Shown here one piece after another: positions 1 through 64,000 of a stretch of DNA of 64,000 bases; the stretch's first letter is position 1; each line of letters begins with the position of its first letter. The stretch covers positions 1 through 64,000 of the forward strand of contig QQVD01000056.1 of the NCBI GenBank assembly GCA_003388555.1, written 5' to 3'. The DNA comes from Acidobacteriota bacterium (GTDB taxonomy: Bacteria > Acidobacteriota > Thermoanaerobaculia > Multivoradales > Multivoraceae). The notes beneath the pieces are model-generated. The model was not told the DNA's origin and ran no database searches. It saw nothing but the letters and a program-made list of their open reading frames with translations. The position numbers were made by a program, and so were the translations under genes.

Positions 1-284
1 AGCATCGCCAGGCTGACGTCGGCGCTGATGCCCCGGGCGGCGGCGATCGCCGCCAGGTGGCTGCCGAACCGGCCATCGCCGTCGCCGACCAGCAGCACCC
101 GGTCGCCTGCCCCGATCCGCGCCGCGAACTCGCCGCGGGCATCCTGCAGTGCGGAGCCGAAGGCGATCCACTCGAGCAGGCGATAGGGAGCCGCCAGACG
201 GGCGTAGGGGTCGCGGTAGGGCCCGCGCCCGTCGCGGCGTACCGGGACACGAGGCGGCCCGGTCGCAGGCGGTCCCGGCCTCAA
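1..284 (-). CDS. Class I SAM-dependent methyltransferase, N-terminal fragment
   Basis: This gene runs off the left edge, so only about 94 N-terminal codons are visible. The reading frame opens at a TTG that overlaps the TGA stop of the upstream membrane-protein gene (TTGA arrangement), which implies translational coupling. A short basic, proline-rich stretch leads into RLAAPYRLLEWIAFG and then a glycine-rich loop, RVLLVGDGDGRFGSHLA, which matches motif I of Rossmann-type SAM methyltransferases. The substrate cannot be judged because the rest is missing. The overlap with a UbiA-like gene would fit lipid or quinone metabolism, but that is only context. Confidence 0.6.
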   Translation of the reverse strand, partial: MRPGPPATGPPRVPVRRDGRGPYRDPYARLAAPYRLLEWIAFGSALQDARGEFAARIGAGDRVLLVGDGDGRFGSHLAAIAAARGISADVSLAM

Positions 285-1144
285 ACCACCACCGGGCGCA
301 CGATCGCCAGCAGCAGGAGAGCTGGCGCCGCCAGGCCGAGATCGACGAGCTGGCGACCCCTGCGCGGTGGCTGCGACCCCTCCGTCGCCGCGGTGAGCAG
401 CAGGAGCCAGGCCACCGCCAGCAGCAGGGCGGCCGTGAGCCCGACCGGCAGCCAGGCCCGGCCGACGAGCAGGATCGCCACCGCCGCCACGGCGAGCAGC
501 ACCAGCACCTGCCTGCGGCCGAGCCCGCCACTGGCGGTCGCCAGCCCCTGCGCGACGTCGACCCGGCGCTCCCACAGCGAGACCAGCTGGCAGTCGAGCC
601 AGCAAACCGCCGCGAAGCAGAGCGCGAAAGCGACGAGGCCGGTCCGCGACGCCGGCGTCAGAGCCGGCCACACGAAGGCGCTGACGCCGGCACTGAAGAG
701 GATCCCGACCAGCGCCTCCTTGGGTACCCACCACCTCGCCGGCCCGGGCAGATGCACGGCGGCGAGATAGAGCGCCGCGCCGGCCAGCACCAGGTAGCCC
801 ACTCGCAACTCTTCCGCGCTCAGACCACGCAGCGCCACGACGACGTCGAGCGCCAGCACGCAGGCCCAGACAGCGACCGGCAGCCGTCCTCCGCCAGCGG
901 CGAGGCGATGGCGAGCGCTGGCGGCGTGCGGTCGGTGGAGTCTGCGTCCGTCGAGCCAGCGATCCGCCGAGTAGACCAGCCACACCGACAGCCCGAGCAC
1001 CGCGGCACAGGCTGGCCGCACCGCCTCAGCGAGAGCGCCGGCGCAGGCGGCGTACCAACTCCCCGCCACCAGAGGAGCATCGAGCGCCAGGAGCAGGGCC
1101 CACGAGACGGGGCCGGCGTCGGCGCGATCGACCGTCGTAGCCAT
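281..1144 (-). CDS. Polytopic membrane protein, UbiA-like
   Basis: A 287-residue integral membrane protein with about eight hydrophobic segments. Near residue 60 it has VYSADRWLDGRR, a stretch reminiscent of the first aspartate-rich motif of UbiA-type prenyltransferases but not the canonical NDxxDxxxD. A second aspartate-rich site is not clear, so it may be a divergent UbiA-like protein rather than an active prenyltransferase. The ATG is the first in frame and is followed at once by coding sequence of normal composition. Its stop overlaps the start of a methyltransferase gene, and such prenyltransferase/methyltransferase pairs are common in isoprenoid or quinone tailoring. The function stays open. 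Confidence 0.5.
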   Translation of the reverse strand: MATTVDRADAGPVSWALLLALDAPLVAGSWYAACAGALAEAVRPACAAVLGLSVWLVYSADRWLDGRRLHRPHAASARHRLAAGGGRLPVAVWACVLALDVVVALRGLSAEELRVGYLVLAGAALYLAAVHLPGPARWWVPKEALVGILFSAGVSAFVWPALTPASRTGLVAFALCFAAVCWLDCQLVSLWERRVDVAQGLATASGGLGRRQVLVLLAVAAVAILLVGRAWLPVGLTAALLLAVAWLLLLTAATEGSQPPRRGRQLVDLGLAAPALLLLAIVRPVVV

Positions 1145-1171
1145 CGCGCGAGGATACGCCGCGAGTCCCGG

Positions 1172-4100
1172 TCAGTCGGATCGCACCGCCGGGTGCGCCT
1201 GCACCACCGAGCGACTCGCCCGCAGGTCGAGCCCCGAGCCTTCGAGTGGCAGGTCGCGACCCGTCGTGCGCGCCCGCGCCGCGGCGCCGGGTTCCAGCTC
1301 GCCGAGCACGCCGCACCAGCCTCCCGATTCGGCGTGCTTGGCGAGATAGAGGCAGCGGTCGGCGAGCTCGAGGGAGCGCTCCGGCTCCTCGCCCAGATCG
1401 CAGTCGAGGTCGAGCGGCAGGACGCAGAACCCGATCGACGCGGTGATCGACACCTGCTCCCTGCTCTCGCCCCGCTCGACCTCCATCGGCTGCTGCGAGA
1501 TCGCCTGCTCGATGCGGCGCGCCAGCTCCGGGATCTCCTCGCGGCGGGCGCCTCGGCTCACCACCAGGAACTCGTCACCGCCCCAGCGCACCAGGTAGTC
1601 CGACTCGCGTCGCACCCGGCGCAGTCGGTCGGCGACGCCGGCGAGCACCTGGTCGCCGACCGCGTGTCCGAGCGAGTCGTTGATCGCCTTGAACCGGTTG
1701 AGGTCGATGAGCAGGAAGCCCAGGCCGGTACCGAGCTCGCCGTCGGCGAGCGACCGGCGCACCGCCGCCAGATCGTGGCCGAGAGACTCGCGCAGGAATC
1801 GGCGGTTGTGCAGCCCGGTCAGGGCGTCGGTCACCGCCTGGGTCTCGAGCGCCTCGTTGGCCGAGCGCAGCTGGGTGGTGCGCTCCTCCACCAGCCGTTC
1901 CAGCGCCTCGCGGGTGCGGTGCTCGCGCTGCTCCCGGGCCCGCACCACGCGGCGGATTCCCAGCATCACGGCGACGACCAGGGCGAGCGCCAGCGACGCC
2001 AGCAGCAGCCGGAACCAGAGCGTCCGGTACCAGGGCGGCAACACGGTGAGCTGGTACTCACTCTCGCCGAGCAGCTGCCCCGCGAGTCGAGCCTGGACCC
2101 GGAAGGCGTACTGGCCCTCGCCGAGCCGGGTGTAGTCCTTGCGCGTCTCGCGGCTCCACGGCGACCACTCCTCGTCGTAACCGTCGAGCATCCATCGGTA
2201 CTCGATCTGCTCGACGTCGCGGAACAGTGGCGCCGCGTACTGGAAGCGCACCGTCGCGGCGGAGTAGTCGAGCACGTCACCGGACGGCGCCCCGGCCGAC
2301 GCCGTGCCCTCGTCGGCTTCCGAGGTCGCGCCCGGCGCACGCCAAGGACGGTGGCGGCTCGATGCGCGCGGAAGGGTGCGGGCGATCAACGGATCGACCC
2401 GCAGCCGCGACGGACCCTCGACGCGGTCGGCGTCGAAGCGCGAAACCACTCCGGCCCGCTCGAACCAGACGATCCCAGGGACATCGGGGTCGGCGACCAC
2501 GGCGCCGGTCCGCCGCCCCCAGATGCCGATCTCGGGCCGACGACGCAGGCCTTCTCCTCCGGGATCCGGCGTCCAGCGCTCGAAACCGAAGGCGGTGGAG
2601 ATCCAGGCGCCTCCCTCGAGGTCGTCCTGGATCGTGTATCCCAGCGGGTGCTCGGTCAGACGGGCGAGATCGAGTGCGGCGAAGCGTCGGTCGGGAGACC
2701 ACGAGCTCGCCTGTTCGCTGTGCTCAGCGTCCTCGAGCACGAAGACGCCTTCGCGACCCCACGCGGTGAGCCGGCCGCCGATCCGCTCTAGACCGAACCA
2801 CTCGACCTCGGGGCGGAACAGCTGCAACCTCGGCGGCTCCTCGTAGTCCGACGAGCCCGCGAAGTCTGCGATGGTCAGCCGGCCGTCGCCGACGATCCAG
2901 TGGCGGTCGTCGCTCTCGGTCACCGTGTAGGCGCCGTATGTCGGAAGGTCGAAGCGGAAGAGGGCGCGCCAGGGCTGGCGCGAGGTGTCGTACACCTCGA
3001 GGCGCTGGTTGCCGACGCCGAGCACCCGCTCCGGATGCGCCAACTGGACGATCCACAGCGCCCCGCGGCCCGCCACCCGCTGCGACGAAGGAGCGCCGGA
3101 GGCCGGCGACTCGATACGGAAGAGGCCACTGTCGCTGACCGCATGGAGCGCCCCGTCGCCGAGCTCGGTGAGCTGCCAGCTGTCGAATCCGTCGTGCTCG
3201 GCGCCATCGAGCAGGCGGAATCCGGCGTCCGGGGCCGATCCACCCGCCCTCTCCTCCTCGATCCAGAAGATGCCGTCGAAGGTGGTCAGGTAGAGGCGGT
3301 CGTCGCGCCGCCTGACGTCGGTGATGTAACCGGAGACCGACGACTCGGGCGGGAACATCTCGACCGGCGAGGCGAAGTCGATCATCGCCACACCGCGATC
3401 GACGGACGCCCACAGCGCTCCGAAGCGGTCGACGAAGAGGCGGTACGCCTCGCCGCCGGGAAGGCCGTTGGCGGCGCCCAGCCGCTGCACCAGCCGGCCC
3501 TCGGAGTCGACCACGGCGAGACCGGCACGGCCGAGCGAGACGACCACCTGCCCGTCGTCGGTGACCACCGACTCCTGGACGAAGGCCTGCTGCAGCAGTT
3601 CGTGCAGCGCACCCTCGACCACCTGATGCTCTCCGCTGCCCGGAGCCACCACCTCGACCGCGCGCTCGCCGTGCCGCAGCACCAGCAGTCGACCGTCCGG
3701 CAGCTCGTCGATCTCGTCGGCCGGCGGTCCCCAGTCCTCCAGCACGACCAGCTCGTCGCCGACCATCTCGTACTGCCGTGTGCGACCGCCGACGAAGAGC
3801 CGGCCACCGGCATGGTGATTCCAGCCGAACGCCTCGTCGGGCGGCGTCCAGCAACGGAAGTCGCTGCCGTCCCAGCGCAGAAGCGCCGAGCTCTGCCCGA
3901 AGAAGACGCCTCCGGGGGTCACCACGACGTCGTCGAAGCGGTCGTTGTCGAGACACGGCCCAGGCGGGATCAGCGAGCGCAGCGACACGAAGCGCATCGA
4001 GCGGGCGGGGTCGGCGGCGATCTCGAGGTAGCCGAGATCACCGGCCAGGCCGATCCAGGTGCGCTCCTCGCCACTCGCCGGATCCGGTCCGGTGACCAGC

Positions 4101-4486
4101 ACCAGCGGATCGCCGGGCACCGGGAAGCGCCTCCAGCTGGCGCCGTCGAAGCGCAGCACGGTGCGGTCGTTGACGTCGGCGAAAAGCATCTCGCCGCTCG
4201 GCGCCTGGGCGATGCCGAAGATCTGGTCGCTGCCCTCGTACTCACCGGGCAGGTGGTGTCGCACCGCCGGCGCGCCACCGTAGGCGGCGGCCTGTACCGT
4301 GGTGGCGAGAGACGGCGCCGATCCGACTCCCGGCAACGACGCGAGCAGTGCGCAGGCGAAGGCCGTGGGCAGCGCCGGGCGGAGAACCCGGCCGGCGGTC
4401 GCACGCCGGTAGCGCCGAGCGGCGACGACGCGCCGTGCCGCTGCGATCCGTCGATCGAGCTCGGGCCTCTCGCTCTCGGATCTCAT
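1172..4486 (-). CDS. Two-component-type propeller sensor with Y_Y_Y and GGDEF (diguanylate cyclase) domains
   Basis: An 1104-residue membrane sensor. A signal or anchor segment near residues 20-50 is followed by a long repetitive region with many short WxxGxxL-like blades, typical of a periplasmic Reg_prop beta-propeller. A Y_Y_Y-like domain (IEYRWMLDGYDEEW) follows, then a transmembrane helix around residue 830, a short coiled coil, and a GGDEF domain. The active-site motif is intact (RWGGDEFLVV, about residue 969), and RESD sits five residues before it, matching the RxxD product-inhibition site. It probably makes cyclic di-GMP in response to a periplasmic ligand and is feedback inhibited. 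The ligand is unknown. Confidence 0.88.
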   Translation of the reverse strand: MRSESERPELDRRIAAARRVVAARRYRRATAGRVLRPALPTAFACALLASLPGVGSAPSLATTVQAAAYGGAPAVRHHLPGEYEGSDQIFGIAQAPSGEMLFADVNDRTVLRFDGASWRRFPVPGDPLVLVTGPDPASGEERTWIGLAGDLGYLEIAADPARSMRFVSLRSLIPPGPCLDNDRFDDVVVTPGGVFFGQSSALLRWDGSDFRCWTPPDEAFGWNHHAGGRLFVGGRTRQYEMVGDELVVLEDWGPPADEIDELPDGRLLVLRHGERAVEVVAPGSGEHQVVEGALHELLQQAFVQESVVTDDGQVVVSLGRAGLAVVDSEGRLVQRLGAANGLPGGEAYRLFVDRFGALWASVDRGVAMIDFASPVEMFPPESSVSGYITDVRRRDDRLYLTTFDGIFWIEEERAGGSAPDAGFRLLDGAEHDGFDSWQLTELGDGALHAVSDSGLFRIESPASGAPSSQRVAGRGALWIVQLAHPERVLGVGNQRLEVYDTSRQPWRALFRFDLPTYGAYTVTESDDRHWIVGDGRLTIADFAGSSDYEEPPRLQLFRPEVEWFGLERIGGRLTAWGREGVFVLEDAEHSEQASSWSPDRRFAALDLARLTEHPLGYTIQDDLEGGAWISTAFGFERWTPDPGGEGLRRRPEIGIWGRRTGAVVADPDVPGIVWFERAGVVSRFDADRVEGPSRLRVDPLIARTLPRASSRHRPWRAPGATSEADEGTASAGAPSGDVLDYSAATVRFQYAAPLFRDVEQIEYRWMLDGYDEEWSPWSRETRKDYTRLGEGQYAFRVQARLAGQLLGESEYQLTVLPPWYRTLWFRLLLASLALALVVAVMLGIRRVVRAREQREHRTREALERLVEERTTQLRSANEALETQAVTDALTGLHNRRFLRESLGHDLAAVRRSLADGELGTGLGFLLIDLNRFKAINDSLGHAVGDQVLAGVADRLRRVRRESDYLVRWGGDEFLVVSRGARREEIPELARRIEQAISQQPMEVERGESREQVSITASIGFCVLPLDLDCDLGEEPERSLELADRCLYLAKHAESGGWCGVLGELEPGAAARARTTGRDLPLEGSGLDLRASRSVVQAHPAVRSD

Positions 4487-4516
4487 GACGACGGCATACA
4501 GGCGAGAAGGGGCGAG

Positions 4517-5668
4517 TCAGAAGGACGAGCCCGGCTGCTGCAGGAACTCCTCCTCCTCGACGGTGCTGCGGCGGCCGAGGACCTGGTTGCGGTGCGGGAA
4601 CCTGCCGAAGCGCTCGACGATCTCCTGGTGGCGGCGGGCGAAGCCGGTGAAGCCCTCGAAGACCGACCTCTGGTCCTCCGGCACCCGCGCCTCGAGGGCC
4701 GCGAAGAGCTCGACGCAGCGCCGCTGGTCACTGCGCGACTCGGAGTGTTCCAGCGGCAGGTAGAGGAAGAGGCACTCGATGGGTGAGAGCAGCTGGTCGG
4801 CGCCACGCTCCAGTGCCAGCGAGGTCAGCCGCCGGGCACCTTCGTCGTAGGCGAACGCCCACGGCGACTCGCGGTAGACGTTGCGCGGCACCTGGTCCCA
4901 GAGCAGCACGCGCGCCAACAGCCCCCGCGGCGTCCGCAGCCAGTGGTCGAGATCTCCGCGCTCGGCCGGAACCAGCTGCGGCGCGAACCGTTCCCGCACC
5001 TCGCGGTCGGTGGCCTCGTCCTTCTGCCACCACAGTTTCGACTGGCGCTCGGCGACGCGGCTCGGAGACTCCTCGGCGGGCTGCGAGGCCCCGAACCAGA
5101 AGTGCAGCAGATCGGCGGCCTCGGCCGGCGGCTCGCCATGATCCCACTCGAAAGCGGGGTGCTCCACCGCCCCGTCTGGGGTGGCCGAAGCGGTGGACGA
5201 CGGCGACAGTTTGCGCCGGTATCGCAGGATCTCGCCGTCGAACCCGGCCCCTTCGTAGAGCCTGCGCGCCCGCCGGTTGAGCGCAAAGACGTGCAGGGTC
5301 ATCGAGCCGGCGCCACGCGAGGCCGCCTGCTCCTGGGCGTCGTCGAGAAGCCGTCGTCCCAGCCCCGCTCCTTCGGCGGAGCGGGCGATCATCAGCGCCT
5401 CGAGGTGACTCGAAGGCTCCCCGCTCAGCATCTCGGGACGCAGCGACACCAGCGTCGCCCCGACCACCTCCCCGCTCGCGTCGACGGCGACCCGGGCGAT
5501 GCAGTCGGGCCGCTCGCCGGCCAGGTGCGCCGCGAAGGTGCGCCCGTCCTCGCGCCAGAGGTCCTCGGGCACCCGGTCCTGCGGCAACTCGAAATCGGCG
5601 AGACGCGGCAGCAGGACCTCGATCGCGGCGGCGTCGGCCGGAGCGGCGTCGCGCAGCGTGTACTCCAT
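4517..5668 (-). CDS. GNAT acetyltransferase-DUF924 fusion protein
   Basis: A 383-residue protein made of two recognisable modules. Residues 1-155 are a GNAT N-acetyltransferase: it has the acetyl-CoA loop region ARSAEGAGLGRRLLDDAQ and the late-strand motif NRRARRLYEGAGF. From about residue 180 it matches DUF924 (DLLHFWFGASQP, LLWDQVPRNVYR, CLFLYLPLEHSE, RFPHRNQVLGR). DUF924 is an all-helical family of unknown biochemistry, usually a stand-alone protein of about 190 residues, so the fusion is notable. No frameshift or internal start separates the halves. The acetyl acceptor is unknown. Confidence 0.8.
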   Translation of the reverse strand: MEYTLRDAAPADAAAIEVLLPRLADFELPQDRVPEDLWREDGRTFAAHLAGERPDCIARVAVDASGEVVGATLVSLRPEMLSGEPSSHLEALMIARSAEGAGLGRRLLDDAQEQAASRGAGSMTLHVFALNRRARRLYEGAGFDGEILRYRRKLSPSSTASATPDGAVEHPAFEWDHGEPPAEAADLLHFWFGASQPAEESPSRVAERQSKLWWQKDEATDREVRERFAPQLVPAERGDLDHWLRTPRGLLARVLLWDQVPRNVYRESPWAFAYDEGARRLTSLALERGADQLLSPIECLFLYLPLEHSESRSDQRRCVELFAALEARVPEDQRSVFEGFTGFARRHQEIVERFGRFPHRNQVLGRRSTVEEEEFLQQPGSSF

Positions 5669-5901
5669 CTGCTGCTCCTGGGCGATAGTGAAGAGAGACC
5701 TCGATCCGGGACCTCGAGGGGACGAGGGGGGCGCTCGACTCCCGACACCTCACTGACCGGCGGAGGCCGGAGCGGTGTCTCCCGCGGACGCACAGAGTCT
5801 ATGGCGTCTGTCGAAGGGTGCTCCCGGCGACGACCGCGGACTGGTCGACCGCCAGCGGCGGACGCCGGTGAGCTAGCATTCGATGCAGCGGACGTGCAGC
5901 G

Positions 5902-6831
5902 ATGAGCGACCACCACCATCCCACCGAGGCCGACGTCCAGCGGGTGACCGACCTGCTGTCGCGCGAGGAGTTCCGCTGGTTCCATGCCCGCAGCGACCTC
6001 GCCGGGGCACGCACCTTCCTGATCACCGCGGCGATGATCGTCGCCGTGATGGCGGTGGCCGCCGCCTGGCCGAACCCGCTCACCGTGCTCCTCGCCTGCG
6101 TGCTGCTCGGCAACCGCATGCTGGGGCTGGCGGTGCTGATGCACGATGCGGGTCACGGCGGGCTCTTTCGCAGCCGGGCGCTGAACCGGCTGGTGGGACG
6201 GTGGATCTGCGGACCGCTGGTGTTCTCCGACCTCGACGGCTACGCCCGCAAGCACACCAGGCACCACCAGTCAGCCGGCTCACCCGACGATCCGGACCTG
6301 TCGAACTACGTGCACTACGCGGTGACCCGCGACAGCTTCCGGCGCAAGATCCTCCGCGACCTGACGCTGCAGACCGGGGTCAAGACGATCCTCGGCACCT
6401 GGAGCGTGCTGGGTTGGCCGGCGCGCGGCCGCATCGTGCTGGCGCAGGCCGCGCTGCTCGCCCTGGTCGCCGTCCTCGGCCACCCCTGGCTCTACCTGCT
6501 CTGGCTCGGCTCCTTCCTCACCAGCTACATGCTGATCGCGCGGCTGCGGCAGGCCGCCGAGCACGCGGTGGTGCCCGACCTCTCCGATCCCGACCCGCGC
6601 AAGCACACCCGCACCACCCTCGCCAGCTGGTGGGAGCGTCTGACCCTGGCGCCGAACTACGTCAACTTCCACCTCGAGCACCACCTGCTGCCGGCGGTGC
6701 CGCCGCACAAGCTGCGGCGTCTTCACCTGCTGCTGGCGGAGAGGGGCTTCTACGGTGAAGGCGTCGACATCGCGCCCGGCTACCGCGACGTCGTCTCGCG
6801 CCTGACCGTGGCGCCTTCGGCGACCCGCTGA
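5902..6831 (+). CDS. Fatty acid desaturase family protein
   Basis: A 309-residue membrane di-iron enzyme of the fatty acid desaturase family. The three histidine boxes are all present: HDAGHGGLF near residue 81, HTRHH near 118, and HLEHH near 256. Hydrophobic segments lie between boxes, as expected for an enzyme embedded in the inner membrane with its metal site at the cytosolic face. Members act on acyl lipids, carotenoids or related chains, and the sequence does not reveal which. It is transcribed away from the GNAT-DUF924 gene, with 233 bases between them that presumably hold both promoters. The ATG at 5902 gives a normal family N-terminus. Confidence 0.85.
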   Translation: MSDHHHPTEADVQRVTDLLSREEFRWFHARSDLAGARTFLITAAMIVAVMAVAAAWPNPLTVLLACVLLGNRMLGLAVLMHDAGHGGLFRSRALNRLVGRWICGPLVFSDLDGYARKHTRHHQSAGSPDDPDLSNYVHYAVTRDSFRRKILRDLTLQTGVKTILGTWSVLGWPARGRIVLAQAALLALVAVLGHPWLYLLWLGSFLTSYMLIARLRQAAEHAVVPDLSDPDPRKHTRTTLASWWERLTLAPNYVNFHLEHHLLPAVPPHKLRRLHLLLAERGFYGEGVDIAPGYRDVVSRLTVAPSATR

Positions 6832-6851
6832 CCCCGCCGGCGGACGAGGCC

Positions 6852-8843
6852 TCAGTCGCTGTCGCCATGGGCGAGGCCGTCCGGTCCGCGCTCGAGCAGA
6901 TCGAACGCGGTGTCGATCTGCTCGTGGGCGCCGACGACGACGAGGGTGTCGCCCGCCTCCAGACGCAGCTGTGGCGCCGGGCTCAGGTTCGGCTCCTCGC
7001 CCCGGATCACCGCGACCACGGTGGTCCCGGTGGCGCTGCGCAGGTCGAGGTCGGCGAGGGTGCGACCCACGGCGTAGGCGCCGGAGTCGACCTGGAACAG
7101 ATCGGTGGTGCCGGCGATCAGTGCCTGCATGACCGCCTCGCTGACGCCCTCCTGCATGCCTGGAGCGCGCAGCATCTCGTAGCCCTCGCCGCGCAGCAGC
7201 CGGGTCTCGGCGCGGATCACGTGGCGCGGCACGTGGTAGCTCTGCAGCACCCGGGTGAGGATCTCGATCGCGGTCTCGAACTCCTCGGAGATCACCACGT
7301 CGGCACCGAGGCTCTGCAGCTCGGCGATCTCGTCGACCCGGCGCGTGCGCACCAGCACCCGCGCCGTGGGATTCATGCGACGCACCAGGCGCAGGGTGTG
7401 GGCGGTCGCGCGGCGGTCCGAGATCGCCAGCACGACGACCTTGGCGCGCTCGACGCCGACGTGGTGCAGGATCTCGGGGCGAGTGCTGTCGCCGAAGGTG
7501 ATCTCGACGCCGTCGCGCTGCGCCTCGCGCACGACGAGGCTGTTGCCCTCGACCACCCGGTGCGGGATCGACGCCGACGCGAGGATGCGCGCCAGCACCT
7601 GTCCATTGACTCCGTAGCCGCAGATGACGACGTGTCCCTTCACCGCGTCCTGCACCAGCTTCTCCTCGCCCGCAGCGGCGTCGCCGGGCAGGCGCAGGGT
7701 CAGGCGCGGCCCGACCGCGATGAGCAGGGGCGTCACCACCAGGGTCAGGACCGCGGCCGAGAGCAGCACCTGATAGATCGCCGGGTCGATCAGCTCGTAG
7801 GTGCGTCCCAGCGCCAGCAGCACGAAGGAGAACTCGCCGACCTGCGCCAGCAGCAGCGCCGCCAGGGCGACGATGCGCCGCGAGTAGCCGAGCAGCGCCA
7901 CCGCGACGCCCGTGGTGACCAGCTTGACCGCCACCGCGGCGCCGGCGAGACCGAACACCGCCGCGCCCTGCTCGATCACCAGCGGCAGGTCGATCAGCAT
8001 GCCGATGGAGAGGAAGAAGAGGCTGGCGAGCAGGTCGCGCAGCGGACCGATGTCGGCGATCACCTGTGGACCGAACTCGGTCTCGGAGATCAGCAGCCCG
8101 GCCAGGAAGGCGCCGAGGGCGAGCGAGAAGCCGAGCCGCTCGGTGAACACCGCCATCCCCAGTCCCACCCCGAGCGCCCCGAGGATGAAGGTCTCTCGCG
8201 CCCGCGACGCCGCCAGCTCGCGCAGCAGGCGCGGCATGGCGTAGCGGGCGAGGAAGAAGACCAGGCCGATGGCCAGCAGGGCGCCACCGAGCCGCACCAC
8301 CAGCGCCCCCGGAGTCGCTTCGATCGCTCCCGCCAGCAGCGGAACGGCGACGATCATCGGCACCACCAGGAAGTCCTGGAACAGGAGCAGCCCGAGCGCC
8401 AGACGTCCCTGCGGAGTGTGCCCCTCTCCCCGGTCCTGCAGCGACTTGAGCACCACCGCGGTGCTCGACAGCGAGATGACGAAGCCGAAGAAGAGCGCCG
8501 GGCGCCAGCCGAATCCGAGCAGCAGCGCCGCGATCGCCACCACCGTCGAGGTCGCCGCGACCTGCACCGCGCCACCGAGCAGGAAGATGCGCCGCAGCTC
8601 ACGCAGCTGCGCCATCGACAGCTCGAGCCCGATCAGGAAGAGCAGCAGGGCGACGCCGATCTCCGAGAAGATCTCGACCTCCTCGACCCGCGACAGCAGC
8701 GCCAGGCCGGAGGGCCCGATCACCGCACCGGCGATCAGCAGACCGATGACCGAAGGCAGGCGCAGTCGGCCGCAGAGCAGGAGGACCCCGACCGCGATGG
8801 CGAGGACGACGATGGTGTCTTGCAGGACGTGCAGGTCGGGCAT
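6852..8843 (-). CDS. KefB-type monovalent cation:proton antiporter (CPA2) with RCK domains
   Basis: About 663 residues: a CPA2-type membrane domain with about a dozen hydrophobic helices (IGLLIAGAVIGPSGLALL, GLELSMAQLRELRR), then a TrkA-N/RCK Rossmann domain near residue 400 (HVVICGYGVNGQVLARI), and a C-terminal TrkA-C domain (GRTLADLDLRSATG...LEAGDTLVVVG). Such proteins exchange K+ or Na+ for protons and are gated by nucleotide or thiol ligands on the RCK domain. I chose the ATG at 8843 (MPDLHVLQDT), because the in-frame extension upstream is hydrophilic, low complexity, and reads through a 10-base tandem repeat. It lies head-to-tail with a Ca/Na antiporter gene. Confidence 0.88.
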   Translation of the reverse strand: MPDLHVLQDTIVVLAIAVGVLLLCGRLRLPSVIGLLIAGAVIGPSGLALLSRVEEVEIFSEIGVALLLFLIGLELSMAQLRELRRIFLLGGAVQVAATSTVVAIAALLLGFGWRPALFFGFVISLSSTAVVLKSLQDRGEGHTPQGRLALGLLLFQDFLVVPMIVAVPLLAGAIEATPGALVVRLGGALLAIGLVFFLARYAMPRLLRELAASRARETFILGALGVGLGMAVFTERLGFSLALGAFLAGLLISETEFGPQVIADIGPLRDLLASLFFLSIGMLIDLPLVIEQGAAVFGLAGAAVAVKLVTTGVAVALLGYSRRIVALAALLLAQVGEFSFVLLALGRTYELIDPAIYQVLLSAAVLTLVVTPLLIAVGPRLTLRLPGDAAAGEEKLVQDAVKGHVVICGYGVNGQVLARILASASIPHRVVEGNSLVVREAQRDGVEITFGDSTRPEILHHVGVERAKVVVLAISDRRATAHTLRLVRRMNPTARVLVRTRRVDEIAELQSLGADVVISEEFETAIEILTRVLQSYHVPRHVIRAETRLLRGEGYEMLRAPGMQEGVSEAVMQALIAGTTDLFQVDSGAYAVGRTLADLDLRSATGTTVVAVIRGEEPNLSPAPQLRLEAGDTLVVVGAHEQIDTAFDLLERGPDGLAHGDSD

Positions 8844-8872
8844 CGGTGTCGCTGCGGTTCCGTTTCGAGTCG

Positions 8873-8910
8873 TGAGTCGGTCTGAGTCGGTCTGAGTCGG
8901 TCGTGAGTCG
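8873..8910. repeat. Short tandem repeat TGAGTCGGTC (about 3.7 copies)
   Basis: Three perfect copies of the 10-mer TGAGTCGGTC are followed by one inserted base and a partial copy. The array is just upstream of the KefB-type gene start, so it could affect that promoter or be simple slippage sequence. No further function is visible. Confidence 0.7.
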
Positions 8911-8946
8911 CCGGGAGTCCGGGACGGCGGAGAGCGCCCCGACCCG

Positions 8947-10008
<1,062 letters not shown>

Positions 10009-10085
10009 CGGGCGATCTTGTCATCCCGGACGACACCGGCACACCGTGCGGGCCGCGCCGGACGCCGCCGAATAGACTGCGCCGC

Positions 10086-11513
10086 ATGCCTTCATCCGCG
10101 TTCCGCGGCGGCGCGATGGGAGCCCTGGCGCCGCTGCTCCTCTTCCTCGTCGGAGTCACCTGGCTGGGGCTCAGCGGCGCGCCCGACGAGCGCGGCTTCT
10201 GGCCGGTGCTGCTGGCTTCGCTGCTGCTCGCCACCCTCCTGGCCCGCGATCCGGAGGCCTACGCCGAGGCGGCGGTGGAGTTCGTGGCACGACCGGTGGT
10301 GGTGCTGATGCTCCTGGCCTGGATGCTCGCCGGCGCCCTCGGCGCGGTGCTGCGCGCCAGCGGCCTGGTCGACGCCCTGGTGGAGGTCGGCGCCGCGGCG
10401 GGCCTGCGCGGCGGCCTCTGGGTGGGTGCGACCTTCCTGGTCGGAGCACTGCTGTCGACCTCGACCGGCACCTCGCTCGGCACGCTCATCCTCGCAGTGC
10501 CACTCCTCTACCCGGCGGGTGTGGCGCTCGCCGCCGATCCCGTCTGGCTGCTCGGCGCCCTGCTCGGCGGCGCCACCTTCGGCGACAACCTGTCGCCGAT
10601 CAGCGACACCACGATCGCCTCGGCGAGCACCCAGGGAGCTCCCATCGCCCGCGTCGTCAGGAGTCGCCTGCGCTACGCGCTTCCGTGCGGCGCGCTGGCG
10701 CTGATCGCCTTCTCACTGCTCGGTGGTGGCGACGCGGCGCCGCAGCCTGTGGAGGTGCTGCCGCGCGGCGGGCTCGATGCGCTCTGGATGCTGCTCGCTC
10801 CCGCCCTCGTCCTGGTGCTGCTGCTGCGCGGCCGCCACCTGATCGTGGGACTGCTCTGGGGCGTCGGCGCCGCCTGCGCCATCGGTCTGGCGAGTGGCCG
10901 CATCGCGCCTCGCGCTCTGCTCTCGCTCGATCGCGAGAACTTCGTCGCCCGCAGCCTGCTGCTCGACGGTGTCGGCGCCAGCGCCGGTCTGTGCCTGGTC
11001 ACCGTGCTGCTGATGGCCCTGATCGGCGGCTTCGAGACCTCGGGACTGCTCGACCGGCTGCTCTCGTGGGCCGAGCGCCGCGCCCGCGGCCGCAGGACCG
11101 CCGAGTGGGCGAGCTTCGCGGCGATCTCCGGCGCCACCCTGCTGACCACCCACTCCGGCGTGGCGATCCTCTCGGTGGGCACCCTGGTGCGCCGACTCGG
11201 CGAGCGCTTCGCGGTCGCACCGACGAGGCGTGCCAACCTGATCGACCTCACCGTCTGCACCTATCCCTTCCTGCTCCCCTGGTTCATCCCGACGCTGCTG
11301 GCCTCGGGTCTGGCGCGCGGTCTCGCCGGAGCGGCGCCGGGCCCCTTCGAGGTGGGGCTCGCCAACCTCTACTCCTGGCTGCTGCTCGGCCTGACCCTGC
11401 TGGCGATAGCCACGGGCTGGGGCTCGGCGGCCGGCGACGACGAGACCACCTCAGCCACTGCTAGGATCTCGGGGTCCGCCGCGAGGAGTCCCCACCGAAA
11501 CGACGATGCGTGA
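10086..11513 (+). CDS. NhaC-family Na+/H+ antiporter
   Basis: A 475-residue polytopic protein. It carries the NhaC-superfamily signatures STSTGTSLGTL and GATFGDNLSPISDTTIASA in the first half, and TTHSGVAILSVGTL in the second. About eleven to twelve hydrophobic segments are visible. It should exchange sodium, or a related substrate such as an amino-acid-linked ion, for protons at the inner membrane. Its last eight bases overlap the start of the downstream GGDEF gene, which suggests co-expression. A second ATG eleven codons in (MGALAPLLLF) is a plausible alternative start. The C-terminal tail of about 25 residues is hydrophilic and poorly structured. Confidence 0.83.
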   Translation: MPSSAFRGGAMGALAPLLLFLVGVTWLGLSGAPDERGFWPVLLASLLLATLLARDPEAYAEAAVEFVARPVVVLMLLAWMLAGALGAVLRASGLVDALVEVGAAAGLRGGLWVGATFLVGALLSTSTGTSLGTLILAVPLLYPAGVALAADPVWLLGALLGGATFGDNLSPISDTTIASASTQGAPIARVVRSRLRYALPCGALALIAFSLLGGGDAAPQPVEVLPRGGLDALWMLLAPALVLVLLLRGRHLIVGLLWGVGAACAIGLASGRIAPRALLSLDRENFVARSLLLDGVGASAGLCLVTVLLMALIGGFETSGLLDRLLSWAERRARGRRTAEWASFAAISGATLLTTHSGVAILSVGTLVRRLGERFAVAPTRRANLIDLTVCTYPFLLPWFIPTLLASGLARGLAGAAPGPFEVGLANLYSWLLLGLTLLAIATGWGSAAGDDETTSATARISGSAARSPHRNDDA

Positions 11514-12549
11514 CACGGCCCGCATCCCCGATCTCGTCCGCTGGCTCGAGCGTCTCGCTTCGCTCTACGAGCTGCAGCCGATGGCGTGCCGACTGCTGGT
11601 CGGTGTGCGCGACAGCTTCGGCGCCGACTTCGCGGCCCTGGCACTCGACAGCGCCGACTCGTCACCGCGCCGCACCTTGCGGGCGTACTGCCCGTCGCAC
11701 GAGCTGGCGCAGAGCGAAACCCCGCCGCACGACTCCGAGGTGCTCCTCGGCGAAGCCCTGGCCGGTGGCTTCTGGGGCCGACAGGAAGACCGCCTGACGG
11801 TCGCGAGCATCGCCGAGAAGCGCCTGCGCCTGTGCCGCGACGGCACCCTGCTGCTGCGCCTCGAAGTCAGCGGCGGCAACGGCTTCCTACTGGTCGGGCC
11901 GCGTCCCGACAGGGAACCACACAGCCCGCACGACCGCGACCTCCTCGAGCTCGTCGGCCTGCATCTGGCGGTGCTGATCGATCGGGTGCGGCTGCGCGAC
12001 GAGGCGGACCACGATCCGGTGACCGGAACGCTGTCGCGCAACGCCATCTTCGCCAACCTGCGCACGGTGCTGCAGAGCGCCTCGATCGACGACCAGCCGG
12101 TGACCATCGGCATCATCGAGCTCGATCGCCTCGACGAGATCCACCGCACCATCGGCCACCCGGCGGGTGAGAAGCTCACCCGGGCGGTGACCGAGGCGCT
12201 CACCGGCATGCTGCGACCCGGCGACTGGCTCGGCCGCTACGGCGGTGAGGAGTTCCTCGTCATCCTGCCGCAGACCCGACTCAAGGAAGCCAGCACCCTG
12301 CTCGGAGCGATCCGCGAAGAGGTGCGCGGTATGCAGGTCGACGTCGGCACCAGCGAGCTGGCGAGCACCACCCTCTCGATCGGGCTGCTGGCGCTCGAGT
12401 ACGGCGGCACCACCGCGATGGCGCGCTCGCGCATCGAGGATCTCGTCGCGGTCGCCGACTTCGCGTTGCTGCAGGCGAAGCAGAAGGGCGGCGACACGAT
12501 CCACAAGTGGTCGTGGCGTCACGCGCAACCGCTCGGCCCGTGCGCCTGA
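11506..12549 (+). CDS. GAF-like/GGDEF diguanylate cyclase
   Basis: A 347-residue soluble protein. The first 160 residues resemble a GAF sensory domain in length and pattern (LYELQPMACRLLVGVRDSF, then NGFLLVGPRP and LLELVGLHLAVLIDR). Residues from about 170 form a GGDEF domain with the active-site variant RYGGEEFLVILPQ, which remains catalytic in known enzymes, and an RPGD inhibition site placed five residues upstream. It is expected to make cyclic di-GMP in the cytosol under control of the N-terminal domain. It overlaps the NhaC-type gene at its 5' end and the flavoprotein-SelD gene at its 3' end, a compact three-gene arrangement whose logic is not obvious. Confidence 0.85.
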   Translation: MRDTARIPDLVRWLERLASLYELQPMACRLLVGVRDSFGADFAALALDSADSSPRRTLRAYCPSHELAQSETPPHDSEVLLGEALAGGFWGRQEDRLTVASIAEKRLRLCRDGTLLLRLEVSGGNGFLLVGPRPDREPHSPHDRDLLELVGLHLAVLIDRVRLRDEADHDPVTGTLSRNAIFANLRTVLQSASIDDQPVTIGIIELDRLDEIHRTIGHPAGEKLTRAVTEALTGMLRPGDWLGRYGGEEFLVILPQTRLKEASTLLGAIREEVRGMQVDVGTSELASTTLSIGLLALEYGGTTAMARSRIEDLVAVADFALLQAKQKGGDTIHKWSWRHAQPLGPCA

Positions 12550-14864
12550 GCGCGGCGTCCGATCCCTGGCAACCCGGCTCCCCACCGCTGCGCCGCCTGG
12601 TGCTGGTGGGTGGAGGCCACACCCACGTCCAGGTGCTGCGCGACTTCATGATGCGCGGCCTGCCCGAACGCACCGAGGTCACCGTCGTCCTCGACCGACC
12701 GGTGGCGATCTACTCGGGCATGGTGCCGGGTCTGCTGGCGGGCGACTACACCGCCGGCGAGCTCGAGATCGACGTGCGGCCGCTCGCCCGACGGGCCGGT
12801 TGCCGCGTCATCGGTCACGCCTGCACGGCGGTCGATCCCGTGGCGCGCCGCATCGCCCTGCACGGTCGACCGGCGATCGCCTACGACGTCGCCTCTCTCG
12901 ACGTCGGCTCGACCGTCGCCCAGCGCGACCTGCCCGGCGTCGCGCGCCACTGCGTGCCGACCCGTCCGATCGCCGACCTGGTCGAGCGCTACGAGCAGGT
13001 CCTCGTGCGCTGCCGCGAGATCGCCGCCGAGCGGCCACCGCGCATCGTCGTGGTCGGCGCCGGAGCCGGCGGCATCGAGATCGCCTTCAGCGTCGAGGCC
13101 CGGCTGCGCCGTGACACCGGCCTCGCGCCGCACGTGACGGTGGTGCACGCGGCGCAACGGGTTCTCGCCGGTGCCGCCGCCGGCCTGGCGCGCCGCATCG
13201 AACGTCGCGCCGCGACGCGCGGCATCGAGCTGCTCGCACGGCGCCGGGTGTGCTCGGTCGATGCCGACGCGGTGCACCTCGAGGACGGCGAGTCGCTGCC
13301 CGCGGATGCGGTGTTCTGGGTCACCGGCGCCGCCCCGCACGGCTTCCTCCGGGAAGCGCCGCTGCGCGGCGACGACAACGGCTTCGTCCTGGTCCGCGAC
13401 ACCCTGCAGGCGGTGCAGCACGACGACCTGTTCGCGGTCGGCGACTGCGCCAGCCTGGCCAGCGGTGCACCACCCAAGGCCGGGGTCTACGCGGTGCGCC
13501 AGGGCCCGGTGCTGGTCGACAACCTCCGCCGCTGGCTGGCCGGCGAGCGCCTGCGCGAGTACCAGCCGCAGTCTGACTTCCTGACCCTGCTCAATCTCGG
13601 CGACGGGACCGCGGTCGGAAGCAAGTGGGGCGTGCAGGCCGAAGGGCGCGCGGTGCTGCGGCTCAAGGACTGGATCGACCGGCGCTTCATGCGCCGCTTC
13701 CAGCTGCTGTCGCCGCAGGGCGAGGAGCTGCCGGGCTTCGCCATGCGCGACGAGGGGCCGGCGATGGCGTGCGGTGGCTGCGCCGCGAAGGTCGAGCAGG
13801 ACGCTCTCGGTGAAGCTCTCGATCGGCTCGCCGACGAGCTGCCCGTCCCTCCTGCCCGCGGCAACCGGCTGCTGCGCGGGCGCGACGACGTGGCGACCTA
13901 CGCGCTCACCGAGGGCGTCGGCCTGGTGCTCAACGTCGACGGCTTCCGTGCCTTCGTCGACGATCCCTGGCTGGTCGGTCGCTGTGCGGCGCTCAACGCC
14001 CTGTCGGACCTGTGGGCGAAGGCGGCGTCGCCACGCTGCGCTCAGGCCTGGATCACCGTGCCCCAGCAGCTGTCGCCCGAGCTCGCCGGCGAGATGCTGT
14101 TCCAGGTGCTCGCCGGCGCCCGTTCGGCGCTCGACGAGGCAGGGGTCGAGCTGGTCGGCGGCCACTCGACGACAGGCCCGGAGCTCCAGGTCGGCTTCGC
14201 CATCGACGGCGTGCCGGCGGAAACCGAGCCCCGCCTGCTGCTCGCCCAGGCCGAGCTGCAGGCCGGCGACCGCCTGATCCTCACCGGTCGGCTCGGCACC
14301 GGGGTGCTGCTGCACGCGGACATGATGGGGCGTGCACCGGGTCCCTGGGTCGAGACGGCGCTGGCGGCGATGCAGAGCGACCGCGCCGCGATCGGCCAGC
14401 TGGCCCGCGAGCTCGGAGCGCGCGGCGCCACCGACGTCACCGGCTTCGGTCTCGCCGGACACCTGGCGACTCTCGCCGCTCCGTCCGGCGGCCAGGGCTC
14501 GCCGCCGGTTCGGCCCCGCCTCGAGCTGTCGAAGCTGCCCGCCCTCGACGGCGCCGCCGAGCTGCTGCGCCAGGGACTTCGCAGCACCGCTCACTCCCTC
14601 AACCGTGGCCGCATCACCGAGCTCGCTCTGTCTCCGGGCGCCGAGACCCACCCGCTGTTCGAGCTGCTGTTCGATCCGCAGACCTGTGGCGGCCTGCTGA
14701 TCGCGGCGCCGCCCGCGGCCGCCTCGGCGCTCCTCGCCCGCTACGCGGAAGTCGGGATCGAGGCCCGGGGGATCGGCGAAGTCGTCGTGCACGACGGCCG
14801 CGACCACCACCGGATCGAGGTCACGGTAGGCTCGCCTGCGCAGAGCGAGGAGACCGTGAGATGA
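12540..14864 (+). CDS. selD: Bifunctional FAD-dependent oxidoreductase-selenide, water dikinase (SelD)
   Basis: A 774-residue fusion. Residues 1-390 resemble NDH-2-type pyridine nucleotide-disulfide oxidoreductases, with a dinucleotide site LVLVGGGHTHVQVL, a second one IVVVGAGAGGIEIAFS near 168, and LFAVGDCASLASG near 300. From about 405 it is SelD: ACGGCAAKV supplies the catalytic Cys and Lys, followed by GGHSTTGPELQVG, DVTGFGLAGHL and FDPQTCGGLLIA. SelD makes selenophosphate from selenide and ATP; the flavoprotein half may supply or reduce selenium, which is not proven. The catalytic residue is a normal Cys codon (TGC), not selenocysteine. I chose the GTG at 12540, which overlaps the GGDEF stop; GTG 12507 is an alternative. 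Confidence 0.9.
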   Translation: MRLSAASDPWQPGSPPLRRLVLVGGGHTHVQVLRDFMMRGLPERTEVTVVLDRPVAIYSGMVPGLLAGDYTAGELEIDVRPLARRAGCRVIGHACTAVDPVARRIALHGRPAIAYDVASLDVGSTVAQRDLPGVARHCVPTRPIADLVERYEQVLVRCREIAAERPPRIVVVGAGAGGIEIAFSVEARLRRDTGLAPHVTVVHAAQRVLAGAAAGLARRIERRAATRGIELLARRRVCSVDADAVHLEDGESLPADAVFWVTGAAPHGFLREAPLRGDDNGFVLVRDTLQAVQHDDLFAVGDCASLASGAPPKAGVYAVRQGPVLVDNLRRWLAGERLREYQPQSDFLTLLNLGDGTAVGSKWGVQAEGRAVLRLKDWIDRRFMRRFQLLSPQGEELPGFAMRDEGPAMACGGCAAKVEQDALGEALDRLADELPVPPARGNRLLRGRDDVATYALTEGVGLVLNVDGFRAFVDDPWLVGRCAALNALSDLWAKAASPRCAQAWITVPQQLSPELAGEMLFQVLAGARSALDEAGVELVGGHSTTGPELQVGFAIDGVPAETEPRLLLAQAELQAGDRLILTGRLGTGVLLHADMMGRAPGPWVETALAAMQSDRAAIGQLARELGARGATDVTGFGLAGHLATLAAPSGGQGSPPVRPRLELSKLPALDGAAELLRQGLRSTAHSLNRGRITELALSPGAETHPLFELLFDPQTCGGLLIAAPPAAASALLARYAEVGIEARGIGEVVVHDGRDHHRIEVTVGSPAQSEETVR

Positions 14865-15232
14865 GCACCGACACCGCGAGCGAGGGAAGAGCATCGACGA
14901 CCTCGTCGATGCCGGACGACCGGCGCGGGCGGCGCGAGCGCCTGCTCGAGAGCCTGCGCGCAGAGCTCGACCCCGAGCACCTCGACGTCTTCGACGAGAG
15001 CTCCGGCCACAACGTCCCGGAAGGCGCCGAGAGTCACTTCCGGGTGCTGGTGGTCAGCGCCCGCTTCGCCGGCATGCCTCGCATCGCCCGCCACCGCGAG
15101 GTGCACCGGGCCGCGGCGGAGGAGCTCTCCGGCGGCATGCATGCCCTGGCGATCGACGCCTGGACACCGCAGGAGTGGCGCCAGCGTGGCGCACCGTCGC
15201 GCTCGCCCCACTGCCGCGGCGGCGGCCGGTGA
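14861..15232 (+). CDS. BolA family protein
   Basis: A 123-residue protein. After about 30 low-complexity residues comes a complete BolA domain: a helix rich in Leu/Glu (RRERLLESLRAELDPEHLDV), the strand ending in SHFRVLVVSARFAGM, and the helix-turn RIARHREVHRAAAEEL, which holds the conserved region used for DNA or glutaredoxin binding. The C-terminus ends in DAWTPQEW, as in other BolA proteins, plus a short basic tail. BolA proteins partner with monothiol glutaredoxins in iron-sulphur or iron handling. It starts at an ATG that overlaps the stop of selD (ATGA), so the two are probably co-translated, and its own stop overlaps the next gene's proposed GTG. Confidence 0.87.
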   Translation: MSTDTASEGRASTTSSMPDDRRGRRERLLESLRAELDPEHLDVFDESSGHNVPEGAESHFRVLVVSARFAGMPRIARHREVHRAAAEELSGGMHALAIDAWTPQEWRQRGAPSRSPHCRGGGR

Positions 15233-16377
15233 GATCGATCAGGACCGGCGCTGACGGCGACCCGGCACAGGCCCGTCGCGCAGACGATCCGGCCTCCGGC
15301 GCGACACGCGGCGCGTTGCGCACGATCACCACCCTCGACGCCCACACCGCCGGCGAGCCGCTGCGCATCATCACCGGCGGCTTCCCCGAGCCGCAGGGCA
15401 CCACGATGCTCGAGCGGCGGCGCTGGCTGCTCGCGCACGCCGATCCGCTGCGTCGACTGCTGATGCACGAGCCGCGAGGCCACGCCGACATGTACGGCTG
15501 CCTGCCGACGACGCCGGTGTCCGCCACCGGCGACGTCGGCGCGCTCTTCCTGCACAACGAGGGCTCGAGCACCATGTGCGGTCACGCGATCATCGCGCTG
15601 GTCACCGTGGGTCTCGAATGCGGGCTCTTCGCGGTGCGCGATCCCGAGCGCATCGTGATCGACACCCCGGCCGGCGCGGTGATCGCGCGCGCCGCGCGCG
15701 ACGGCACCAGGGTGCGGCGCGTCTCGTTCACCAACGTGCCCTCGTTCGTCTTCGCCCGCGACCTGGAGGTGGACGTCCCCGGGCTCGGCGCATCGGCACG
15801 GCCGCTGCGCTGCGACGTCGCCTTCGGCGGCGCCTTCTACGTCTACGTCAGCGCCGCCGACGTCGGCATCGACCTCGCTGCCGGCTCCGAGCGTACGCCG
15901 TTGAGCGAGATCGTCGCCGCGGCGCGGGCGATCCAGGCGGCGGTCGAGCCGGTCCTGGAGCTGCGACACCCCTCTGGCGCGACCGACCTCGACTACCTCT
16001 ACGGCGTCATCCTCAGCGAGGAGGTGGCGGTGGGCGATGCCGAACGGCGGCGCGCCGCCCGGGGACGCGCGATCACCCGCCGCAGCCGCAACGTCTGTGT
16101 CTTCGCCGACGGCGAGGTCGACCGCTCGCCCACGGGGACCGGCGTCAGCGGCCGGATCGCCCTCGAGCTCGAGCGCGGCGCCGTGGCGCTCGGCGAGCCG
16201 CTGGTGGTCGAGAGTCTCGTCGGCACCTCCTTCACCGTGCGCGCCACCTCTCGCACCTCGGTGGGAGAGCTGCCCGCCGTCGTGCCCGAGGTCTCCGGCT
16301 CGGCCTACCTGACCGGGGAGCACCGTTTCTTCCTCCAGCCGGACGATCCCTTCCCCGGCGGCTTCCTGCTGCGCTGA
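15229..16377 (+). CDS. Proline racemase family enzyme, probable trans-3-hydroxy-L-proline dehydratase
   Basis: A protein of about 382 residues in the proline racemase superfamily (DAHTAGEPLRIITGG, HNEGSSTMCGHAIIA, DRSPTGTGVSGR). The first catalytic position is Cys (MCGH, about residue 116), but the second, Cys in racemases and 4-hydroxyproline epimerases, is Thr here (SPTGTG, about residue 300). That Cys/Thr pair is the signature of trans-3-hydroxy-L-proline dehydratases, which yield pyrroline-2-carboxylate. No other hydroxyproline gene is adjacent. The GTG at 15229 overlaps the BolA stop; a TTG at 15316 would give the more usual N-terminus beginning just before RTITTLDAHTAGEP, so the first 29 residues are uncertain. 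Confidence 0.8.
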   Translation: MRSIRTGADGDPAQARRADDPASGATRGALRTITTLDAHTAGEPLRIITGGFPEPQGTTMLERRRWLLAHADPLRRLLMHEPRGHADMYGCLPTTPVSATGDVGALFLHNEGSSTMCGHAIIALVTVGLECGLFAVRDPERIVIDTPAGAVIARAARDGTRVRRVSFTNVPSFVFARDLEVDVPGLGASARPLRCDVAFGGAFYVYVSAADVGIDLAAGSERTPLSEIVAAARAIQAAVEPVLELRHPSGATDLDYLYGVILSEEVAVGDAERRRAARGRAITRRSRNVCVFADGEVDRSPTGTGVSGRIALELERGAVALGEPLVVESLVGTSFTVRATSRTSVGELPAVVPEVSGSAYLTGEHRFFLQPDDPFPGGFLLR

Positions 16378-16388
16378 GGACGGCGCCC

Positions 16389-17405
16389 TCACTCCGCTGC
16401 CGGCCCCCTGGCCTCCGGACCGCGAGAGATCTCGGCAGCTCTGGGCTCGCCGACGCCCGACACCGCGAGCCCGTCCGGCGCCGCGGAGTCGCGTGGCAGC
16501 GGTCGCACCAGGCGCGCGAAGGCGAGCACCAGCGGCGGCAGAGTCAGCAACAGACCCGCGGCGATCGCGACCAGCACCCAGGCGTTGACCGCCACCGCCC
16601 ACCAGGTCCAGCGCGCCATCGGGCGCTGGAGATGCACCCGCACGATGCCGAGAGCGAGCTCGCGACCGGTGGCGAGGCCGTCGGCGTTCTCGGGCCTGGC
16701 CCGGAGGTCGGCGGCGACGGGCTCGGTCCAACGGTCGCCGATCTCGCGCGGCCGCTCGATCATCCAGGACAGCAGCCGCTGACCGAGACCACGCGCGATC
16801 CAGGTCGGCGCGCCGCGCTCGCCGAGACGCGAGTGGCCGCTCTCGTACGCCTTCAGCGCCCGCCGCAGCGCCCCGTCGGAGAAGCTGCGGGTGAGCTCGC
16901 CCAACGAGTCCACCGGGAAGCGCTCCTCCCCCTCCACCAGGCGCAGCGCCAGCTCCACCTGGCTCAGCAGCGCCGAAGGCTCGTCGCTCGCCGGCGTCTC
17001 GCCCGCCGCCGCCGGTTCCGCGACATCGGGGGGCGGCGGCGGCGCCGCGGCCTCGATCCGCAGCCTCGCCCGCGCCTCCACCAGCGCCCGCTCGGCGCCG
17101 TCGAAGCCGAGCTGCGCCGTCTCCTCGAGCAGCGTCTGTTCGAGCATCAGCCGCCGCGCCGCGTGCGCGCCGCCGAAGAAGCCGCCGGCGAAGGTGAGCA
17201 GGGGCAGTACGGAGACCGCGAGCAGCAGCGCGATGACGCCGAAGGCGAACGGCCGCCTGCGACGCGCTCCTGCGAGCGGCCAGCGCAGAGCCCAGACCAG
17301 GACGACGCCGGCGGCGGCACCCAGCAGCATGCCGCCGACGGTCCACAGCACCGTGCTCGCTCCGTGCACGAGCAGGAAGCCGAGGATCGCCAGGAAGGTC
17401 GACAT
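16389..17405 (-). CDS. Uncharacterised multi-pass membrane protein
   Basis: A 338-residue protein that I do not recognise. It has two hydrophobic helices near the N-terminus (LAILGFLLVHGASTVLW, MLLGAAAGVVLVWAL), a third (FGVIALLLAVSVLPLLTFAGG), a soluble middle part with a proline run (AAPPPPPDVAEP) and a helical acidic segment, and a last hydrophobic helix near residue 285 (AWVLVAIAAGLLLTLPPLVL). The tail is polar. The layout suggests an inner-membrane protein with a central extracytoplasmic or cytosolic domain of about 170 residues. It converges on the hydroxyproline dehydratase gene with an 11-base gap. Confidence 0.6.
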   Translation of the reverse strand: MSTFLAILGFLLVHGASTVLWTVGGMLLGAAAGVVLVWALRWPLAGARRRRPFAFGVIALLLAVSVLPLLTFAGGFFGGAHAARRLMLEQTLLEETAQLGFDGAERALVEARARLRIEAAAPPPPPDVAEPAAAGETPASDEPSALLSQVELALRLVEGEERFPVDSLGELTRSFSDGALRRALKAYESGHSRLGERGAPTWIARGLGQRLLSWMIERPREIGDRWTEPVAADLRARPENADGLATGRELALGIVRVHLQRPMARWTWWAVAVNAWVLVAIAAGLLLTLPPLVLAFARLVRPLPRDSAAPDGLAVSGVGEPRAAEISRGPEARGPAAE

Positions 17406-17604
17406 GGCGCGATGCTACTTCGACGGGCCTACGGTCGCGGCATCAGGGCACAGCCCGGTGGGCCGAGCCGCGCACCAGCGACGCGAATACACTGCCGCGA
17501 GTGATCACCGCTCTCGCACCCTCGCGATCGAACGGCGCACCCGGAGCGCCAGGCGACACGACCCACCTGGACCGGCCCGACCCACCGACTCCCACCCAGA
17601 CCCG

Positions 17605-18717
17605 ATGAGCCCCGAACGCAGAGGCCTCGCCGACCGGCTGACCGGTGCCGCGATCAGCCTCGCAGAACGCGCCCTCGTCCCCGACGCGGCGATCCGACTC
17701 GGCGCCCGACGGCTGTGCCGGGCGAGGCTTCGCGGCGAAGCCGCGAGCCACCGCGCCGCGGGCCCGGTACGCGACGGGCGCGACGACGCGGGTCTCGCCG
17801 ACCCGACCCTGGTCGCCCTCACTTCCGGACCGATCGCGATGGCGCAGGAGCTGGCGAACCAGCAGCACTACGAAGTGCCGGTGGAGTTCTTCCACCAGGT
17901 GCTGGGGCCCCGCCTCAAGTACTCGTGTTGTCTGTGGAGCAGCGGGACCGACGACCTCGATCGTGCCGAGAGCGACATGCTCGAGCTCACCTGCGAGCGC
18001 GCCAGCCTCGTCGACGGCCAGCAGATCCTCGAGCTCGGATGCGGCTGGGGCTCGCTGACCTTGTGGATGGCCCGGCGCTACCCGAACGCGGAGATCCTCG
18101 CGGTGTCGAACTCGCGCTCGCAGCGCCTGTACATCGAGGGGTGCTGCCGCGACGAGGGACTGCGCAACGTCGAGGTACGCACCGCCGACGTCGCTTCGCT
18201 GGAGCTGTCGCAGCACCCGCCCTTCGACCGCGTCATCTCGGTCGAGATGTTCGAGCACCTGCGCAACTGGAGCGCGCTCCTGCACCGGATCGGCGACTGG
18301 CTGGCGCCCGACGGGCGCCTCTTCCTCCACTTCTTCTGCCACCGGCAGTTCGCCTACCTCTACCGCGACGACGGCGCCGGCGACTGGATGGCGCGCAGCT
18401 TCTTCAGCGGCGGTCTGATGCCCTCCTGGGACCTGCTGCGCCAGATCCCCTCGCCACTCGTCGTCGAGCAGCAGTGGAAGGTCTCGGGTCGGCACTACGA
18501 GAGCACCTGCAACGCCTGGCTCGAGCGCCTCGACCGTCACGACGAGGAGGTCCTGAGGGTGTTCGAGGACGTCTACGGCGAAGACGCGGCGGCCCGCTGG
18601 ATCCAGCGCTGGCGGCTCTTCTTCATGGCCTGCGCGGAGCTCTTCGGCTACGCCCAGGGAGAGGAGTGGATGGTCGCGCACGCCCTGCTGGCGCCGCGGC
18701 ACCCGACCGCACGCTGA
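17605..18717 (+). CDS. Cyclopropane-fatty-acyl-phospholipid synthase-like methyltransferase
   Basis: A 370-residue enzyme of the CFA synthase/mycolic acid cyclopropane synthase class of SAM methyltransferases. Visible are the substrate-side motif NQQHYEVPVEFFHQVLGPRLKYSCCLW, the SAM-binding loop ILELGCGWGSLTLWMA (about residue 142), VSNSRSQRLYI, and RVISVEMFEHLRNW, which carries the conserved Glu-Met-Phe-Glu-His block. It probably adds a methylene or methyl group to acyl chains of membrane phospholipids. The ATG at 17605 starts a basic, helical N-terminus; in-frame sequence further upstream is low-complexity and looks non-coding. It converges on the anchor-protein gene. Confidence 0.87.
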   Translation: MSPERRGLADRLTGAAISLAERALVPDAAIRLGARRLCRARLRGEAASHRAAGPVRDGRDDAGLADPTLVALTSGPIAMAQELANQQHYEVPVEFFHQVLGPRLKYSCCLWSSGTDDLDRAESDMLELTCERASLVDGQQILELGCGWGSLTLWMARRYPNAEILAVSNSRSQRLYIEGCCRDEGLRNVEVRTADVASLELSQHPPFDRVISVEMFEHLRNWSALLHRIGDWLAPDGRLFLHFFCHRQFAYLYRDDGAGDWMARSFFSGGLMPSWDLLRQIPSPLVVEQQWKVSGRHYESTCNAWLERLDRHDEEVLRVFEDVYGEDAAARWIQRWRLFFMACAELFGYAQGEEWMVAHALLAPRHPTAR

Positions 18718-18740
18718 GCGCGAAGCTCCGACTCGGTGCG

Positions 18741-19400
18741 CTACGACTCCCCCGGCGTGGCAGCGCGGATCGCCTCGAGCTCCTCAGGCTCGAAGGTCTG
18801 CCGCATCATCTCCTCGTGGTGCGAGAAGAAACCCGTCACCTGGAGCGAGACGGTGGCGGGCTGGTCGGTCTCGTTGCGCCAGTACCACCCGTGCATGCCG
18901 CCGTACGGAGCCCGCACCGCGCCGTGCTGCTCGCTCGCCTCGAGCAGCTCCTCGTAGCGCACCTCGGTGCCGTCCAGGTCGTTGTACGGGTGGCCGTGCA
19001 TGTCGACGTACAGCGGCGCTCCGTCGCTGGTCCAGCTGTAGAGCAGCGTCGCGGCCTCGGCGAGGCCGTACTTCACCTCGACCTCCTCGTAGGCGCCGAC
19101 CGGGACGGTGATCGTCTCGCTGAGGTAGGTCTTGGACTGGCCGGCGTGGAAGCCCTCGGCGACCGGCAGGTCCGCCATCGCGGCGGACTCGCCGCCGCCC
19201 AGGCCGGTGAGGCCGATGGCGCCGCCGAAACCGGTGGGGTCGATCCCGTACTCGGCCGGCAGCACCACCAGCACCAGCAGCACTGCGGCGCCGATCAGGG
19301 CGCCGAGCACCCAGAGCACGAGCTTGCGTCCCGGCGGCGGAGCGCTCTCCCGCGGCGGTGCCGCCTCTCCCTTCGCCGGTCTTCCTGTCGTCCCACTCAT
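18741..19400 (-). CDS. Transmembrane anchor protein associated with HupE/UreJ
   Basis: A 219-residue protein with one transmembrane helix near residue 30-50 (LVLWVLGALIGAAVLLVLVVLP) after a polar, proline-rich cytosolic start, and a C-terminal extracytoplasmic domain. That domain contains LLYSWTSDGAPLYVDMHGHPYN and GGMHGWYWRNETDQPATVSLQV, a pattern found in small anchor proteins encoded next to HupE/UreJ-type genes. The histidines in HGHP, GMHG and FSHHEE could bind a metal, which is inference. It lies directly downstream of the HupE/UreJ gene on the same strand, so the two probably act together. No biochemical role is established. Confidence 0.7.
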   Translation of the reverse strand: MSGTTGRPAKGEAAPPRESAPPPGRKLVLWVLGALIGAAVLLVLVVLPAEYGIDPTGFGGAIGLTGLGGGESAAMADLPVAEGFHAGQSKTYLSETITVPVGAYEEVEVKYGLAEAATLLYSWTSDGAPLYVDMHGHPYNDLDGTEVRYEELLEASEQHGAVRAPYGGMHGWYWRNETDQPATVSLQVTGFFSHHEEMMRQTFEPEELEAIRAATPGES

Positions 19401-19515
19401 CTCGATCGCCTCCAGCGTCTCCCCGCGCGGCGCGAGCCGCCTGTCGAACCTTCCTGCTTCCCGCGCCGAGCGCGAAGCTCTCAGCGAGACTCCTCCGGCT
19501 CCCGCTCGACCCCTA

Positions 19516-20271
19516 CTACGCCACGAAGTAGCCGGCGATCTGCACGCCCATCAGCACGAAGCCGGCCACCATCAGCAGCCAGTTGGTCATCGCCGCGTGG
19601 CGCTCGAAGCGCCCGCTGGCGCGCCAGGCCGCGAACACCACCAGGATCGCGGTGAGGGCGGTGAGCTGCCCGAGCTCGACGCCGAGGTTGAACGACAGCA
19701 TGTTGCCGACCAGTCCCTCCTCGGCGAGCGCCACCTCCTGCAGCTTGGTCGCCAGACCGAGACCGTGGAAGAGGCCGAACACAAGCGTCGCCACCCGGGT
19801 GTCCCAGCGCAGACCGAGCGCACGCATGCCGCCCAGGTTCTCGAACGCCTTGTAGACCACCGAGAAGCCGATGATCGCGTCGATCAGGTAGACGTCGACG
19901 TGCAGGTCGGCGAGCACTCCGAGCAGCAGCGTGATGCTGTGACCGACCGCGAACAGCGTCACGTAGAGCGCCACGTCGGCGAAGCGGTAGAGGAAGAAGA
20001 TCACTCCGGCCAGGAAGAGCAGGTGGTCGTAGCCGGTGACCATGTGCTTGGCGCCGAGATAGACGAACACCACCGGCGCGAAGCCGCTGTTGGCGGCCAG
20101 GAACTGCTCGTCGCGCTCGGCGACGCCGTGGCCGAGCACGGGCAGGGCGCCGAGCAGCAGCGCTGCGAACAGCAGGGCGAAGACCGCCCGCCGCAGGCCC
20201 TCGCATCCGGGACCACCGTCCCGGCCGAGCCGTTCGCGTCGCTCGCTCTGCCTCGTTCGCACTCCTCGCAT
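19516..20271 (-). CDS. HupE/UreJ family membrane protein
   Basis: A 251-residue membrane protein with a signal-like helix (AVFALLFAALLLGALPVLGHG) followed by about seven hydrophobic segments. The family motifs are clear: GAKHMVTGYDHLLFL, FAVGHSITLLLG, GLFHGLGLA and NLGVELGQL, with histidines placed to bind nickel, cobalt or a similar metal within the membrane. HupE and UreJ are secondary metal transporters linked to hydrogenase or urease, but neither enzyme is encoded here, so the metal is unknown. I chose the ATG at 20271, because sequence upstream in this frame is the antisense of the neighbouring gene. Confidence 0.85.
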   Translation of the reverse strand: MRGVRTRQSERRERLGRDGGPGCEGLRRAVFALLFAALLLGALPVLGHGVAERDEQFLAANSGFAPVVFVYLGAKHMVTGYDHLLFLAGVIFFLYRFADVALYVTLFAVGHSITLLLGVLADLHVDVYLIDAIIGFSVVYKAFENLGGMRALGLRWDTRVATLVFGLFHGLGLATKLQEVALAEEGLVGNMLSFNLGVELGQLTALTAILVVFAAWRASGRFERHAAMTNWLLMVAGFVLMGVQIAGYFVA

Positions 20272-20284
20272 CGCGCCGCGGATT

Positions 20285-21523
20285 CTAGCCTGCCGCCGCT
20301 GGTCCCCCGCGCGGGGCCAGCAGCTGCTCGACGATCGACGCCGTACCGGCGCGGGCCCGGTGGCGCGGCGGATACTCGTCGCAGCGCGAGGCTTCGAGCC
20401 CGAGCACGCGGTCCGCGGCGCTCCACTCGACCATGCCGAGCAGCTCCCTCTCCGGCGGGTTGCGTGGATCGACCAGGGCGATGCGCTCGACCCGCGGCAG
20501 CAGGCACTCGCAGTCGATCGGCCAGGTGGTGAAGCTCGACGGCGCGCCGACCGGGCTCTGCGGCTCGAAGAGGAGGAAGTCGCCGAGCACCGCGGGATCG
20601 CCACGACGGCGCTGCAGCACCGCGAGCAGGTCGGCCTGGTTGCGGTAGATCTCGCCCCAGTCGCGCAGCGCCTGACGCTGCAGCAACGGCCGCAGGGGAT
20701 GCCGCGCCGGCAGCGTCATCGACTCGAACTCCGGCCAGCGACGCACGATCGGGATGCGCGAGAGCGGGTGCCGGAAGGGCGCTTCGTCGGCGATCAGCCG
20801 CAGCAACGAGGCGAGCCCGTCGTCGTCGTCTGTGCCGGTGACGAAGAGACGGTCGCGTGACGGCGCCACGAACACGGGACCGCCACGCAGCTCGAGCTGG
20901 CGCAGCGGCTCCTCGAGCAGCAGCCGGGCGGCGGCGTTGCCGTCCTGCCACGGCGACTGGTAGACGCGGCCGGCGACCAGCGGCTCGAACCCGCTCCGGG
21001 TGCGCTGTTCGAGGTTGCGGAGTGCCTCTTCGTACGCCTCGTCGAAGGCGACCTGCCAGCGCTCCAGGCGCTCGCCGTCGATCAGCACCACGCAGTCGGC
21101 GAGATCGACCGCCAGCGTGACGCAGAGGCGATCGGTGAGTCGGCGATGGGGCACGGGACGCGGCTCGCGTCCTTCCAGCTCGTCGTAGTAGCGGATGCTC
21201 TGGACGAAGAAGCGGTCGCGGATCGACGGCACGATGCGTCCGCGCACCTGCGCCCAGTCGAGAGAAACCGTCGCGGCGCGTGAGCTGCCGAGATCGAGCA
21301 GGCGCTCCAGCACCGCGGCGCGCCGCCACGGCCAGGTGGAGTTGATCTCGAGGTGGGCGTTGCCGAGGAAGTAGGTGGTGCCGGCTCCACGCACCGCGAA
21401 GTCCTCGGCGTCGTAGCGGGCGTCGGCGACCCCACGTCGGCGCAGTGCCTGCGCCACCCGCTGGCCGGTCTGTTCCGCCGTCCACTGCGGCAGTCGCCGT
21501 AGCAACCGCTCGTGAAACCTCAC
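20285..21523 (-). CDS. DUF1444-like protein of unknown function
   Basis: A 412-residue soluble protein beginning at GTG (VRFHERLLRR), with AGGGGG a short distance upstream as a likely ribosome-binding site. The middle section resembles the DUF1444/YtpQ family: LRNLEQRTRSGFEPLVAGRVY, then GGPVFVAPSRDRLFVTGTDDDDGLASLLRLIADE. The rest, including a C-terminal segment with a CECLLP patch, is not recognised. No signal peptide or membrane helix is visible. It is 13 bases upstream of the HupE/UreJ start on the same strand and could be co-transcribed with it, but the functional link is unclear. Confidence 0.55.
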   Translation of the reverse strand: MRFHERLLRRLPQWTAEQTGQRVAQALRRRGVADARYDAEDFAVRGAGTTYFLGNAHLEINSTWPWRRAAVLERLLDLGSSRAATVSLDWAQVRGRIVPSIRDRFFVQSIRYYDELEGREPRPVPHRRLTDRLCVTLAVDLADCVVLIDGERLERWQVAFDEAYEEALRNLEQRTRSGFEPLVAGRVYQSPWQDGNAAARLLLEEPLRQLELRGGPVFVAPSRDRLFVTGTDDDDGLASLLRLIADEAPFRHPLSRIPIVRRWPEFESMTLPARHPLRPLLQRQALRDWGEIYRNQADLLAVLQRRRGDPAVLGDFLLFEPQSPVGAPSSFTTWPIDCECLLPRVERIALVDPRNPPERELLGMVEWSAADRVLGLEASRCDEYPPRHRARAGTASIVEQLLAPRGGPAAAG

Positions 21524-21681
21524 CCTGCAGGACCCCCTTCCCGGCCGCCGTGCAATCCTCGAGTCGACCCGTCAGCAGGCTAGCAAGGGCGGGCGCGCCA
21601 CCCGTCCTGCCGGCGCCCGCGACCTCGTATCATCCACACAGAGGCCTATGCCGAGACGGCGGGCCAGGGAGACACCGCGAC

Positions 21682-21885
21682 ATGGCAAAGCAGGAGAAGA
21701 AGGACACGCGGGCTCGACGCCCCGACGTGCCGCCACAGCGCACCCAGCGTTTCGAGGGCAGCGAGCAGCTGTCCGACGAGGATCTCGAGATGGTGGTCGG
21801 CGGCCTCAGCCGCGAAGCCGCGCTCAGCCGCTACTACCCGCTGCTGTATCCGGAGCTGGCGAGGCGTACGGGCGGAGGTGGCTGA
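21682..21885 (+). CDS. Putative double-glycine-leader peptide (orphan precursor)
   Basis: A 67-residue peptide. After a basic N-terminus (MAKQEKKDTRARR) it carries EQLSDEDLEMVVGG, which closely matches the end of a double-glycine leader of the type cut by C39 peptidases (compare EELSDDDLENVAGG in the three precursors about 18 kb away). Cleavage after Gly-41 would release 26 residues, LSREAALSRYYPLLYPELARRTGGGG, without cysteine but with a YYPLLYPEL patch. A GGGAG ribosome-binding site lies about 11 bases upstream of the ATG. It lacks the NHLP domain and faces the exporter genes from the opposite strand. It could be a second cargo or a signal peptide for the same exporter; this is inference. 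Confidence 0.55.
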   Translation: MAKQEKKDTRARRPDVPPQRTQRFEGSEQLSDEDLEMVVGGLSREAALSRYYPLLYPELARRTGGGG

Positions 21886-21891
21886 GCGGAA

Positions 21892-21926
21892 GGGGTTGGG
21901 GGTTGGGGGTTGGGGGTCAGGGGTAC
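21892..21926 (+). repeat. G-rich heptad array, 5 copies of GGGGNNN
   Basis: Five units of period 7 (GGGGTTG three times, GGGGTCA, GGGGTAC) begin six bases after the stop of the double-glycine peptide gene. The G-rich strand is the sense strand. Four closely spaced G4 runs can form a G-quadruplex in RNA or DNA. About 170 bases further on, the complementary C-rich array starts, so the two could also pair with each other. Confidence 0.85.
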
Positions 21927-22098
21927 CAGCCTTCCCTTCCGCCGCCGGCAGAAGCCGTTCCAGGGACCTCTGCCAGAGATGTGGTTGGATAGCCGACCGA
22001 CGGCGAGCCGGTCTTTCGCGAGGCACGTCCATACATCCGCCTGCGCCACACGCCGGCGACCTGCTCCGCACCCTTCGCTCCTCTAGTTCTCGGTCGAG
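21927..22098. other. Spacer between the two heptad arrays
   Basis: This 172-base stretch separates two converging transcription units (the plus-strand peptide and the minus-strand exporter operon). I see no credible reading frame, no clear promoter and no strong hairpin in it. Together with its flanking arrays it forms the 318-base gene-free interval 21886-22203. Confidence 0.5.
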
Positions 22099-22196
22099 CC
22101 CCAAACCCCTGACCCCTGACCCCCAACCCCTGACCCCAAACCCCTGACCCCCAACCCCTGACCCCTATCCCCTGACCCCTATCCCCTGACCCCTCC
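22099..22196 (-). repeat. C-rich (plus strand) heptad array, 14 copies of period 7
   Basis: Fourteen consecutive 7-base units of the form CCCCNNN (mostly CCCCTGA, with CCCCAAA, CCCCCAA, CCCCTAT and a final CCCCTCC). Read on the minus strand the array is TCAGGGG-like. It starts seven bases after the TAG stop of the HExxH gene that ends the biosynthetic operon, so the G-rich strand is again the sense strand of the upstream gene. It is not a CRISPR: there are no spacers. Confidence 0.9.
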
Positions 22197-22203
22197 GGCC
22201 CCC

Positions 22204-23343
22204 CTACAGCCTGCTCAGCTCCTCGAGCGACAGCGACTGCAGAGCGCACACCGCCGCGGTCAGTTGCCCAGCGGCCGTCTCCTCGCCGTGGCTGGCACGG
22301 CCGCGAGCCTCGTCCCTGCTGCGTCGCCACCACTCCTGCACACTCTCGCTGGCCCGCGCGGTGAGGTCGACCAGCAGGCCGAAGGCCTCGTCGCCGAGCG
22401 GCGGCTCGCCGCGGTACTGGTGCACTCTGCCGCCCTCGCGCCGGCCGTCCTCGATGCCGAGCAGGCGGCGCGCCAGCGTTGCCGAGTAGTCGTCATAGGC
22501 GGCCACCAGACCGGCGAAGTCGGCCACGAGCTCGTCGTGCAGGTGGCTGTGCAAGGCGCCGGTCATCCTCAGGGTGAGGTAGTGGGCGCACTCGTGCTCT
22601 CGGCGCACGATCATCGAATCGCGTTCCCACTGCTCCGGGGCGCGACCGAGCTCGGCCGCGGCGACTCCCGAGTAGGGGCCGCAGCTGAGGACGACGAGGC
22701 GATCCTGATACTGGTCCTTGTGCTGCCGGAGGCGCTGGAACTCGGCGCGCCACGCCGAGCCGTCGAAGTCGGACGCCTGGCGACCGGACAGCCACCTCTG
22801 CTTCCAGCGCTCGATGCGATCCCAGTTGTTGAGGCCGCGCAGGATCATCGCGCCCATCTCCGGGCGCACCGGACGCGGCTCGCCCCGCTGCGCCAGCGCC
22901 TGCACCAGCAGCTCGAAGTCACGACGGTCCCTCGCCGTGAGCACCGGCACCCTGCCGGCCACCGAGCGGTGCAGCTCGATGGTGATGCCGTCGGGGTCGT
23001 GGAACGCGACGCCGTCCTCGGTCGACGCCGGCCACTCGCCGCGCAAGGTCGCCGCGCGGTACTCGTCGGTGCAGCTGATCCCTTCACGCACCGGGAAGCG
23101 CAGCTGCACCAGCCGCCTTCGCAGCGTCGCCACGGCGCCGTCGCGCTCCGCCTCTCGCACGTAGTCGCTCCACGCCTCGCACTGCGGCTCGTCTCCCGGA
23201 GGCAGATCGCCCGGATCGAGAGGCGGCGGCAGCGGGCTGCGCTTCAGCACCTCGTCGATCGCCGCCGCCGAGCCGCCGAGATCCGCGAGCACTCGTCGAC
23301 GCAGCTGCTGGCGCCGCGCCTCGTTGACGGCCGCGCCGCTCAC
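22204..23343 (-). CDS. HExxH-motif protein at the end of the NHLP operon
   Basis: A 379-residue protein that I do not recognise as a named family. In its C-terminal half it has REHECAHYLTLRMTG, an HExxH zinc-peptidase-type motif (H-E-C-A-H), followed about 16 residues on by HSHLHDELVADFAG, which offers candidate third ligands. The N-terminal half begins with helical arginine-rich sequence and contains EGISCTDEYRAATLRGEW. No signal peptide or membrane span is visible, so it should be cytosolic. The GTG start overlaps the TGA of the ABC exporter gene by four bases, which ties it to the RiPP operon. It could be a leader or immunity protease or a catalytically dead scaffold. The G-rich heptad array follows its stop. 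Confidence 0.65.
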   Translation of the reverse strand: MSGAAVNEARRQQLRRRVLADLGGSAAAIDEVLKRSPLPPPLDPGDLPPGDEPQCEAWSDYVREAERDGAVATLRRRLVQLRFPVREGISCTDEYRAATLRGEWPASTEDGVAFHDPDGITIELHRSVAGRVPVLTARDRRDFELLVQALAQRGEPRPVRPEMGAMILRGLNNWDRIERWKQRWLSGRQASDFDGSAWRAEFQRLRQHKDQYQDRLVVLSCGPYSGVAAAELGRAPEQWERDSMIVRREHECAHYLTLRMTGALHSHLHDELVADFAGLVAAYDDYSATLARRLLGIEDGRREGGRVHQYRGEPPLGDEAFGLLVDLTARASESVQEWWRRSRDEARGRASHGEETAAGQLTAAVCALQSLSLEELSRL

Positions 23344-26300
23344 ACGTGCTGGCGGGCCGCGAGCTGCGCGAACTTGCCGCCCAGCGCGATCAGCTCGTCG
23401 TAGCTGCCCTGCTCGGCGATGACTCCCTGATCGAGCACGCAGATGCGATCGGCGTTGCGGATGGTGCTGAGGCGGTGGGCGATGACGATGCGGGTCGCCT
23501 GCAGCCCGTCGATCGACTTGGTCACCATCGCCTGGGTGCGGTTGTCGAGCGCGCTGGTCGCCTCGTCCATGAACAGGATGCGCGGCCTGTGCACGATCGC
23601 GCGGGCGATCAGCAGGCGCTGCTTCTGGCCCCCCGAGAGGCCTCCTCCGCCGTCCGAGATGTAGGTGTGCATCTTCATCGGCATCGCCTTGATGTCGTCT
23701 TCGAGGCCGGCCATCCGCGCCGCCTCCCACGCATCGTCGACGGTCAGCGTCGCCGAGTTGCCGATGATGTTGCGGTAGAGCTCGGCGGGCAGCAGCTGGC
23801 TGTTCTGCAGCACCACACCGAGCTGCTGGCGCACCTCGCGGATGTCCAGCGAGTCGAGCTCCTGGCCGTCGTAGTAGGTCGATCCCTTCTGCGGGATCTC
23901 GAAGCCGAGCATCACCCGCATCAGGGTCGACTTGCCGCTGCCGGAGCCGCCGACGAAGGCGACGAATTCGCCGGGCCGGATCTTCAGCGTGATGTCGCGC
24001 AGGATCCAGGGCCCCTCCTCGTCGTAGCGGAAGTGCACGTGGGCGAGCTCGATCTCGCCACTCAGCCGGCCAGGGTACGACTTGGTCTCGGAGACCTCGG
24101 GCTCGGTGGTGACGATCGGCTTGAGGCGCTCGTAGATCGGCACCACCCGCAGCATGTTGAGCGACGCCTGGCTGAGCGCCATCGAGGCGGCGAGGAAGGC
24201 TCCGTAGGCGGCGTTGAAGGCGATGAACTCGCCGGTGCTGAGACCCACCGGATCGACCGCCCGCAGACTCACCAGGGTGAAGTAGATCGCCATCGCCGAG
24301 AGCACGCCGAAGCCGCCGTTGAAGACCTCGGCGAAGTTCTGGATGCGACCGACCTTGAATCCGAGCCGCCGCATGTCGGAGAACTCGGCGGCCCAGGTGC
24401 GGAAGGCGTGGTTCTCGGCTCCCGAAACGCGCAGCTTGGCGACGCCGGAGATGAGCTGCAGCACCAGTCCCGAGATGCGGCCGCCGCTGGCCATCATCTG
24501 GCGCTGGAAGTGCAGCTGCCAGTAGTTCACCGTCACCGTCACGCCGATGAACAGGGCGGTGAGCCCGACGGCGACGAGGCCGAGCCGGACCGAGTACTTG
24601 AACATCAGGAAGAGGTAGAAGACCGAGCTCAGCGAGCCGAGGATGGCCGAGATCCCGGCGCCGGCGAGCAGGTCGCGGATGGCGTTGATCCCGGCCGCCC
24701 GCTGCGCCAGGTCGCCGGCGGTGAAGTCGCGGAAGAAGCCCGACGGCAGGTTCAGCAGCCGGTCCCACAGTGCCGCGCCGATGGTGTAGTCCATGCGTCC
24801 CTGCATGCGCAGGGTGGCGATCGCCTGGGTAATGGTGAAGGCGGTGCGCACGAAGGCCGCGGCGAGCAGGGCGGCGACGAACTGGTAGAGCAGCGACCGC
24901 TCCGCCTGGGGTATCGCGGCGTCGAAGATCTGGCCCGAGATGTACGGGGTCAGGGCGCCGAGTACGCCGATCAGGATGCCCATCAGCGCCAGTCGCGCCA
25001 CGTCGGGCTGCATCCTGTGCAGGCCGAAGCGCAGCAGGTCGAGCGCCTTCAGGGGGCCGTCGGGGAACGGACGGTAGAAGCTCTGGGCGAAGTAGTCGAT
25101 GCCCTCGGCGAGGGATGCGTTGACCCGTCGGGTCTCGCCGCTGCGCGGGTCGTAGCAGACGTAGGCGTCGGCGCCCTTCGGGATCAGCGCCACCGGCTCG
25201 CCGCTCTCCTGCAGGGTCGCGAGCAGCGGTCCCAGGTCCTTCTTCCACCATCCCTCGCGCAGCACCACCTGCCGGTAGCGGAAGCGCGACGCCTTGGCGA
25301 TCATCGCCAGGCGATCGGCAAAGGGGAGGTCCGGGCGCAGGTCCGGGTGCGACTCGATGCGCATCCCGTGGTAGGCGCCGATGCGTGCGGCGGCGTCGAG
25401 CAGCGGGTCGTCGATCGCCGTCACCGGCCCGGTGGCGGCAACCGCCGGCTCGCTCGACCACTGCATCACCGCGGCGAGCTCCTGCAGCGCCGCCTCGCCC
25501 GCCGCCGAAGCGTGCTCGGCCTTCGAGCGCAGACGCTGGAACTCGTCGAGTGTGGCCAGGCGCTTGTTGATGAACTCGCAGCTGCACACCGCGGCGTGGA
25601 AGGTCTGCAGGCCGGCCCAGAAGCGCTCCTCGCCGACCACATCGGAGGCCGAGTGCGCCCACAGCACCACCTCGCCCTCGGCAACCGAGCCCTCCACCCA
25701 GGTGTCGGCGCTGAGCGGGAAGAGGCTGAGCGAGTAGGCCTGCTCGAGCGACGGTGCGCTGGCGTAGTTCAGCGACTCGCTGCTGACGAACAGCAGGTCT
25801 CCCGCCGCCGCCTCGACCCACAACACGCCGCGACGCGAGCGGGCCGTCTGCTGCGCCTGCAGGGCGACGTAGTCGTCGGGCTCGAGCATCAGATCGGCGA
25901 CCGGCGTCGGTGCCATGTCGCGGGTCAGGCGCTCGCCGAGCTGCACCACCCAGGCGTCCAGGGCGGCGGCGACGGCGGCGCTGTGGCTGTCGTCGAGGGC
26001 GAGCTGCTGCAGCCGTTCGAGCTCGATCCGCCGCAGCACGGTGCCCATGCGACCGACGGCGAGGAAACCGGCGTCGATGCCGTAGCGCGTCGGGTCGATG
26101 CCGAAGATCAGCGCCCCTTCGTCGAGGGTCATGAAGTAGCTGCGAGCGCCCTTCGCGGCGCCCGCCTCGATGTCGACGACGAAGAGATGCACCTCCCCCT
26201 CCTCGACCCACCACACGGTGTCCGGCGCGTCGATCAGGAAGGGCCGGTCGCCGCCGGCCTCGACAGCCTCGCCCTCCTGCGAGAGCAGGGCCGCGAGAAC

Positions 26301-26393
26301 CGATCCGGCGTCCTCCTCGCCGCGGGTCGCGGCGGGCGGCGGGGCGGATCCGTCGGCGGCGACGGAGGCGGCCTGAGGCTCGGGACTACTCAT
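23340..26393 (-). CDS. NHLP bacteriocin export ABC transporter, permease/ATPase subunit
   Basis: A 1017-residue half-transporter of the second NHLP exporter type. The first 450 residues form a large soluble region (DTVWWVEEGEVHLFVVDIE near residue 57 resembles a cyclic-nucleotide-binding-like fold) with no C39 catalytic cysteine. A six-helix ABC permease follows (about 460-760), then the nucleotide-binding domain with Walker A GGSGSGKST near 815, signature LSGGQKQRLLIARAI near 915 and Walker B RILFMDEATSALD near 935, all intact. It should act at the inner membrane together with the C39-containing exporter, whose gene it overlaps by eight bases. Confidence 0.92.
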   Translation of the reverse strand: MSSPEPQAASVAADGSAPPPAATRGEEDAGSVLAALLSQEGEAVEAGGDRPFLIDAPDTVWWVEEGEVHLFVVDIEAGAAKGARSYFMTLDEGALIFGIDPTRYGIDAGFLAVGRMGTVLRRIELERLQQLALDDSHSAAVAAALDAWVVQLGERLTRDMAPTPVADLMLEPDDYVALQAQQTARSRRGVLWVEAAAGDLLFVSSESLNYASAPSLEQAYSLSLFPLSADTWVEGSVAEGEVVLWAHSASDVVGEERFWAGLQTFHAAVCSCEFINKRLATLDEFQRLRSKAEHASAAGEAALQELAAVMQWSSEPAVAATGPVTAIDDPLLDAAARIGAYHGMRIESHPDLRPDLPFADRLAMIAKASRFRYRQVVLREGWWKKDLGPLLATLQESGEPVALIPKGADAYVCYDPRSGETRRVNASLAEGIDYFAQSFYRPFPDGPLKALDLLRFGLHRMQPDVARLALMGILIGVLGALTPYISGQIFDAAIPQAERSLLYQFVAALLAAAFVRTAFTITQAIATLRMQGRMDYTIGAALWDRLLNLPSGFFRDFTAGDLAQRAAGINAIRDLLAGAGISAILGSLSSVFYLFLMFKYSVRLGLVAVGLTALFIGVTVTVNYWQLHFQRQMMASGGRISGLVLQLISGVAKLRVSGAENHAFRTWAAEFSDMRRLGFKVGRIQNFAEVFNGGFGVLSAMAIYFTLVSLRAVDPVGLSTGEFIAFNAAYGAFLAASMALSQASLNMLRVVPIYERLKPIVTTEPEVSETKSYPGRLSGEIELAHVHFRYDEEGPWILRDITLKIRPGEFVAFVGGSGSGKSTLMRVMLGFEIPQKGSTYYDGQELDSLDIREVRQQLGVVLQNSQLLPAELYRNIIGNSATLTVDDAWEAARMAGLEDDIKAMPMKMHTYISDGGGGLSGGQKQRLLIARAIVHRPRILFMDEATSALDNRTQAMVTKSIDGLQATRIVIAHRLSTIRNADRICVLDQGVIAEQGSYDELIALGGKFAQLAARQHV

Positions 26394-29300
26394 CGATCAG
26401 GCTCTGGTAGGGGCCCTTGACGTTCTTCATCTCTTCGTGGGTGCCTCGCTGCACGATCTTGCCGCGGTCGAGGACGAGGATCTCGTCGCAGTCGCGGATC
26501 GTCGACAGGCGGTGGGCGACGATGATGCAGGTGCAGCCGCGACGTCGCAGGCTCTCGTCGATCTTCGTCTCGGTGGTCGGATCGAGAGCGCTCGTCGCCT
26601 CGTCGAGGATCAGGATCGTCGGCTCGCCGACCAGAGCCCTGGCGATCTCGAGCCGCTGGCGCTGACCGCCGGAGAAGTTCGAGCCTCCCTCTGAGACCGC
26701 CGAGTGGTAGGCACCGTCGCGGTTCTCGATGACCTCGGCGATCGCGGCGTCCTTGCACGCCCCGGTCACCGCGACGTCGCGGATGCTCGGGTCCCACATC
26801 GCTACGTTGTCGCGGATCGAGCCGGCGAACAGGAAGACCTCCTGGTCGACCACCGCGATGGAGTTGGTGATCAGGTCCGGCGGCAGCTGCTCGAGCGGGA
26901 TCCCGTCGTAGAGGATCTGGCCCGACCACGGACGGTAGAGGCCGGTGATCAGACGCGCGATGGTCGACTTGCCGCTGCCGCTGCCGCCGACCAGGCCGAT
27001 GCGCTGGCCGGGCTGGATGGTCAGGTCGAAGCCGGTGATCAGGGCCGGCTCGAGCGGCGAGTAGCCGAACTCGAGGTTCTTGAGCTCCACCTTGCCGCTG
27101 AGCTTCAGCAGGCCCTCGGCGGCGGGATGGCTGCGCCCCTCGCGCCGGTAGCGGTGATCCTGCGGGTACCGGGTGACGTCGTCGAGGCGGTTCATGTCGG
27201 CCTCGAGCTCCTGGATCGTCGAGCCGAAGGCGACGAAGGTGTTCAGCGGCCTGGAGAAGCTGGCCATCAGGGTCTGGTAGGCGACCAGCATGCCGACGGT
27301 GAGCTCGCCGTTCATCACCTTGAGGCCGCCGAGCAGCAGGATGGTGATGGTGGTGATCGAGTTGATCAGCGTCGGCACCGAGCCGACCCAGGCGCCGAGC
27401 ATGCCGATGTCCTGCTGCGCCTGCATCGCCTTGGCCTGGTAGCCGGCCCAGCGCGAGAAGAACTCGGCCTCGCCCCCGGTGGCTTTGAGGGTCTCGATCA
27501 TGCGCAGGCCGCCCATCGCGGTGCCGGTGAGCTTGCCCTCCTCCTGGGCGAGGCGGCGGCTGGCATCGACGCGGCGGCGCGAGACCAGGCGCACCGCGAC
27601 GACATTGAGCAACGCCAGAGCGATGCACACCAGGGTCAGGCTGACCGAGTAGATCATCATCAGCGCCGCGTAGAAGAACAGCAGCAGCATGTCGATCGCG
27701 GTGGTCGCGAGCTGGCCGGAGAGCACCCGCGCGACCTTGTCGTTGATCATCACGCGCGAGCCGATCTCGCCGGCGAAGCGCTGCGAGAAGTAGCTCACCG
27801 GCAGGCGCAGGATATGGGCGAAGAACTTGCTCGACTCGACCAGCGCCAGCTTGGTCTCGAGTCGTAGCAGATAGGTCTGCTGCAGGTAGTTGAGCACCAG
27901 CTGCAGCACCATCGTCAGCCCCATGCCGAGCAGCAAGGGCTGCACGATGGCGGCGCGGCCGGCGATCAGGTACTCGTCGATGAACACCCGGCTGAAGGTC
28001 GGGATGATCAGCCCCGGGATGACCAGGAAGAGGCCGGCGAGCACCACGAACGCGAGCGCGGTGCGCGAGCCGTCGAGGCGGCGCTGCAGCGCCGGGAAGA
28101 TGCCCGGCTTGTCACCCCCGGGCTCGAAGTCGTCCCCCGGCTCGAAGGTCAGGCAGACGCCCGAGTAGGAGGCGTCGAGGTCCTCCATGTCGAGAACCCG
28201 CGGGCCCTGCGCCGGATCGTTGATGTAGACCTTGCCGCCCTTGAAGCCCTCGAGCACCACGAAGTGGTTGAAGTTCCAGAACAGGATGGCCGGGAAGGTC
28301 AGGTCGAAGAGCTGTTTCAGGTCGTTCTTGAACCCCTTGGCCACCAGCCCGTACTTGCGCGCTCCCTTGAGCACGTTGCTCGCCTTGCTGCCGTCGCGCG
28401 AGACACCGCAGTCGACCCGCAGATCCTCGAGCGCGACGAAACGCTTGTAGTGGCGCAGCACGATCGCCAGCGCCGCGGCGCCGCACTCCACCGCCTCCAT
28501 CTGCAGCACGGTGGGAGTGCGCACCCGCCGGCTGGGAGGCTTGGGCAGGTCGCTCGCCTCGTCTTCGTCGACGCGCGCCTTCGGCTTGGCTTCGCTCTCC
28601 GGCGCCGGCGCCGGTCGGTGGGCGCGGCGAGGCTTGCGCCCCTCCTCCGAAGGCGTCGGCCTCTTGCGCTGGGGGCGCACCGCCGACGGCGCGGGCGGCT
28701 TCGAGCGCAGCGCCGCCGGCTGGTCGGCGAGGCGCAGCACCAGCGACAGGTCGAACGGATCCTCCGCGGTCTTCTCGCGCTTGGAGGGCTGCTTGAACAA
28801 TCCCGCAGGAGAGGAGGCACGCGGCGCCGAGCCTTCGGCCGGAGCCGGCACGGCTTCCGCGGGGCGACCTTCAGAGCCCGTCGACGGGGCCGTGGCCGGC
28901 CTCTCGGGGCGCGCAGCGGGCTCCCGGGACTCCTGGGAGGGCCGCGCAGCAGGCGTGCGGGCTGGCGGCGCGGGCGCCGGTGGTGACACGGCGGGCGGCT
29001 TCTCCTCACGACCGCCTGTGCCCGGCGGGCCGGCCGGCTCGGCGCCGGATGGCGCGAAGCGGGTCGACAGCGGATCCGGCGCAGCGTCCGGCGGTTGACG
29101 ATCGGCCGCGACCTGCGATCGCGGAGGATCCTGCGGCGCGGGATCGGGCGGCGGATCCACTGCCGCGGGCGGATCCGGGACGGCACGCTCGCCGGAGGAT
29201 TCCGCAGACACCGACGACACCGACGGCACCGACGGCACCGACGGCACGGCGGCAGGCTCGGGGGTCCGCGGTCGCGGCTCATCCGACGGCTGCGCCTCGG

Positions 29301-29619
29301 CAGGTGGCGCCTCCGTCTCGGCCGGCGCCTGCTCGACCAGCTCGAAGACGAACTCGATCTCGCCGAAACGCACGACGTCGCCCGAACCGAGCATCGTCAC
29401 CTGATGGATGCGCACGCCGTTGACCTGGGTGCCGTTGGAGCTGCCCAGGTCCTGCACCGAATAGCCCTTGCCGGCCGGCTCGAGCAGGGCGTGCCGGCGC
29501 GAGACGGTGCCGTGCAGGATCTGCACCCCGGCCGCCTCGTCGCGGCCGATCAGGGTCGAGCCGGTGAGCGTCACGGTTTCCGCGTCGTGCCGCGGCCGGA
29601 GCAGTGCGATGTTCGCCAT
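26386..29619 (-). CDS. FHA domain-C39 peptidase-ABC transporter fusion (NHLP exporter, peptidase/permease/ATPase)
   Basis: A 1077-residue peptidase-containing ABC transporter. Residues 20-75 form an FHA domain (LIGRDE, SRRHALLE, LGSSNGTQVNG). A Pro/Ala-rich linker of about 270 residues follows. The C39 peptidase begins near residue 370 with MEAVECGAAALAIVL (catalytic Cys about 379), then FNHFVVLEG (His) and YINDPAQG (Asp), so the triad is complete. The permease spans about 500-790 and the ATPase carries GGSGSGKST near 876, FSGGQRQRLEIARAL and ILILDEATSALD. It should cut leaders after Gly-Gly and export the core. The FHA domain is unusual for this family and implies control by protein phosphorylation. 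Confidence 0.93.
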   Translation of the reverse strand: MANIALLRPRHDAETVTLTGSTLIGRDEAAGVQILHGTVSRRHALLEPAGKGYSVQDLGSSNGTQVNGVRIHQVTMLGSGDVVRFGEIEFVFELVEQAPAETEAPPAEAQPSDEPRPRTPEPAAVPSVPSVPSVSSVSAESSGERAVPDPPAAVDPPPDPAPQDPPRSQVAADRQPPDAAPDPLSTRFAPSGAEPAGPPGTGGREEKPPAVSPPAPAPPARTPAARPSQESREPAARPERPATAPSTGSEGRPAEAVPAPAEGSAPRASSPAGLFKQPSKREKTAEDPFDLSLVLRLADQPAALRSKPPAPSAVRPQRKRPTPSEEGRKPRRAHRPAPAPESEAKPKARVDEDEASDLPKPPSRRVRTPTVLQMEAVECGAAALAIVLRHYKRFVALEDLRVDCGVSRDGSKASNVLKGARKYGLVAKGFKNDLKQLFDLTFPAILFWNFNHFVVLEGFKGGKVYINDPAQGPRVLDMEDLDASYSGVCLTFEPGDDFEPGGDKPGIFPALQRRLDGSRTALAFVVLAGLFLVIPGLIIPTFSRVFIDEYLIAGRAAIVQPLLLGMGLTMVLQLVLNYLQQTYLLRLETKLALVESSKFFAHILRLPVSYFSQRFAGEIGSRVMINDKVARVLSGQLATTAIDMLLLFFYAALMMIYSVSLTLVCIALALLNVVAVRLVSRRRVDASRRLAQEEGKLTGTAMGGLRMIETLKATGGEAEFFSRWAGYQAKAMQAQQDIGMLGAWVGSVPTLINSITTITILLLGGLKVMNGELTVGMLVAYQTLMASFSRPLNTFVAFGSTIQELEADMNRLDDVTRYPQDHRYRREGRSHPAAEGLLKLSGKVELKNLEFGYSPLEPALITGFDLTIQPGQRIGLVGGSGSGKSTIARLITGLYRPWSGQILYDGIPLEQLPPDLITNSIAVVDQEVFLFAGSIRDNVAMWDPSIRDVAVTGACKDAAIAEVIENRDGAYHSAVSEGGSNFSGGQRQRLEIARALVGEPTILILDEATSALDPTTETKIDESLRRRGCTCIIVAHRLSTIRDCDEILVLDRGKIVQRGTHEEMKNVKGPYQSLIDE

Positions 29620-29625
29620 GTACGC

Positions 29626-30768
29626 TCAGCTCGCCCCGATCGCCTTCTTGAAGATCGGCACCACGTACGAGATCGGCCGGCGCTCCTCCACCGTGACCTT
29701 GGCCATGATCGGAGTGCCCGAGAAGACCTGCACCGGCGGACCGGTCGACGAGGACCAGCGGAAGCCCGACGGCGTCGCCGGCTCCTTCTCGAGCCGCGCC
29801 ACCACCTGGAAGGGCGCGCCGTCACCGGTCAGGGCGTTGACGGTGTTCTGGTTGCGCAGCGTGCGCATCAGCGACTCGGGGCTCTCCGGGTAGTCGCCGA
29901 CGGAGAGCACCTCGGCCATCATGAAACCGTACTCCTCTGGCTTGACCGTCGCCGGCGAGACCCGCACCTCCATCCCCTCCTGCACCTTCTTGCCGTCGGT
30001 CGCGGGGACGTAGAAGACCGCCGCGAGATCGCTCTCGAACGACTCCATGGTCACCAGCCTCGAGCCGCCGCCGACGAGGTCGCCGACCGTCGCCACCACC
30101 TCGATCACCCGGCCCGAGAACGGGCTGCGCACCTCGGAGCTCGATTCGCGCTCGCGCTCCAGCTCGTCGAGCTGTCGCCGGATCGCGTCGACCCGGTTCT
30201 CCTGCCCGGTCTGACGGTCCTGCTCGCCGCGGATCTGCTGCCGGATCTGGGTGATGCGCTGCTCGGTGGCGAGCACCGTCGAGCGGGTGATCAGGCCCTT
30301 CTGCAGCGACTCCCGCTGCCGCTCGAGCCTGGCCTGCTGGGCGCGCAGCTCGGCGTACAGTCCCGAGGTCACGTCGCCGGCGCCGCCCTGCGTGCTCGCC
30401 TGGGCGATCGCCTCGTCGAGCTCCTCGCGCTTGTTGCGGATGCGCAGCTCCAGCGCCTCCTGCGACAGGCGCGCCACCAGATCGCCCTGCGACACCGAAT
30501 CGCCCTCGGCGACGAGGATCTCGATCAGCCGCCCCTGGGAGCCGGCGGTGATCGAGAGCAGCCCCTCGCCCGGGATCAGGATGCCGCTGCCGTCGACCTT
30601 GGTCGACACCGTGCCGAGGAATCCCCACAGCACGATGAGGATCAGCACCGAGCCGACCGCTCCGAGCGCGATCCACCCGCGCGGCGAGGTGACCTGCATC
30701 GCCACGTCGAGCTGCTCGGGTGAGGCGAGTCGGTCGAGTGCGGCTTTGCGGAACAGCTGCTTGGCCAT
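29626..30768 (-). CDS. NHLP system HlyD-type periplasmic adaptor
   Basis: A 380-residue membrane fusion protein. One transmembrane helix (WIALGAVGSVLILIVLWGFLG) follows a short cytosolic start, then a lipoyl-like half (GQGRLIEILVAEGDSV variant: GSQGRLIEILVAEGDSVSQG), a coiled coil of about 100 residues (ELRIRNKREELDEAI... QQIRGEQDRQTGQ), the second half-motif PFSGRVIEVVATVGDLV, and a beta-barrel domain. It should bridge the ABC exporters to TolC. The ATG at 30768 has AGGAG about eight bases upstream. Its stop lies six bases before the C39 exporter start. It matches the HlyD-like secretion protein found in NHLP bacteriocin operons. Confidence 0.92.
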   Translation of the reverse strand: MAKQLFRKAALDRLASPEQLDVAMQVTSPRGWIALGAVGSVLILIVLWGFLGTVSTKVDGSGILIPGEGLLSITAGSQGRLIEILVAEGDSVSQGDLVARLSQEALELRIRNKREELDEAIAQASTQGGAGDVTSGLYAELRAQQARLERQRESLQKGLITRSTVLATEQRITQIRQQIRGEQDRQTGQENRVDAIRRQLDELERERESSSEVRSPFSGRVIEVVATVGDLVGGGSRLVTMESFESDLAAVFYVPATDGKKVQEGMEVRVSPATVKPEEYGFMMAEVLSVGDYPESPESLMRTLRNQNTVNALTGDGAPFQVVARLEKEPATPSGFRWSSSTGPPVQVFSGTPIMAKVTVEERRPISYVVPIFKKAIGAS

Positions 30769-30841
30769 CGTTACTGGTCTCCTCGATCGGTCGCGTACGC
30801 ACAGCGTCGAGCCGGTGACTCGGGGGATCTTCGCGCCGCGC

Positions 30842-31717
30842 TCATGCCCGGCCCACCAGCCAGCCCTCGAACCAGGTCTGGACCTGGGCGGAGCAGAAGA
30901 AGATCGCCGGGTAGGTCGCGAAGTAGGTGAAGATGAAGGCGTTGAGGCCCATGAAGACACCGTTGAGCAGATGGAAGGTGGCCGCCCAACCCACCAGCAG
31001 CAGGCAGCCCGGCATGCCGGTCAGCAGCACCAGCGGGAAGGCCGTCTCGAGCACGATCACCGCGCTCATCACGTAGCGCAGCCGTACGCCGCGATCCGCC
31101 AGCCCCGCCAGGAACGGATGACCGAACAGGCTGTGGCGGGCGAAGAGCGGGAAGACCTGACCCGAGCGCCAGGACTTCACGAACGCCTTGTGCCAGCCGT
31201 TCGAACAGTACGAGAGCACCGACTGCAGAGCGACGAACCAGAGCGCCCCCTGCACCACGAGCGGGTTCGAGCTCTGCATCCAGGCAAAGGTGAGGCCGAA
31301 CCAGACGATCAGCTCCATCGAGTCGGCGCCGCTCGCCTGGGGCTGCCGGGCGATCGTCAGGGCGCAGCTGGTGGCGATCACGAGACTGAGCGGGCCCAGC
31401 GGCCACGCCGACGCCGGCAGCTCGGCGCTCGACAGCACGGCGAGCAGCGCCACCACCGCGACCAGCCGGGTCAGCGGCAGCACCAGCACCGCCGGGTAGG
31501 TGGCCGGGAAGCCGATCCGCGACAGCTCGCGGAAGCGCTGCTTCTGGACGTGCCAGGCGAGCGCGCCGTCGTCGCGGAACATGCGGCGCGCCGCCAGCAA
31601 CTCGAGGCTGGCGACCAGTGAAGCCAGCGACGCCAGCACGGTGACCAGGCGCAGCATCGCCAGCGGCTCGCCGACCGCAGTCGCCAGGCGATCGAGCATC
31701 GCGACGAGCTCGCTCAA
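30842..31717 (-). CDS. HTTM/SdpB-like multi-pass membrane protein
   Basis: A 291-residue membrane protein with about seven hydrophobic segments. The central segment LSYCSNGWHKAFVKSWRSGQ, followed by FARHSLFGHP, recalls HTTM-type proteins (the fold shared by vitamin K gamma-carboxylase-like proteins and SdpB), where a W-x-K...W-x-x-G pattern follows the second or third helix. SdpB-like proteins assist maturation of the SdpC toxin in other bacteria. Here it sits inside the lanthipeptide operon, directly after a small membrane-protein gene. The TTG at 31717 abuts that gene's stop; an ATG six codons later (31699) is an alternative. Roles in immunity, maturation or redox are all possible. Confidence 0.55.
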   Translation of the reverse strand: MSELVAMLDRLATAVGEPLAMLRLVTVLASLASLVASLELLAARRMFRDDGALAWHVQKQRFRELSRIGFPATYPAVLVLPLTRLVAVVALLAVLSSAELPASAWPLGPLSLVIATSCALTIARQPQASGADSMELIVWFGLTFAWMQSSNPLVVQGALWFVALQSVLSYCSNGWHKAFVKSWRSGQVFPLFARHSLFGHPFLAGLADRGVRLRYVMSAVIVLETAFPLVLLTGMPGCLLLVGWAATFHLLNGVFMGLNAFIFTYFATYPAIFFCSAQVQTWFEGWLVGRA

Positions 31718-32269
31718 TCATCCCTCCCCACCGCCATCGGAGCCATCGCGGAGCGGCAGCGGCGAGATCGGCGGCGACCGGTAGATCAGGCACCTGCCCG
31801 CGTCCTCCGGTGGCTCGGCGCCGAGCACGATGGCGAACCGCCGCTCGCCGGCGGCGGGCGCGGGCATCGAGGCGACGACGTTGCGCAGCGCCTTGAAACC
31901 GGTCGAGGTCTGCAACCGGCTCACCATGCCCCAGGCCGAGCGGCGTGCCTGGAGAGCGTGCCCCGCCTGCTCGCGGGCGGCGTAGAAGAGCCAGAAGCCG
32001 CGGCGCACCTCCGGATTCCACACCAGCTGGCGCAGCCGCCGGCGCACGCCGTAGTCGACCGGCCGCCAGTCGCCGGGTCCCTCTTCGATCCACAGTCGCA
32101 GGTCGGCCGGCGGCAGCACGAACAGCGTCCAGTTCGGCCACAGCCCGAAGCGGTTCGCCCGCTCGAGCAGCTGGCCGATCCGGCGGCCCTCGAACTGGTT
32201 GAGGAAGGTCAGCAGGAACACCACGCCGAGCACCGACAGGGAGATCGCCGACCAGGCGTCCGGGCTCAC
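31718..32269 (-). CDS. Small single-span membrane protein, possibly SdpA-like
   Basis: A 183-residue protein with one N-terminal hydrophobic helix (ISLSVLGVVFLLTFLNQF) and a soluble domain containing NRFGLWPNWTLFVLPPADLRLWIE. That tryptophan and proline pattern faintly resembles SdpA, the partner of SdpB, but I am not confident. The domain ends with VLGAEPPEDAGRCLIYRSPP and a glycine-rich tail. The start overlaps the end of the upstream TolC gene by four bases, and its stop touches the next gene, so it belongs to the operon. It likely works with the HTTM-like protein as a membrane pair. Confidence 0.5.
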   Translation of the reverse strand: MSPDAWSAISLSVLGVVFLLTFLNQFEGRRIGQLLERANRFGLWPNWTLFVLPPADLRLWIEEGPGDWRPVDYGVRRRLRQLVWNPEVRRGFWLFYAAREQAGHALQARRSAWGMVSRLQTSTGFKALRNVVASMPAPAAGERRFAIVLGAEPPEDAGRCLIYRSPPISPLPLRDGSDGGGEG

Positions 32270-34329
32270 TCACCGGCCTCCAGTCGCGGCCTGGCGAAGG
32301 CGTACGACTCGGCGCTGGTCGCCGCGAGCAGCCTGCCGGTGGCGAAGCGCCACCGTGCCAACGCCAGCGCCTGGTCGAGCCGTGCCGAGAGCTCGTCGAG
32401 GCGCGCCGAGGTGAGCCTCGACTCGGAGGTGATGCCGTCGATGACGGTGCCGTCGCCGAGTCGGAAGCGCTCCTCGTCGGAGGCCAGGATCGCCTCGTAG
32501 CCCTCGCGGGTCTGCTCGCGCAGCCTCGCGGTGGCGATGGTCTGCTCGAGCACGCTGAGCTGGCGCGCCGCGTCGCTGCGCACCGACCTCTCGACCTCCC
32601 GCTCGTTGATCCGGGCGCTCGACTCGAGCGCCGTGGCCTGCGCCAGCTGACCCCGAGCGACCCGATTACGCACCGGGAAGTCGATGTCGATCTGCAGCTG
32701 CAGGCTCGGCCCGGCGTAGTCGCCGAGGAAGGTCTCCTCGAGACCCTCACCGAAGCTGCGCCCCTCGAACACAGCGCTGTAGGAGCCGACGATCGAGAGA
32801 TCGAAGCGGCGCTTGAGGTTGAGGCGGGCCGCCTCGCGCAGAACCTCGGCCGACTCGCGCTGCAGACGCGCCGACTCGAGGTCCCAGCGCCGGCCGAGCA
32901 GATCGCTCATCCCGGTGTCGCGCTCGCCGTCGGGCAGGGCCTGCGCCGCCCGCGGCAGCGGCTCGCTCGGCATCGGCGCCTGCTCGTAGCGATCGAGCTC
33001 GAGACCGAGCACCCGGGCGAGATCGATGCGTGCCCGGCGCAGCGCCTGCTCGGCGTCGACCACCGAGGTGCGCAGCTGTGCCAGCCGGGCCTCGACCCGT
33101 GAGATCTCGGCGGCCGGCACCTCGTCGCCCTCGATCAACCCCTCGGTGATCTCGAACAGGCGCACCTGGTTCTCCACCGAGAGGTTCAGCAGCTCGACCC
33201 GTTCGGCGGCCGCCGCCGCGTTCCAGTAGGCCTCGACCACGGCGAGCACTGTCTGCGCCGCGGCGTGGCGCTCGGCGGCCTCGGCACTGTCGACCAGCAG
33301 GCCGGCCGACTCGAGCCCGGCGCCGACCAGCTTCGCGCCGCGCCCCTTGCCGAGGGGGATCGAAGCGGCGAGCAGGAACTCCGCGGTGTAGAGGTTGGGG
33401 ACGCCGAGACCGCCGAAACGCTCGTCGAACTCCTTGCCGACGAAGTTCTCCTCGAACGAGGAGAAGCTCACCGCCGGTGAGAGCGCGATGCCGGTGCGGA
33501 ACTGCCTTGCGAAGGCCGCCTGCAGGTCGAGGCGGAAGCTCTCCTCCTCCTCGGGCAGCGGGCCGAGGTCGAGAAAGGCGCGGCGCAGCGGCGGGATCGC
33601 CAGCCGCAGCGCCCGGATCACGTTCTCCACCGAGGTGCGCTGGATCTGGATCTGCTCGGTGAGCAGCTCCTCGAACTCGGGCGGCAGGAACGGCGCCAGC
33701 ACCTCGTAGAGCCGGGTCAGCTCGGCGGCGCGCCGCAGCTGCTCGGCGGTCGGGCACTGGATGCGCTCGATGATGTTGCCGTCCGGATCGGTGATGGTGA
33801 GCACCGAGCCTTCCGGGCAGTCGGCGAAGATGCGACGACCGAAGTTGCCCTCGAGCGACTGCTCGAAGCTGTTGGCGACGTCGTCGAACGTCTGCGCCGG
33901 GACCTCGAAGTTGGAGCGCCGCTGCCTGGCGAGCGCGAGACGCCGGTCTCGCAGCACCCGCTGGCGGTAGTCGGCGGAGGTGCGCAGCACCAGGAAGTTG
34001 TCGAACTGCCCGTCGGCGACCTGCTCGAGCGCCCGCTGCTGGGCGGTGTTGGCGGCGGCGGCAAAGAGGGTCGGCGACCCCTGCAGCGCGATGCGCACCG
34101 CCTCCTCGAGAGTGAGCTCCGCGCCGTCCGCTGCGAGCGGGCGGAAGGCCGGCGCCGGGCCCCAGTCGATCCTGTCGATGATCAGGCCGTCCACGTCGGC
34201 GGCCTCCGCGCTGGTGGCCGCGAAAGCCGCCGGGCAGGCGACCAGCGCGACGAGGCCGGCAAGGGTCAGCGCCGACAGGCCGTGGCAGAGCCCGTGCCTC
34301 GGGCCGCGTTTCGTCACCGCGCCACTCAT
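32266..34329 (-). CDS. TolC family outer-membrane efflux protein (second copy)
   Basis: A 687-residue protein with a signal peptide (LTLAGLVALVACPAAFAAT) and the TolC fold: LTLEEAVRIALQGSPTLFAA opens the first repeat, and long coiled-coil stretches rich in Ala, Leu, Glu and Arg follow (ISRVEARLAQLRTSVVDAEQALRRARIDLARVLG pattern in the middle, and RLGDGTVIDGITSESRLTSA near the end). It is longer than typical TolC (about 480 residues) because of an insertion near residues 140-260. It should form the outer-membrane channel for the exporter. It overlaps the first TolC gene upstream by four bases. Confidence 0.88.
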   Translation of the reverse strand: MSGAVTKRGPRHGLCHGLSALTLAGLVALVACPAAFAATSAEAADVDGLIIDRIDWGPAPAFRPLAADGAELTLEEAVRIALQGSPTLFAAAANTAQQRALEQVADGQFDNFLVLRTSADYRQRVLRDRRLALARQRRSNFEVPAQTFDDVANSFEQSLEGNFGRRIFADCPEGSVLTITDPDGNIIERIQCPTAEQLRRAAELTRLYEVLAPFLPPEFEELLTEQIQIQRTSVENVIRALRLAIPPLRRAFLDLGPLPEEEESFRLDLQAAFARQFRTGIALSPAVSFSSFEENFVGKEFDERFGGLGVPNLYTAEFLLAASIPLGKGRGAKLVGAGLESAGLLVDSAEAAERHAAAQTVLAVVEAYWNAAAAAERVELLNLSVENQVRLFEITEGLIEGDEVPAAEISRVEARLAQLRTSVVDAEQALRRARIDLARVLGLELDRYEQAPMPSEPLPRAAQALPDGERDTGMSDLLGRRWDLESARLQRESAEVLREAARLNLKRRFDLSIVGSYSAVFEGRSFGEGLEETFLGDYAGPSLQLQIDIDFPVRNRVARGQLAQATALESSARINEREVERSVRSDAARQLSVLEQTIATARLREQTREGYEAILASDEERFRLGDGTVIDGITSESRLTSARLDELSARLDQALALARWRFATGRLLAATSAESYAFARPRLEAGE

Positions 34330-36347
34330 CGCGCCGCCTCGGGCAGGCTGACCAACGACCCGGCGTCGATCTCGGCGCCGCCGTCAGAGATCCGCACCAG
34401 GCTGCCGGTCTCGAAGCGCAGCCGGGCCAGCAGCTGGGCGTAGCGCACCTGTGCCGCGATCTGCGCCAGCAGCGCATCGGTGGTGCGCTCCTCGGTGAGG
34501 ATGGCATCGATCAGCGTCGCGCTGCCGAGGCGGAAGCGCTCGAACTCGTCCTCGACGGTGCGGTTGTACGCCTCGACGGCGGCTTCGGCGTGCACCAGCT
34601 GGGCGCGGGTGTCGATCAGCGACTGCCAGATCTCCGCCACGTTGCTGCGGATCAGACGCTCCAGGTTGCGGGCCGAGATCTGGCTCTGCGCCACCAGCGC
34701 CTGCTGCTGGCTGTAGAAGCCGCGGGCGGCGTTGTTGGCGAGTGGTCGGGCGTAGTCGAGGGCGGCGGAGGCGCTGGGCCCGACCCACGAGTCGTCGAAC
34801 AGCTCGGAGTAGGAGTCGTCCACTGCGTTGCCGAGGCTCCAGTCGGTGGTGAAGTCGAGCTGCGCCGCCAGATCCCGCTCGGCGGCGGCGAGCAGCACCC
34901 GTCCCGAGTCCTCGAGCAGCCGCGCTGCCAGCAGGTCGCGACGCTCCGAGAGCGCACCGGTGACCAGCGGCGCCGGCGGAGCACCGTCCATTCCCGGCGC
35001 CCCCTCGGGGCACTCGCCGACCGCGGTCGGCGCGTCGGCGGCGTCGTCGAGCTCGATCCCGATCGTGCGAGCGAGGTCGATCGCCGCCAGCTGCACCGCA
35101 TTGCGCGCCACCTGCAGCGAGCTGCGGGCGTTGGCCATGCGGGCGTCGATGCGCGGCAGCTCGGCCGCCGGCAGCTCGTCGGCCTCGATCAGGCCGCGGC
35201 TGAGCTCGGTGAGACGACCCTGACGCTGCAACGAGGCGTCGAAGACCTGCAGCCGACGCTGCGCCCCCAGCAGCTCCCAGTAGGCGAACGCGGTGGAGAG
35301 CGCGGTCTCCGACGCGCCGTGCAGCAGCGACGCCTCGCTGGCGTCGAAGTCGATCTCGGAGGCGCGCTCGAAGGCGCCCGTCGACACCTTGCCGCGCCCC
35401 TTCAGGAGCGGCGCCGTCAGCGAGAAGCCGATGCGGCCGGTGTACAGATCGGGGATCCCCTTGCCGCCCTTCTGCGGATCACGCGGCTTGCCCTTGTAGT
35501 TGCTGCCCTCACCGGTGAAGTCGAGGTCGGGGCTCAGTCTCAGGCCGTTGCGGAAGGTCTTGTCGAAGCCGAGGTTGAAGCTGCCGAACCAGCTCTCGTC
35601 GATGTCGGGCACGTCGCCGAGCATGGTGAGGTCGTCCTGCGCCGTCATGGCCGACTCGCGGGCATCGTCGATCAGCCCGGTGAGGATGTCGATCTCGGCG
35701 CCGATGGCGTCGTTGCGCAGTCCCTCGAGCTGCTGTCGCAGCGCCGGGTCGTTGGCGTCGGCGATCAGGATGTCGAGCAGGCCGACGTTGGTCAGGAAGT
35801 CGGGATCGAGCAGCGCCAGCTCGGCCGGGGTGAGGCTGCCGATGTCGGGATTGGCCTGCAGCCTCTGCACCACCAGGCGCGACTGGGTCAACACGTCGGC
35901 CTGGAAGTTGCCGGCGTCGATGTCCTGCTGCAGCATGTCCCGCTGCTCGCGCAGCGGCTCGAGCTGCGACTCGGTCAGCGCGTCCTGGTTGTATTCGCCG
36001 CGGACCGTGCTGCTGATCACCAGGTCGAACTGGCCCTGTGCCTCCTGCAGCAGGCCGAGCGAGAAGTCGCGATCGGTCTCACGCAGGCGCAGGTTGGGAT
36101 CGTGGGAGATCGCCAGCCGCACCGCCTCCTCGAGGTCGAGCGCCCGGGATTCGGCCGGCAGCGGCTGCCACTCCCGCGCCATCGGCTCCGGCAGCGCGCG
36201 TGCGCCGTCGTCCTCGGCCGATGCCGCGACCGGGGCCATCGCCCAGCCGGCGAGAGCCGCCGCGGCCAGGACCGCCCAGCCATGGACCCAGGCGCGTCCG
36301 CCGTCGGGGCGCCCCACTGCGATCTCGATCGTGTCCGGACTGCTCAT
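34326..36347 (-). CDS. TolC family outer-membrane efflux protein (first copy)
   Basis: A 673-residue TolC-family protein. A basic start leads to a hydrophobic signal segment (WAVLAAAALAGWAMAPVAAS). The first repeat opens with ALDLEEAVRLAISHDPNLRL, coiled-coil sequence follows (LPAAELPRIDARMANARSSLQ), and the end carries RLGSATLIDAILTEERTTDALL, a typical late TolC motif. Like its neighbour it has an extra segment of about 150 residues between the first helices. The two share architecture but are divergent, so they may form mixed channels or serve different cargo. The ATG overlaps the LanM stop by four bases (ATGA). Confidence 0.88.
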   Translation of the reverse strand: MSSPDTIEIAVGRPDGGRAWVHGWAVLAAAALAGWAMAPVAASAEDDGARALPEPMAREWQPLPAESRALDLEEAVRLAISHDPNLRLRETDRDFSLGLLQEAQGQFDLVISSTVRGEYNQDALTESQLEPLREQRDMLQQDIDAGNFQADVLTQSRLVVQRLQANPDIGSLTPAELALLDPDFLTNVGLLDILIADANDPALRQQLEGLRNDAIGAEIDILTGLIDDARESAMTAQDDLTMLGDVPDIDESWFGSFNLGFDKTFRNGLRLSPDLDFTGEGSNYKGKPRDPQKGGKGIPDLYTGRIGFSLTAPLLKGRGKVSTGAFERASEIDFDASEASLLHGASETALSTAFAYWELLGAQRRLQVFDASLQRQGRLTELSRGLIEADELPAAELPRIDARMANARSSLQVARNAVQLAAIDLARTIGIELDDAADAPTAVGECPEGAPGMDGAPPAPLVTGALSERRDLLAARLLEDSGRVLLAAAERDLAAQLDFTTDWSLGNAVDDSYSELFDDSWVGPSASAALDYARPLANNAARGFYSQQQALVAQSQISARNLERLIRSNVAEIWQSLIDTRAQLVHAEAAVEAYNRTVEDEFERFRLGSATLIDAILTEERTTDALLAQIAAQVRYAQLLARLRFETGSLVRISDGGAEIDAGSLVSLPEAAR

Positions 36348-39300
36348 CCCACCACTCCTTCTCTCTGGGCCGGCGGCGCGGATCGCGTCGGCCGACCGTG
36401 GTTCTGGAAATCGATTCCTTCGCAGATCTGCCTGTCGACTGCTGCCGGCCTGGACGGGCGCCGCGACACCTCGAGCGCCGTCAGCGAGGCCGGCCCCGAC
36501 TGCAGCCGCAGGAGCACGGTGCCGACGCCGGCGAGACCGCGGAACAGCGAGGCGACGGCGCCGGGGGCGGCATCCTCGCCACTCGCCTGGTCGGCCGAGC
36601 CGTCGACGCCGTAGCCCAGTGCGGCGAGCTCCGCGGCCCCTTCGCCCAGCCGCTCGGCGCAGCGCGCCCGCGCCCGCGAGACGACGATCGCGGCGCGCAT
36701 CTCGGCGGCGCGGCGCACGGTCTCGTCACCGGTCGCCTCGGCGACGGTGAGCATCGCGTCGACCAGCCCGAGATTGCCGCAGCAAACGTGGTCCACCGCG
36801 CTCACCGGCACGTACCTCGTGGCGACTTCGGCCCGCTGCAGGCTGCCGGAGCCGAGCTCGATGCCGGCGGCGGTCGCCGCGGCGCGGGCGACCGCCATCC
36901 CCGGAGCGCCGTTGCACCAGGTGCGCGCCGCCGTCGCGGCCACGGCGGAGCCGGCTTGCTGTGGCGCCGCTTCCAGCGGCCAGTCGCCGAGCGCCGGCGA
37001 GAACCTGGCGTCCTCCCACGCGATCGCCTCGGCGGCCGCGCGCGAGAACGGCGAATAGCCGCTCAGAGAGAACAGGCGGGTCAGCGCCAGGGCAACGCCA
37101 GAGTTGCCGTGCGCCAGACCGAGCCGACCGTCGCCGTCCGCCGGCGCGGCAGCGGTCCAGAAGACGCCGTGCCCGTCGCAGCGCGACCGCGACAGCAGCT
37201 CGAGCCCGCGGCGGAAGGCACAGTCGTAGAGCCGATCCAGGCCGCTCGCCTCGGCGATGGCGCAGAGCGCCAGCACCCAGCCGGCGAGACCGGAGTCGAG
37301 ATCGAAGGCGGCGACCGCGTCGGCCTCGGCATCGGTGCGCAGCGCCAGCTCGGCGGCCGCCGCCGACAGCTCGGGATCGTCGAGCGCCGCGGCGCCCCGC
37401 AGCAGGCCGAGGACCCTCGATCCGACACCGGTGAGGGCTCCGAGCCGACCCGCGCCGAGGTCCCCGAGGTCTCCCTGGCAAGCCCGTAGCAGCACCTGGC
37501 GCGCCGCGCTTCCTCGCCGAGCGGCGGATGTGGAAGCGCCGGGAGCCTCGAGCCAGCGGCCCGCCTCGGCGAGGAAGACCGCGATCCCGAGGTCTCCGAG
37601 ATAGAGGCTCGACGCGAGGGTCCCAGCCTGCGGCCGCCGCGAGCCGACCGGTTCGGCGAGCCAGGCCTCGAGCCGATCGACGATGCGCTCGACCTCGGCG
37701 CGCAGCGTCTCGCTCCCGAGCCGCTCGTCGGCGGTGAACCGCCAGCCGGAAGCCACGTCGGCGGAGGTCACCTCGATCCGGCTCGGAGCGTGCAGGGCGA
37801 GGTCGATGACTGCCGTCTGCGTCGCCAGATCGTCGTCATCGAGCCCGCCGATACGCTCCACCACGAGCTGCCAGGCCGACGGCTGTCCGGCGAAGAGCTG
37901 GGCCATGGCGCGGTCGCCGTCACCCGCCGCGCTGCGTTCGGCGTCGGCGTGCGAAGCGGCGTCGGGATCGACGCGGATCAGGAAGTAGGGCAGATCGCCG
38001 CGGTCGAGGCTGCGCTGCTCGTGCTCGACCAGATCGAAGGCCGGCGGTCGTCGCGCCGCACCCAGCAGCGGTCGGTAGAGACCCTCGAGGGCGAGCGAGC
38101 GAGCGTGCGCGGTGCGCTGCTGCGCCGGCATCGAAAGTGCCTGCAACACTCCTGCGTAGAAGTCGCTGGTGCGCGGCAGCACCCGGGCGCGGGCGGCGCG
38201 GAAATCTCTCAGTGGGCCCTGCTCGGCGAGCAGCTCGCTGCGATTCCTCACGAACCAGCGGTAGGCCGTCGCGAACCCGTCGCGCAGCGCTTCGCCGTGG
38301 TCGCGTGGCGTCGCGCGGCCGCTCGGCGTGCCTGGGAGGTTGCGCTCCCGCGGCGCCTCTCCGGCCTTCCACAGCGGCATCAGACCGTCCCTGCCGACGC
38401 CGCGCCAGATCCGGCGCCTCGGGATGCAGTGACCTCCGGGTCCACTCAGCCCGCCGACGTCGTAGCGCTCGCCTCCGGAGCCGCTCTGCTCGAGACGCAG
38501 CAGGCCGGGAGCGATCACCGACTCCGCGAGAACCTCGTGGTCGAGTCCGAACGACGACGTGTGACCGTGTCGCGCCATGGCGCCGTGGGCCAGGCTCGGC
38601 GAGCAGAAGGTCTCCGCGTCGACCACCACCGGCCCCTCGGCGGAGGCCACGACGTTGCCCCAGTGCAGGTCGGTGGCGCGCAGCGCCCAGGCCACGAACA
38701 CGAGGCCGCCGGCGCGGAAGAAGTAGCGTTCGACGTCGCGCCGGTCTTCGAAGCTCGCCGGCCCCACGACGCCCCGCATCCAACCGTACCCGTCGCCGGC
38801 GACGACCTCGGCCCGCGGCAGCGTCGGCCCACCGCGTCGCTGCATCCACTCGAGTAGCGTGCACAGCGCCAGCTCGAGCTCGACCGGCCGCGGCTTGTAG
38901 TAGAGCTCGAGCCCTCCGCTGAACCGCAGGCGCACGACGCTGCGCCCGCCGGCGTGCGCATCGGCGAGTCCTGGGTGGGCGCCGAGCGCGCGGCCGAGAG
39001 CCCGGCCGGCGTTCCACTTGCGGAGCAGCCCCTCGTCGCGCTCGAGGCGCAGCGCCAGCTCGTCGACCGCCTCGGTCCAGTCGATGGCGATCCGCGCCAC
39101 CTGCCTCGCCAGGCAGCTGTACTCAGCGAACAACGCCGCCAGACCCTCGCCGCTCGACATCTCGGCGACGAAGCGTCGGTGCGCTCCCGGAGTCGCATCG
39201 GCATCGCGACGGCGCTTGAAGCGCTGGTAGAGAGCGAGCTCGCCGACGCGCGCCAGGCGCAGCAGCAGCCAGCTCTCGAGCGCCTCGAGGGCAGGCGGCG

Positions 39301-39715
39301 CGAAGCGGCGGCGACTGACGTCGCCGAGCCGTTCGCTGGCCAGGCGGACCGTGCCTGCCCACACCTCGGCGAACGGCGGAGGCTCGCCGACCACCAGCGC
39401 CAGACGCCTGGCGCGCGCCTGCGAATCGGCAAGCTCCCGGTCGCTCGACGCGGCGACAACCTCGCCGATGGTGCTCAGCTCGGCGGCGTCGCCTTCCTCC
39501 TGCCGCGAGGCGGCGGCGCGCAGCTCGCCCGGCCGGATCCCGCCCCACCGCAGCCGCCGACGCAGCGCGACCGCGCCACCGAGCGCCTCGCTCCACGCCG
39601 CGACCAGCGGAGCGGAGTTTCCGGTCTCGGGCAGCACGGACAGCGCCTCCCGGGTGCGATCGCGAGGCAGTCCCCGGGATCGTCGCGCGATGGTCGACAG
39701 CGGATCGGTGGTCAT
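36344..39715 (-). CDS. lanM: Class II lanthipeptide synthetase (LanM), CCG type
   Basis: An 1123-residue bifunctional enzyme. The N-terminal dehydratase half has the kinase-like motifs LYYKPRPVELEL, RATDLHWGNVV (about residue 350) and VVDAETFCSP, which phosphorylate and eliminate Ser/Thr. The C-terminal LanC-like cyclase has GLAHGNSGVALAL near 867, then the zinc ligands TWCNGAPGM near 931 and VCCGNLGLV near 977. The adjacent Cys-Cys replaces the usual Cys-His, which defines the CCG group that includes ProcM. It should convert precursor Ser/Thr to dehydro residues and close (methyl)lanthionine rings. No strong Shine-Dalgarno site precedes its ATG, unlike the precursors. It follows them on the same strand. 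Confidence 0.95.
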   Translation of the reverse strand: MTTDPLSTIARRSRGLPRDRTREALSVLPETGNSAPLVAAWSEALGGAVALRRRLRWGGIRPGELRAAASRQEEGDAAELSTIGEVVAASSDRELADSQARARRLALVVGEPPPFAEVWAGTVRLASERLGDVSRRRFAPPALEALESWLLLRLARVGELALYQRFKRRRDADATPGAHRRFVAEMSSGEGLAALFAEYSCLARQVARIAIDWTEAVDELALRLERDEGLLRKWNAGRALGRALGAHPGLADAHAGGRSVVRLRFSGGLELYYKPRPVELELALCTLLEWMQRRGGPTLPRAEVVAGDGYGWMRGVVGPASFEDRRDVERYFFRAGGLVFVAWALRATDLHWGNVVASAEGPVVVDAETFCSPSLAHGAMARHGHTSSFGLDHEVLAESVIAPGLLRLEQSGSGGERYDVGGLSGPGGHCIPRRRIWRGVGRDGLMPLWKAGEAPRERNLPGTPSGRATPRDHGEALRDGFATAYRWFVRNRSELLAEQGPLRDFRAARARVLPRTSDFYAGVLQALSMPAQQRTAHARSLALEGLYRPLLGAARRPPAFDLVEHEQRSLDRGDLPYFLIRVDPDAASHADAERSAAGDGDRAMAQLFAGQPSAWQLVVERIGGLDDDDLATQTAVIDLALHAPSRIEVTSADVASGWRFTADERLGSETLRAEVERIVDRLEAWLAEPVGSRRPQAGTLASSLYLGDLGIAVFLAEAGRWLEAPGASTSAARRGSAARQVLLRACQGDLGDLGAGRLGALTGVGSRVLGLLRGAAALDDPELSAAAAELALRTDAEADAVAAFDLDSGLAGWVLALCAIAEASGLDRLYDCAFRRGLELLSRSRCDGHGVFWTAAAPADGDGRLGLAHGNSGVALALTRLFSLSGYSPFSRAAAEAIAWEDARFSPALGDWPLEAAPQQAGSAVAATAARTWCNGAPGMAVARAAATAAGIELGSGSLQRAEVATRYVPVSAVDHVCCGNLGLVDAMLTVAEATGDETVRRAAEMRAAIVVSRARARCAERLGEGAAELAALGYGVDGSADQASGEDAAPGAVASLFRGLAGVGTVLLRLQSGPASLTALEVSRRPSRPAAVDRQICEGIDFQNHGRPTRSAPPAQREGVVG

Positions 39716-39778
39716 GCGGACCGCGGCTCAGGAACTTCGATCGGTGTGAGTGGGCTGAACCTCGTCGGAACGCCGACA

Positions 39779-39810
39779 GGCCATCCGCCGCGAAGACGCG
39801 ACGGATGGCC
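39779..39810 (-). terminator. Hairpin between the last precursor gene and lanM (attenuator candidate)
   Basis: A perfect 9-base stem (GGCCATCCG pairing with CGGATGGCC) extends, past a C/A mismatch, into CGCG-AAGA-CGCG with a four-base loop. It stands in the 148-base gap between the third precursor and lanM. No U-run follows on the minus strand, so it is not a classical intrinsic terminator. It could instead partly stop transcription or block 3' decay, giving more precursor mRNA than enzyme mRNA. Confidence 0.6.
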
Positions 39811-39863
39811 CCGTTCGACAAGGCAAGGGCGGGCGACCCAGGGGCCACCCGCCCACTCGGCGA

Positions 39864-40304
39864 TCAGCGGATGTCCATGTCCCCACCGACCGTGACCGAG
39901 ACGTTCGAGATCATCGCCGCGTCGCCGCCGACCTGCGTGACCTCGCACTGCACGGGGACGGCTCCGGAGCCGCCGCCCTTGCCGCCGCCGCCTCCGCCGC
40001 CGAGGATGCCGCCCGGCAGGAAACCGCCGCCCAGGATGCCACCCAGGAAGCCGCCGGCCACGTTCTCGAGGTCGTCGTCGGAGAGCTCCTCGCCCTCGGC
40101 CGCCGGGAACTGCCCCAGCGCGATGTACATCTTGGTGGGGCTGTCCTGCACCACCTCGATCTCGACCTCCTCCGGCAGCTCCTGGCCCAGGTGCCCTTCC
40201 AGCACCTTCTTGGGGTCTTTCAGCAGCGCCTGACGATAGGCCACGTTGTCGTTGGCCCACTCCTGCATCTTGTCCTGCAACTCACCGCGGGTGTATTCCG
40301 CCAT
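39864..40304 (-). CDS. NHLP-leader RiPP precursor peptide 3
   Basis: A 146-residue precursor. Residues 1-85 are a nitrile-hydratase-like leader (YTRGELQDKMQEWANDN, then ELPEEVEIEVVQDSPTKMYIAL) that ends in EELSDDDLENVAGG. Cleavage after Gly-85 leaves a 61-residue core with a glycine-rich first half (FLGGILGGGFLPGGIL, then a G/K tract), a single Cys at core position 35 (AVPVQCEVTQV) and DAAMISNVSVTVGGDMDIR at the end. The leader should guide LanM and the C39 peptidase. A GGGAG ribosome-binding site is about seven bases before the ATG. It lacks the metal motif of nitrile hydratase, so it is not that enzyme. It lies last of three tandem copies, before lanM. Confidence 0.93.
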   Translation of the reverse strand: MAEYTRGELQDKMQEWANDNVAYRQALLKDPKKVLEGHLGQELPEEVEIEVVQDSPTKMYIALGQFPAAEGEELSDDDLENVAGGFLGGILGGGFLPGGILGGGGGGGKGGGSGAVPVQCEVTQVGGDAAMISNVSVTVGGDMDIR

Positions 40305-40374
40305 CTCGTTTCTCCCTGATGTTCTTTAGTTGAATGAATGTCTGACTCGTGTCGTGGTCCGAGCGCTGGCGCGA

Positions 40375-40812
40375 TCAGACGTCCATGTTGCCGGTGACGC
40401 TCACGGTCACGTTGGAGATCATCGCGGCATCGCCCTCGACGTTGGAGACGGTGCAGTTGACCGGCACCGACCCGGAGCCGCCGCCCTTGCCGCCGCCACC
40501 ACCGCCACCGAGGATGCCGCCCGGCAGGAAGCCGCCACCCAGGATCCCGCCGAGGAAACCGCCGGCGACGTTCTCGAGGTCGTCGTCGGAGAGCTCTTCG
40601 CCCTCAGCGGCCGGGAACTGTCCCATGGCGATGTACATCTTGGTGGGCGTGTCCTGCACCACCTCGATCTCGACCTCTTCCGGCAGCTCCTGGCCGATGT
40701 GCTGCTCGAGCACCTTCTTGGGGGTCTTGAGGAGGGCGTTGCGGTAGGCGACGCTCTCGTTGGCCCACTCCTGCATCTTGTCCTGCAACTCTCCGCGCGT
40801 GTATTCCGGCAT
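40375..40812 (-). CDS. NHLP-leader RiPP precursor peptide 2
   Basis: A 145-residue precursor, nearly identical in leader to its neighbours (WANESVAYRNALLKT; QELPEEVEIEVV; EELSDDDLENVAGG). The predicted 60-residue core repeats the FLGGILGGGFLPGGIL start and the glycine tract, has one Cys at core position 35 (SVPVNCTVSNV), and ends DAAMISNVTVSVTGNMDV. Six Ser/Thr lie after the glycine tract, alternating with Val, so several dehydrations are possible but only one thioether ring per peptide. A GGAAAGGA site is about ten bases upstream of the ATG. It is flanked by 70-90-base gaps, without an obvious separate promoter. Confidence 0.93.
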   Translation of the reverse strand: MPEYTRGELQDKMQEWANESVAYRNALLKTPKKVLEQHIGQELPEEVEIEVVQDTPTKMYIAMGQFPAAEGEELSDDDLENVAGGFLGGILGGGFLPGGILGGGGGGGKGGGSGSVPVNCTVSNVEGDAAMISNVTVSVTGNMDV

Positions 40813-40846
40813 GCCTCGGTCCTTTCCGTTCGCTCGTTCTCTGGTC

Positions 40847-40873
40847 TACTGACTTCTGGTTTACTGACTTCTG
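40847..40873. repeat. Direct repeat TACTGACTTCTG, two copies 15 bases apart
   Basis: Two perfect 12-base copies sit in the gap between precursor genes 1 and 2, separated by three bases. In the minus-strand transcript they read CAGAAGTCAGTA. They may be slippage or an RNA-processing site; nothing else is visible there. Confidence 0.6.
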
Positions 40874-40900
40874 CTTTCTGCTGCGCGAGGTCGCTGCGTG

Positions 40901-41338
40901 TCAGACGGTCATGTTGCCGTCGACCGACACCGACACGTTGGAGATCATCGCGGCGTCCTGACCGACGTCGGTGACGGTGCAGGTGACCTGCGCCGCGCCG
41001 CCGCCACCCTTGCCGCCGCCGCCACCGCCGCCGCCGAGGATGCCGCCCGGCAGGAAGCCGCCACCCAGGATGCCGCCCAGGAAGCCGCCGGCCACGTTCT
41101 CGAGGTCGTCGTCGGAGAGCTCCTCGCCCTCGGCCGCCGCGAACTGCCCCAGCGCGATGTACATCTTGGTCGGCGTGTCCTGCACCACCTCGACCTCGAA
41201 CTCCTCGGGGAACTCGTAGCCGACGTGCTGCTCGAGCACCTTCTTGGGGGTCTTCAGCAGCGCGTTGCGGTAGGCGACGTTGTCGTTCGCCCACTCCTGC
41301 ATCTTGTCCTGCAGCTCTCCACGGGTGTATTCGGGCAT
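40901..41338 (-). CDS. NHLP-leader RiPP precursor peptide 1
   Basis: A 145-residue precursor and the first of three tandem paralogues in transcription order. The leader is the most divergent of the set (QHVGYEFPEEFEVEVV) but ends in the same EELSDDDLENVAGG. The 60-residue core begins FLGGILGGGFLPGGIL, carries a glycine tract with one Lys, one Cys at position 35 (AAQVTCTVTDV) and finishes DAAMISNVSVSVDGNMTV. Seven Ser/Thr follow the glycine tract, none before it. The ATG has a strong AGGAGGAG site eight bases upstream. A sigma-54-like promoter lies about 145 bases upstream, so this gene probably leads the transcript. Confidence 0.93.
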   Translation of the reverse strand: MPEYTRGELQDKMQEWANDNVAYRNALLKTPKKVLEQHVGYEFPEEFEVEVVQDTPTKMYIALGQFAAAEGEELSDDDLENVAGGFLGGILGGGFLPGGILGGGGGGGGKGGGGAAQVTCTVTDVGQDAAMISNVSVSVDGNMTV

Positions 41339-41480
41339 CGGTCTCTCCTCCTGTGCTGGGACCCCTGTTCGCGGGTTCCCGTTGTTTGTCGCCGCCTCAG
41401 GCCCGTCGCGCCGGAACCGGCGCCGGGACCTGGAGCGTTTTCTCGAACTCGATCGTCTCGAATCTCACACCGGCCCCTAT

Positions 41481-41496
41481 TGCAGCCACGATGCCA
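41481..41496 (-). promoter_or_regulatory. Sigma-54 (-24/-12) promoter candidate for the precursor operon
   Basis: On the minus strand the sequence reads TGGCATCGTGGCTGCA. Compared with the consensus TGGCACG-N4-TTGCW it keeps the invariant GG and GC at exactly the right spacing, with three mismatches. Transcription would begin near 41470, giving a leader of about 130 bases before precursor 1. The cluster encodes its own sigma-54 activator, which strengthens the case. It is imperfect, so a chance match cannot be excluded. Confidence 0.5.
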
Positions 41497-41615
41497 GCCT
41501 CGCAGCGACCCTCGGAACGGTCGACCTCGTATCTGCAAACCGTTGAGGGGCGGTCACTTCCGACGATGTCGCGTGAAGTCGGCGAGATGGCTCGTCGGTG
41601 CGACCGGAGGCGGCG

Positions 41616-41654
41616 ATGGAGCCCTGGCTCCATCCGTTGGAGGCCGGGCTCCAT
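41616..41654. promoter_or_regulatory. Tandem 18-bp palindromes, candidate activator-binding sites
   Basis: The first site, ATGGAGCCCTGGCTCCAT (41616-41633), is a perfect inverted repeat with a two-base centre. The second, TTGGAGGCCGGGCTCCAT (41637-41654), matches it at 15 of 18 positions. Their starts are 21 bases apart, two helical turns, so two dimers would sit on one face. They lie about 120-150 bases upstream of the sigma-54-like element, the usual place for enhancer-binding protein sites. They also lie just past the barrel-protein stop, so a terminator role was considered. Confidence 0.55.
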
Positions 41655-41699
41655 CGCTCCGACCCCTTCGCTGCCTCGCCAGCACGCACCGCCACCATC

Positions 41700-43250
41700 T
41701 CAGAAGCTCAGGTCGATGCCGACGAAGGCGACCGGGTCGTCGTCGACCAGACCCTCGTCCGCCGACAGCGGATAGGTGAAGTAGGTCGACACCACGGCGC
41801 GGCGCGCCGGCCGGAAACGCAGGCCGAGGGCCACCTGACCCACCGTCGCGTCGCCGTCGCGGTCGATGGTCAGCTCGGGCTTGGCGTTGGCGCCGCTGCC
41901 GTCCTGCCCGGTGACGCACGGCTGCGCCGCGGTGCAGGGGGCCAGGCCGGCGGCCAGCCGCGAGGCGTTGGCCGCCGCCGAGAGCGCGAAGGGAAAGGCG
42001 CCGTCGCTGGTGCCGAAGGTCGTCAGGCCGGTCTGACGTCGACCCAGCAGGTCGAGCGAGAGGGTCAACCGGTCGTTGGCCAGGAAGTCGACGCCGACGG
42101 CGAGCTGGGTCTCGTCGGGCAGATCGCCGAAGACGTCGCTGTCGCCGAGCGAGACGACCTGTGCGACGTCGAAGTGGGGCGACCAGCGGCCGTAGAGCCG
42201 GCTGCCCGCCAGCCCGGCGCGGGCCCGGGCGCCGCCGGCCCCGAGCAGCTCATCGTCGTCGCCGGTCGGCACCGTGGCGTCGACGATCACGGCCAGGCCA
42301 CCGTCGCCTGCCTGCGGATCGACGATCTGGTACTTGGCGTCGACGCGCACGTCGCCGAGCCCCGAGGAGGTGCCGCCGTCCTCGAGCTCGACCAGGGTGC
42401 CGCCGGCGAACACCAGGTCGTCCTCGATCCTCGGATCGAGGAACCGGTGCAGCCTCAGGTTCTCCGGTGTCGAGATGCGGTCCATCTGGAGGAGGACCCG
42501 CGCGGAGAGCTCGTTGCGGACGAAGGGCACGGTGACTCCCAGGTCGAGACGCTCGGTGACGCCGGCCCGCACCTGCAGCGCGGCGATCTCCTGCGTCAAC
42601 GAGAACGAGGACTGCACCCGGATCAGGTCGCCCTCGTAGTAGGGGGTCAGCAGGCCGTCGCCGGCGGCGTCCACCGCCCGCAGGTTGAAGTCGAAGCCGG
42701 GGCGAGAGATCTCGGTGCCGTCGAGCTCCTCGAACTGGCGCTGACTGAAGCCGAGCGCGACGCTCCACATACCCTTGCCGAGGGTGTCCGGGCGGCGCAC
42801 GAAGGGCGAGCCGAGCAGCAGGCTGGAACGCTCGAAGCGTCCGCTCTCGGGGTCCCAGTCGTGCACCAGGGCGCCGGCGAAGTCGCCGAGCTGCGGCGTC
42901 GCGAACTCGGAGCCGATGCGGTCGCGCAGGGCGCCGCCGACCTCGCGCACGCGGTTCGACACGTCGGCGCCGTAGAAGTCGAGGCTGTGGTCGATGCCGC
43001 TGGGATCGACCCCGACGTCGAGCAGGATGCCTGCGCCGGCCGGATCGCTCAGCGTGGCGGCCCGCTCGAAGAGCGACGGGATCACGTCGGAGAGGGTCTG
43101 GGCGCCAGCCGAGGCGGCGAGCGCGGCGAGGCAGAGGCCGACGCAGACCGGCGCGCGTCGCGAGCCGCGAAGGCTACCCCCGCCTCCGCTCCCGAGCGCC
43201 GTGCAGGCCGGCGGCGTGTGCCGGCCCGTCTCGAGAAGGGTGTGCTGCAT
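41700..43250 (-). CDS. Outer-membrane beta-barrel protein of the RiPP locus
   Basis: A protein of 516 residues. A basic start leads to a hydrophobic segment with a signal-peptidase-like end (VGLCLAALAASAGAQT). The rest is rich in short alternating strands with aromatic ends and acidic loops, for example VNVTVP-type repeats such as LDLGVTVPFVRNELSA, GLGDVRVDAKYQI, LAVIVDATVPTGDDDELL and a C-terminal strand ending in F (FVGIDLSF), the hallmark of Bam-dependent barrels. It resembles MetA/phenol-degradation-type transporters. It starts eight bases after the sigma-54 activator gene and precedes the precursors. It could be a receptor, pore or immunity barrel. Confidence 0.65.
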   Translation of the reverse strand: MQHTLLETGRHTPPACTALGSGGGGSLRGSRRAPVCVGLCLAALAASAGAQTLSDVIPSLFERAATLSDPAGAGILLDVGVDPSGIDHSLDFYGADVSNRVREVGGALRDRIGSEFATPQLGDFAGALVHDWDPESGRFERSSLLLGSPFVRRPDTLGKGMWSVALGFSQRQFEELDGTEISRPGFDFNLRAVDAAGDGLLTPYYEGDLIRVQSSFSLTQEIAALQVRAGVTERLDLGVTVPFVRNELSARVLLQMDRISTPENLRLHRFLDPRIEDDLVFAGGTLVELEDGGTSSGLGDVRVDAKYQIVDPQAGDGGLAVIVDATVPTGDDDELLGAGGARARAGLAGSRLYGRWSPHFDVAQVVSLGDSDVFGDLPDETQLAVGVDFLANDRLTLSLDLLGRRQTGLTTFGTSDGAFPFALSAAANASRLAAGLAPCTAAQPCVTGQDGSGANAKPELTIDRDGDATVGQVALGLRFRPARRAVVSTYFTYPLSADEGLVDDDPVAFVGIDLSF

Positions 43251-43258
43251 GCTCTTCG

Positions 43259-44545
43259 TCAACGCTGCCTCCTGTCGTTGCTGATCGCGGACGAAGGCGT
43301 GGTGGCCGGGCCCCCGGTCGCCTCCGCCCGCTCCGGCTTCAGCCGGTGATGTCTCAAGAAGTCCATGAATCGCTGGTAGTCCTGGGAATCGACGCCGAAC
43401 AGCGGCAGCAGCTCCTGGTAGCTGCCCGAACAGCGGCGCAGCCCGGCCTCGACGATGCGCTGCACCTCGGCGCGGTTGAGGTCGCGGTCGAGGAACGGCC
43501 GGTGTACGGACTCCCAGAACGAGCCCTCGCCACGGGCCATCCTCTCGACCAGCTCGCGGCTGACGTCGCTGGACGAAGCGCCGGAGTGGCGCAGGACCTG
43601 CTCGACGTCGGAGGGCCGGATGGTGTGACCGTCGCACATCGCGTAGCCGATCGTCGCGACGCTGAGCAGCTCGCGCACGTTGCCGGGCCAGTCGTACTCG
43701 GCGAGCAGCTCGATCGACCGCGCCGAGAAGCGCTTGCGTTCTCCGTAGCGCTCGGCGAGCTGACGCATGGCGCGCTCGAGCAGCAGCAGCCAGTCGTCGT
43801 CGCGCTCGCGCAACGGCGGCATCTCGACCACGAAGTTACGCAGCCGGTAGAAGAGGTCCTCGCGGAACTCGTGCTCGGCGATGAGCTCGCGCAGCGGCCG
43901 GTTGGTGGCGGCGACCACCCGCACGTCGACCCGCTGCGAGCGCTCTGCGCCGAGCGGTTGGATCTCTCCGCTCGACAGCGCCCGCAGCAGCATCACCTGG
44001 GCGTCCATGTGCAGGTCGGCGACCTCGTCGAGGAAGACCGTTCCTCCCTCGGCCTGGGCGAAACACCCCTTGCGCCGCCCGAAGGCCCCGGTGAAGCTGC
44101 CCTTCTCGTGTCCGAAGAGCTCGCTCACCGTCAGGTTGCCCTCGCGGTACTGGGGGCAGTTCACCGACACCATCGGACCGCGGCGTGGGCTCAGCAGGTG
44201 CACGGTCTGCGCCGCGAGCTCCTTGCCGACTCCGCTCTCGCCGATCACCAGCACCGGTTCGGCGAAGGCCGCGAACTTGCGCAGCTGCTCGAGCGCCCGC
44301 ACCAGCGCCGGCGAGCGGCCGACGATGTGCACCACCCGATTCTCGCCCCAGTCGGCGACCGAGCGCGCCCGCACCATGTCGGCGACGCCGCACAGGTCTC
44401 CGTTCGGCTTCGGCTGGCGAAGCAGCGCCCGGCTTCCGGTCGCCGCCTGTCGTCCTCCACTCACTTCGATCGTCTCGGCCCGCACCACTCCCCCTCGAGA
44501 GTCGACTCGAACCGGATCACGCAGTTCACGGCCCCGGCAGGTCAT
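43259..44545 (-). CDS. Sigma-54-interacting transcriptional activator (bEBP)
   Basis: A 428-residue AAA+ activator. The central domain has Walker A GESGVGKE, the sigma-54 contact loop GSFTGA (a variant of GAFTGA), GGTVFLDEVADLH as Walker B, and LRERDDDWLLL and YDWPGNVRELL downstream. The C-terminal LRRCSGSYQELLPLFGV followed by SQDYQRFMDFLRHH fits a FIS-like helix-turn-helix. About 75 N-terminal residues hold no receiver, GAF or PAS domain, so the activating signal is not obvious. I chose the ATG at 44545, with GGAG ten bases upstream; GTG 44563 is an alternative. It is the first gene of the RiPP locus and probably turns on the precursors. Confidence 0.88.
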   Translation of the reverse strand: MTCRGRELRDPVRVDSRGGVVRAETIEVSGGRQAATGSRALLRQPKPNGDLCGVADMVRARSVADWGENRVVHIVGRSPALVRALEQLRKFAAFAEPVLVIGESGVGKELAAQTVHLLSPRRGPMVSVNCPQYREGNLTVSELFGHEKGSFTGAFGRRKGCFAQAEGGTVFLDEVADLHMDAQVMLLRALSSGEIQPLGAERSQRVDVRVVAATNRPLRELIAEHEFREDLFYRLRNFVVEMPPLRERDDDWLLLLERAMRQLAERYGERKRFSARSIELLAEYDWPGNVRELLSVATIGYAMCDGHTIRPSDVEQVLRHSGASSSDVSRELVERMARGEGSFWESVHRPFLDRDLNRAEVQRIVEAGLRRCSGSYQELLPLFGVDSQDYQRFMDFLRHHRLKPERAEATGGPATTPSSAISNDRRQR

Positions 44546-44568
44546 CCCGCCTGGCTCCGTCACTTCTT

Positions 44569-44597
44569 TGGATACGGACCGAGGACAATTTCATCAA
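44569..44597 (-). promoter_or_regulatory. Sigma-70-type promoter candidate for the activator gene
   Basis: On the minus strand TTGATG and TATCCA are separated by 17 bases. Transcription would start near 44562, about 17 bases before the preferred ATG. The -10 match is weak, so this is tentative. Confidence 0.3.
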
Positions 44598-44899
44598 TCT
44601 CCGACCCGCGCAACCGAGAGGTTGCCGCTCGGCCGGCGCCGACGGGCTCTCACCTCCTAGACGGCAGCGGGCGCCACATCGCCTCACCAGCTCCTTCGTC
44701 CTTCCTCCCGATCTCCCGCGGTCTCCCCCACGCTCTCCCCGCGGTCTCCCCACGCTCTCCCCGCGATCCGCTCATCCGAACTCCACCCGATCTCCTCGCT
44801 CCGATAGGCGCGAGAACTTCTGCTAGGGTGCCACGCCGTCATGAAGATCCTGTCGAGTCCCGCCCCCTTCTCCGCCCTGCGCGGCGGCCGTGAGACGCG
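44598..44899. other. Intergenic region between the activator and the STAS gene
   Basis: This divergent gap of about 300 bases is enriched in CTCCCCGC and CTCCC runs on the plus strand (44700-44765). I see no credible short gene, no strong hairpin and no clear promoter for the STAS gene, although that promoter presumably lies near its right end. Confidence 0.4.
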
Positions 44900-45397
44900 A
44901 TGGAACTGACCACTCGAGAGGTCGGCGAGGTCACGCTCGTCGAGCTGTCCGGCGACCTCGACGGCAGGAACACCGCCAAGCTGACAGAGGCCGCCTCACG
45001 GCTGATCGCGCGCGGCAGGACGCGGCTGGTGCTGAGCTTCCAGCAGGCCGGCCGGGTCGACAGCAACGGCGTGCGCGCCCTGCTCCTGGTGCTCAAGCGG
45101 ATGCGCGCCGCAGGGGGCGGTCTGGTGCTCTGCGAGCTGCCGAAGCAGGTGGCGTCGGCGTTCGAGTTCGCCGGCCTGTCGAAGTCCTTCGCGGTGACGC
45201 CGACCCGCGAACAGGCCATGCGTGAGGTGGAGCTCGAGGCGCAGCGCGAGCAGACCGGAAGCCGGGTCGTCGAGGTCGCAGTCGATGACTCCGGGGTCGC
45301 GACCGCCGAGGTGGTCGAGCTCAGCGAGGCCGAGCGTCAGGCTCTGGAGCTGTTCCACCAGATGGAGGCGCCGGCCTTCGACTCCGACGAGGGCTGA
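44900..45397 (+). CDS. STAS-domain anti-sigma factor antagonist-like protein
   Basis: A 165-residue protein. Residues 1-100 form a STAS domain: TLVELSGDLDGRNTAKL, then RLVLSFQQAGRVDSNGVRALL, where the Ser of DSNGV occupies the site phosphorylated in SpoIIAA/RsbV-type antagonists, and LVLCELPKQVASAFEFAGL. The last 60 residues are an acidic, charged tail (REVELEAQREQTGSRVVEVAV) unlike classic RsbV and without a recognised domain. No kinase or phosphatase partner gene is adjacent, so the partner is unknown. It is transcribed away from the RiPP activator and converges on the cNMP/FHA gene. Confidence 0.8.
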   Translation: MELTTREVGEVTLVELSGDLDGRNTAKLTEAASRLIARGRTRLVLSFQQAGRVDSNGVRALLLVLKRMRAAGGGLVLCELPKQVASAFEFAGLSKSFAVTPTREQAMREVELEAQREQTGSRVVEVAVDDSGVATAEVVELSEAERQALELFHQMEAPAFDSDEG

Positions 45398-45429
45398 CAC
45401 CCTCGGAGCCGCGAGCCGCTGACGGCGAC

Positions 45430-45444
45430 GGCGGCCCTGCCGCC
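45430..45444. terminator. Short GC hairpin between two convergent genes
   Basis: GGCGG and CCGCC pair around a five-base loop between the STAS gene and the cNMP/FHA gene. The stem is short and no T-run follows on either side, so it is a weak terminator candidate. Confidence 0.25.
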
Positions 45445-45460
45445 CGAGCCTGCCGCCTGC

Positions 45461-46255
45461 TCAGCCGGCGCGGGTCTTCTTGAAGTCGAGCTCGAAACGC
45501 ATCTGCACGCTGCCGAAGGCGACCTCGTCGCCGTCTTCCAGCGCCACCTCCTCGCCAGCCGACAGACGGCGACCGGCGACGAAGGTGCCGTTGGTCGAGC
45601 CGACCTCCTCGCGCACCGCGAAGCTGCCGTCGCGGTAGACGACTCGGGCGTGGCGACGGCTGGTGGTGCGCTCGGTATCGACCTCCGAGAGATCGATCTC
45701 GGGCAGGGTGCCGGCCGCGCGGTCGATGCGACCGACGCTGAGGCTCGGCCCCGAGAGCGGGAACACCGCGCCGCTCGCGCGCTCGACCAGCCGCGCCGCC
45801 GGCAGCGCCACCGGGATCGGGAACGACCGCGAGCGTGAGAGCTCGGCGTCCGCCGGCGCCTCGCTCGCCTCGGGGTCGGCTCCGAGATCGATCAGTCGAT
45901 TCTCGAAGGCGCGCAGCCGTGCGCACAGTTTGCGCATGATGCGCAGCGCGATGCTCGGATCGTGCTGCAGCAGACGGTTGAACATCTCACCGTCGACCGG
46001 CAGCACCCGACAATCGGTGCGGGCGCGCACGGTGGCGGTACGCGGCTCGCCCTCGAGCAGGGCCATCTCGCCGAAGAAATCGCGCGTGCCGAGGGTGGCG
46101 ACCACGCTCTCCTCGCCGCGCTCGTCTGCCTCGAGGACGACCTCCACCTCGCCCCTGTCGATGAGGAACATCTCACGGCCTTCGTCGCCGCGCCGGAAGA
46201 TGACCTCACCGGCCTTCAGTTCGCGGTATGGGCTCGAGCCCTTCTTGTCGCTCAT
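45461..46255 (-). CDS. Cyclic nucleotide-binding domain-FHA domain protein
   Basis: A 264-residue cytosolic protein with two regulatory modules. Residues 10-130 are a cNMP-binding domain (IFRRGDEGREMFLIDRGEVEVV, then FFGEMALLEGEPRTATVRA, where the GEMALL and R-T-A residues bind the cyclic nucleotide phosphate). Residues 170-260 are an FHA domain (LSVGRIDRAAG, TSRRHARVVY, VGSTNGTFVAG), which binds phosphothreonine. There is no output domain, so it probably links a second messenger to phosphorylated partner proteins. It converges on the STAS gene; a Ser/Thr kinase is encoded 16 kb away. It and the FHA-exporter are the only two FHA proteins seen here. Confidence 0.85.
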   Translation of the reverse strand: MSDKKGSSPYRELKAGEVIFRRGDEGREMFLIDRGEVEVVLEADERGEESVVATLGTRDFFGEMALLEGEPRTATVRARTDCRVLPVDGEMFNRLLQHDPSIALRIMRKLCARLRAFENRLIDLGADPEASEAPADAELSRSRSFPIPVALPAARLVERASGAVFPLSGPSLSVGRIDRAAGTLPEIDLSEVDTERTTSRRHARVVYRDGSFAVREEVGSTNGTFVAGRRLSAGEEVALEDGDEVAFGSVQMRFELDFKKTRAG

Positions 46256-46409
46256 CCGTGTTCGCTCCTGTTGCTCTCGCGGTCGGCGGCCGGCCGCGCC
46301 ACTCTCCCTGTCGGCCCCTTTGCCGGCTGGCCGACGTCCGCACCGCCCCTTGGCCGCCGGAGCCAGTCCGGCCCACCGCTCTCTTCACGCAGCGCGGCGC
46401 ACGATCGGG

Positions 46410-47774
46410 TCAGCGTGACCGGGCCAGACGCAGGCCGGTGAACTGGAACTGCGTACTCGCGGGCCAGAAGTTGCGGTAGCTCGGCCGGACGTGATCTCGC
46501 GGTGTGGCGCACGAGCCGCCGCGCAGCACGCGCTGGTTGTCCATGAACTTGCCGTTGTACTCCATCAGGGCGCCGTCGAACGGCCGGTAGCCGGGGTACG
46601 CCTCGTAGTGGCTCGTGGTCCACTCCCAAAGGTCTCCGGCGGCCTGCTGCAGCGTCGCACCGGCGCGAGCGGGGCGAGGATGCAGAGCTGCGTCCTCGAG
46701 GAAGTTCCCCGCGGCAGGGGTGAAGCCGTGCTCGAGCGCCGCCACTTCCCACTCGCGCTCGCTGGGCAGGCGGCTGCCGTCGCCGAGCTCGCGGGCTCTC
46801 CAGTTGGCGTAGGCGTCGGCCTCGTAGAAGCTGACGTGAGCCACCGGCTCGCAGGGATCGAGTCGGCGCAGACCACCCAGGGTCCAGGCGGTGACCGAGG
46901 CGCCGTCGCGCTGTTCCCAGTAGAGCGGCGCGCGGACCCGGTCCTCCTGCACCCAGGCCCAACCGTTGGCCAGCCAGAGCAGCGGGTCACGGTAACCACC
47001 CGCGTCGACGAACTCCGCGAACTCCCCCACCGTGACGAGCCGCGAGGCCATCTCGAACGGCTCGCAAAAGACTCGGTGTCGTGGCCGCTCGTTGTCCCAG
47101 GCCCACTCCTCCTCCTTCGCGCCGATCGTTCGCACGCCGCCGTCGCAGGCCAGCCACTCGAGCGCCTGCGGGCCGGCCGCCTCGAGCATCTGCGGCTCGG
47201 AGTAGGCCCGTCTCAGAGCAGGCGGGTTCGTTCCCAGGATGTGCTTGATCTCGGTGACCATCAGCTCCTGGTGCTGCTGCTCGTGCTGCAGACCGGTCTC
47301 GACCAGGAAGGCCAGACGCCCGCCCACCTCCCCTCCGAGCAGCACCTGCATGCGCTCATCGACGTCGCTCCGGAACGCCAGCACCTCGTCGGTGGTCGGT
47401 CTCGAGACCAGACCGCGGCGGTGGCGCTCCAGACGGGCGCCGTGCGTCTCGTAGTAGGAGTTCAGCGCGTACTCCAGTCCCGGATTCTCGAACCGGTAGC
47501 CGGCGTGCGGCTCGAGCACGTTCTTGGCGAAGAACCAGGAGGTGTGGCCGAGGTTCCACCACGGCGGCGAGACGTCGGGCATCGACTGCACCCGGTAGTC
47601 CTCGCTCGCCAGCGGCGCCGCCAACCGCAGACTCCAGTCGCGAACCCTCGCGAAGCGTTCGGCGAGTGGCCTTTCGTGGGATCGTGCGGCGCAGGGCGAG
47701 ACCGGTCGCGAGTCCTCGGGCGCGATCGACCGAGAAGCGGGAGGAGGAGGAGCGGAAGAGGTGTCGACACTCAT
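46410..47774 (-). CDS. egtB: Ergothioneine biosynthesis protein EgtB
   Basis: A 454-residue iron enzyme, the sulphoxide synthase of ergothioneine synthesis, which joins oxygen and a cysteine-type thiol to trimethylhistidine. The N-terminal DinB-like part holds the iron ligands: NLGHTSWFFAKNVL near residue 73 and HEQQHQELM near 160. The C-terminal half is an FGE-sulfatase-like domain (LVTVGEFAEFVDAGGY, RLPSEREWEVAAL, GDLWEWTTS, VLRGGSCATPRDHVRPSYRNF). I chose the ATG at 47774, since upstream sequence in this frame overlaps the next gene's antisense. No EgtD methyltransferase gene is adjacent. The product is a thiol antioxidant made in the cytosol. Confidence 0.9.
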   Translation of the reverse strand: MSVDTSSAPPPPASRSIAPEDSRPVSPCAARSHERPLAERFARVRDWSLRLAAPLASEDYRVQSMPDVSPPWWNLGHTSWFFAKNVLEPHAGYRFENPGLEYALNSYYETHGARLERHRRGLVSRPTTDEVLAFRSDVDERMQVLLGGEVGGRLAFLVETGLQHEQQHQELMVTEIKHILGTNPPALRRAYSEPQMLEAAGPQALEWLACDGGVRTIGAKEEEWAWDNERPRHRVFCEPFEMASRLVTVGEFAEFVDAGGYRDPLLWLANGWAWVQEDRVRAPLYWEQRDGASVTAWTLGGLRRLDPCEPVAHVSFYEADAYANWRARELGDGSRLPSEREWEVAALEHGFTPAAGNFLEDAALHPRPARAGATLQQAAGDLWEWTTSHYEAYPGYRPFDGALMEYNGKFMDNQRVLRGGSCATPRDHVRPSYRNFWPASTQFQFTGLRLARSR

Positions 47775-47847
47775 CTCGCTAGCGTAGCAACGCGCTCGAA
47801 CCCGACGTGGCACGGCCTGCGGCGGCGAGCCGACGGTGCGAAGGGCG

Positions 47848-48711
47848 TCAGGAGCGGCGCCTCCGCCGGCGCCGGCGCCCTCGCCGACGCCTGGCGCCAG
47901 GCCCACCCGATCGCCACAGGCCCAGGACCAGGAGCGCCCAGGCCACCACGGCGAGGAGGCGCGCGGCGCGCCGAGCGACCAGCCGCAGGGTGAGCTCACG
48001 GCGGCACTGCTCCAGCCGCTCCTGCATGTAGCCGGAACGGGCAGCGACCCGCGTCGCCAGGCGGCGGAGCGACTGCTTGCCGCGCCAGCGGCCCGAGCGA
48101 TACCCGGCGATTCCCTCGTGGTAGGCCAGATAGAGGCCGGCGACGTCGTCACCGAGCCCGAGCCGGCGCCGCGCCCGCTCGAGGTACCAGCCGACGAAGC
48201 GCACCGAGTCGTCGAATCGCGTCCGTCGCGCCGGCCTGCCGAGGTGCGCCTCGAACTCGCCCCAGGCGCCGTCGAGCGCCTGCGCATAGCCGGAAGCAGT
48301 CGAGACGTGGCGCCACGGCACCACGCCGAGCAGACGCCGGCGCGGCGGACGGGCGCCGCCTTCGAAGCGCGACTCCGTCTCGATGATCGCCAGCAGGATC
48401 CCCTCGGCCACCTGTGACTCGGCGGCGGCGGCGCGGGTCGCGGCGTACCAGTGCGGCTTCTCACGCAGCACCGAACAGATGTCCTCGCTCGTGCGCGGCG
48501 GGCGCTCGGGCGGCGCCGCCTGGCGCCAGGCCCAGCGCGCCGCGAGGCCGACCGCGGCGGCCGCGACCAGGACGACGGCCAGGGCGCGGCGCCAGCCCAG
48601 GGCACGGAACCAGCGCGTCGCGCGCCGCGCCAGGGAGCGGGTGGCACGGCGCAGGCGACGACGCCACGCTGCCACGTCGCGGTGGCCCCGGTGGATTCGA
48701 CGTCTCGACAC
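47848..48711 (-). CDS. SLT-like lytic transglycosylase-related membrane protein
   Basis: A 287-residue protein beginning at GTG. A strongly basic start precedes a transmembrane helix (ALAVVLVAAAAVGLAARWAW), then an extracytoplasmic domain resembling soluble lytic transglycosylases: AIIETESRFEGG carries the usual catalytic Glu context, followed by TASGYAQALDGAWGEF and LYLAYHEGIAGYRSG. A second hydrophobic helix near residue 255 and an arginine-rich tail end the protein, an unusual C-terminus for this family. It may cut peptidoglycan glycan strands while held in the inner membrane by two spans. It lies 73 bases upstream of egtB on the same strand. Confidence 0.65.
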   Translation of the reverse strand: MSRRRIHRGHRDVAAWRRRLRRATRSLARRATRWFRALGWRRALAVVLVAAAAVGLAARWAWRQAAPPERPPRTSEDICSVLREKPHWYAATRAAAAESQVAEGILLAIIETESRFEGGARPPRRRLLGVVPWRHVSTASGYAQALDGAWGEFEAHLGRPARRTRFDDSVRFVGWYLERARRRLGLGDDVAGLYLAYHEGIAGYRSGRWRGKQSLRRLATRVAARSGYMQERLEQCRRELTLRLVARRAARLLAVVAWALLVLGLWRSGGPGARRRRGRRRRRRRRS

Positions 48712-49092
48712 GGCTCGGGCTGGAGGGGGTGAGTGTTCTCGCGCGGCGGATCGCCAGTGGGTCCAGCGGCGTCGGCTTCGACCGGGGCCTGGATGAGCAC
48801 GGTCAGCGGTGCGAAGGAGGCCGGCATCCGCCTTGCTCCTTCAGTGCAGGGACGGCCGCTCGCAAAGCCACGGGGCAGCAATCACCGCTCGCTCCGAGTC
48901 GAGCGGGGCGCCGCGACGAATCGCGACAGACACCGCGACTCCCGACCGGGCCTGGACTGCCTCGGACCCTCACATCTTGCAAGACGGGTGGCAAATCCGA
49001 CCGACGGCGCCGAAGCGTCGTCCCCGAGCAGTGCCGAACCAGGCGCCGCGAAGACCCCTAGAACCACCACTCCCGAGAGGAGCTCGAACCAC
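48712..49092. other. Divergent intergenic region, no gene seen
   Basis: This 381-base stretch lies between divergent genes. Short open frames here have no start context or recognisable content. A GAGAGGAGC ribosome-binding site for the downstream gene is at the right end. I see no obvious promoter, repeat or RNA. Confidence 0.45.
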
Positions 49093-49641
49093 ATGACTGA
49101 GTCCCGGACCACGACCCGCCCCACCGACATCGACACACCGGCGCCGCACGCGGCGCGACGCGACCTCGACCAGGTCGCGCGCTCCTTCGACACCGCCATG
49201 CTGGTCACCCGGACCCGCTCCGGCGAGCTGCGTTCGCGACCGATGCAGATCGCTTCACACTCGACCAGCGACACCACGACCACCGGCGCGATGACCTTCG
49301 TGGCGAGCAACCACGGCGGCCTCTCCGACGAGATCCGGTCGGCGCCGCAGGTGAACGTCGCTTTGCAGGGCGACGACCGCTTCGCGTCGATCTCCGGGCG
49401 CGCCGAGCCCTCGCACGACCGCCTGCGCATCCACGAGCTCTGGCGACCGGAGTGGAAGGCGTGGTTCCCGGAGGGGCCCGAAGACTCCGAGGTCGTGCTC
49501 GTCGAGGTCACGCCCGAGCAGGGTGAGGTCTGGGAGGTGGACGAAGGCGGCGCCGTCGGAGCTCTGCTCGAGCTGGGCAGGGCGCTGGTGGGCGGCGACT
49601 CCCCATCTGTCGGCGGCTCACACGCCAAGGTCGACCTGTGA
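49093..49641 (+). CDS. Pyridoxamine 5'-phosphate oxidase-like general stress protein
   Basis: A 182-residue cytosolic flavin-binding split-barrel protein. After about 30 polar residues come the family's early elements: SFDTAMLVTRTRSGELRSRPMQI, where the Arg-Pro-Met strand contacts the flavin or phosphate, then AMTFVASNHGGLSDEIRSAPQVNVAL and FASISGRAEPSHD. WRPEWKAWFPEGPED near residue 115 is typical of the general stress protein 26 group. Such proteins bind FMN, F420 or heme; the cofactor is not decidable here. Its stop is followed 14 bases on by a perfect G-rich heptad array, which may affect its mRNA's 3' end. Confidence 0.82.
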   Translation: MTESRTTTRPTDIDTPAPHAARRDLDQVARSFDTAMLVTRTRSGELRSRPMQIASHSTSDTTTTGAMTFVASNHGGLSDEIRSAPQVNVALQGDDRFASISGRAEPSHDRLRIHELWRPEWKAWFPEGPEDSEVVLVEVTPEQGEVWEVDEGGAVGALLELGRALVGGDSPSVGGSHAKVDL

Positions 49642-49655
49642 GGGACTCAGCGCTC

Positions 49656-49725
49656 AGGGGCCAGGGGCCAGGGGCCAGGGGCCAGGGGCCAGGGGCCAGG
49701 GGCCAGGGGCCAGGGGCCAGGGGCC
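49656..49725 (+). repeat. Perfect heptad array, 10 copies of AGGGGCC
   Basis: Ten exact copies of AGGGGCC begin 14 bases after the stop of the stress-protein gene, on its sense strand. Each unit has a G4 run, so a G-quadruplex is possible, and the unit is also GGCC-palindromic in part. Perfect identity suggests recent expansion by slippage and likely length variation between strains. Confidence 0.92.
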
Positions 49726-49854
49726 AGAAGATAGAAGATAGAGAGGATGCGCAGGGTGGCACGGCGGGCCCGGCCGTCCTCGGTGAACGGCGGCAGCCGG
49801 CCGTTCGGCGGTGCCGGAAAGGGTCTGCATCACCACGTACCGCTCTCCCTCACC

Positions 49855-51363
49855 TCATCCGGCCGCGCGGCGGGCCGCCAGGCGATCGAGGCTGCGCACG
49901 TAGTGCTTCAAGCCGAGCAGCAGCAGCACCGCGGACAGCGCGTGCGCGGCCACCGGCACTGCGAGCAGCGACCACCGCACGCCGGTGGCTCCCCCGAAGA
50001 CGTACTGGGTGCACAGGGCCAGGATCTGCGGCCCGAACCCCAGCCCCAGCAGATTGATCACGAAGAGATAGATCGCCGAGGCCTGGCCGCGCATCCGGTT
50101 GGGCATGATCTCCTGCACGACCGCCGGACCGATGCCCCAGGGCATCGCGCCGATGAACGCGGCGGGGGCGTATACCGCCATCACCAGCCACGGGTCGTCG
50201 AGCAGCGGATAGACGATGCCGAACGGGAACCAGGCGACGCACGAGAGCAGTGCGATGCGCATCTTGCCGTTGCGCACCCCGCGCTGGTGCATGCGGTCGG
50301 CGAGCCAGCCGCCGAACAGCATGCCGCCGACGCCGGTGATCACCATGACGACGCCGAGCACCACGCCGACCTGGGCCCGCGACCAGCCGAGGTTGCGCAC
50401 GAAGTGGCTCGGCAGCCAGGCGCCGACACCGTAGCCCGAGAACGACAGCAGCGCCATGCCGAAGCTGTGGCAGGCCATGGTGGCGCGGTTCGCCCACACG
50501 TAGCGCAGCGTCTCGCCGAGAGTGGCGCTCGCCGCCTGCACCGGAGCAGCCCCGGCGACGGCGGCACGGGCCGAGCGACGCGGCGGCTCGCGCATCAGGA
50601 TCAGTGCGATGGACAGCGGGATGGTCGGCGCCGCGACCAGGAAGAAGACCAGCTGCCACGAGAAGACCTCGCGCTGCAGCACCGGCAGCACGATGCTGTC
50701 GACCTCTTCGGTGAAGCGGATCACCACGCCGCCGAGGATGCGCGCCAGGCCGGCGCCGATCGAGATGCCGAGCCCGTAGACCGACAGCGCCCGCGCCAGC
50801 TTGTGGCGCGGGAAGAGGTCGGTGATCATCGAGTACGCCGCCGGCGACAGCGACGCCTCGCCGACGCCGAGGCCCATGCGCAGCGCCGCGAACGGCGCGA
50901 AGCTGCGCACCAGTCCGCAGCCGACCGACATCACGCTCCAGGCGAGCTGGCCCCAGAACACCAGCCACTTGCGCGCCACCAGGTCGGCCAGGCGACCTAG
51001 CGGGATGCCGGCGACGATGTAGAACACCGCGAACGCCGGCCCCATCAGGAAGCCCATCTGCGACTCCGAGATCTGCAGCGAGTCGCGGATCGGGTCGACC
51101 AGGAGACTGAGGATGGAGCGGTCGAGGAACGAGTTGACGTAGATCAGCATCAACACCACGACGACGCCCCAGGCGCGCGCGTCGCCCGGCGGCTCGGCGG
51201 CGGCCGGCAGCTGGGCACCTTCGTCGCGCCGCAGCGCCGTGGCGGCGCTGCTGCCGCCGGGAACGGTCGCCGGACCCGCGGGGCCCGCAGGCTCCGGCGC
51301 GCCGGCCGGCGCCTCCACCACTCGACCTCGGCCGGCGGGATCTCCGTCGCGCCGGTCCGCCAA
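49855..51363 (-). CDS. MFS transporter, spinster-like
   Basis: A 502-residue major facilitator with about twelve membrane helices. The first helix begins near residue 68 (VVVVLMLIYVNSFLDRSILSLL), after a polar Pro/Ala-rich cytosolic start. The loop between helices 2 and 3 has GIPLGRLADLVARKWL, a good match to the MFS D-R-x-G/R-R motif, and helix 4 carries RMGLGVGEASLSPAAYSMITDLFP, typical of the spinster-like group. The substrate is unknown; relatives move lipids, sugars or organic anions. The TTG start lies three bases after the stop of a small membrane gene and is uncertain; the hydrophobic core is not. Confidence 0.82.
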   Translation of the reverse strand: MADRRDGDPAGRGRVVEAPAGAPEPAGPAGPATVPGGSSAATALRRDEGAQLPAAAEPPGDARAWGVVVVLMLIYVNSFLDRSILSLLVDPIRDSLQISESQMGFLMGPAFAVFYIVAGIPLGRLADLVARKWLVFWGQLAWSVMSVGCGLVRSFAPFAALRMGLGVGEASLSPAAYSMITDLFPRHKLARALSVYGLGISIGAGLARILGGVVIRFTEEVDSIVLPVLQREVFSWQLVFFLVAAPTIPLSIALILMREPPRRSARAAVAGAAPVQAASATLGETLRYVWANRATMACHSFGMALLSFSGYGVGAWLPSHFVRNLGWSRAQVGVVLGVVMVITGVGGMLFGGWLADRMHQRGVRNGKMRIALLSCVAWFPFGIVYPLLDDPWLVMAVYAPAAFIGAMPWGIGPAVVQEIMPNRMRGQASAIYLFVINLLGLGFGPQILALCTQYVFGGATGVRWSLLAVPVAAHALSAVLLLLGLKHYVRSLDRLAARRAAG

Positions 51364-51366
51364 CCG

Positions 51367-51780
51367 CTAGTCCTCCCGACGCGGCACGAAGCGGCTCGTC
51401 ATCCACAGCACCAGCAGGCCGACGACGACGATGCCGGGGCCCTCGCCGAGGGTCCACAGCAGCGGCAGCCCGGCGTACAGGTCGATGCCCAACAGCAGAA
51501 CGCCGAGCAGCACGTTGGTGGCGCCGATGAGCACCACGAAGGGCCGGAAGCGATCGACGTCGCGACTCGCCAGCCAGACGAAGAGGCCGCGCACCCCGTA
51601 CATCGCGGCCAGGGAGCGGGTCAGGTAGTCCGACAGCGGCGTCGCCGGCAGCGCCTCGAGCCCGAGTGCCTGGTTGCTCCAGGCCATGAAGTCGCGCGGC
51701 AGGAAGATCGCCGCGAAGGCGAGCGTCAGCACGGTCGCGTCGAAACGCAGCAGGTACACGAGCAGGCGCTTGCCGTCCAT
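51367..51780 (-). CDS. Small four-helix membrane protein, unknown function
   Basis: A 137-residue protein with four predicted membrane helices (TVLTLAFAAIFLPRDFMAWSN; YLTRSLAAMYGVRGLFVWLAS; FVVLIGATNVLLGVLLLGIDLY; GPGIVVVGLLVLWMTSRFV). I do not recognise a family. It ends three bases before the MFS transporter start on the same strand, so the two are probably co-expressed, perhaps as a transporter with an accessory membrane protein. The ATG at 51780 is the first in frame and starts a basic residue stretch (MDGKRLLVYLLRFD). Confidence 0.6.
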   Translation of the reverse strand: MDGKRLLVYLLRFDATVLTLAFAAIFLPRDFMAWSNQALGLEALPATPLSDYLTRSLAAMYGVRGLFVWLASRDVDRFRPFVVLIGATNVLLGVLLLGIDLYAGLPLLWTLGEGPGIVVVGLLVLWMTSRFVPRRED

Positions 51781-51897
51781 GGATTCCTTCGCTCTGAGGG
51801 TGCTCGAGTCGCGACCGGGTCGCGTGACGATGCCGTCGGGAGGTCGCCGAAGACTACCCCGAAGCGGCGGGACTCTTCGGTCAGATCATCGGGCAGA

Positions 51898-52662
51898 TCA
51901 ACCGCCGCCGCGCACCGGAGCGATGCCGAACAGGTCCCACCCCGCGAGCACCGAGAGGAAGATGAAGCTCGTCATCAGGCCGAAGGTGAGCAGGAAGTAG
52001 GCGAGGTAGAAGAGCGCCGACTTGAGCAGCGCGGCGGGCCAGGTGGTGCGGTAGAAGCTGCGCACGCAGAAGGAGATGAAGACGTAGCCCAGCAGAGTGC
52101 GTGCCGGGAAGTACCAGCGATCCACCGCCGCCATCGCCGCCCCGAGCGCCGCCGCCAGCAGCAGGTAGCCGCCCCAGACGAAGCAGAGCGCCACGTAGGT
52201 CTCCGCCCAGTTGCGGCCGCCGCTGCGGAACAGCGCCCACAGCACCGCCGACGCCGGCAGCAGGAAGAGGAACACCAGGTAGTTGATCAGCGCCGCGATG
52301 ACGATCGCCGACTCCTGCGCCCCTGGCCCGTAGCTCACCTGCACGTCGAGCAGGGTGACCACCAACACGTAGAGCGTCGCGGTGACGAAGAGGAACTTGA
52401 AGGGATTGGTGACGCCGGCGCGGCGGCCATCCAGGTAGCCGCGCAGCAGGTCGCCCGGATCGGCGAGCAGGGCCCTCGCGGTGCGCACGATCCGGAAGTC
52501 GAGACCGAGGAGCTGGTCCCTCGCCTCGACGAACGCGCCACGGAACGTGATGCGACGCGGCGCGCGCTCGCCGCAGGCGGCGCAGTACGAGGCGTCGATC
52601 GGCGCGCCGCAGGACGGGCACGTCGACGCCGCGGCAGGTGGAGCGATCTCTTGGCTGCTCAT
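51898..52662 (-). CDS. DUF3667-like zinc-ribbon membrane protein
   Basis: A 254-residue membrane protein. Near residue 14 it has two CxxC pairs (CPSCGAPIDASYCAACGERA), a zinc-ribbon-like cytosolic start. A helix FRGAFVEARDQLLGLDFRIVRTARAL follows, then YLDGRRAGVTNPFKFLFVTATLYVLVV and about five further hydrophobic segments, the layout of DUF3667/DUF3488-type proteins of unknown function. The ATG at 52662 was chosen, because the upstream extension is antisense to the neighbouring promoter region. It is divergent from the acyl-CoA ligase gene. Confidence 0.7.
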   Translation of the reverse strand: MSSQEIAPPAAASTCPSCGAPIDASYCAACGERAPRRITFRGAFVEARDQLLGLDFRIVRTARALLADPGDLLRGYLDGRRAGVTNPFKFLFVTATLYVLVVTLLDVQVSYGPGAQESAIVIAALINYLVFLFLLPASAVLWALFRSGGRNWAETYVALCFVWGGYLLLAAALGAAMAAVDRWYFPARTLLGYVFISFCVRSFYRTTWPAALLKSALFYLAYFLLTFGLMTSFIFLSVLAGWDLFGIAPVRGGG

Positions 52663-52805
52663 CGGGGAGTTCGGCGGGAGCCTACATCGCGACGTCTGCT
52701 CTACACTCCCGGGCGAACTTTTGTTCGAAGGCCTCGCCATCCAGCCGATCCGGCCGATCCGGCCGCCCGCTCGCACGACGCTCGAACCCGCGGAGATCAC
52801 CGACG

Positions 52806-54368
52806 ATGAGCAACCCACCAGATCCCACCGCCTACCCAGGGCGCATCCTGAGCGGTGAGCGCGAGGTCTCGCAGCTCGAGCTGCTCGGCCGCGTGGCGCG
52901 CGCGGCGAGCGGCTTCGCCTCTCTCGGGCTCGGCAACGGCGACGCGGTGGCCCTGATGCTGCGAAACGACTTCCCCTTCTTCGAGGCGTCGATGGCCGCC
53001 AATCTGGTCGGCGCCTACGCGGTGCCGATCAACTGGCACTACCGCGCCGACGAGGCGGGCTACATCCTGCGCGACTGCCAGGCGAAGGTGCTGGTGGCGC
53101 ACGCCGACCTGCTGCCCCAGATCGCCCGCGGCGTGCCGCCGGAGATCGAGCTGTTCGTGGTGCCGACGCCGCCCGAGGTGCGCGACGCCTACCGGGTCGA
53201 CCCCGAGGCGTGCTCGCTGGAGAACGGCCAGCGGGCCTGGGCCGAATGGCTCGAGGCGCAGGCACCGCGGCCGCTCGAGGCGCCGTCGGCACCGTCGAGC
53301 ATGATCTACACCTCCGGCACCACCGGCAACCCCAAGGGAGTGCGCCGCGATCCGCCGACCCCCGAGACCGCGGCGCGCTTCGCCCAGATGGTGTTCAAGA
53401 TCTTCGGCTTCGGCGAAGACGGCGACTTCCGTACCGCGATCACCGGGCCGATGTACCACTCGGCGCCGAACGCCTACGGCCTCTACGCGGCGCGCAACGG
53501 CGGCTTCTGCGTGCTGCAGCCGCGCTTCGATCCTCTCGAGCTGCTGCAGCTCATCGAGCAGCACCGCCTCACCCACCTGCACATGGTGCCGACGATGTTC
53601 GTCCGCCTGCTGCAGCTCGGCGAGGAGGAGCGCTCGCGATTCGACCTGAGCTCGCTGCAGTTCGTGGTGCACGCCGCGGCGCCATGCCCAGCCGACGTCA
53701 AGCGGGCGATGATCGAGTGGTGGGGACCGGTGATCTACGAGTACTACGGCGCCACCGAGACCGGCGGCGTGGTCTTCCACGGCTCCGAGGAGGCGCTGCG
53801 AAAGCCCGGCACGGTCGGCAAGGCGATCGAGGGCGGCATCGTCAAGATCCTCGACGAGCAGGGCGGCGAGCTCGGCCCCGGCGAGGTCGGCGAGGTCTAC
53901 CTGCGGATCGAGGGCATGGCCGACTTCACCTACCACGGCAACGACGAGAAGCGACGCGCCATCGAGCGCCAGGGGCTGGTGACGGTCGGTGACATCGGCT
54001 ACCTCGACGACGACGGCTACCTCTTCCTCTGCGATCGCAAGAACGACATGGTGATCTCCGGCGGCGTCAACATCTATCCCGCCGAGATCGAGGCGGCGCT
54101 GATCGGCATGGAGGGGGTCAAGGACTGCGCCGTCTTCGGCATCCCCGACGAGGAGTTCGGCGAGGCGCTGGCTGCCTACGTCGAGCCGCTGCCCGGAGCC
54201 CGGCTCGACGCCGGCAAGGTGCGCGCCTTCCTCGCCGACAAGCTCGCCCGGTACAAGGTGCCACGGCTGATCGAGTTCTCCGACGACCTGCCGCGCGAGG
54301 ACTCGGGCAAGATCTTCAAGCGCAAGCTGCGCGCCCCCTACTGGGAGAAGGCCGGCCGCCAGATCTGA
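52806..54368 (+). CDS. AMP-forming acyl-CoA ligase
   Basis: A 520-residue adenylating enzyme of the acyl-CoA synthetase family. The AMP-binding motif MIYTSGTTGNPKGV, the adenine motif IYEYYGATETGGVV, the TGDIGYLDDDGYLFLCDR hinge-type motif (here VGDIGYLDDDGYLFL) and the C-terminal lysine motif EDSGKIFKRKLR are complete. It activates a carboxylic acid with ATP and transfers it to CoA. The substrate, perhaps a medium or long chain, is not decidable. An ATG at 52806 gives the usual family start and is preceded by a short non-coding gap from the DUF3667-like gene. It converges on the ADOP permease gene. Confidence 0.88.
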   Translation: MSNPPDPTAYPGRILSGEREVSQLELLGRVARAASGFASLGLGNGDAVALMLRNDFPFFEASMAANLVGAYAVPINWHYRADEAGYILRDCQAKVLVAHADLLPQIARGVPPEIELFVVPTPPEVRDAYRVDPEACSLENGQRAWAEWLEAQAPRPLEAPSAPSSMIYTSGTTGNPKGVRRDPPTPETAARFAQMVFKIFGFGEDGDFRTAITGPMYHSAPNAYGLYAARNGGFCVLQPRFDPLELLQLIEQHRLTHLHMVPTMFVRLLQLGEEERSRFDLSSLQFVVHAAAPCPADVKRAMIEWWGPVIYEYYGATETGGVVFHGSEEALRKPGTVGKAIEGGIVKILDEQGGELGPGEVGEVYLRIEGMADFTYHGNDEKRRAIERQGLVTVGDIGYLDDDGYLFLCDRKNDMVISGGVNIYPAEIEAALIGMEGVKDCAVFGIPDEEFGEALAAYVEPLPGARLDAGKVRAFLADKLARYKVPRLIEFSDDLPREDSGKIFKRKLRAPYWEKAGRQI

Positions 54369-54390
54369 GCACCCTCGGCCGAGGTCGCCG

Positions 54391-57156
54391 CTAGTCGCGG
54401 CGCAGGGCGCGGTAGGGGTCGATGCGCGAGGCCGAGCGCGCCGGCGCGACGCTGGCGACGAGGGCGGCGAGCGTCAGCAGGAGCGCCACGCTCCCCAGCA
54501 CCGACGGCTCGAACCACTCGACGCCGTGCAGCAGCGAGCGCAGGCCAGGCAGTGTGACGGCGGCCAGGAGCAGGCCGATCCCGACCCCCCAGGCGGCCAC
54601 GCGCACGCCGCGGCCGAGCACCAGGTTGGCGATCTGGACCCGGCTGGCGCCGACCGCCATGCGCAGGCCGATCTCGAAGCGGCTCTGACCTACCCAGAAG
54701 GCGACGATGGCGTAGATCCCGGTGATCGACAGCAGCAACGCGAGGGACGCGGTGATCGAGGCGATCCAGGACTGGAAACGCTCCGCGGCCACCGAGGAGC
54801 GACTCAACCGCGACAGGGTCGTGGCCAGGTTGAGCGGCTGGCTCGGATCGACCTCGAGCGCCGCCGCGCGCATCGGCGCCAGCAGGGTCTCCGGATCGAC
54901 GCTCGTGCGCAGCACCAAGGAACGGCCGCCCAGCGAGTAGCGCTGCTTGACGAAGTACATCTCGGGCTTGGGCGGCGCTCCGAGCGTCGCGAAGCTGGCG
55001 TCCGCCACCACACCGACCACCTCGAACGGATCGCGCCCTGCCGCCGGCACCACCAGGCTGCCGCGGGTGGCAGCGCCTTCGGGCCAGACCCGGCGCGCCA
55101 TGGTCTCGTTGACCACCACGGTCGGCGGCCCGCCGTGGTCGCGATCGTCGAAGGTCCTTCCGGTGACCAGCTCCATGCCGAGAGCCTCGAAGTACCCCGG
55201 CGAGACGAGGCGGAAGAACGCCTGCTCGCCCGCGTCGGCGCCCGGCTCCTCGGGCAGGTCGGCGCGGCGGTACGGCACGTCGTAGTCGAGGGTGTCGGGA
55301 TCCATCGGCAGCGAAGTCGTGGTCGCAGCCCTGACCACGCCTGGCAGCGACTCGAGGCGCTCGAGGAGGCGCTCGAAGTAGGCCTTCTCGTCCTCGAGAT
55401 CGGCGTAGCGCCGATCGTCGACGTAGATGCGCGCCACCGCCACCGAGTCGACGTCGTATCCGGGGTCCGACGCGGCCAGACCACGGAAGCTCTGCACCAG
55501 CAGGGCGCCGGCCGCCAGCAGCACCAGAGCGAGCGCCACCTGTGCGGCGGCCAGACCGGAGCGCGTGCGCTGACCTCCGATCTCCTCGCGGGCGCTCGGC
55601 CGCTGACGAGCTCCGACACCGCGCAGGGACACCAGTGCCGCTCCGAGCGTGCACCCAGTGCCCACAGCCAACGACAGAGCGAGCGCGAAGCCCAGCACCG
55701 GGAGATCCAGCCGGACCTCCGAGACCCTCGGCAGCAGACCCTCGGCGAGGTGGAGCAGCTCGCGCTGCAGCAGCCAGGCGACGGCGACTCCGACGGCTCC
55801 TCCGGCCAGGGCGAGCACCGTTCCCTCCACCAGCTGTTGAGCCAGCAGAGCGGTCCTGGTGGCTCCCAGGGTGGCACGGGTGCGCAGCTCGCCGCGGCGC
55901 ACCGTGAGACGGGTGACCATCAGGTTGGCGAAGTTCGCGCTCGCCAGCACCAGGAGCAGCAGGATCCCGGCGAAGCCGAGCCACAGGCCTCTCGCCACCG
56001 CACCGAGGAGATCCTCGCGGAAGTGCGAAACCGCCGCCGTCCACTCCGCCAGGCGGGAGTCCTCCTCCGCGATCCCGGCGTAGAGCCGATCGAGCTCCGC
56101 CGACAACGTCTCCTCCGTCGCTCCGCCGCCGAGTCGGGCGATCGGCAGCAGTCGGCGGGTGAGGGCGCGATCGTCGACGCGGAAGCCGTCGCACAGCCAG
56201 AGCTCGACACCGGCGATCGGCGCTGGTGGCACGCTCGAGACCACGCCGACCACCCGCACCAGCTCACCGTCGAGCCGCAGGCCGGACCCGAGCACCGCCT
56301 CGTCACCGCCGAAGGCGCGTTCGAAGAGCTCCTCGGAGATCACCGCGACGGAGCCGCGACCGCTGCGCGGCGGCGCATCGTCGGGCGCGAAGACACGCCC
56401 TCGCAGAGGCTGGATACCCAGCAGGTCGAAGAGGTCGGTCGAGCCGACGATCGCGTTGGCGAGCTCGACCGGCGTGCCGCGGTACGCCCCGCCGGCCTCC
56501 AGGGTCACCGAGTCGTAGTACCAGGCGGCGAGGTGCGCCTCGGTCACCTGCTCGCGGAGATGGTGGTAGACCGACGGCGACAGCCCGGCGGCGTCGTGCG
56601 GGTTGGCGCGGTGCACCTGGCGCAGGTTGACCAGCTCGTGCGGCGACTCGAGGCCCAGCGGTTTCAGCAGCACGCCGTAGACGACTCCGAAGATCGCCAC
56701 GCTGGCGCCGATCCCGATCGCCACGGTGGCCACCCCGACGGCCGGCAGCAATGGTCGTCGCCGGATCTGCCGGATCGACACCCGCAGGTTCCGCAGCACT
56801 CTCTCGAGCATTCCGTCTCCTCCCCTCGATCCGCGGCCGGCCTCTCGCCCGCTCTGGGAACGGCGAGGACCTGCGGCGGGGCCACCGCGGCCCGAAACCG
56901 ACTGCCGCCATCCGCCGGTCCACCTCTCGATCCGGAGCCGCGCCGCGGTGCACGACAGATCGAGCGCGGCGCGCAGGGTGAACGCCGTCACGCCGAGCCA
57001 CCCGGTTCGCATCTCGGCGCGATACGCCATCTCGCCGAACAGGCGCAGCATCTCGTCGCCCGAGTCGCGGCGCAGCCGGCCTGGCAGCAGCCAGAGCAGC
57101 GCCGCGTAGAGGCGTCGCATCGCGCGCGTGGACGGGCCGATTCTGCTGATGCTCAT
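54391..57156 (-). CDS. ADOP family ABC-type permease
   Basis: A 921-residue membrane protein of the acidobacterial duplicated orphan permease type. An N-terminal helical segment (RRLYAALLWLLPGRLRRDSGDEMLRLFGEM) typical of this family is followed by two MacB-like halves. Each has a periplasmic MacB_PCD region (GIGASVAIFGVVYGVLLKPLGL; later YFEALGMELVTGRTF) and an FtsX domain (ILLLLVLASANFANLMVTRLTVRRGELRTRATLGA; IGLRMAVGASRVQIANLVLG). No ATPase gene is nearby. It is probably a mechanotransmitter for export or envelope processes with an unlinked or absent ATPase. Its start overlaps the PadR gene's stop by four bases. Confidence 0.9.
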   Translation of the reverse strand: MSISRIGPSTRAMRRLYAALLWLLPGRLRRDSGDEMLRLFGEMAYRAEMRTGWLGVTAFTLRAALDLSCTAARLRIERWTGGWRQSVSGRGGPAAGPRRSQSGREAGRGSRGGDGMLERVLRNLRVSIRQIRRRPLLPAVGVATVAIGIGASVAIFGVVYGVLLKPLGLESPHELVNLRQVHRANPHDAAGLSPSVYHHLREQVTEAHLAAWYYDSVTLEAGGAYRGTPVELANAIVGSTDLFDLLGIQPLRGRVFAPDDAPPRSGRGSVAVISEELFERAFGGDEAVLGSGLRLDGELVRVVGVVSSVPPAPIAGVELWLCDGFRVDDRALTRRLLPIARLGGGATEETLSAELDRLYAGIAEEDSRLAEWTAAVSHFREDLLGAVARGLWLGFAGILLLLVLASANFANLMVTRLTVRRGELRTRATLGATRTALLAQQLVEGTVLALAGGAVGVAVAWLLQRELLHLAEGLLPRVSEVRLDLPVLGFALALSLAVGTGCTLGAALVSLRGVGARQRPSAREEIGGQRTRSGLAAAQVALALVLLAAGALLVQSFRGLAASDPGYDVDSVAVARIYVDDRRYADLEDEKAYFERLLERLESLPGVVRAATTTSLPMDPDTLDYDVPYRRADLPEEPGADAGEQAFFRLVSPGYFEALGMELVTGRTFDDRDHGGPPTVVVNETMARRVWPEGAATRGSLVVPAAGRDPFEVVGVVADASFATLGAPPKPEMYFVKQRYSLGGRSLVLRTSVDPETLLAPMRAAALEVDPSQPLNLATTLSRLSRSSVAAERFQSWIASITASLALLLSITGIYAIVAFWVGQSRFEIGLRMAVGASRVQIANLVLGRGVRVAAWGVGIGLLLAAVTLPGLRSLLHGVEWFEPSVLGSVALLLTLAALVASVAPARSASRIDPYRALRRD

Positions 57157-57512
57157 GGGCGACTCCTCCCCACCGCCCGCGACCCAGCCAGCCGCGAGCG
57201 CGCCAGGCCCAGCTGCCGTTCGAGCGCGCGCGTCTCGGCTTCGAGGCGCGCGACCCCCACCGCACTGAGTCGGTAGTAGCGACGCCGAGCATCGGTCGCC
57301 TCCGCCGGCGGCTCCGAGCGCTCGATCCAACCCGCCTCCTCGAGCCGTGACAAGACGGCGTAGAGGTTCCCCGGCAGCACCTGAACGCGTCCCTCGGTCT
57401 CCTCCTCGAGTCGCTGCACCAGGGCATAGCCGTGGCACGGCCCCTCGAGCAGGCAGATCAGGAGGGACAGCTCCAGCGGCTTGAGGGCCTCGCTCTGCGC
57501 GTCGTTCGGCAT
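57153..57512 (-). CDS. PadR family transcriptional regulator
   Basis: A 119-residue winged-helix regulator. The N-terminal region LSLLICLLEGPCHGYALVQRLEEE and VLPGNLYAVLSRLEEAGWIE are the classic PadR HTH and wing elements, and RRRYYRLSAVGVARLEAETRAL forms the dimerisation helix. It overlaps the ADOP permease start by four bases (ATGA), a pairing seen repeatedly in Acidobacteriota, and so probably represses that operon, including itself. A promoter-like site lies upstream. The ligand or signal is unknown. Confidence 0.88.
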   Translation of the reverse strand: MPNDAQSEALKPLELSLLICLLEGPCHGYALVQRLEEETEGRVQVLPGNLYAVLSRLEEAGWIERSEPPAEATDARRRYYRLSAVGVARLEAETRALERQLGLARSRLAGSRAVGRSRP

Positions 57513-57522
57513 CGGTCGACGT

Positions 57523-57554
57523 CTCTATACTGAGAATCAGCACAGAGGTTGCAA
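57523..57554 (-). promoter_or_regulatory. Promoter candidate for the PadR/ADOP operon
   Basis: On the minus strand TTGCAA is followed, after 16 bases, by CAGTAT and TATAGA, which could supply a -35 and -10. It lies between two divergent genes, so it could also contain PadR operators. The match is moderate only. Confidence 0.3.
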
Positions 57555-57618
57555 CTCGTCCCGTGGCCATCGCCTCGCCGCCGCCTACCCTAGGAGCCCC
57601 AGGGCTACACTGCGGCCC

Positions 57619-59439
57619 ATGCCCTATCCCCACCACGAGCCTCTCCGCCGCCGATCGACCTGCCCCCTGCCGACTCTGTTCCTGGTCGCGCTTCTCGCCA
57701 CCTCGCTGCCCGGCAGTACCGCCGCGCTCTCCGGTGAGGACCTGCCCGCCACCGACGACGGCGCGCGCGCCCTGGTCGACGGGTATCTGGAGGCCTGGCA
57801 CGCCTTCCATCCGTCACGCGCCGCTCGGCTCGGCGCGGTAGAGGCGATCTTCGGTCTCGAGGACCGTTCGGCGGCGGCGGTCGCGGCCTGGGTCGCAGCC
57901 AACGAAGCGACTCTCGCCGAGGCCGAGCGGCTGGCCGATCCGCGGGCGCTGTCGCCGGCGCAGCTCGTCGACCTCAGACTGCTGCGCGCCGAGGTGCGCC
58001 GCGAGCTGGCCACCTGGCGCGACGACGAGCAGGCGGTGCGGTCGCTCGCCGTCTACGCCGATCCGATCTCCGCAGCGCTCCCCGCCGTGCTCGGATCCGA
58101 GACGCTGACCCGCGGCGAGGTGCAGGTCCTGGTGGGCCGACGGCTGGCCGCGATCGAGCGCCTCGCCCTCGCGGCGCAGGCCAGCTGGCGCGGCGAGGAG
58201 CGACGCGACGCCGAAACCGGGCTCGAGAAGCTGCGGGCGACACGGGATGGGTTGGCGGCAGGCGCCGGGCTCTCGTCGGCCGGCAGCTCACAGGGTGCCA
58301 CCGCGCCCTTCGCCGGCGAGCGCGCCGCGGCGCTGCGCGCCCTCGACGAGTTGATCGCCCGCGTCGAGCAGCGCCTGCCCGAGCTCGAGGAGCGTTCCCC
58401 GGTGCTCGGCGCCGAGGCCTACGCCCGCGGCCTCTCGCTCTACCTCGACCGCGACACCACGCCCGAGGAGCTGCTGGCCCTGGCCGACGCACAGATCGAG
58501 GACGCCAAGGCCGAGGTCCGCCGCCTGTCGCGCGAGTACCTCGTCGGCATCGAGAGCGAGACGGCCTCCGGCGATGCCGACGCTCTGGTCCGTCGCGCCA
58601 TCGAGGCGGTGGGAGCGCGCCGACCGACGGACAACCCGGAGTACCTCGAGGAGCTGCGCGGGTACGGGGGCGAGATCGAGCGCTTCGTGCGCGAGCGCGG
58701 CCTCGCCACGATGCCGGACAACCACACCCTCAGCATCGAGATCGCACCCGAGAGCGCCGCCGAGATGGCGCGGGTCGGCTTCGTCGACAGCGCGCCGCCG
58801 CTGGCTCCGAACCCGTGGACGACCTGGTACCTGGCCACCATCCCCGACGACTTCCCGGAGCAGGAGCGGATCGACTTCTGGCGCTCGTTCAACTACGCCT
58901 ACAAGAAGTTCATCGTCGTGCACGAGCTCTTCCCCGGCCACTATCTGCAGCAGAAGCTGTTGCGCGAGAACCCGCACCCGGTGCGCATCCACTTCCCCTG
59001 GCAGCCGTTCACCGAGGGATGGGCGACCTTCTGCGAGGAGGTGGCGTTCGAGCACGGCTGGGCCGAAGGAGACCACCTGGTGCGCCTGGCGCAGCAGCTG
59101 AAGCGACTCGAGAACGCCAACCGCGCCTTCATGAGCGTGCAGGCGCACGTCAACGGCTGGAGCGAGCAGCGCGTCTACGAGACCTCGATCGAACGCGCCT
59201 GGCTGGCGCCGCAGTTCGCCAAGAGCCTGTGGCACCGGCTGATGAACTGGCCCTTCCAGATGACCACCTACATGCTCGGCGGCCTCGAGCTGCAGGATCT
59301 CTACGGCGAGGAGAAGCAACGCCTCGGCGACGACTTCTCGACCCGCGAGTTCATGGACACCGTGCTGCGCCTCGGCCCGATCCCGATCGACGAGATGGGC
59401 CGGTTCCTGCGCCAGCCGCGGACGGGCGAGATGCCCTGA
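57619..59439 (+). CDS. DUF885 family metallopeptidase-like protein
   Basis: A 606-residue protein with a signal peptide (LPTLFLVALLATSLPGSTAAL) and so probably periplasmic or secreted. The DUF885 core is mostly helical. Its C-terminal third has FIVVHELFPGHYLQQ, in which HELFPGH can bind a metal, and FTEGWATFCEEVAFEHGW, whose Glu is a candidate third ligand, a pattern shared with M32-type carboxypeptidases. The enzymatic activity of the family is poorly defined. The ATG at 57619 gives a normal signal sequence. It is divergent from the PadR gene and lies about 200 bases upstream of a small membrane gene. Confidence 0.82.
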   Translation: MPYPHHEPLRRRSTCPLPTLFLVALLATSLPGSTAALSGEDLPATDDGARALVDGYLEAWHAFHPSRAARLGAVEAIFGLEDRSAAAVAAWVAANEATLAEAERLADPRALSPAQLVDLRLLRAEVRRELATWRDDEQAVRSLAVYADPISAALPAVLGSETLTRGEVQVLVGRRLAAIERLALAAQASWRGEERRDAETGLEKLRATRDGLAAGAGLSSAGSSQGATAPFAGERAAALRALDELIARVEQRLPELEERSPVLGAEAYARGLSLYLDRDTTPEELLALADAQIEDAKAEVRRLSREYLVGIESETASGDADALVRRAIEAVGARRPTDNPEYLEELRGYGGEIERFVRERGLATMPDNHTLSIEIAPESAAEMARVGFVDSAPPLAPNPWTTWYLATIPDDFPEQERIDFWRSFNYAYKKFIVVHELFPGHYLQQKLLRENPHPVRIHFPWQPFTEGWATFCEEVAFEHGWAEGDHLVRLAQQLKRLENANRAFMSVQAHVNGWSEQRVYETSIERAWLAPQFAKSLWHRLMNWPFQMTTYMLGGLELQDLYGEEKQRLGDDFSTREFMDTVLRLGPIPIDEMGRFLRQPRTGEMP

Positions 59440-59652
59440 CCCGCTGAAGCCGGGACCTCCACCTCGACCTGTCGGACGCGGTCGGGGGGGCAGCGAGCCA
59501 TCACGGGGCAGCTCACCTCACGGTCGCGAGCCGATGACCTCGCGGGTCATTGACCTGACATCGCCCCGCACCGAGAGTCGGCACCACGGCCGAGTACCGC
59601 CCGCGGACCGAGTACGGCTCGCCAGCACGGCCACACCTTCCGGAGAAACGGC

Positions 59653-60045
59653 TTGAAACCCAACCTCGCCCACGCGGTCTCGATCCTCCTCGCCCTCGTC
59701 GGTCTGCTGCACCTGCCGCCGCTGATCGGTGCGCTCGGCGCCGACCGACTGCGCGCGCTCTACGCCATCGAGGTCCAGGAACCGAACCTGGAGATCCTGC
59801 TGCGTCACCGCGCCGTCTTCTTCGGCTTGCTGGGGATCTTCCTCGTCTACGCGGCAGTGCGACCGGCAGCGCAGCCGCTGGCGCTCGGCGTCGGGCTGGT
59901 CAGCGTGCTCAGCTTCGTCGTCCTGGCCCAGCTCGTCGGTGACTACAACCAGGCGATCCGGCGGGTGGTGATCGCCGATCTCGTCGGAGCGGCGCTGCTG
60001 TCGGCGGCGACTGTCCTCCATCTGGTGCACAGGCCCGGGGGCTGA
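59653..60045 (+). CDS. Small four-helix membrane protein, unknown function
   Basis: A 130-residue membrane protein with four hydrophobic segments (AVSILLALVGLLHLPPLIGAL; VFFGLLGIFLVYAAVR; LALGVGLVSVLSFVVLAQLV; VVIADLVGAALLSAATVLHLV). It begins at TTG, with GGAGA about six bases upstream. I do not recognise a defined function; similar proteins are sometimes mislabelled as phosphopantetheine adenylyltransferases, but it lacks that enzyme's fold and motifs. It lies between the DUF885 and DUF2071 genes on the same strand. Confidence 0.55.
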   Translation: MKPNLAHAVSILLALVGLLHLPPLIGALGADRLRALYAIEVQEPNLEILLRHRAVFFGLLGIFLVYAAVRPAAQPLALGVGLVSVLSFVVLAQLVGDYNQAIRRVVIADLVGAALLSAATVLHLVHRPGG

Positions 60046-60134
60046 GGCGATCCGGTGGAGCTTCCGGACACGGCTCGCACGAAGCAGCGGCCTGGCAGCG
60101 CTCCGCAGCAGCAGAGCGCGCCATACTCCTCGCC

Positions 60135-60896
60135 ATGCCCGATCCGCTGGCGCAGACGAGCCACCGACCCTGGCCGCTCCCCTCGAGGCGATGGTTCATG
60201 GCCCAGGGCTGGTGCGACCTGCTCTTCGCCCACTGGCGGGTCCCGGTCGAGGCGCTGCGGCAGCGCATCCCGGAACGCCTCCAGATCGACACCTTCGGCG
60301 GCGAAGCGTGGATCGGCGTGGTGCCGTTCCGCATGCGAGGCATCCGCCCCCGATTCCTGCCGGCGGTCCCCTGGCTCTCGGCGTTCGCCGAGCTGAACCT
60401 GCGCACCTACGTGCGACTCGACGACCGTCCCGGCGTCTTCTTCTTCAGTCTCGACGCCGCCAATCCCGTCGCCGTCGCGCTGGCGCGACGCTTCTTCCTG
60501 CTGCCCTACTTCCGGGCCCGCATGCAGTGCGTCGACGAGGGGGACGATCTCGCCTACGCCTCGCGGCGCACCCATCCCGGCGAGACCGCGGTCGCCTTCG
60601 CGGGGCGCTACGGACCGACCGGTGGGGTCTTCCACGCCGAGCGGGGCACGCTCGAGCACTTCCTCACCGAGCGCTACTGCCTCTACGCCAGCGGCGCCAG
60701 CGTCGGTCGATCCGGGGATTCACTGCTGCGCGCCGAGGTGCACCACGCGCCCTGGCCGCTGCAGCCAGCACGAGCCGCCCTCGAAGTCGCGCCCCTTCTC
60801 GCCACGGTCGGCGTCGAGTCGGCCGCGGCAGCGGCGCCGCACCTTCTCTTCGCGCGCCACATCGACGTCAGGGTGTGGCGGCCGCGGAAGGTCTGA
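60135..60896 (+). CDS. DUF2071 family protein
   Basis: A 253-residue soluble protein matching DUF2071 (YqjF-like). Characteristic segments are MAQGWCDLLFAHWRVPVEALRQRIPERLQID, then EAWIGVVPFRMRGIRPR, AELNLRTYVRLDDRPGVFFFSLDAA, and FLTERYCLYA. The biochemical role of the family is not known; the fold resembles acetoacetate decarboxylase-like barrels. No signal peptide is present. It lies 89 bases downstream of the small membrane gene and converges on the ECF sigma factor gene. Confidence 0.82.
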   Translation: MPDPLAQTSHRPWPLPSRRWFMAQGWCDLLFAHWRVPVEALRQRIPERLQIDTFGGEAWIGVVPFRMRGIRPRFLPAVPWLSAFAELNLRTYVRLDDRPGVFFFSLDAANPVAVALARRFFLLPYFRARMQCVDEGDDLAYASRRTHPGETAVAFAGRYGPTGGVFHAERGTLEHFLTERYCLYASGASVGRSGDSLLRAEVHHAPWPLQPARAALEVAPLLATVGVESAAAAAPHLLFARHIDVRVWRPRKV

Positions 60897-60973
60897 TCCC
60901 CGGAGACCACGAGGCGCGTCGAGCAGCCTGCGGTGCAGCGAGCTCAGCCCGAGGCGACCGTCGTCAGCCGTCG

Positions 60974-61582
60974 TCAGCCGTCGGCCGACCTCGGCGTCGC
61001 GCTGACACCGACCGCACCCAGCTCGATGGCGAGCCAGGCCTTCGCCTTCGCCCAGTCGCGGCGCACCGTTCTCGCGGTGACCTCGAGCAACTCCGCGATC
61101 TCCTCCTCGTTGAGGCCGCAGAAGTAGCGCAGCTCGGTCACGCGCCGCACCCGCGGGTCGAGGTGTCCGAGCTTCTCAAGGCTCTGGTCGAGAGCGATCA
61201 TGAACTCCGCCTGGTCGTCCGTGCTCAGCTCGTCGAGCTCGACCTCGGCGCGCTCGGCCCCGCCGCCGCGCTTGCGAGTCATGCGACGACGTGCCTCGTC
61301 GAGCAGGATGTTGCGCATCGCCTTGCTGGCCACCGCGTAGAAGTGTCGGCGGTGGTCGTAGCGCGGACTGCCGGCCTTGGCGAAACGCAGGTAGGCCTCG
61401 TGCAGCAGCGCCGTCGTCTGCAGAGTGGCTCCCCCGAGACGTCGGCGCCGTTGGCTGCGCGCGATGCGGCGCAGCTCGTCGTAGACGAGAGGAAAGAGCT
61501 CCTCGAGCGCCGTCTCCTCGCCTCCAGCCAGGCGCTCCAGCACCAACGTGATCTCGCGGTCGTCGGGAGCGTTCGATTCCAT
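60974..61582 (-). CDS. ECF-type RNA polymerase sigma factor
   Basis: A 202-residue sigma-70-family protein of the ECF class. Region 2 contains LFPLVYDELRRIARSQRRRR and FYAVASKAMRNILLDEARRRMTRKRGG, and region 4 contains VRRVTELRYFCGLNEEEIAELLEVTARTVRRDWAKAKAWLA, the -35-binding helix-turn-helix. This group, with a long linker between regions 2 and 4 and no anti-sigma factor, is typically encoded beside a Ser/Thr kinase in Acidobacteriota and Planctomycetota. The kinase gene starts 126 bases away on the opposite strand, so the kinase may control it. Confidence 0.9.
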   Translation of the reverse strand: MESNAPDDREITLVLERLAGGEETALEELFPLVYDELRRIARSQRRRRLGGATLQTTALLHEAYLRFAKAGSPRYDHRRHFYAVASKAMRNILLDEARRRMTRKRGGGAERAEVELDELSTDDQAEFMIALDQSLEKLGHLDPRVRRVTELRYFCGLNEEEIAELLEVTARTVRRDWAKAKAWLAIELGAVGVSATPRSADG

Positions 61583-61707
61583 GGCTGCGGCGGGAGCGTC
61601 GGCGTGATCGCCCAGCGACCGACGACTCCTCTATCCTATGCACACATGCGAATCGACCCTCCGGAGCACGATCTGTCCTCTCGGCGCCAGATCGCCTGGA
61701 TCCACGG

Positions 61708-64000
61708 ATGACGCGGCCTCATCCCGAAGAGCTCGAACGCTGGCGTCGGATCTCGGCGGAGATCGACGACAGGGATGCCGAGCCGGCCGACGAACAGGGT
61801 GATCTCGGGGCTCTCGCTCGTCGGCCCGGGGAGACGGCGCAGCGGTCGGGTCGCGGCGCGAGCCCGCTCGAGCTGCCGATCGAGGACGGACTGGGCGCCC
61901 TGGTCGCCGCGGCCCTCGACCGAAGGGAAGGGAGCTTCGGACTCGAGGCCGGACGCCTGGTCGGTCCGTACCGCATCGTCGAGCCTCTGGGCAGCGGCGG
62001 CATGGGAGCGGTGTACCTCGCCAGCCGGGCCGACGGCGCCTTCGACCAACAGGTCGCCCTCAAGGTCCTCCACCGCAGCCCGGCCGACGAAGCCGCCCAC
62101 CAGCGGTTCGTGCAGGAGCGCCAGATCCTCGCCGGCCTCAGGCACCCCAACATCGCCCGGCTGCTCGACGGCGGCGTCGTCGACGGGCGCCCCTACCTGG
62201 TGCTCGAGCGGGTGGAGGGCGAAGCGATCACCGAGTACTGCCGGAGCCACGCGGTGCGGCCGGAAGAACGCATCCGCCTGCTCCTCCAGGCCTGCGACGC
62301 CGTCGCGCACGCCCACTCGCACGGCATCGTGCATCGCGACCTCAAGCCATCGAACCTGCTCGTCGAGCGCGGCCCGGATGGCTCCGCACGGGTCGCGGTG
62401 CTCGACTTCGGCATCGCCCGCATCGAACACGCCGATCTCCACGTCACCTCGACCGGCGAGATCTTCGGAACGCCGGGCTACATGTCGCCGGAACAGGCTC
62501 TCGGCGACCGCGAGGCGGTCGATCGCCGGACCGACGTCTACTCCCTCGGCGTGGTGCTCTACGAGCTTCTCAGCGGCGCGCGACCCTACGAGGGAGAGAC
62601 CACTCCTCAGATCCTGCACCAGGTGCTGGAGAGCGAGCCGACGCCGCTCGAGCGGCGGCTGCCGGGGGTACAGAGAGACCTCGCGACGATCACCGAGACC
62701 TGTCTGGCGCGCCTGCCGCAGCAGCGCTACGACTCGGTGCGCGAGCTCTCCTCCGACCTCGAGCGCTTCCTCGAAGGGCGGCCGATCGCGGCCCGTCCGG
62801 TCGGCTGGGGCGAACGCCTGCTGCGCCGCGCCCGCCGGCGGCCGAAGACCGCGGCGCTGATCGCCGGTTCACTGCTGCTCACCCTGACCTACCTGGCGCT
62901 CGCGGTGACCACCGCGATCCGGCACGCCAGGGACCTCGAGGCGGAGCGCAACGCGGCGATCGCGGCGCGGCGCGACGCCGAGGGACTGCTCGACTTCCTG
63001 CTCGATGACCTGCACGAGGACCTCGACCGCATCGGCCGCCTCGACCTGCTCGACAAGGTCGCTCGCCTGTCGCTCGACTACTACGACCGCCGCGGCGTCG
63101 GCGGCCCCGAGGACGAGCTGCGCCGGGGGCGAGCGCTCTCCAACGCCGGCGGAGTGCTCGAATCCAGCGGCGACATCGCACGCGCGATCGAGGCCTACAG
63201 CGACAACCTGCGCCGCTTCGACGCCCTGGCCGCTGTCGAGCCGGATCCCCGCTGGCAGCGCGAGCGGATCCGCGCCCACGCCGCCCTCGCCGACGCCCAC
63301 GCAGTCCGCGGCGACCTCGCTCCCGCTCGCGAGCACGCACGCGAAGCGCTGCAGCTCGGAGACGCGGGCACCGCCGCCGAAGCCGGGCTCGAGGGCTGGA
63401 GCGACCTGCTGTTCGAGACCGTGTCGACCGCCGGCTGGATCGAGCGTGAGGCTGGCGACCCGCAGGAGGCGCGCCGACTGATCCACCGAGCGCTCGACAT
63501 GGCCACCGCCGAATCGCTGCGGCCCGAAGCCGACCCGAAGTGGCTGAACCGCCGAGCCATGGCGCTGTCGTACCTCGGCCTGATGCGTCACGAGGACGGC
63601 GATGCCGAAGCAGCGCTGGAGCGCTACGAGCAGGCCCTGACCATCTGCAGCGAGCTGGTGGCGAGGGCTCCCGACGACACCGCCTGGCGCGAAGAGCTCC
63701 TCTACACCCTCAACCGCATCGCCTCGGCGCACCTCGACCGGGGCGGTCACGCCGCCGCTCTCGCCGCGCTGGAGCGCGCCTCCACGCAGGCGGATCTCCT
63801 CCTCGGCGTCGAGCCCGGGAACGCCGAGTGGGCGCGTGAGCAGAACATCACCTTCGCCTCGATGGCGGTGGCGCGCCGCGAGCTCGGCGACCTCGAGGGC
63901 GCACTGCGCGACATCGGCAGGAGCCTGGAGATCTCGCGCCGCATGCTGGCGCGCTTCCCGACCAACCACTCCGCCGCCAACGACCTCGCATGGGACCTGG
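61708..64000 (+). CDS. Serine/threonine protein kinase with TPR-like repeats (partial at right edge)
   Basis: At least 764 residues, running off the window. Residues 1-90 are polar. The kinase domain follows: LGSGGMGAVYL, VALKVLH (ATP lysine), HGIVHRDLKPSNLLV (catalytic Asp), LDFGIAR and GTPGYMSPEQAL, all intact. A transmembrane helix near residue 390 (ALIAGSLLLTLTYLALAVTTA) separates it from extracytoplasmic helical repeats (EAYSDNLRRFDALAAVEP; ALERYEQALTICSELVARAP; GALRDIGRSLEISRRML) that look like TPRs. It should phosphorylate cytosolic partners, perhaps including the neighbouring sigma factor or FHA proteins, in response to outside signals. The ATG has no clear Shine-Dalgarno site. Confidence 0.93.
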   Translation, partial: MTRPHPEELERWRRISAEIDDRDAEPADEQGDLGALARRPGETAQRSGRGASPLELPIEDGLGALVAAALDRREGSFGLEAGRLVGPYRIVEPLGSGGMGAVYLASRADGAFDQQVALKVLHRSPADEAAHQRFVQERQILAGLRHPNIARLLDGGVVDGRPYLVLERVEGEAITEYCRSHAVRPEERIRLLLQACDAVAHAHSHGIVHRDLKPSNLLVERGPDGSARVAVLDFGIARIEHADLHVTSTGEIFGTPGYMSPEQALGDREAVDRRTDVYSLGVVLYELLSGARPYEGETTPQILHQVLESEPTPLERRLPGVQRDLATITETCLARLPQQRYDSVRELSSDLERFLEGRPIAARPVGWGERLLRRARRRPKTAALIAGSLLLTLTYLALAVTTAIRHARDLEAERNAAIAARRDAEGLLDFLLDDLHEDLDRIGRLDLLDKVARLSLDYYDRRGVGGPEDELRRGRALSNAGGVLESSGDIARAIEAYSDNLRRFDALAAVEPDPRWQRERIRAHAALADAHAVRGDLAPAREHAREALQLGDAGTAAEAGLEGWSDLLFETVSTAGWIEREAGDPQEARRLIHRALDMATAESLRPEADPKWLNRRAMALSYLGLMRHEDGDAEAALERYEQALTICSELVARAPDDTAWREELLYTLNRIASAHLDRGGHAAALAALERASTQADLLLGVEPGNAEWAREQNITFASMAVARRELGDLEGALRDIGRSLEISRRMLARFPTNHSAANDLAWDL

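Follow-up and report, generated by a model that had tools for sequence, protein, structure and literature searches.

C39 peptidase-containing ABC transporters of the PCAT1/ComA type are built from one homodimeric subunit and have no N-terminal FHA domain and linker, whereas the exporters of NHLP peptides consist of a pair of subunits, ABC1 and ABC2. The NHLP/Nif11 bacteriocin export system, defined by the profiles TIGR03794, TIGR03796 and TIGR03797 (Haft et al. 2010, PMC2887384), shares three transport genes, NHLP precursors and LanM with the locus described here. No FHA domain on the exporter is described for that system; outside the clade studied here, cNMP-binding neighbours are common.

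FHA domains on an ABC transporter are known from Rv1747 of Mycobacterium tuberculosis, in which the FHA/linker module condenses upon phosphorylation by PknF, a change reversed by PstP (reviewed in PMC9312465). Rv1747 has two FHA domains, with its NBD ahead of its TMD (PMC9312465); its FHA I binds a threonine-dependent partner (PMC5549992) and, according to PMC3908365, its kinase gene sits in the same operon.

An FHA domain on the peptidase subunit of a lanthipeptide exporter

Our analysis starts from a 64,000-nucleotide stretch of an Acidobacteriota genome (hereafter, the window). Tightly spaced on its minus strand are, in order, genes for three precursors, LanM, two TolC-like proteins, two small unassigned proteins, HlyD, the FHA-bearing ABC1 and ABC2 (Table 1), after which comes a gene for a DUF7005 protein. 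ABC2, HlyD and the NHLP precursors all stand alongside ABC1, as in an NHLP exporter, and the locus is a complete operon for lanthipeptide production and export.

The ABC1 frame is uninterrupted over 1077 amino acids (aa) and opens with an ATG two codons after an upstream in-frame stop. Its product matches the Pfam families FHA (aa 22-86), Peptidase_C39 (aa 368-496), ABC_membrane (aa 529-792) and ABC_tran (aa 863-1010). The NCBIfam profile TIGR03796 (NHLP family peptidase/permease/ATPase) covers aa 367-1075, spanning the C39 domain, TMD and NBD, at 1093.4 bits against a curated cut-off of 853.3. The C39 residues Gln373, Cys379, His452 and Asp468 are present and invariant with relatives, as are Walker A, Walker B, the signature and the H-loop of the NBD. 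A leader-cutting NHLP exporter, as the original prediction had it, is thus borne out by both the profile and the intact catalytic motifs.

At the N-terminus, the residues of the FHA phosphate site are intact and shared with other FHA domains (G25 and R26; S40, R41 and H43; N62 and G63), and nearly all are invariant in alignments with relatives. An AF2 model of aa 1-105 has a pLDDT of 89 and matches the FHA domains of EmbR, GarA and OdhI with Z of 17-18; the closest solved sequence is the Rv1747 entry 6cah. The PF00498 score, the phosphothreonine (pThr)-site residues (GR, SRRH and NG) and the fold therefore agree on an intact FHA domain, the feature first noticed in this protein.

Like Rv1747, the window protein is an ABC exporter with an FHA domain and a disordered tether, here N-terminal. 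Unlike Rv1747, it has one FHA domain instead of two, the order C39-TMD-NBD instead of NBD-TMD, a C39 peptidase that Rv1747 lacks, and an operon without a kinase, where Rv1747 has its cognate kinase gene in the operon (PMC3908365). Because of its single FHA domain, its domain order and its kinase-free operon, we place it by this comparison outside the Rv1747 family: it appears to resemble Rv1747 in FHA-linked control but is not a member. With PCAT1/ComA-type transporters (for example, 4ry2) it shares the C39-TMD-NBD core and the catalytic motifs.

Table 1 Features of the FHA-tagged exporter locus in the window.
Feature	Position	Strand	Evidence
FHA-linker-C39 peptidase-ABC exporter (NHLP ABC1), whole gene	26386..29619	-	TIGR03796 1093 bits, cut-off 853.3; Pfam domains
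FHA domain, aa 22-86, N-terminus of ABC1	29362..29556	-	PF00498 60.9 bits, cut-off 20.7
Pro/Ala-rich linker, aa 98-345	28585..29328	-	composition; predicted disordered
C39 leader peptidase domain, aa 368-496, catalytic residues intact	28132..28518	-	PF03412 113.8 bits
Partner subunit ABC2 (permease/ATPase without peptidase)	23340..26393	-	TIGR03797 907 bits, cut-off 709.4
HlyD-like NHLP secretion protein (true start may be inside frame)	29626..30960	-	TIGR03794 309 bits, cut-off 156
Two tandem TolC-like outer-membrane proteins	32266-34329, 34326-36347	-	PF02321 in each
LanM class II lanthipeptide synthetase	36344..39715	-	TIGR03897 450 bits, cut-off 304
Three NHLP precursor peptides	39864-40304, 40375-40812, 40901-41338	-	TIGR03793 62-69 bits, cut-off 50.9
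Sigma-54 activator without FHA match	43259..44563	-	PF00158; family F10
STAS-domain protein	44900..45397	+	Pfam; family F8
cNMP-binding-FHA protein	45461..46255	-	Pfam; homologue L207 562-1383

A probable single chain from FHA domain to exporter

The linker is 43% proline plus alanine and contains nine threonines; at nearer 250 aa, it is somewhat shorter than the approximately 270 residues first estimated. Its predicted disorder reflects low pLDDT in an AF2 model with little alignment depth there. Since that depth is lacking, the FHA domain and linker are poorly predicted in the full-length AF2 model, which was left unused.

The middle of the linker (aa 98-262) has no clear codon-position signal, and the Pro/Ala linkers of relatives' FHA-ABC2 proteins show an equally weak one. 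The FHA segment and the region from aa 263 onward have a clear coding signal in one common frame, with no stop codon between FHA domain and exporter, and the sole internal start seen with an SD-like motif is a weak GTG at codon 211. Because the frame is open and the same on both sides, and this internal start is alone and weak, a separate FHA gene is unlikely; the original prediction had named a frameshift or an internal start as what might reveal one.

A second genome of the same family (G002) has an ABC1 whose in-frame, Pro-rich N-terminal extension continues for at least 157 aa until the contig stops; like the window protein, it contains an AGLF motif with a basic stretch after it. Among the G002 contigs checked to complete the ABC1 N-terminus, we found no HlyD and no fitting FHA contig end. 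The G002 extension, though incomplete, probably supports the fusion. Taken together, frame and coding signal make us highly confident that the FHA-exporter fusion is real.

FHA domains on the exporters of relatives

The survey of NHLP ABC1/ABC2 pairs drew on 80 loci found by contig search, on every genome of the class in the collection and on an even sample of the phylum; Planctomycetota were added for long ABC1 frames only. Among these loci, no ABC1 other than that of the window carries an FHA domain, and the extended ABC1 frames of Planctomycetota have none. Within this sample, the architecture of FHA plus Peptidase_C39 is thus not widespread. The FHA link itself is no one-off, since one or two FHA copies sit at the N-terminus of ABC2 in 24 non-redundant related loci, drawn both from the class to which the window belongs and from elsewhere in the phylum. 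The ABC2 of the window, in contrast, gives no FHA match. Only the position of the domain on ABC1, and not its attachment to an exporter, is therefore peculiar to the window. The literature yielded no paper combining FHA with Peptidase C39 and none describing FHA on an NHLP exporter, in keeping with the original expectation that no well-described NHLP exporter has this fusion; FHA-tagged NHLP ABC2 subunits are likewise unpublished as far as we searched.

The relatives resemble the window in bearing FHA on the same exporter complex, in many cases through a Pro/Ala linker, and in ABC1 cores that are mostly 64-69% identical; they differ in carrying one or two copies on ABC2, with FHA sequences that group apart. 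In a combined ABC1 and ABC2 tree, a group of 22 rows with 100% SH-aLRT unites the window with L138, L147 and those FHA-ABC2 loci whose subunits are complete enough. All members carry FHA on one subunit except L138 and L147. In L138 the N-terminal extension of ABC1 spans at least 157 aa before the contig end cuts it, so that an FHA domain may lie beyond the cut, whereas L147 has no FHA despite its place in the group. Since this group carries FHA and 103 more distant NHLP exporter loci have none on the exporter, FHA attachment, as read from these sequences, is the mark of one exporter lineage, within which the window stands apart by having the domain on the subunit that holds the peptidase.

The window FHA is divergent in sequence from those on ABC2, with an uncertain tree position; in the best FHA tree it lies outside their group, and joining it to them is worse by 8.3 lnL units, which does not reject a common origin (p-AU 0.186). 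A simple move from ABC2 to ABC1 is thus unfavoured yet unrejected by the tree, and relocation and a second gain are both possible.

Regulatory genes near the exporters

The FHA-tagged exporters differ from other NHLP exporters in their neighbours. A coiled-coil-FHA gene, whose product has its FHA domain at the end of a coiled-coil protein, lies near the exporter in 10/24 FHA loci against 0/103 others, and a cNMP-binding neighbour in 0/24 against 40/103, contrasts that partly reflect shared ancestry, because the FHA loci are one clade and the counts are non-independent, so that Fisher values overstate their significance. An FHA-GAF-SpoIIE phosphatase gene stands beside the exporter in L010, L012 and L013, and a STAS gene near it in these three loci and L179. 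In G002, genes for a coiled-coil-FHA remnant (assigned by position, as the contig holds its FHA end alone), a cNMP-FHA protein, an FHA-GAF-SpoIIE protein and a STAS protein are adjacent.

The window has kin of this set. Its STAS and cNMP-FHA genes lie approximately 4 kb upstream of the precursors. Homologues of the STAS gene are found between or beside FHA-GAF-SpoIIE and coiled-coil-FHA genes in relatives; the homologue of the cNMP-FHA gene in a same-family genome adjoins an FHA-GAF-SpoIIE gene; and activators related to the sigma-54 activator of the window occur near the FHA/STAS/SpoIIE module in L012 and L207. Coiled-coil-FHA and FHA-GAF-SpoIIE genes are absent from the window and have homologues elsewhere in the genome, on contigs C67 and C1. 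The cNMP-FHA protein, initially noted as a second FHA protein for which no direct link to the exporter was shown, is tied to it indirectly, because it and the STAS protein are kin to the gene set flanking FHA-tagged exporters in relatives. The exporter FHA, a coiled-coil-FHA adaptor, an FHA-GAF-PP2C phosphatase and STAS proteins would be the parts of a putative circuit.

DAT[V] repeats in the linkers of coiled-coil-FHA proteins were considered as FHA targets (9 against 0.5 in shuffles, in 5/10 proteins). The motif was chosen after looking and is missing from nearly all exporter linkers, and we keep it as a lead only.

The nearest kinase gene in the window (61708->64000) lies more than 30 kb from the exporter. 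The original prediction had pointed to it; it is no evidence, because the genome carries about 80 kinases: with 81 Pkinase matches over 6.8 Mb, a 64-kb stretch would hold about 0.76 on average. Of the 24 FHA loci, 4 have a kinase in the flank covered, approximately as expected from such a density and with no enrichment. On these two counts, kinase linkage was rejected as support.

A putative phosphothreonine switch

We favour, as the probable explanation, that ABC1 gained a cytoplasmic pThr receptor on a long flexible tether and that, by analogy with Rv1747, the FHA domain uses a pThr partner to dock or gate the exporter. The target of a Hanks-type kinase would be a threonine in a partner or perhaps in the linker of the exporter itself; by binding the phosphorylated residue, the FHA domain would dock, cluster or gate the ABC1/ABC2 complex; leader cleavage and export would then be confined to the times or places of kinase activity, with a PP2C-type phosphatase resetting the bound state. 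The window and its relatives supply the intact FHA domain, peptidase and ATPase motifs, the operon, the clade-wide FHA attachment and the recurrent FHA/STAS/SpoIIE neighbourhood; we infer pThr binding, the identity of partner and kinase, and the effect on export. The presence of FHA on the exporters of this clade suggests that peptide export is tied to Ser/Thr-kinase signalling, and it is reasonable to suppose that export depends on it.

Of the alternatives, the one that survives best is a constitutive scaffold, in which the FHA domain keeps the exporter next to a partner, phosphorylated or not (LanM or a further FHA protein, for example), to aid assembly and substrate channelling, with no switching. 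FHA domains can serve as plain scaffolds, and the long flexible linker and the tolerance of FHA on either subunit within the clade would suit such a role. The pThr-site residues are conserved, however, and in several relatives the exporter has STAS proteins nearby together with a PP2C-type phosphatase that also carries GAF and FHA domains, neighbours that point to a switch; this leaves scaffolding a minor possibility. We consider it less likely still that the FHA domain reads pThr in its own linker or in a neighbouring subunit, leading to clustering at the membrane as proposed for Rv1747. The layout of FHA domain and disordered tether ahead of the transporter is the same, and nine threonines are available in the linker; yet these are few, the linkers of ABC2 relatives have no shared threonine motif, and Rv1747 has two FHA domains where the window protein has one. 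Least credible is a separate FHA gene or artefact, with the Pro/Ala stretch non-coding or misjoined and ABC1 starting further downstream: the weak codon signal in the linker and the failure to find a complete second genome with FHA on ABC1 would fit, but the stop-free common frame, the equally weak signal in relatives' linkers and the G002 extension make it very improbable.

Implications for peptide export

If FHA-mediated control through pThr is real, one Acidobacteriota lineage may, as a tentative scenario that we hold less likely than the switch itself, have rewired the control of NHLP export from a cNMP-binding neighbour to a Ser/Thr-phosphorylation circuit, gaining FHA twice in independent events, on ABC2 and, in the lineage of the window, on ABC1. 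Little is known about how the export of RiPPs is controlled after synthesis, and an attached pThr receptor offers a direct handle on whether Ser/Thr kinases time the exit of lanthipeptides from the cell. The host phylum is abundant in soil and poorly studied. If true, the mechanism would extend the idea of phospho-controlled ABC transporters, as developed for Rv1747, to peptide secretion.

Further FHA and cNMP-binding proteins

Several loci related to the FHA exporter also encode a coiled-coil protein that ends in its own FHA domain, and in the Pro/Ala linkers of these proteins DATV-like motifs are repeated, with 9 observed against 0.5 expected from shuffling. These motifs are possible phosphothreonine sites. 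Four further FHA matches are clustered beside a kinase elsewhere on the window's contig, and a large EgtB-like gene lies directly upstream of the cNMP-FHA gene.

Outside the FHA clade, a small cNMP-binding protein adjoins the exporter in 40 of 103 NHLP loci, spread over many phyla; none of the 24 FHA-clade loci has such a neighbour. The N-terminal region of the partner subunit ABC2 (residues 1–330), common to many NHLP ABC2 proteins, has no Pfam match, looks like a beta-roll by sequence and is perhaps a degenerate cNMP fold.

Features and their locations
Feature	Location	Remarks
Coiled-coil-FHA proteins (examples; others similar)	L010:16354-17598; L159:10594-11643	DATV-like repeats
FHA matches	G000:C5:194-199 kb (L189)
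EgtB-like protein	window 46410-48881	FGE-sulfatase-like domain, weak DinB domain
cNMP-binding neighbours (examples)	L137:2774-3340; L140:9612-10193	outside FHA clade
ABC2	window 23340-26393
Two genes between TolC-like genes and HlyD	window 30842-32269
NHLP precursors	window 39864-41338

Export genes and predicted product

Neither gene between the TolC-like genes and HlyD matches Pfam or NCBIfam, though the product of the longer one resembles a membrane protein. In all three NHLP precursors the GG site is followed by a long run of Gly-rich sequence. Because each predicted core contains a single Cys, LanM could introduce no more than one thioether ring into any of these peptides.

What the first reader, a model, noticed from the sequence alone, without database searches (positions are those of the whole stretch)
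39864..41338. Precursor cores combine a glycine-rich half, a single Cys and an invariant C-terminal block
Each predicted 60-61-residue core starts FLGGILGGGFLPGGIL, runs through a glycine tract with one Lys, has exactly one Cys at core position 35, and ends with DAAMISNV followed by alternating Val and Ser/Thr. One Cys allows only one thioether ring per peptide, although six or seven Ser/Thr are available, so the product may be mostly dehydrated, dimeric, or joined in some other way. The core lacks the many Cys of typical lanthipeptides.
Basis: partly seen in the sequence, partly recalled or inferred. Interest (0 to 1): 0.78.

Follow-up and report, generated by a model that had tools for sequence, protein, structure and literature searches.

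The report
One-ring lanthipeptide precursors with glycine tails
Three side-by-side genes in an uncultured acidobacterium encode secreted peptides that probably each carry a single sulfur-linked ring, and they belong to a little-noticed, widely spread family of one-ring peptides that appears to be switched on by its own dedicated regulator.

Summary
Three tandem minus-strand genes (41338-40901, 40812-40375, 40304-39864) encode NHLP-leader precursors with cores of 60, 60 and 61 residues and one Cys, at core position 35. Core residues 1-16 and 43-50 (DAAMISNV) are identical despite silent DNA changes. A complete class II LanM is next door, followed by TolC, HlyD and C39-peptidase ABC export genes. 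The single Cys is not an oddity. Twenty-eight distinct related NHLP cores from Acidobacteriota, Verrucomicrobiota and a deltaproteobacterium each hold exactly one Cys and, 7-13 residues later, an aligned Thr/Ser in 28 of 28. The window LanM nests in a supported LanM clade serving such cores. An orthologous sigma-54 activator and a sigma-54 promoter accompany the family; the window has both. Best reading: one (methyl)lanthionine per peptide, from Cys35 to a downstream Ser/Thr (Ser48 favoured). The 29-residue hydrophobic glycine tail looks like a lineage-specific addition. The window core itself is not demonstrably homologous to the family cores. Chemistry and activity are untested. This is a new variant of a known kind: an NHLP-leader class II lanthipeptide.

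The parts
40901..41338 (-). Precursor P1 (145 aa; leader 1-85 ending VAGG, core 60 aa, Cys35)
   Evidence: TIGR03793 62.5 bits; sequence
40375..40812 (-). Precursor P2 (145 aa; core 60 aa, Cys35)
   Evidence: TIGR03793 65.1 bits
39864..40304 (-). Precursor P3 (146 aa; core 61 aa, Cys35)
   Evidence: TIGR03793 68.9 bits
36344..39715 (-). LanM class II lanthipeptide synthetase, CCG-type zinc site (HVCCGNLG, residues 976-983)
   Evidence: TIGR03897 450 bits against cut-off 304; PF13575 and PF05147; catalytic residues by alignment to LicM2/CylM
41481..41496 (-). Candidate sigma-54 promoter TGGCATCGTGGCTGCA, 158 nt upstream of P1 start
   Evidence: 10 of 500 shuffles score as well; near-perfect sites at similar places in most relatives
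43259..44563 (-). Sigma-54 AAA+ activator with GSFTGA motif, conserved upstream of this precursor family
   Evidence: PF00158; 50-57% identity over about 350 aa to 13 cluster-linked orthologues against at most 231 bits for any other protein of its own genome
39716..39863 (-). Intergenic double hairpin between P3 and LanM, possible attenuator that favours precursor over enzyme
   Evidence: RNA fold -84.7 kcal/mol, z -4.7, 0 of 200 shuffles
34326..36347 (-). TolC-family outer membrane protein 1
   Evidence: PF02321; weak TIGR01844
32266..34329 (-). TolC-family outer membrane protein 2
   Evidence: PF02321
30842..32269 (-). Two unidentified ORFs in the operon (183 aa at 31718-32269; 291-aa membrane protein at 30842-31717)
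   Evidence: no Pfam or NCBIfam hit; the 291-aa protein has one paralogue in its own genome and none in 395 other Acidobacteriota
29626..30768 (-). HlyD-type adaptor of NHLM export system
   Evidence: TIGR03794 309 bits
26386..29619 (-). C39-peptidase ABC transporter with N-terminal FHA domain; expected to cut after VAGG
   Evidence: TIGR03796 1093 bits; PF03412 and PF00498
23340..26393 (-). Second NHLM ABC transporter
   Evidence: TIGR03797 907 bits
22204..23343 (-). DUF7005 protein, recurrent neighbour of NHLP exporters
   Evidence: PF22541 343 bits; found beside ABC2 and NHLP in Clostridia and Verrucomicrobiota loci

Best explanation
The locus is a class II lanthipeptide cluster with nitrile-hydratase-like leaders (NHLP). 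A sigma-54 activator turns on a promoter upstream of P1, and the three precursors are made in excess over LanM because of a leaky hairpin (both inferred). LanM binds the leader and dehydrates one or more downstream Ser/Thr. It then adds the only Cys (core 35) to one of them, giving a single (methyl)lanthionine ring with Cys on the N-terminal side. Ser48, in the invariant DAAMISNV block, is the favoured partner by position, with Ser/Thr38 as the alternative. The C39 domain of the ABC transporter cuts after VAGG and the peptide leaves through HlyD and TolC. The hydrophobic glycine-rich first half stays unmodified and is a lineage-specific addition, perhaps for membrane or partner contact. Shown here: genes, motifs, homologies, conservation, LanM phylogeny, regulator orthology. 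Inferred: chemistry, ring partner, cleavage site, export and function.
For: Leader and enzyme families score over curated cut-offs. LanM dehydratase residues are kept (D252, H254, K274, D349, H351, N354, D366, R511, and Ser517 at the CylM Thr512 place), and the zinc-ligand motifs WCNGAPG (933-939) and HVCCGNLG (976-983) are present (CylM roles from PMC4550811). In 28 of 28 distinct related cores there is exactly one Cys and an aligned Thr/Ser 7-13 residues C-terminal; no other column has Ser/Thr in more than 14. One core (G092, FLDHNCNKAQGGINTHVEIKLV) has a single Ser/Thr, so any thioether there must be Cys6-Thr15; three cores have no Ser/Thr before Cys. [NG][ST] sits in that position in 24 of 28 against a shuffled mean of 8.2 and maximum of 16. 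Among 65 other NHLP cores fetched, 15 have one Cys and 4 have that spacing. The window LanM falls in a 12-member clade (99/88), joined to its sisters at 98/92, whose other members serve single-Cys cores. The regulator group and sigma-54 sites recur. In the window copies Ser/Thr38, 48, 51 and 53 are shared, and 43-50 is under strict purifying selection.
Against: The window core is not shown to be homologous to the family cores. A profile of the family scores window cores no better than shuffles, as do pairwise alignments; only leader, enzyme, regulator and the one-Cys pattern link them. The spacing Cys35 to Ser48 (13) is at the edge of the family range. The clade's G039 core could not be read cleanly and G055's is cut off. 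P2 and P3 also have Ser before Cys, so the opposite ring direction is possible there. No mass data exist.
Confidence: 0.6

Rival explanations
1. LanM makes one ring, but to a residue other than Ser48: Cys35 to Ser/Thr38 (C-x-x-S/T, conserved in all three) or to an upstream Ser (28 or 30).
For: Ser/Thr38 is in all three copies. Upstream Ser/Thr occur in 25 of 28 relatives.
Against: P1 has only Thr34 before Cys, adjacent to it, and upstream positions are not conserved in the family. Family spacing is 7-13, not 3.
Confidence: 0.25
2. The peptides are dehydrated but not cyclised, or are joined by a disulfide or intermolecular thioether into a homo- or heterodimer of the three paralogues.
For: Several Ser/Thr and only one Cys. 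Three co-encoded paralogues would allow pairing.
Against: LanM keeps its zinc-ligand motifs. The conserved one-Cys plus one-Thr pairing also occurs in clusters where only one precursor was found.
Confidence: 0.15
3. The cores are unmodified glycine-rich secreted bacteriocins resembling Gly-rich microcins, and LanM acts on another peptide.
For: Hydrophobic glycine-rich N-terminal half under strict conservation. Another GG-leader peptide lies at 21685-21885.
Against: The precursors sit directly upstream of the only LanM found in the genome and carry a leader of the type that goes with LanMs of this clade. The Cys is invariant.
Confidence: 0.07
4. The Cys becomes a thiazole or another heterocycle, as in the Thermoanaerobaculia ThaA/ThaO system.
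For: Same bacterial class; ThaO converts a Gly-Cys motif to thiazole beside a LanM (PMC13083261).
Against: Cys35 follows T, N or Q, not Gly. No GMC oxidoreductase was seen among the scanned proteins in and around the cluster.
Confidence: 0.03

Closest known systems
Phaeornamide (Pseudophaeobacter; PhaA/PhaM, NHLP leader)
   Same: NHLP precursor, LanM, one methyllanthionine ring (PMC9505594); the Pseudophaeobacter locus L115 has a core GRSCTVTIM with one Cys
   Different: 9-residue core, Arg-to-ornithine conversion, hydroxylation and fatty acylation; no GNAT or arginase identified in the cluster here; its LanM is distant in the tree
ThaA/ThaM/ThaO and TheA (Thermoanaerobaculia)
   Same: Class II lanthipeptide in the same bacterial class (PMC13083261)
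   Different: Cys-rich core, two rings, thiazole by a GMC oxidoreductase
Prochlorosins (ProcM)
   Same: CCG-type LanM; the Verrucomicrobiota relatives show many scattered precursors and one LanM
   Different: Nif11 leaders, not NHLP; cores highly diverse and usually with more than one Cys (own knowledge)
Roseocin and its NHLP/LanM relatives
   Same: NHLP leader with class II LanM
   Different: Extensive bridging in roseocin; in that survey NHLP leaders go with CHG-type LanM (PMC10027976), whereas here they go with CCG-type
Nostolysamides (NpuA/NpuM/NpuN)
   Same: Class II lanthipeptide; related GNAT clusters carry NHLP or Nif11 leaders (PMC13060382)
   Different: GNAT acyltransferase acting on Lys1 there; none identified in the cluster here

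Membership tests
NHLP (TIGR03793) RiPP precursors | Nitrile-hydratase-alpha-like leader ending in a GG site | tested here: met
   62.5-68.9 bits against cut-off 50.9, ending at residue 85 = GG
Class II lanthipeptides | Bifunctional LanM with intact dehydratase and cyclase residues beside the precursor | tested here: met
   TIGR03897 450 bits; residues
Class II lanthipeptides | (Methyl)lanthionine in the product | not testable with these tools
   needs mass spectrometry
Class II lanthipeptides | Core holds at least one Cys and Ser/Thr | tested here: met
   one Cys, 5-8 Ser/Thr
One-Cys NHLP/LanM family with sigma-54 regulator (defined here) | Exactly one Cys and a Ser/Thr 7-13 residues later | tested here: met
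   Cys35 and Ser48 at +13 in all three
One-Cys NHLP/LanM family (defined here) | LanM in the clade serving such cores | tested here: met
   98/92 and 99/88 support
One-Cys NHLP/LanM family (defined here) | Orthologous sigma-54 activator and sigma-54 promoter upstream | tested here: met
   the window promoter is weaker than most of the set, and a 645-aa ORF lies between regulator and precursors
One-Cys NHLP/LanM family (defined here) | Core sequence homology to the [NG][ST]xVEINASLF block | tested here: inconclusive
   not above shuffles by profile or pairwise score
Selidamides | GNAT acyltransferase in the cluster | tested here: not met
   no GNAT hit among operon proteins; the only GNAT domain seen is at 4517-5668, about 17 kb beyond the DUF7005 end of the cluster

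The most novel reading that the evidence does not exclude
A sigma-54-controlled family of minimal lanthipeptides, spread over Acidobacteriota, Verrucomicrobiota and a deltaproteobacterium, each built on a single ring closed backwards from one Cys to one Thr/Ser by a CCG-type LanM. In this lineage the ring is carried on a 29-residue hydrophobic polyglycine tail that acts as a membrane or partner anchor.
Probability: 0.35. Interest if true: 0.66.

Novelty: new variant of a known kind. Interest (0 to 1): 0.5.

Why it matters
If true, a conserved one-ring product with a dedicated sigma-54 activator suggests a secreted signal or regulated effector rather than a rapidly diversifying antibiotic. It also offers a minimal substrate for asking how a LanM picks one Ser/Thr among many. 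The relative with a single Thr in its core (G092) makes the ring prediction directly testable.

Tried and rejected
A search of genome contigs with the intact precursor found no relative; relatives came only with the family alignment. A search with the C-terminal core alone found nothing convincing outside this genome in 98 relatives. Homology of the window core to family cores by profile HMM and by Smith-Waterman against shuffles was not significant, so the by-eye match DAAMISNVSV/DGAMNTVVEI is not used as evidence. The two ORFs between TolC and HlyD reminded me of SdpA/SdpB; there is no family hit, one paralogue only, and the single-sequence AlphaFold model (mean pLDDT 46.7) is useless, so no claim is made. 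A weak hit of the 66-aa GG peptide in G003 lies in what looks like an unrelated oxidoreductase gene and was dropped. Two scripts stopped on option errors before the profile test ran; the core table and alignment printed are valid.

Full report
Observation. The outer two are 84 and 86% identical to the middle copy. Each has an 85-residue leader without Cys that ends in VAGG and a core of 60, 60 or 61 residues. Cys is at core position 35 in all three; the single Lys is at 25, 24 and 24. Ser/Thr counts are 7, 8 and 5, so 'six or seven' is slightly off. Codon comparison shows that the sameness is selected. Core 1-16 and 43-50 have no amino-acid differences although synonymous differences per site are 0.22 and 0.50. 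The nonsynonymous/synonymous ratio is 0.19 in the leader, 0.56 in core 17-34, 1.1 in core 35-42 and 0.49 from core 51 to the end.

What they are. All three leaders pass the NCBIfam cut-off for TIGR03793, the NHLP RiPP leader; the nitrile hydratase hits fall on the leader only. The next gene (39715-36344) is a full-length LanM (TIGR03897, 450 bits). By alignment to LicM2 and CylM it keeps the dehydratase residues, and it has a CCG-type zinc site (residue roles from PMC4550811). Downstream are two TolC proteins, two unidentified ORFs, HlyD (TIGR03794), a C39-peptidase ABC transporter with an FHA domain (TIGR03796), a second ABC transporter (TIGR03797) and a DUF7005 protein. This is a complete export system of the NHLM type.

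The single Cys is a family trait. Searching relatives and named genomes with the precursor and then with an alignment gave NHLP precursors in other Thermoanaerobaculia and further Acidobacteriota (Holophagae, Terriglobia, SCN 69-37), in three Verrucomicrobiota genomes and in one deltaproteobacterium. In 28 distinct cores there is exactly one Cys, and an aligned Thr or Ser 7-13 residues later in 28 of 28 (25 Thr, 3 Ser); no other column has Ser/Thr in more than 14. The commonest form ends [NG]-T-x-V-E-I-N-A-S-L-F. Three cores have no Ser/Thr before Cys, and one (G092) has a single Ser/Thr in all. Among 65 other NHLP cores fetched in the same searches only 15 have one Cys and 4 have that spacing; since family and control were split partly by the core itself, this contrast is descriptive. 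Exceptions among high-scoring leaders are the cores of G039 and G045, whose frames run on or end near a contig edge and which I could not interpret, and G055, cut off by its contig.

Does the window belong? The window leaders align with the family and share its invariant positions. The LanM tree (43 rows, IQ-TREE) puts the window enzyme with four Thermoanaerobaculaceae-type enzymes at 98/92, inside a 12-row clade at 99/88 whose other members serve one-Cys cores where these could be read. A sigma-54 AAA+ activator lies upstream of the precursor in 13 of these clusters, with 50-57% identity over about 350 residues to the window's 43259-44563 protein, while the best other match in the window's own genome scores 231 bits. 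Most relatives have near-perfect TGGCAC-N5-TTGC sites 73-195 nt before the precursor start. The window has TGGCATCGTGGCTGCA 158 nt before P1 (10 of 500 shuffles as good) and none before P2 or P3, consistent with one transcript. What does not hold is sequence homology of the cores: a family profile and pairwise alignments do not lift the window cores above shuffles. The relation therefore rests on leader, enzyme, regulator and pattern. The glycine tail has no counterpart as long elsewhere; short glycine runs occur in the G026, G093 and Terriglobia cores.

Mechanism. The most economical reading is one (methyl)lanthionine per peptide with Cys35 on the N-terminal side. Ser48 is favoured because it lies in the invariant block and within the family's range, at its edge; Ser/Thr38 is the main alternative. 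A strong double hairpin between P3 and LanM (z -4.7) could lower enzyme expression relative to precursor. Cleavage after VAGG by the C39 domain follows from what is known of these families. Function is unknown; export machinery and regulation suggest a secreted signal or antagonistic peptide, which is inference only.

Compared with the known. Phaeornamide already shows that an NHLP precursor and a LanM can give a peptide with a methyllanthionine ring (PMC9505594). A class II lanthipeptide of Thermoanaerobaculia has been made in E. coli (ThaA, PMC13083261), with two rings and a thiazole. A survey of RosM relatives found NHLP leaders paired with CHG-type LanM (PMC10027976), unlike the CCG-type here. 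In the held literature I found no description of a one-Cys, sigma-54-linked family, but that library is partial. I rate this a new variant of a known kind.

Noticed in passing
21685-21885 (+): 66-aa ORF MAKQEKK...EQLSDEDLEMVVGG followed by LSREAALSRYYPLLYPELARRTGGGG: a GG-leader-like peptide without Cys near the end of the export operon; weak match to CTB bacteriocins.
   Followed up: partly
30842-32269: Two unidentified operon genes (183 and 291 aa). The 291-aa membrane protein was found in no other of 395 Acidobacteriota genomes, only as a paralogue at G000:C7.
   Followed up: partly
L082-L092: Verrucomicrobiota genomes carry many scattered, nearly identical one-Cys NHLP precursors (KDDTYTCNESIGGFNTRNEFSASVF) but a single LanM elsewhere, an arrangement like prochlorosins.
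   Followed up: partly
22204-23343: DUF7005 (with an HECAH motif) also sits beside NHLP and ABC2 genes in Clostridia and Verrucomicrobiota loci; a candidate conserved accessory protein of NHLP systems.
   Followed up: no
26386-29619: The C39 ABC transporter carries an N-terminal FHA domain and a long Pro/Ala-rich linker before the peptidase domain, which may hint at phosphorylation-dependent control of export.
   Followed up: no
L015 (1417 on -), L063: Short GG-leader-like peptides in G049 and G060 end in polyglycine right after the GG site (WSGDEPGGGGTGG, WDGNGGGGG).
   Followed up: no
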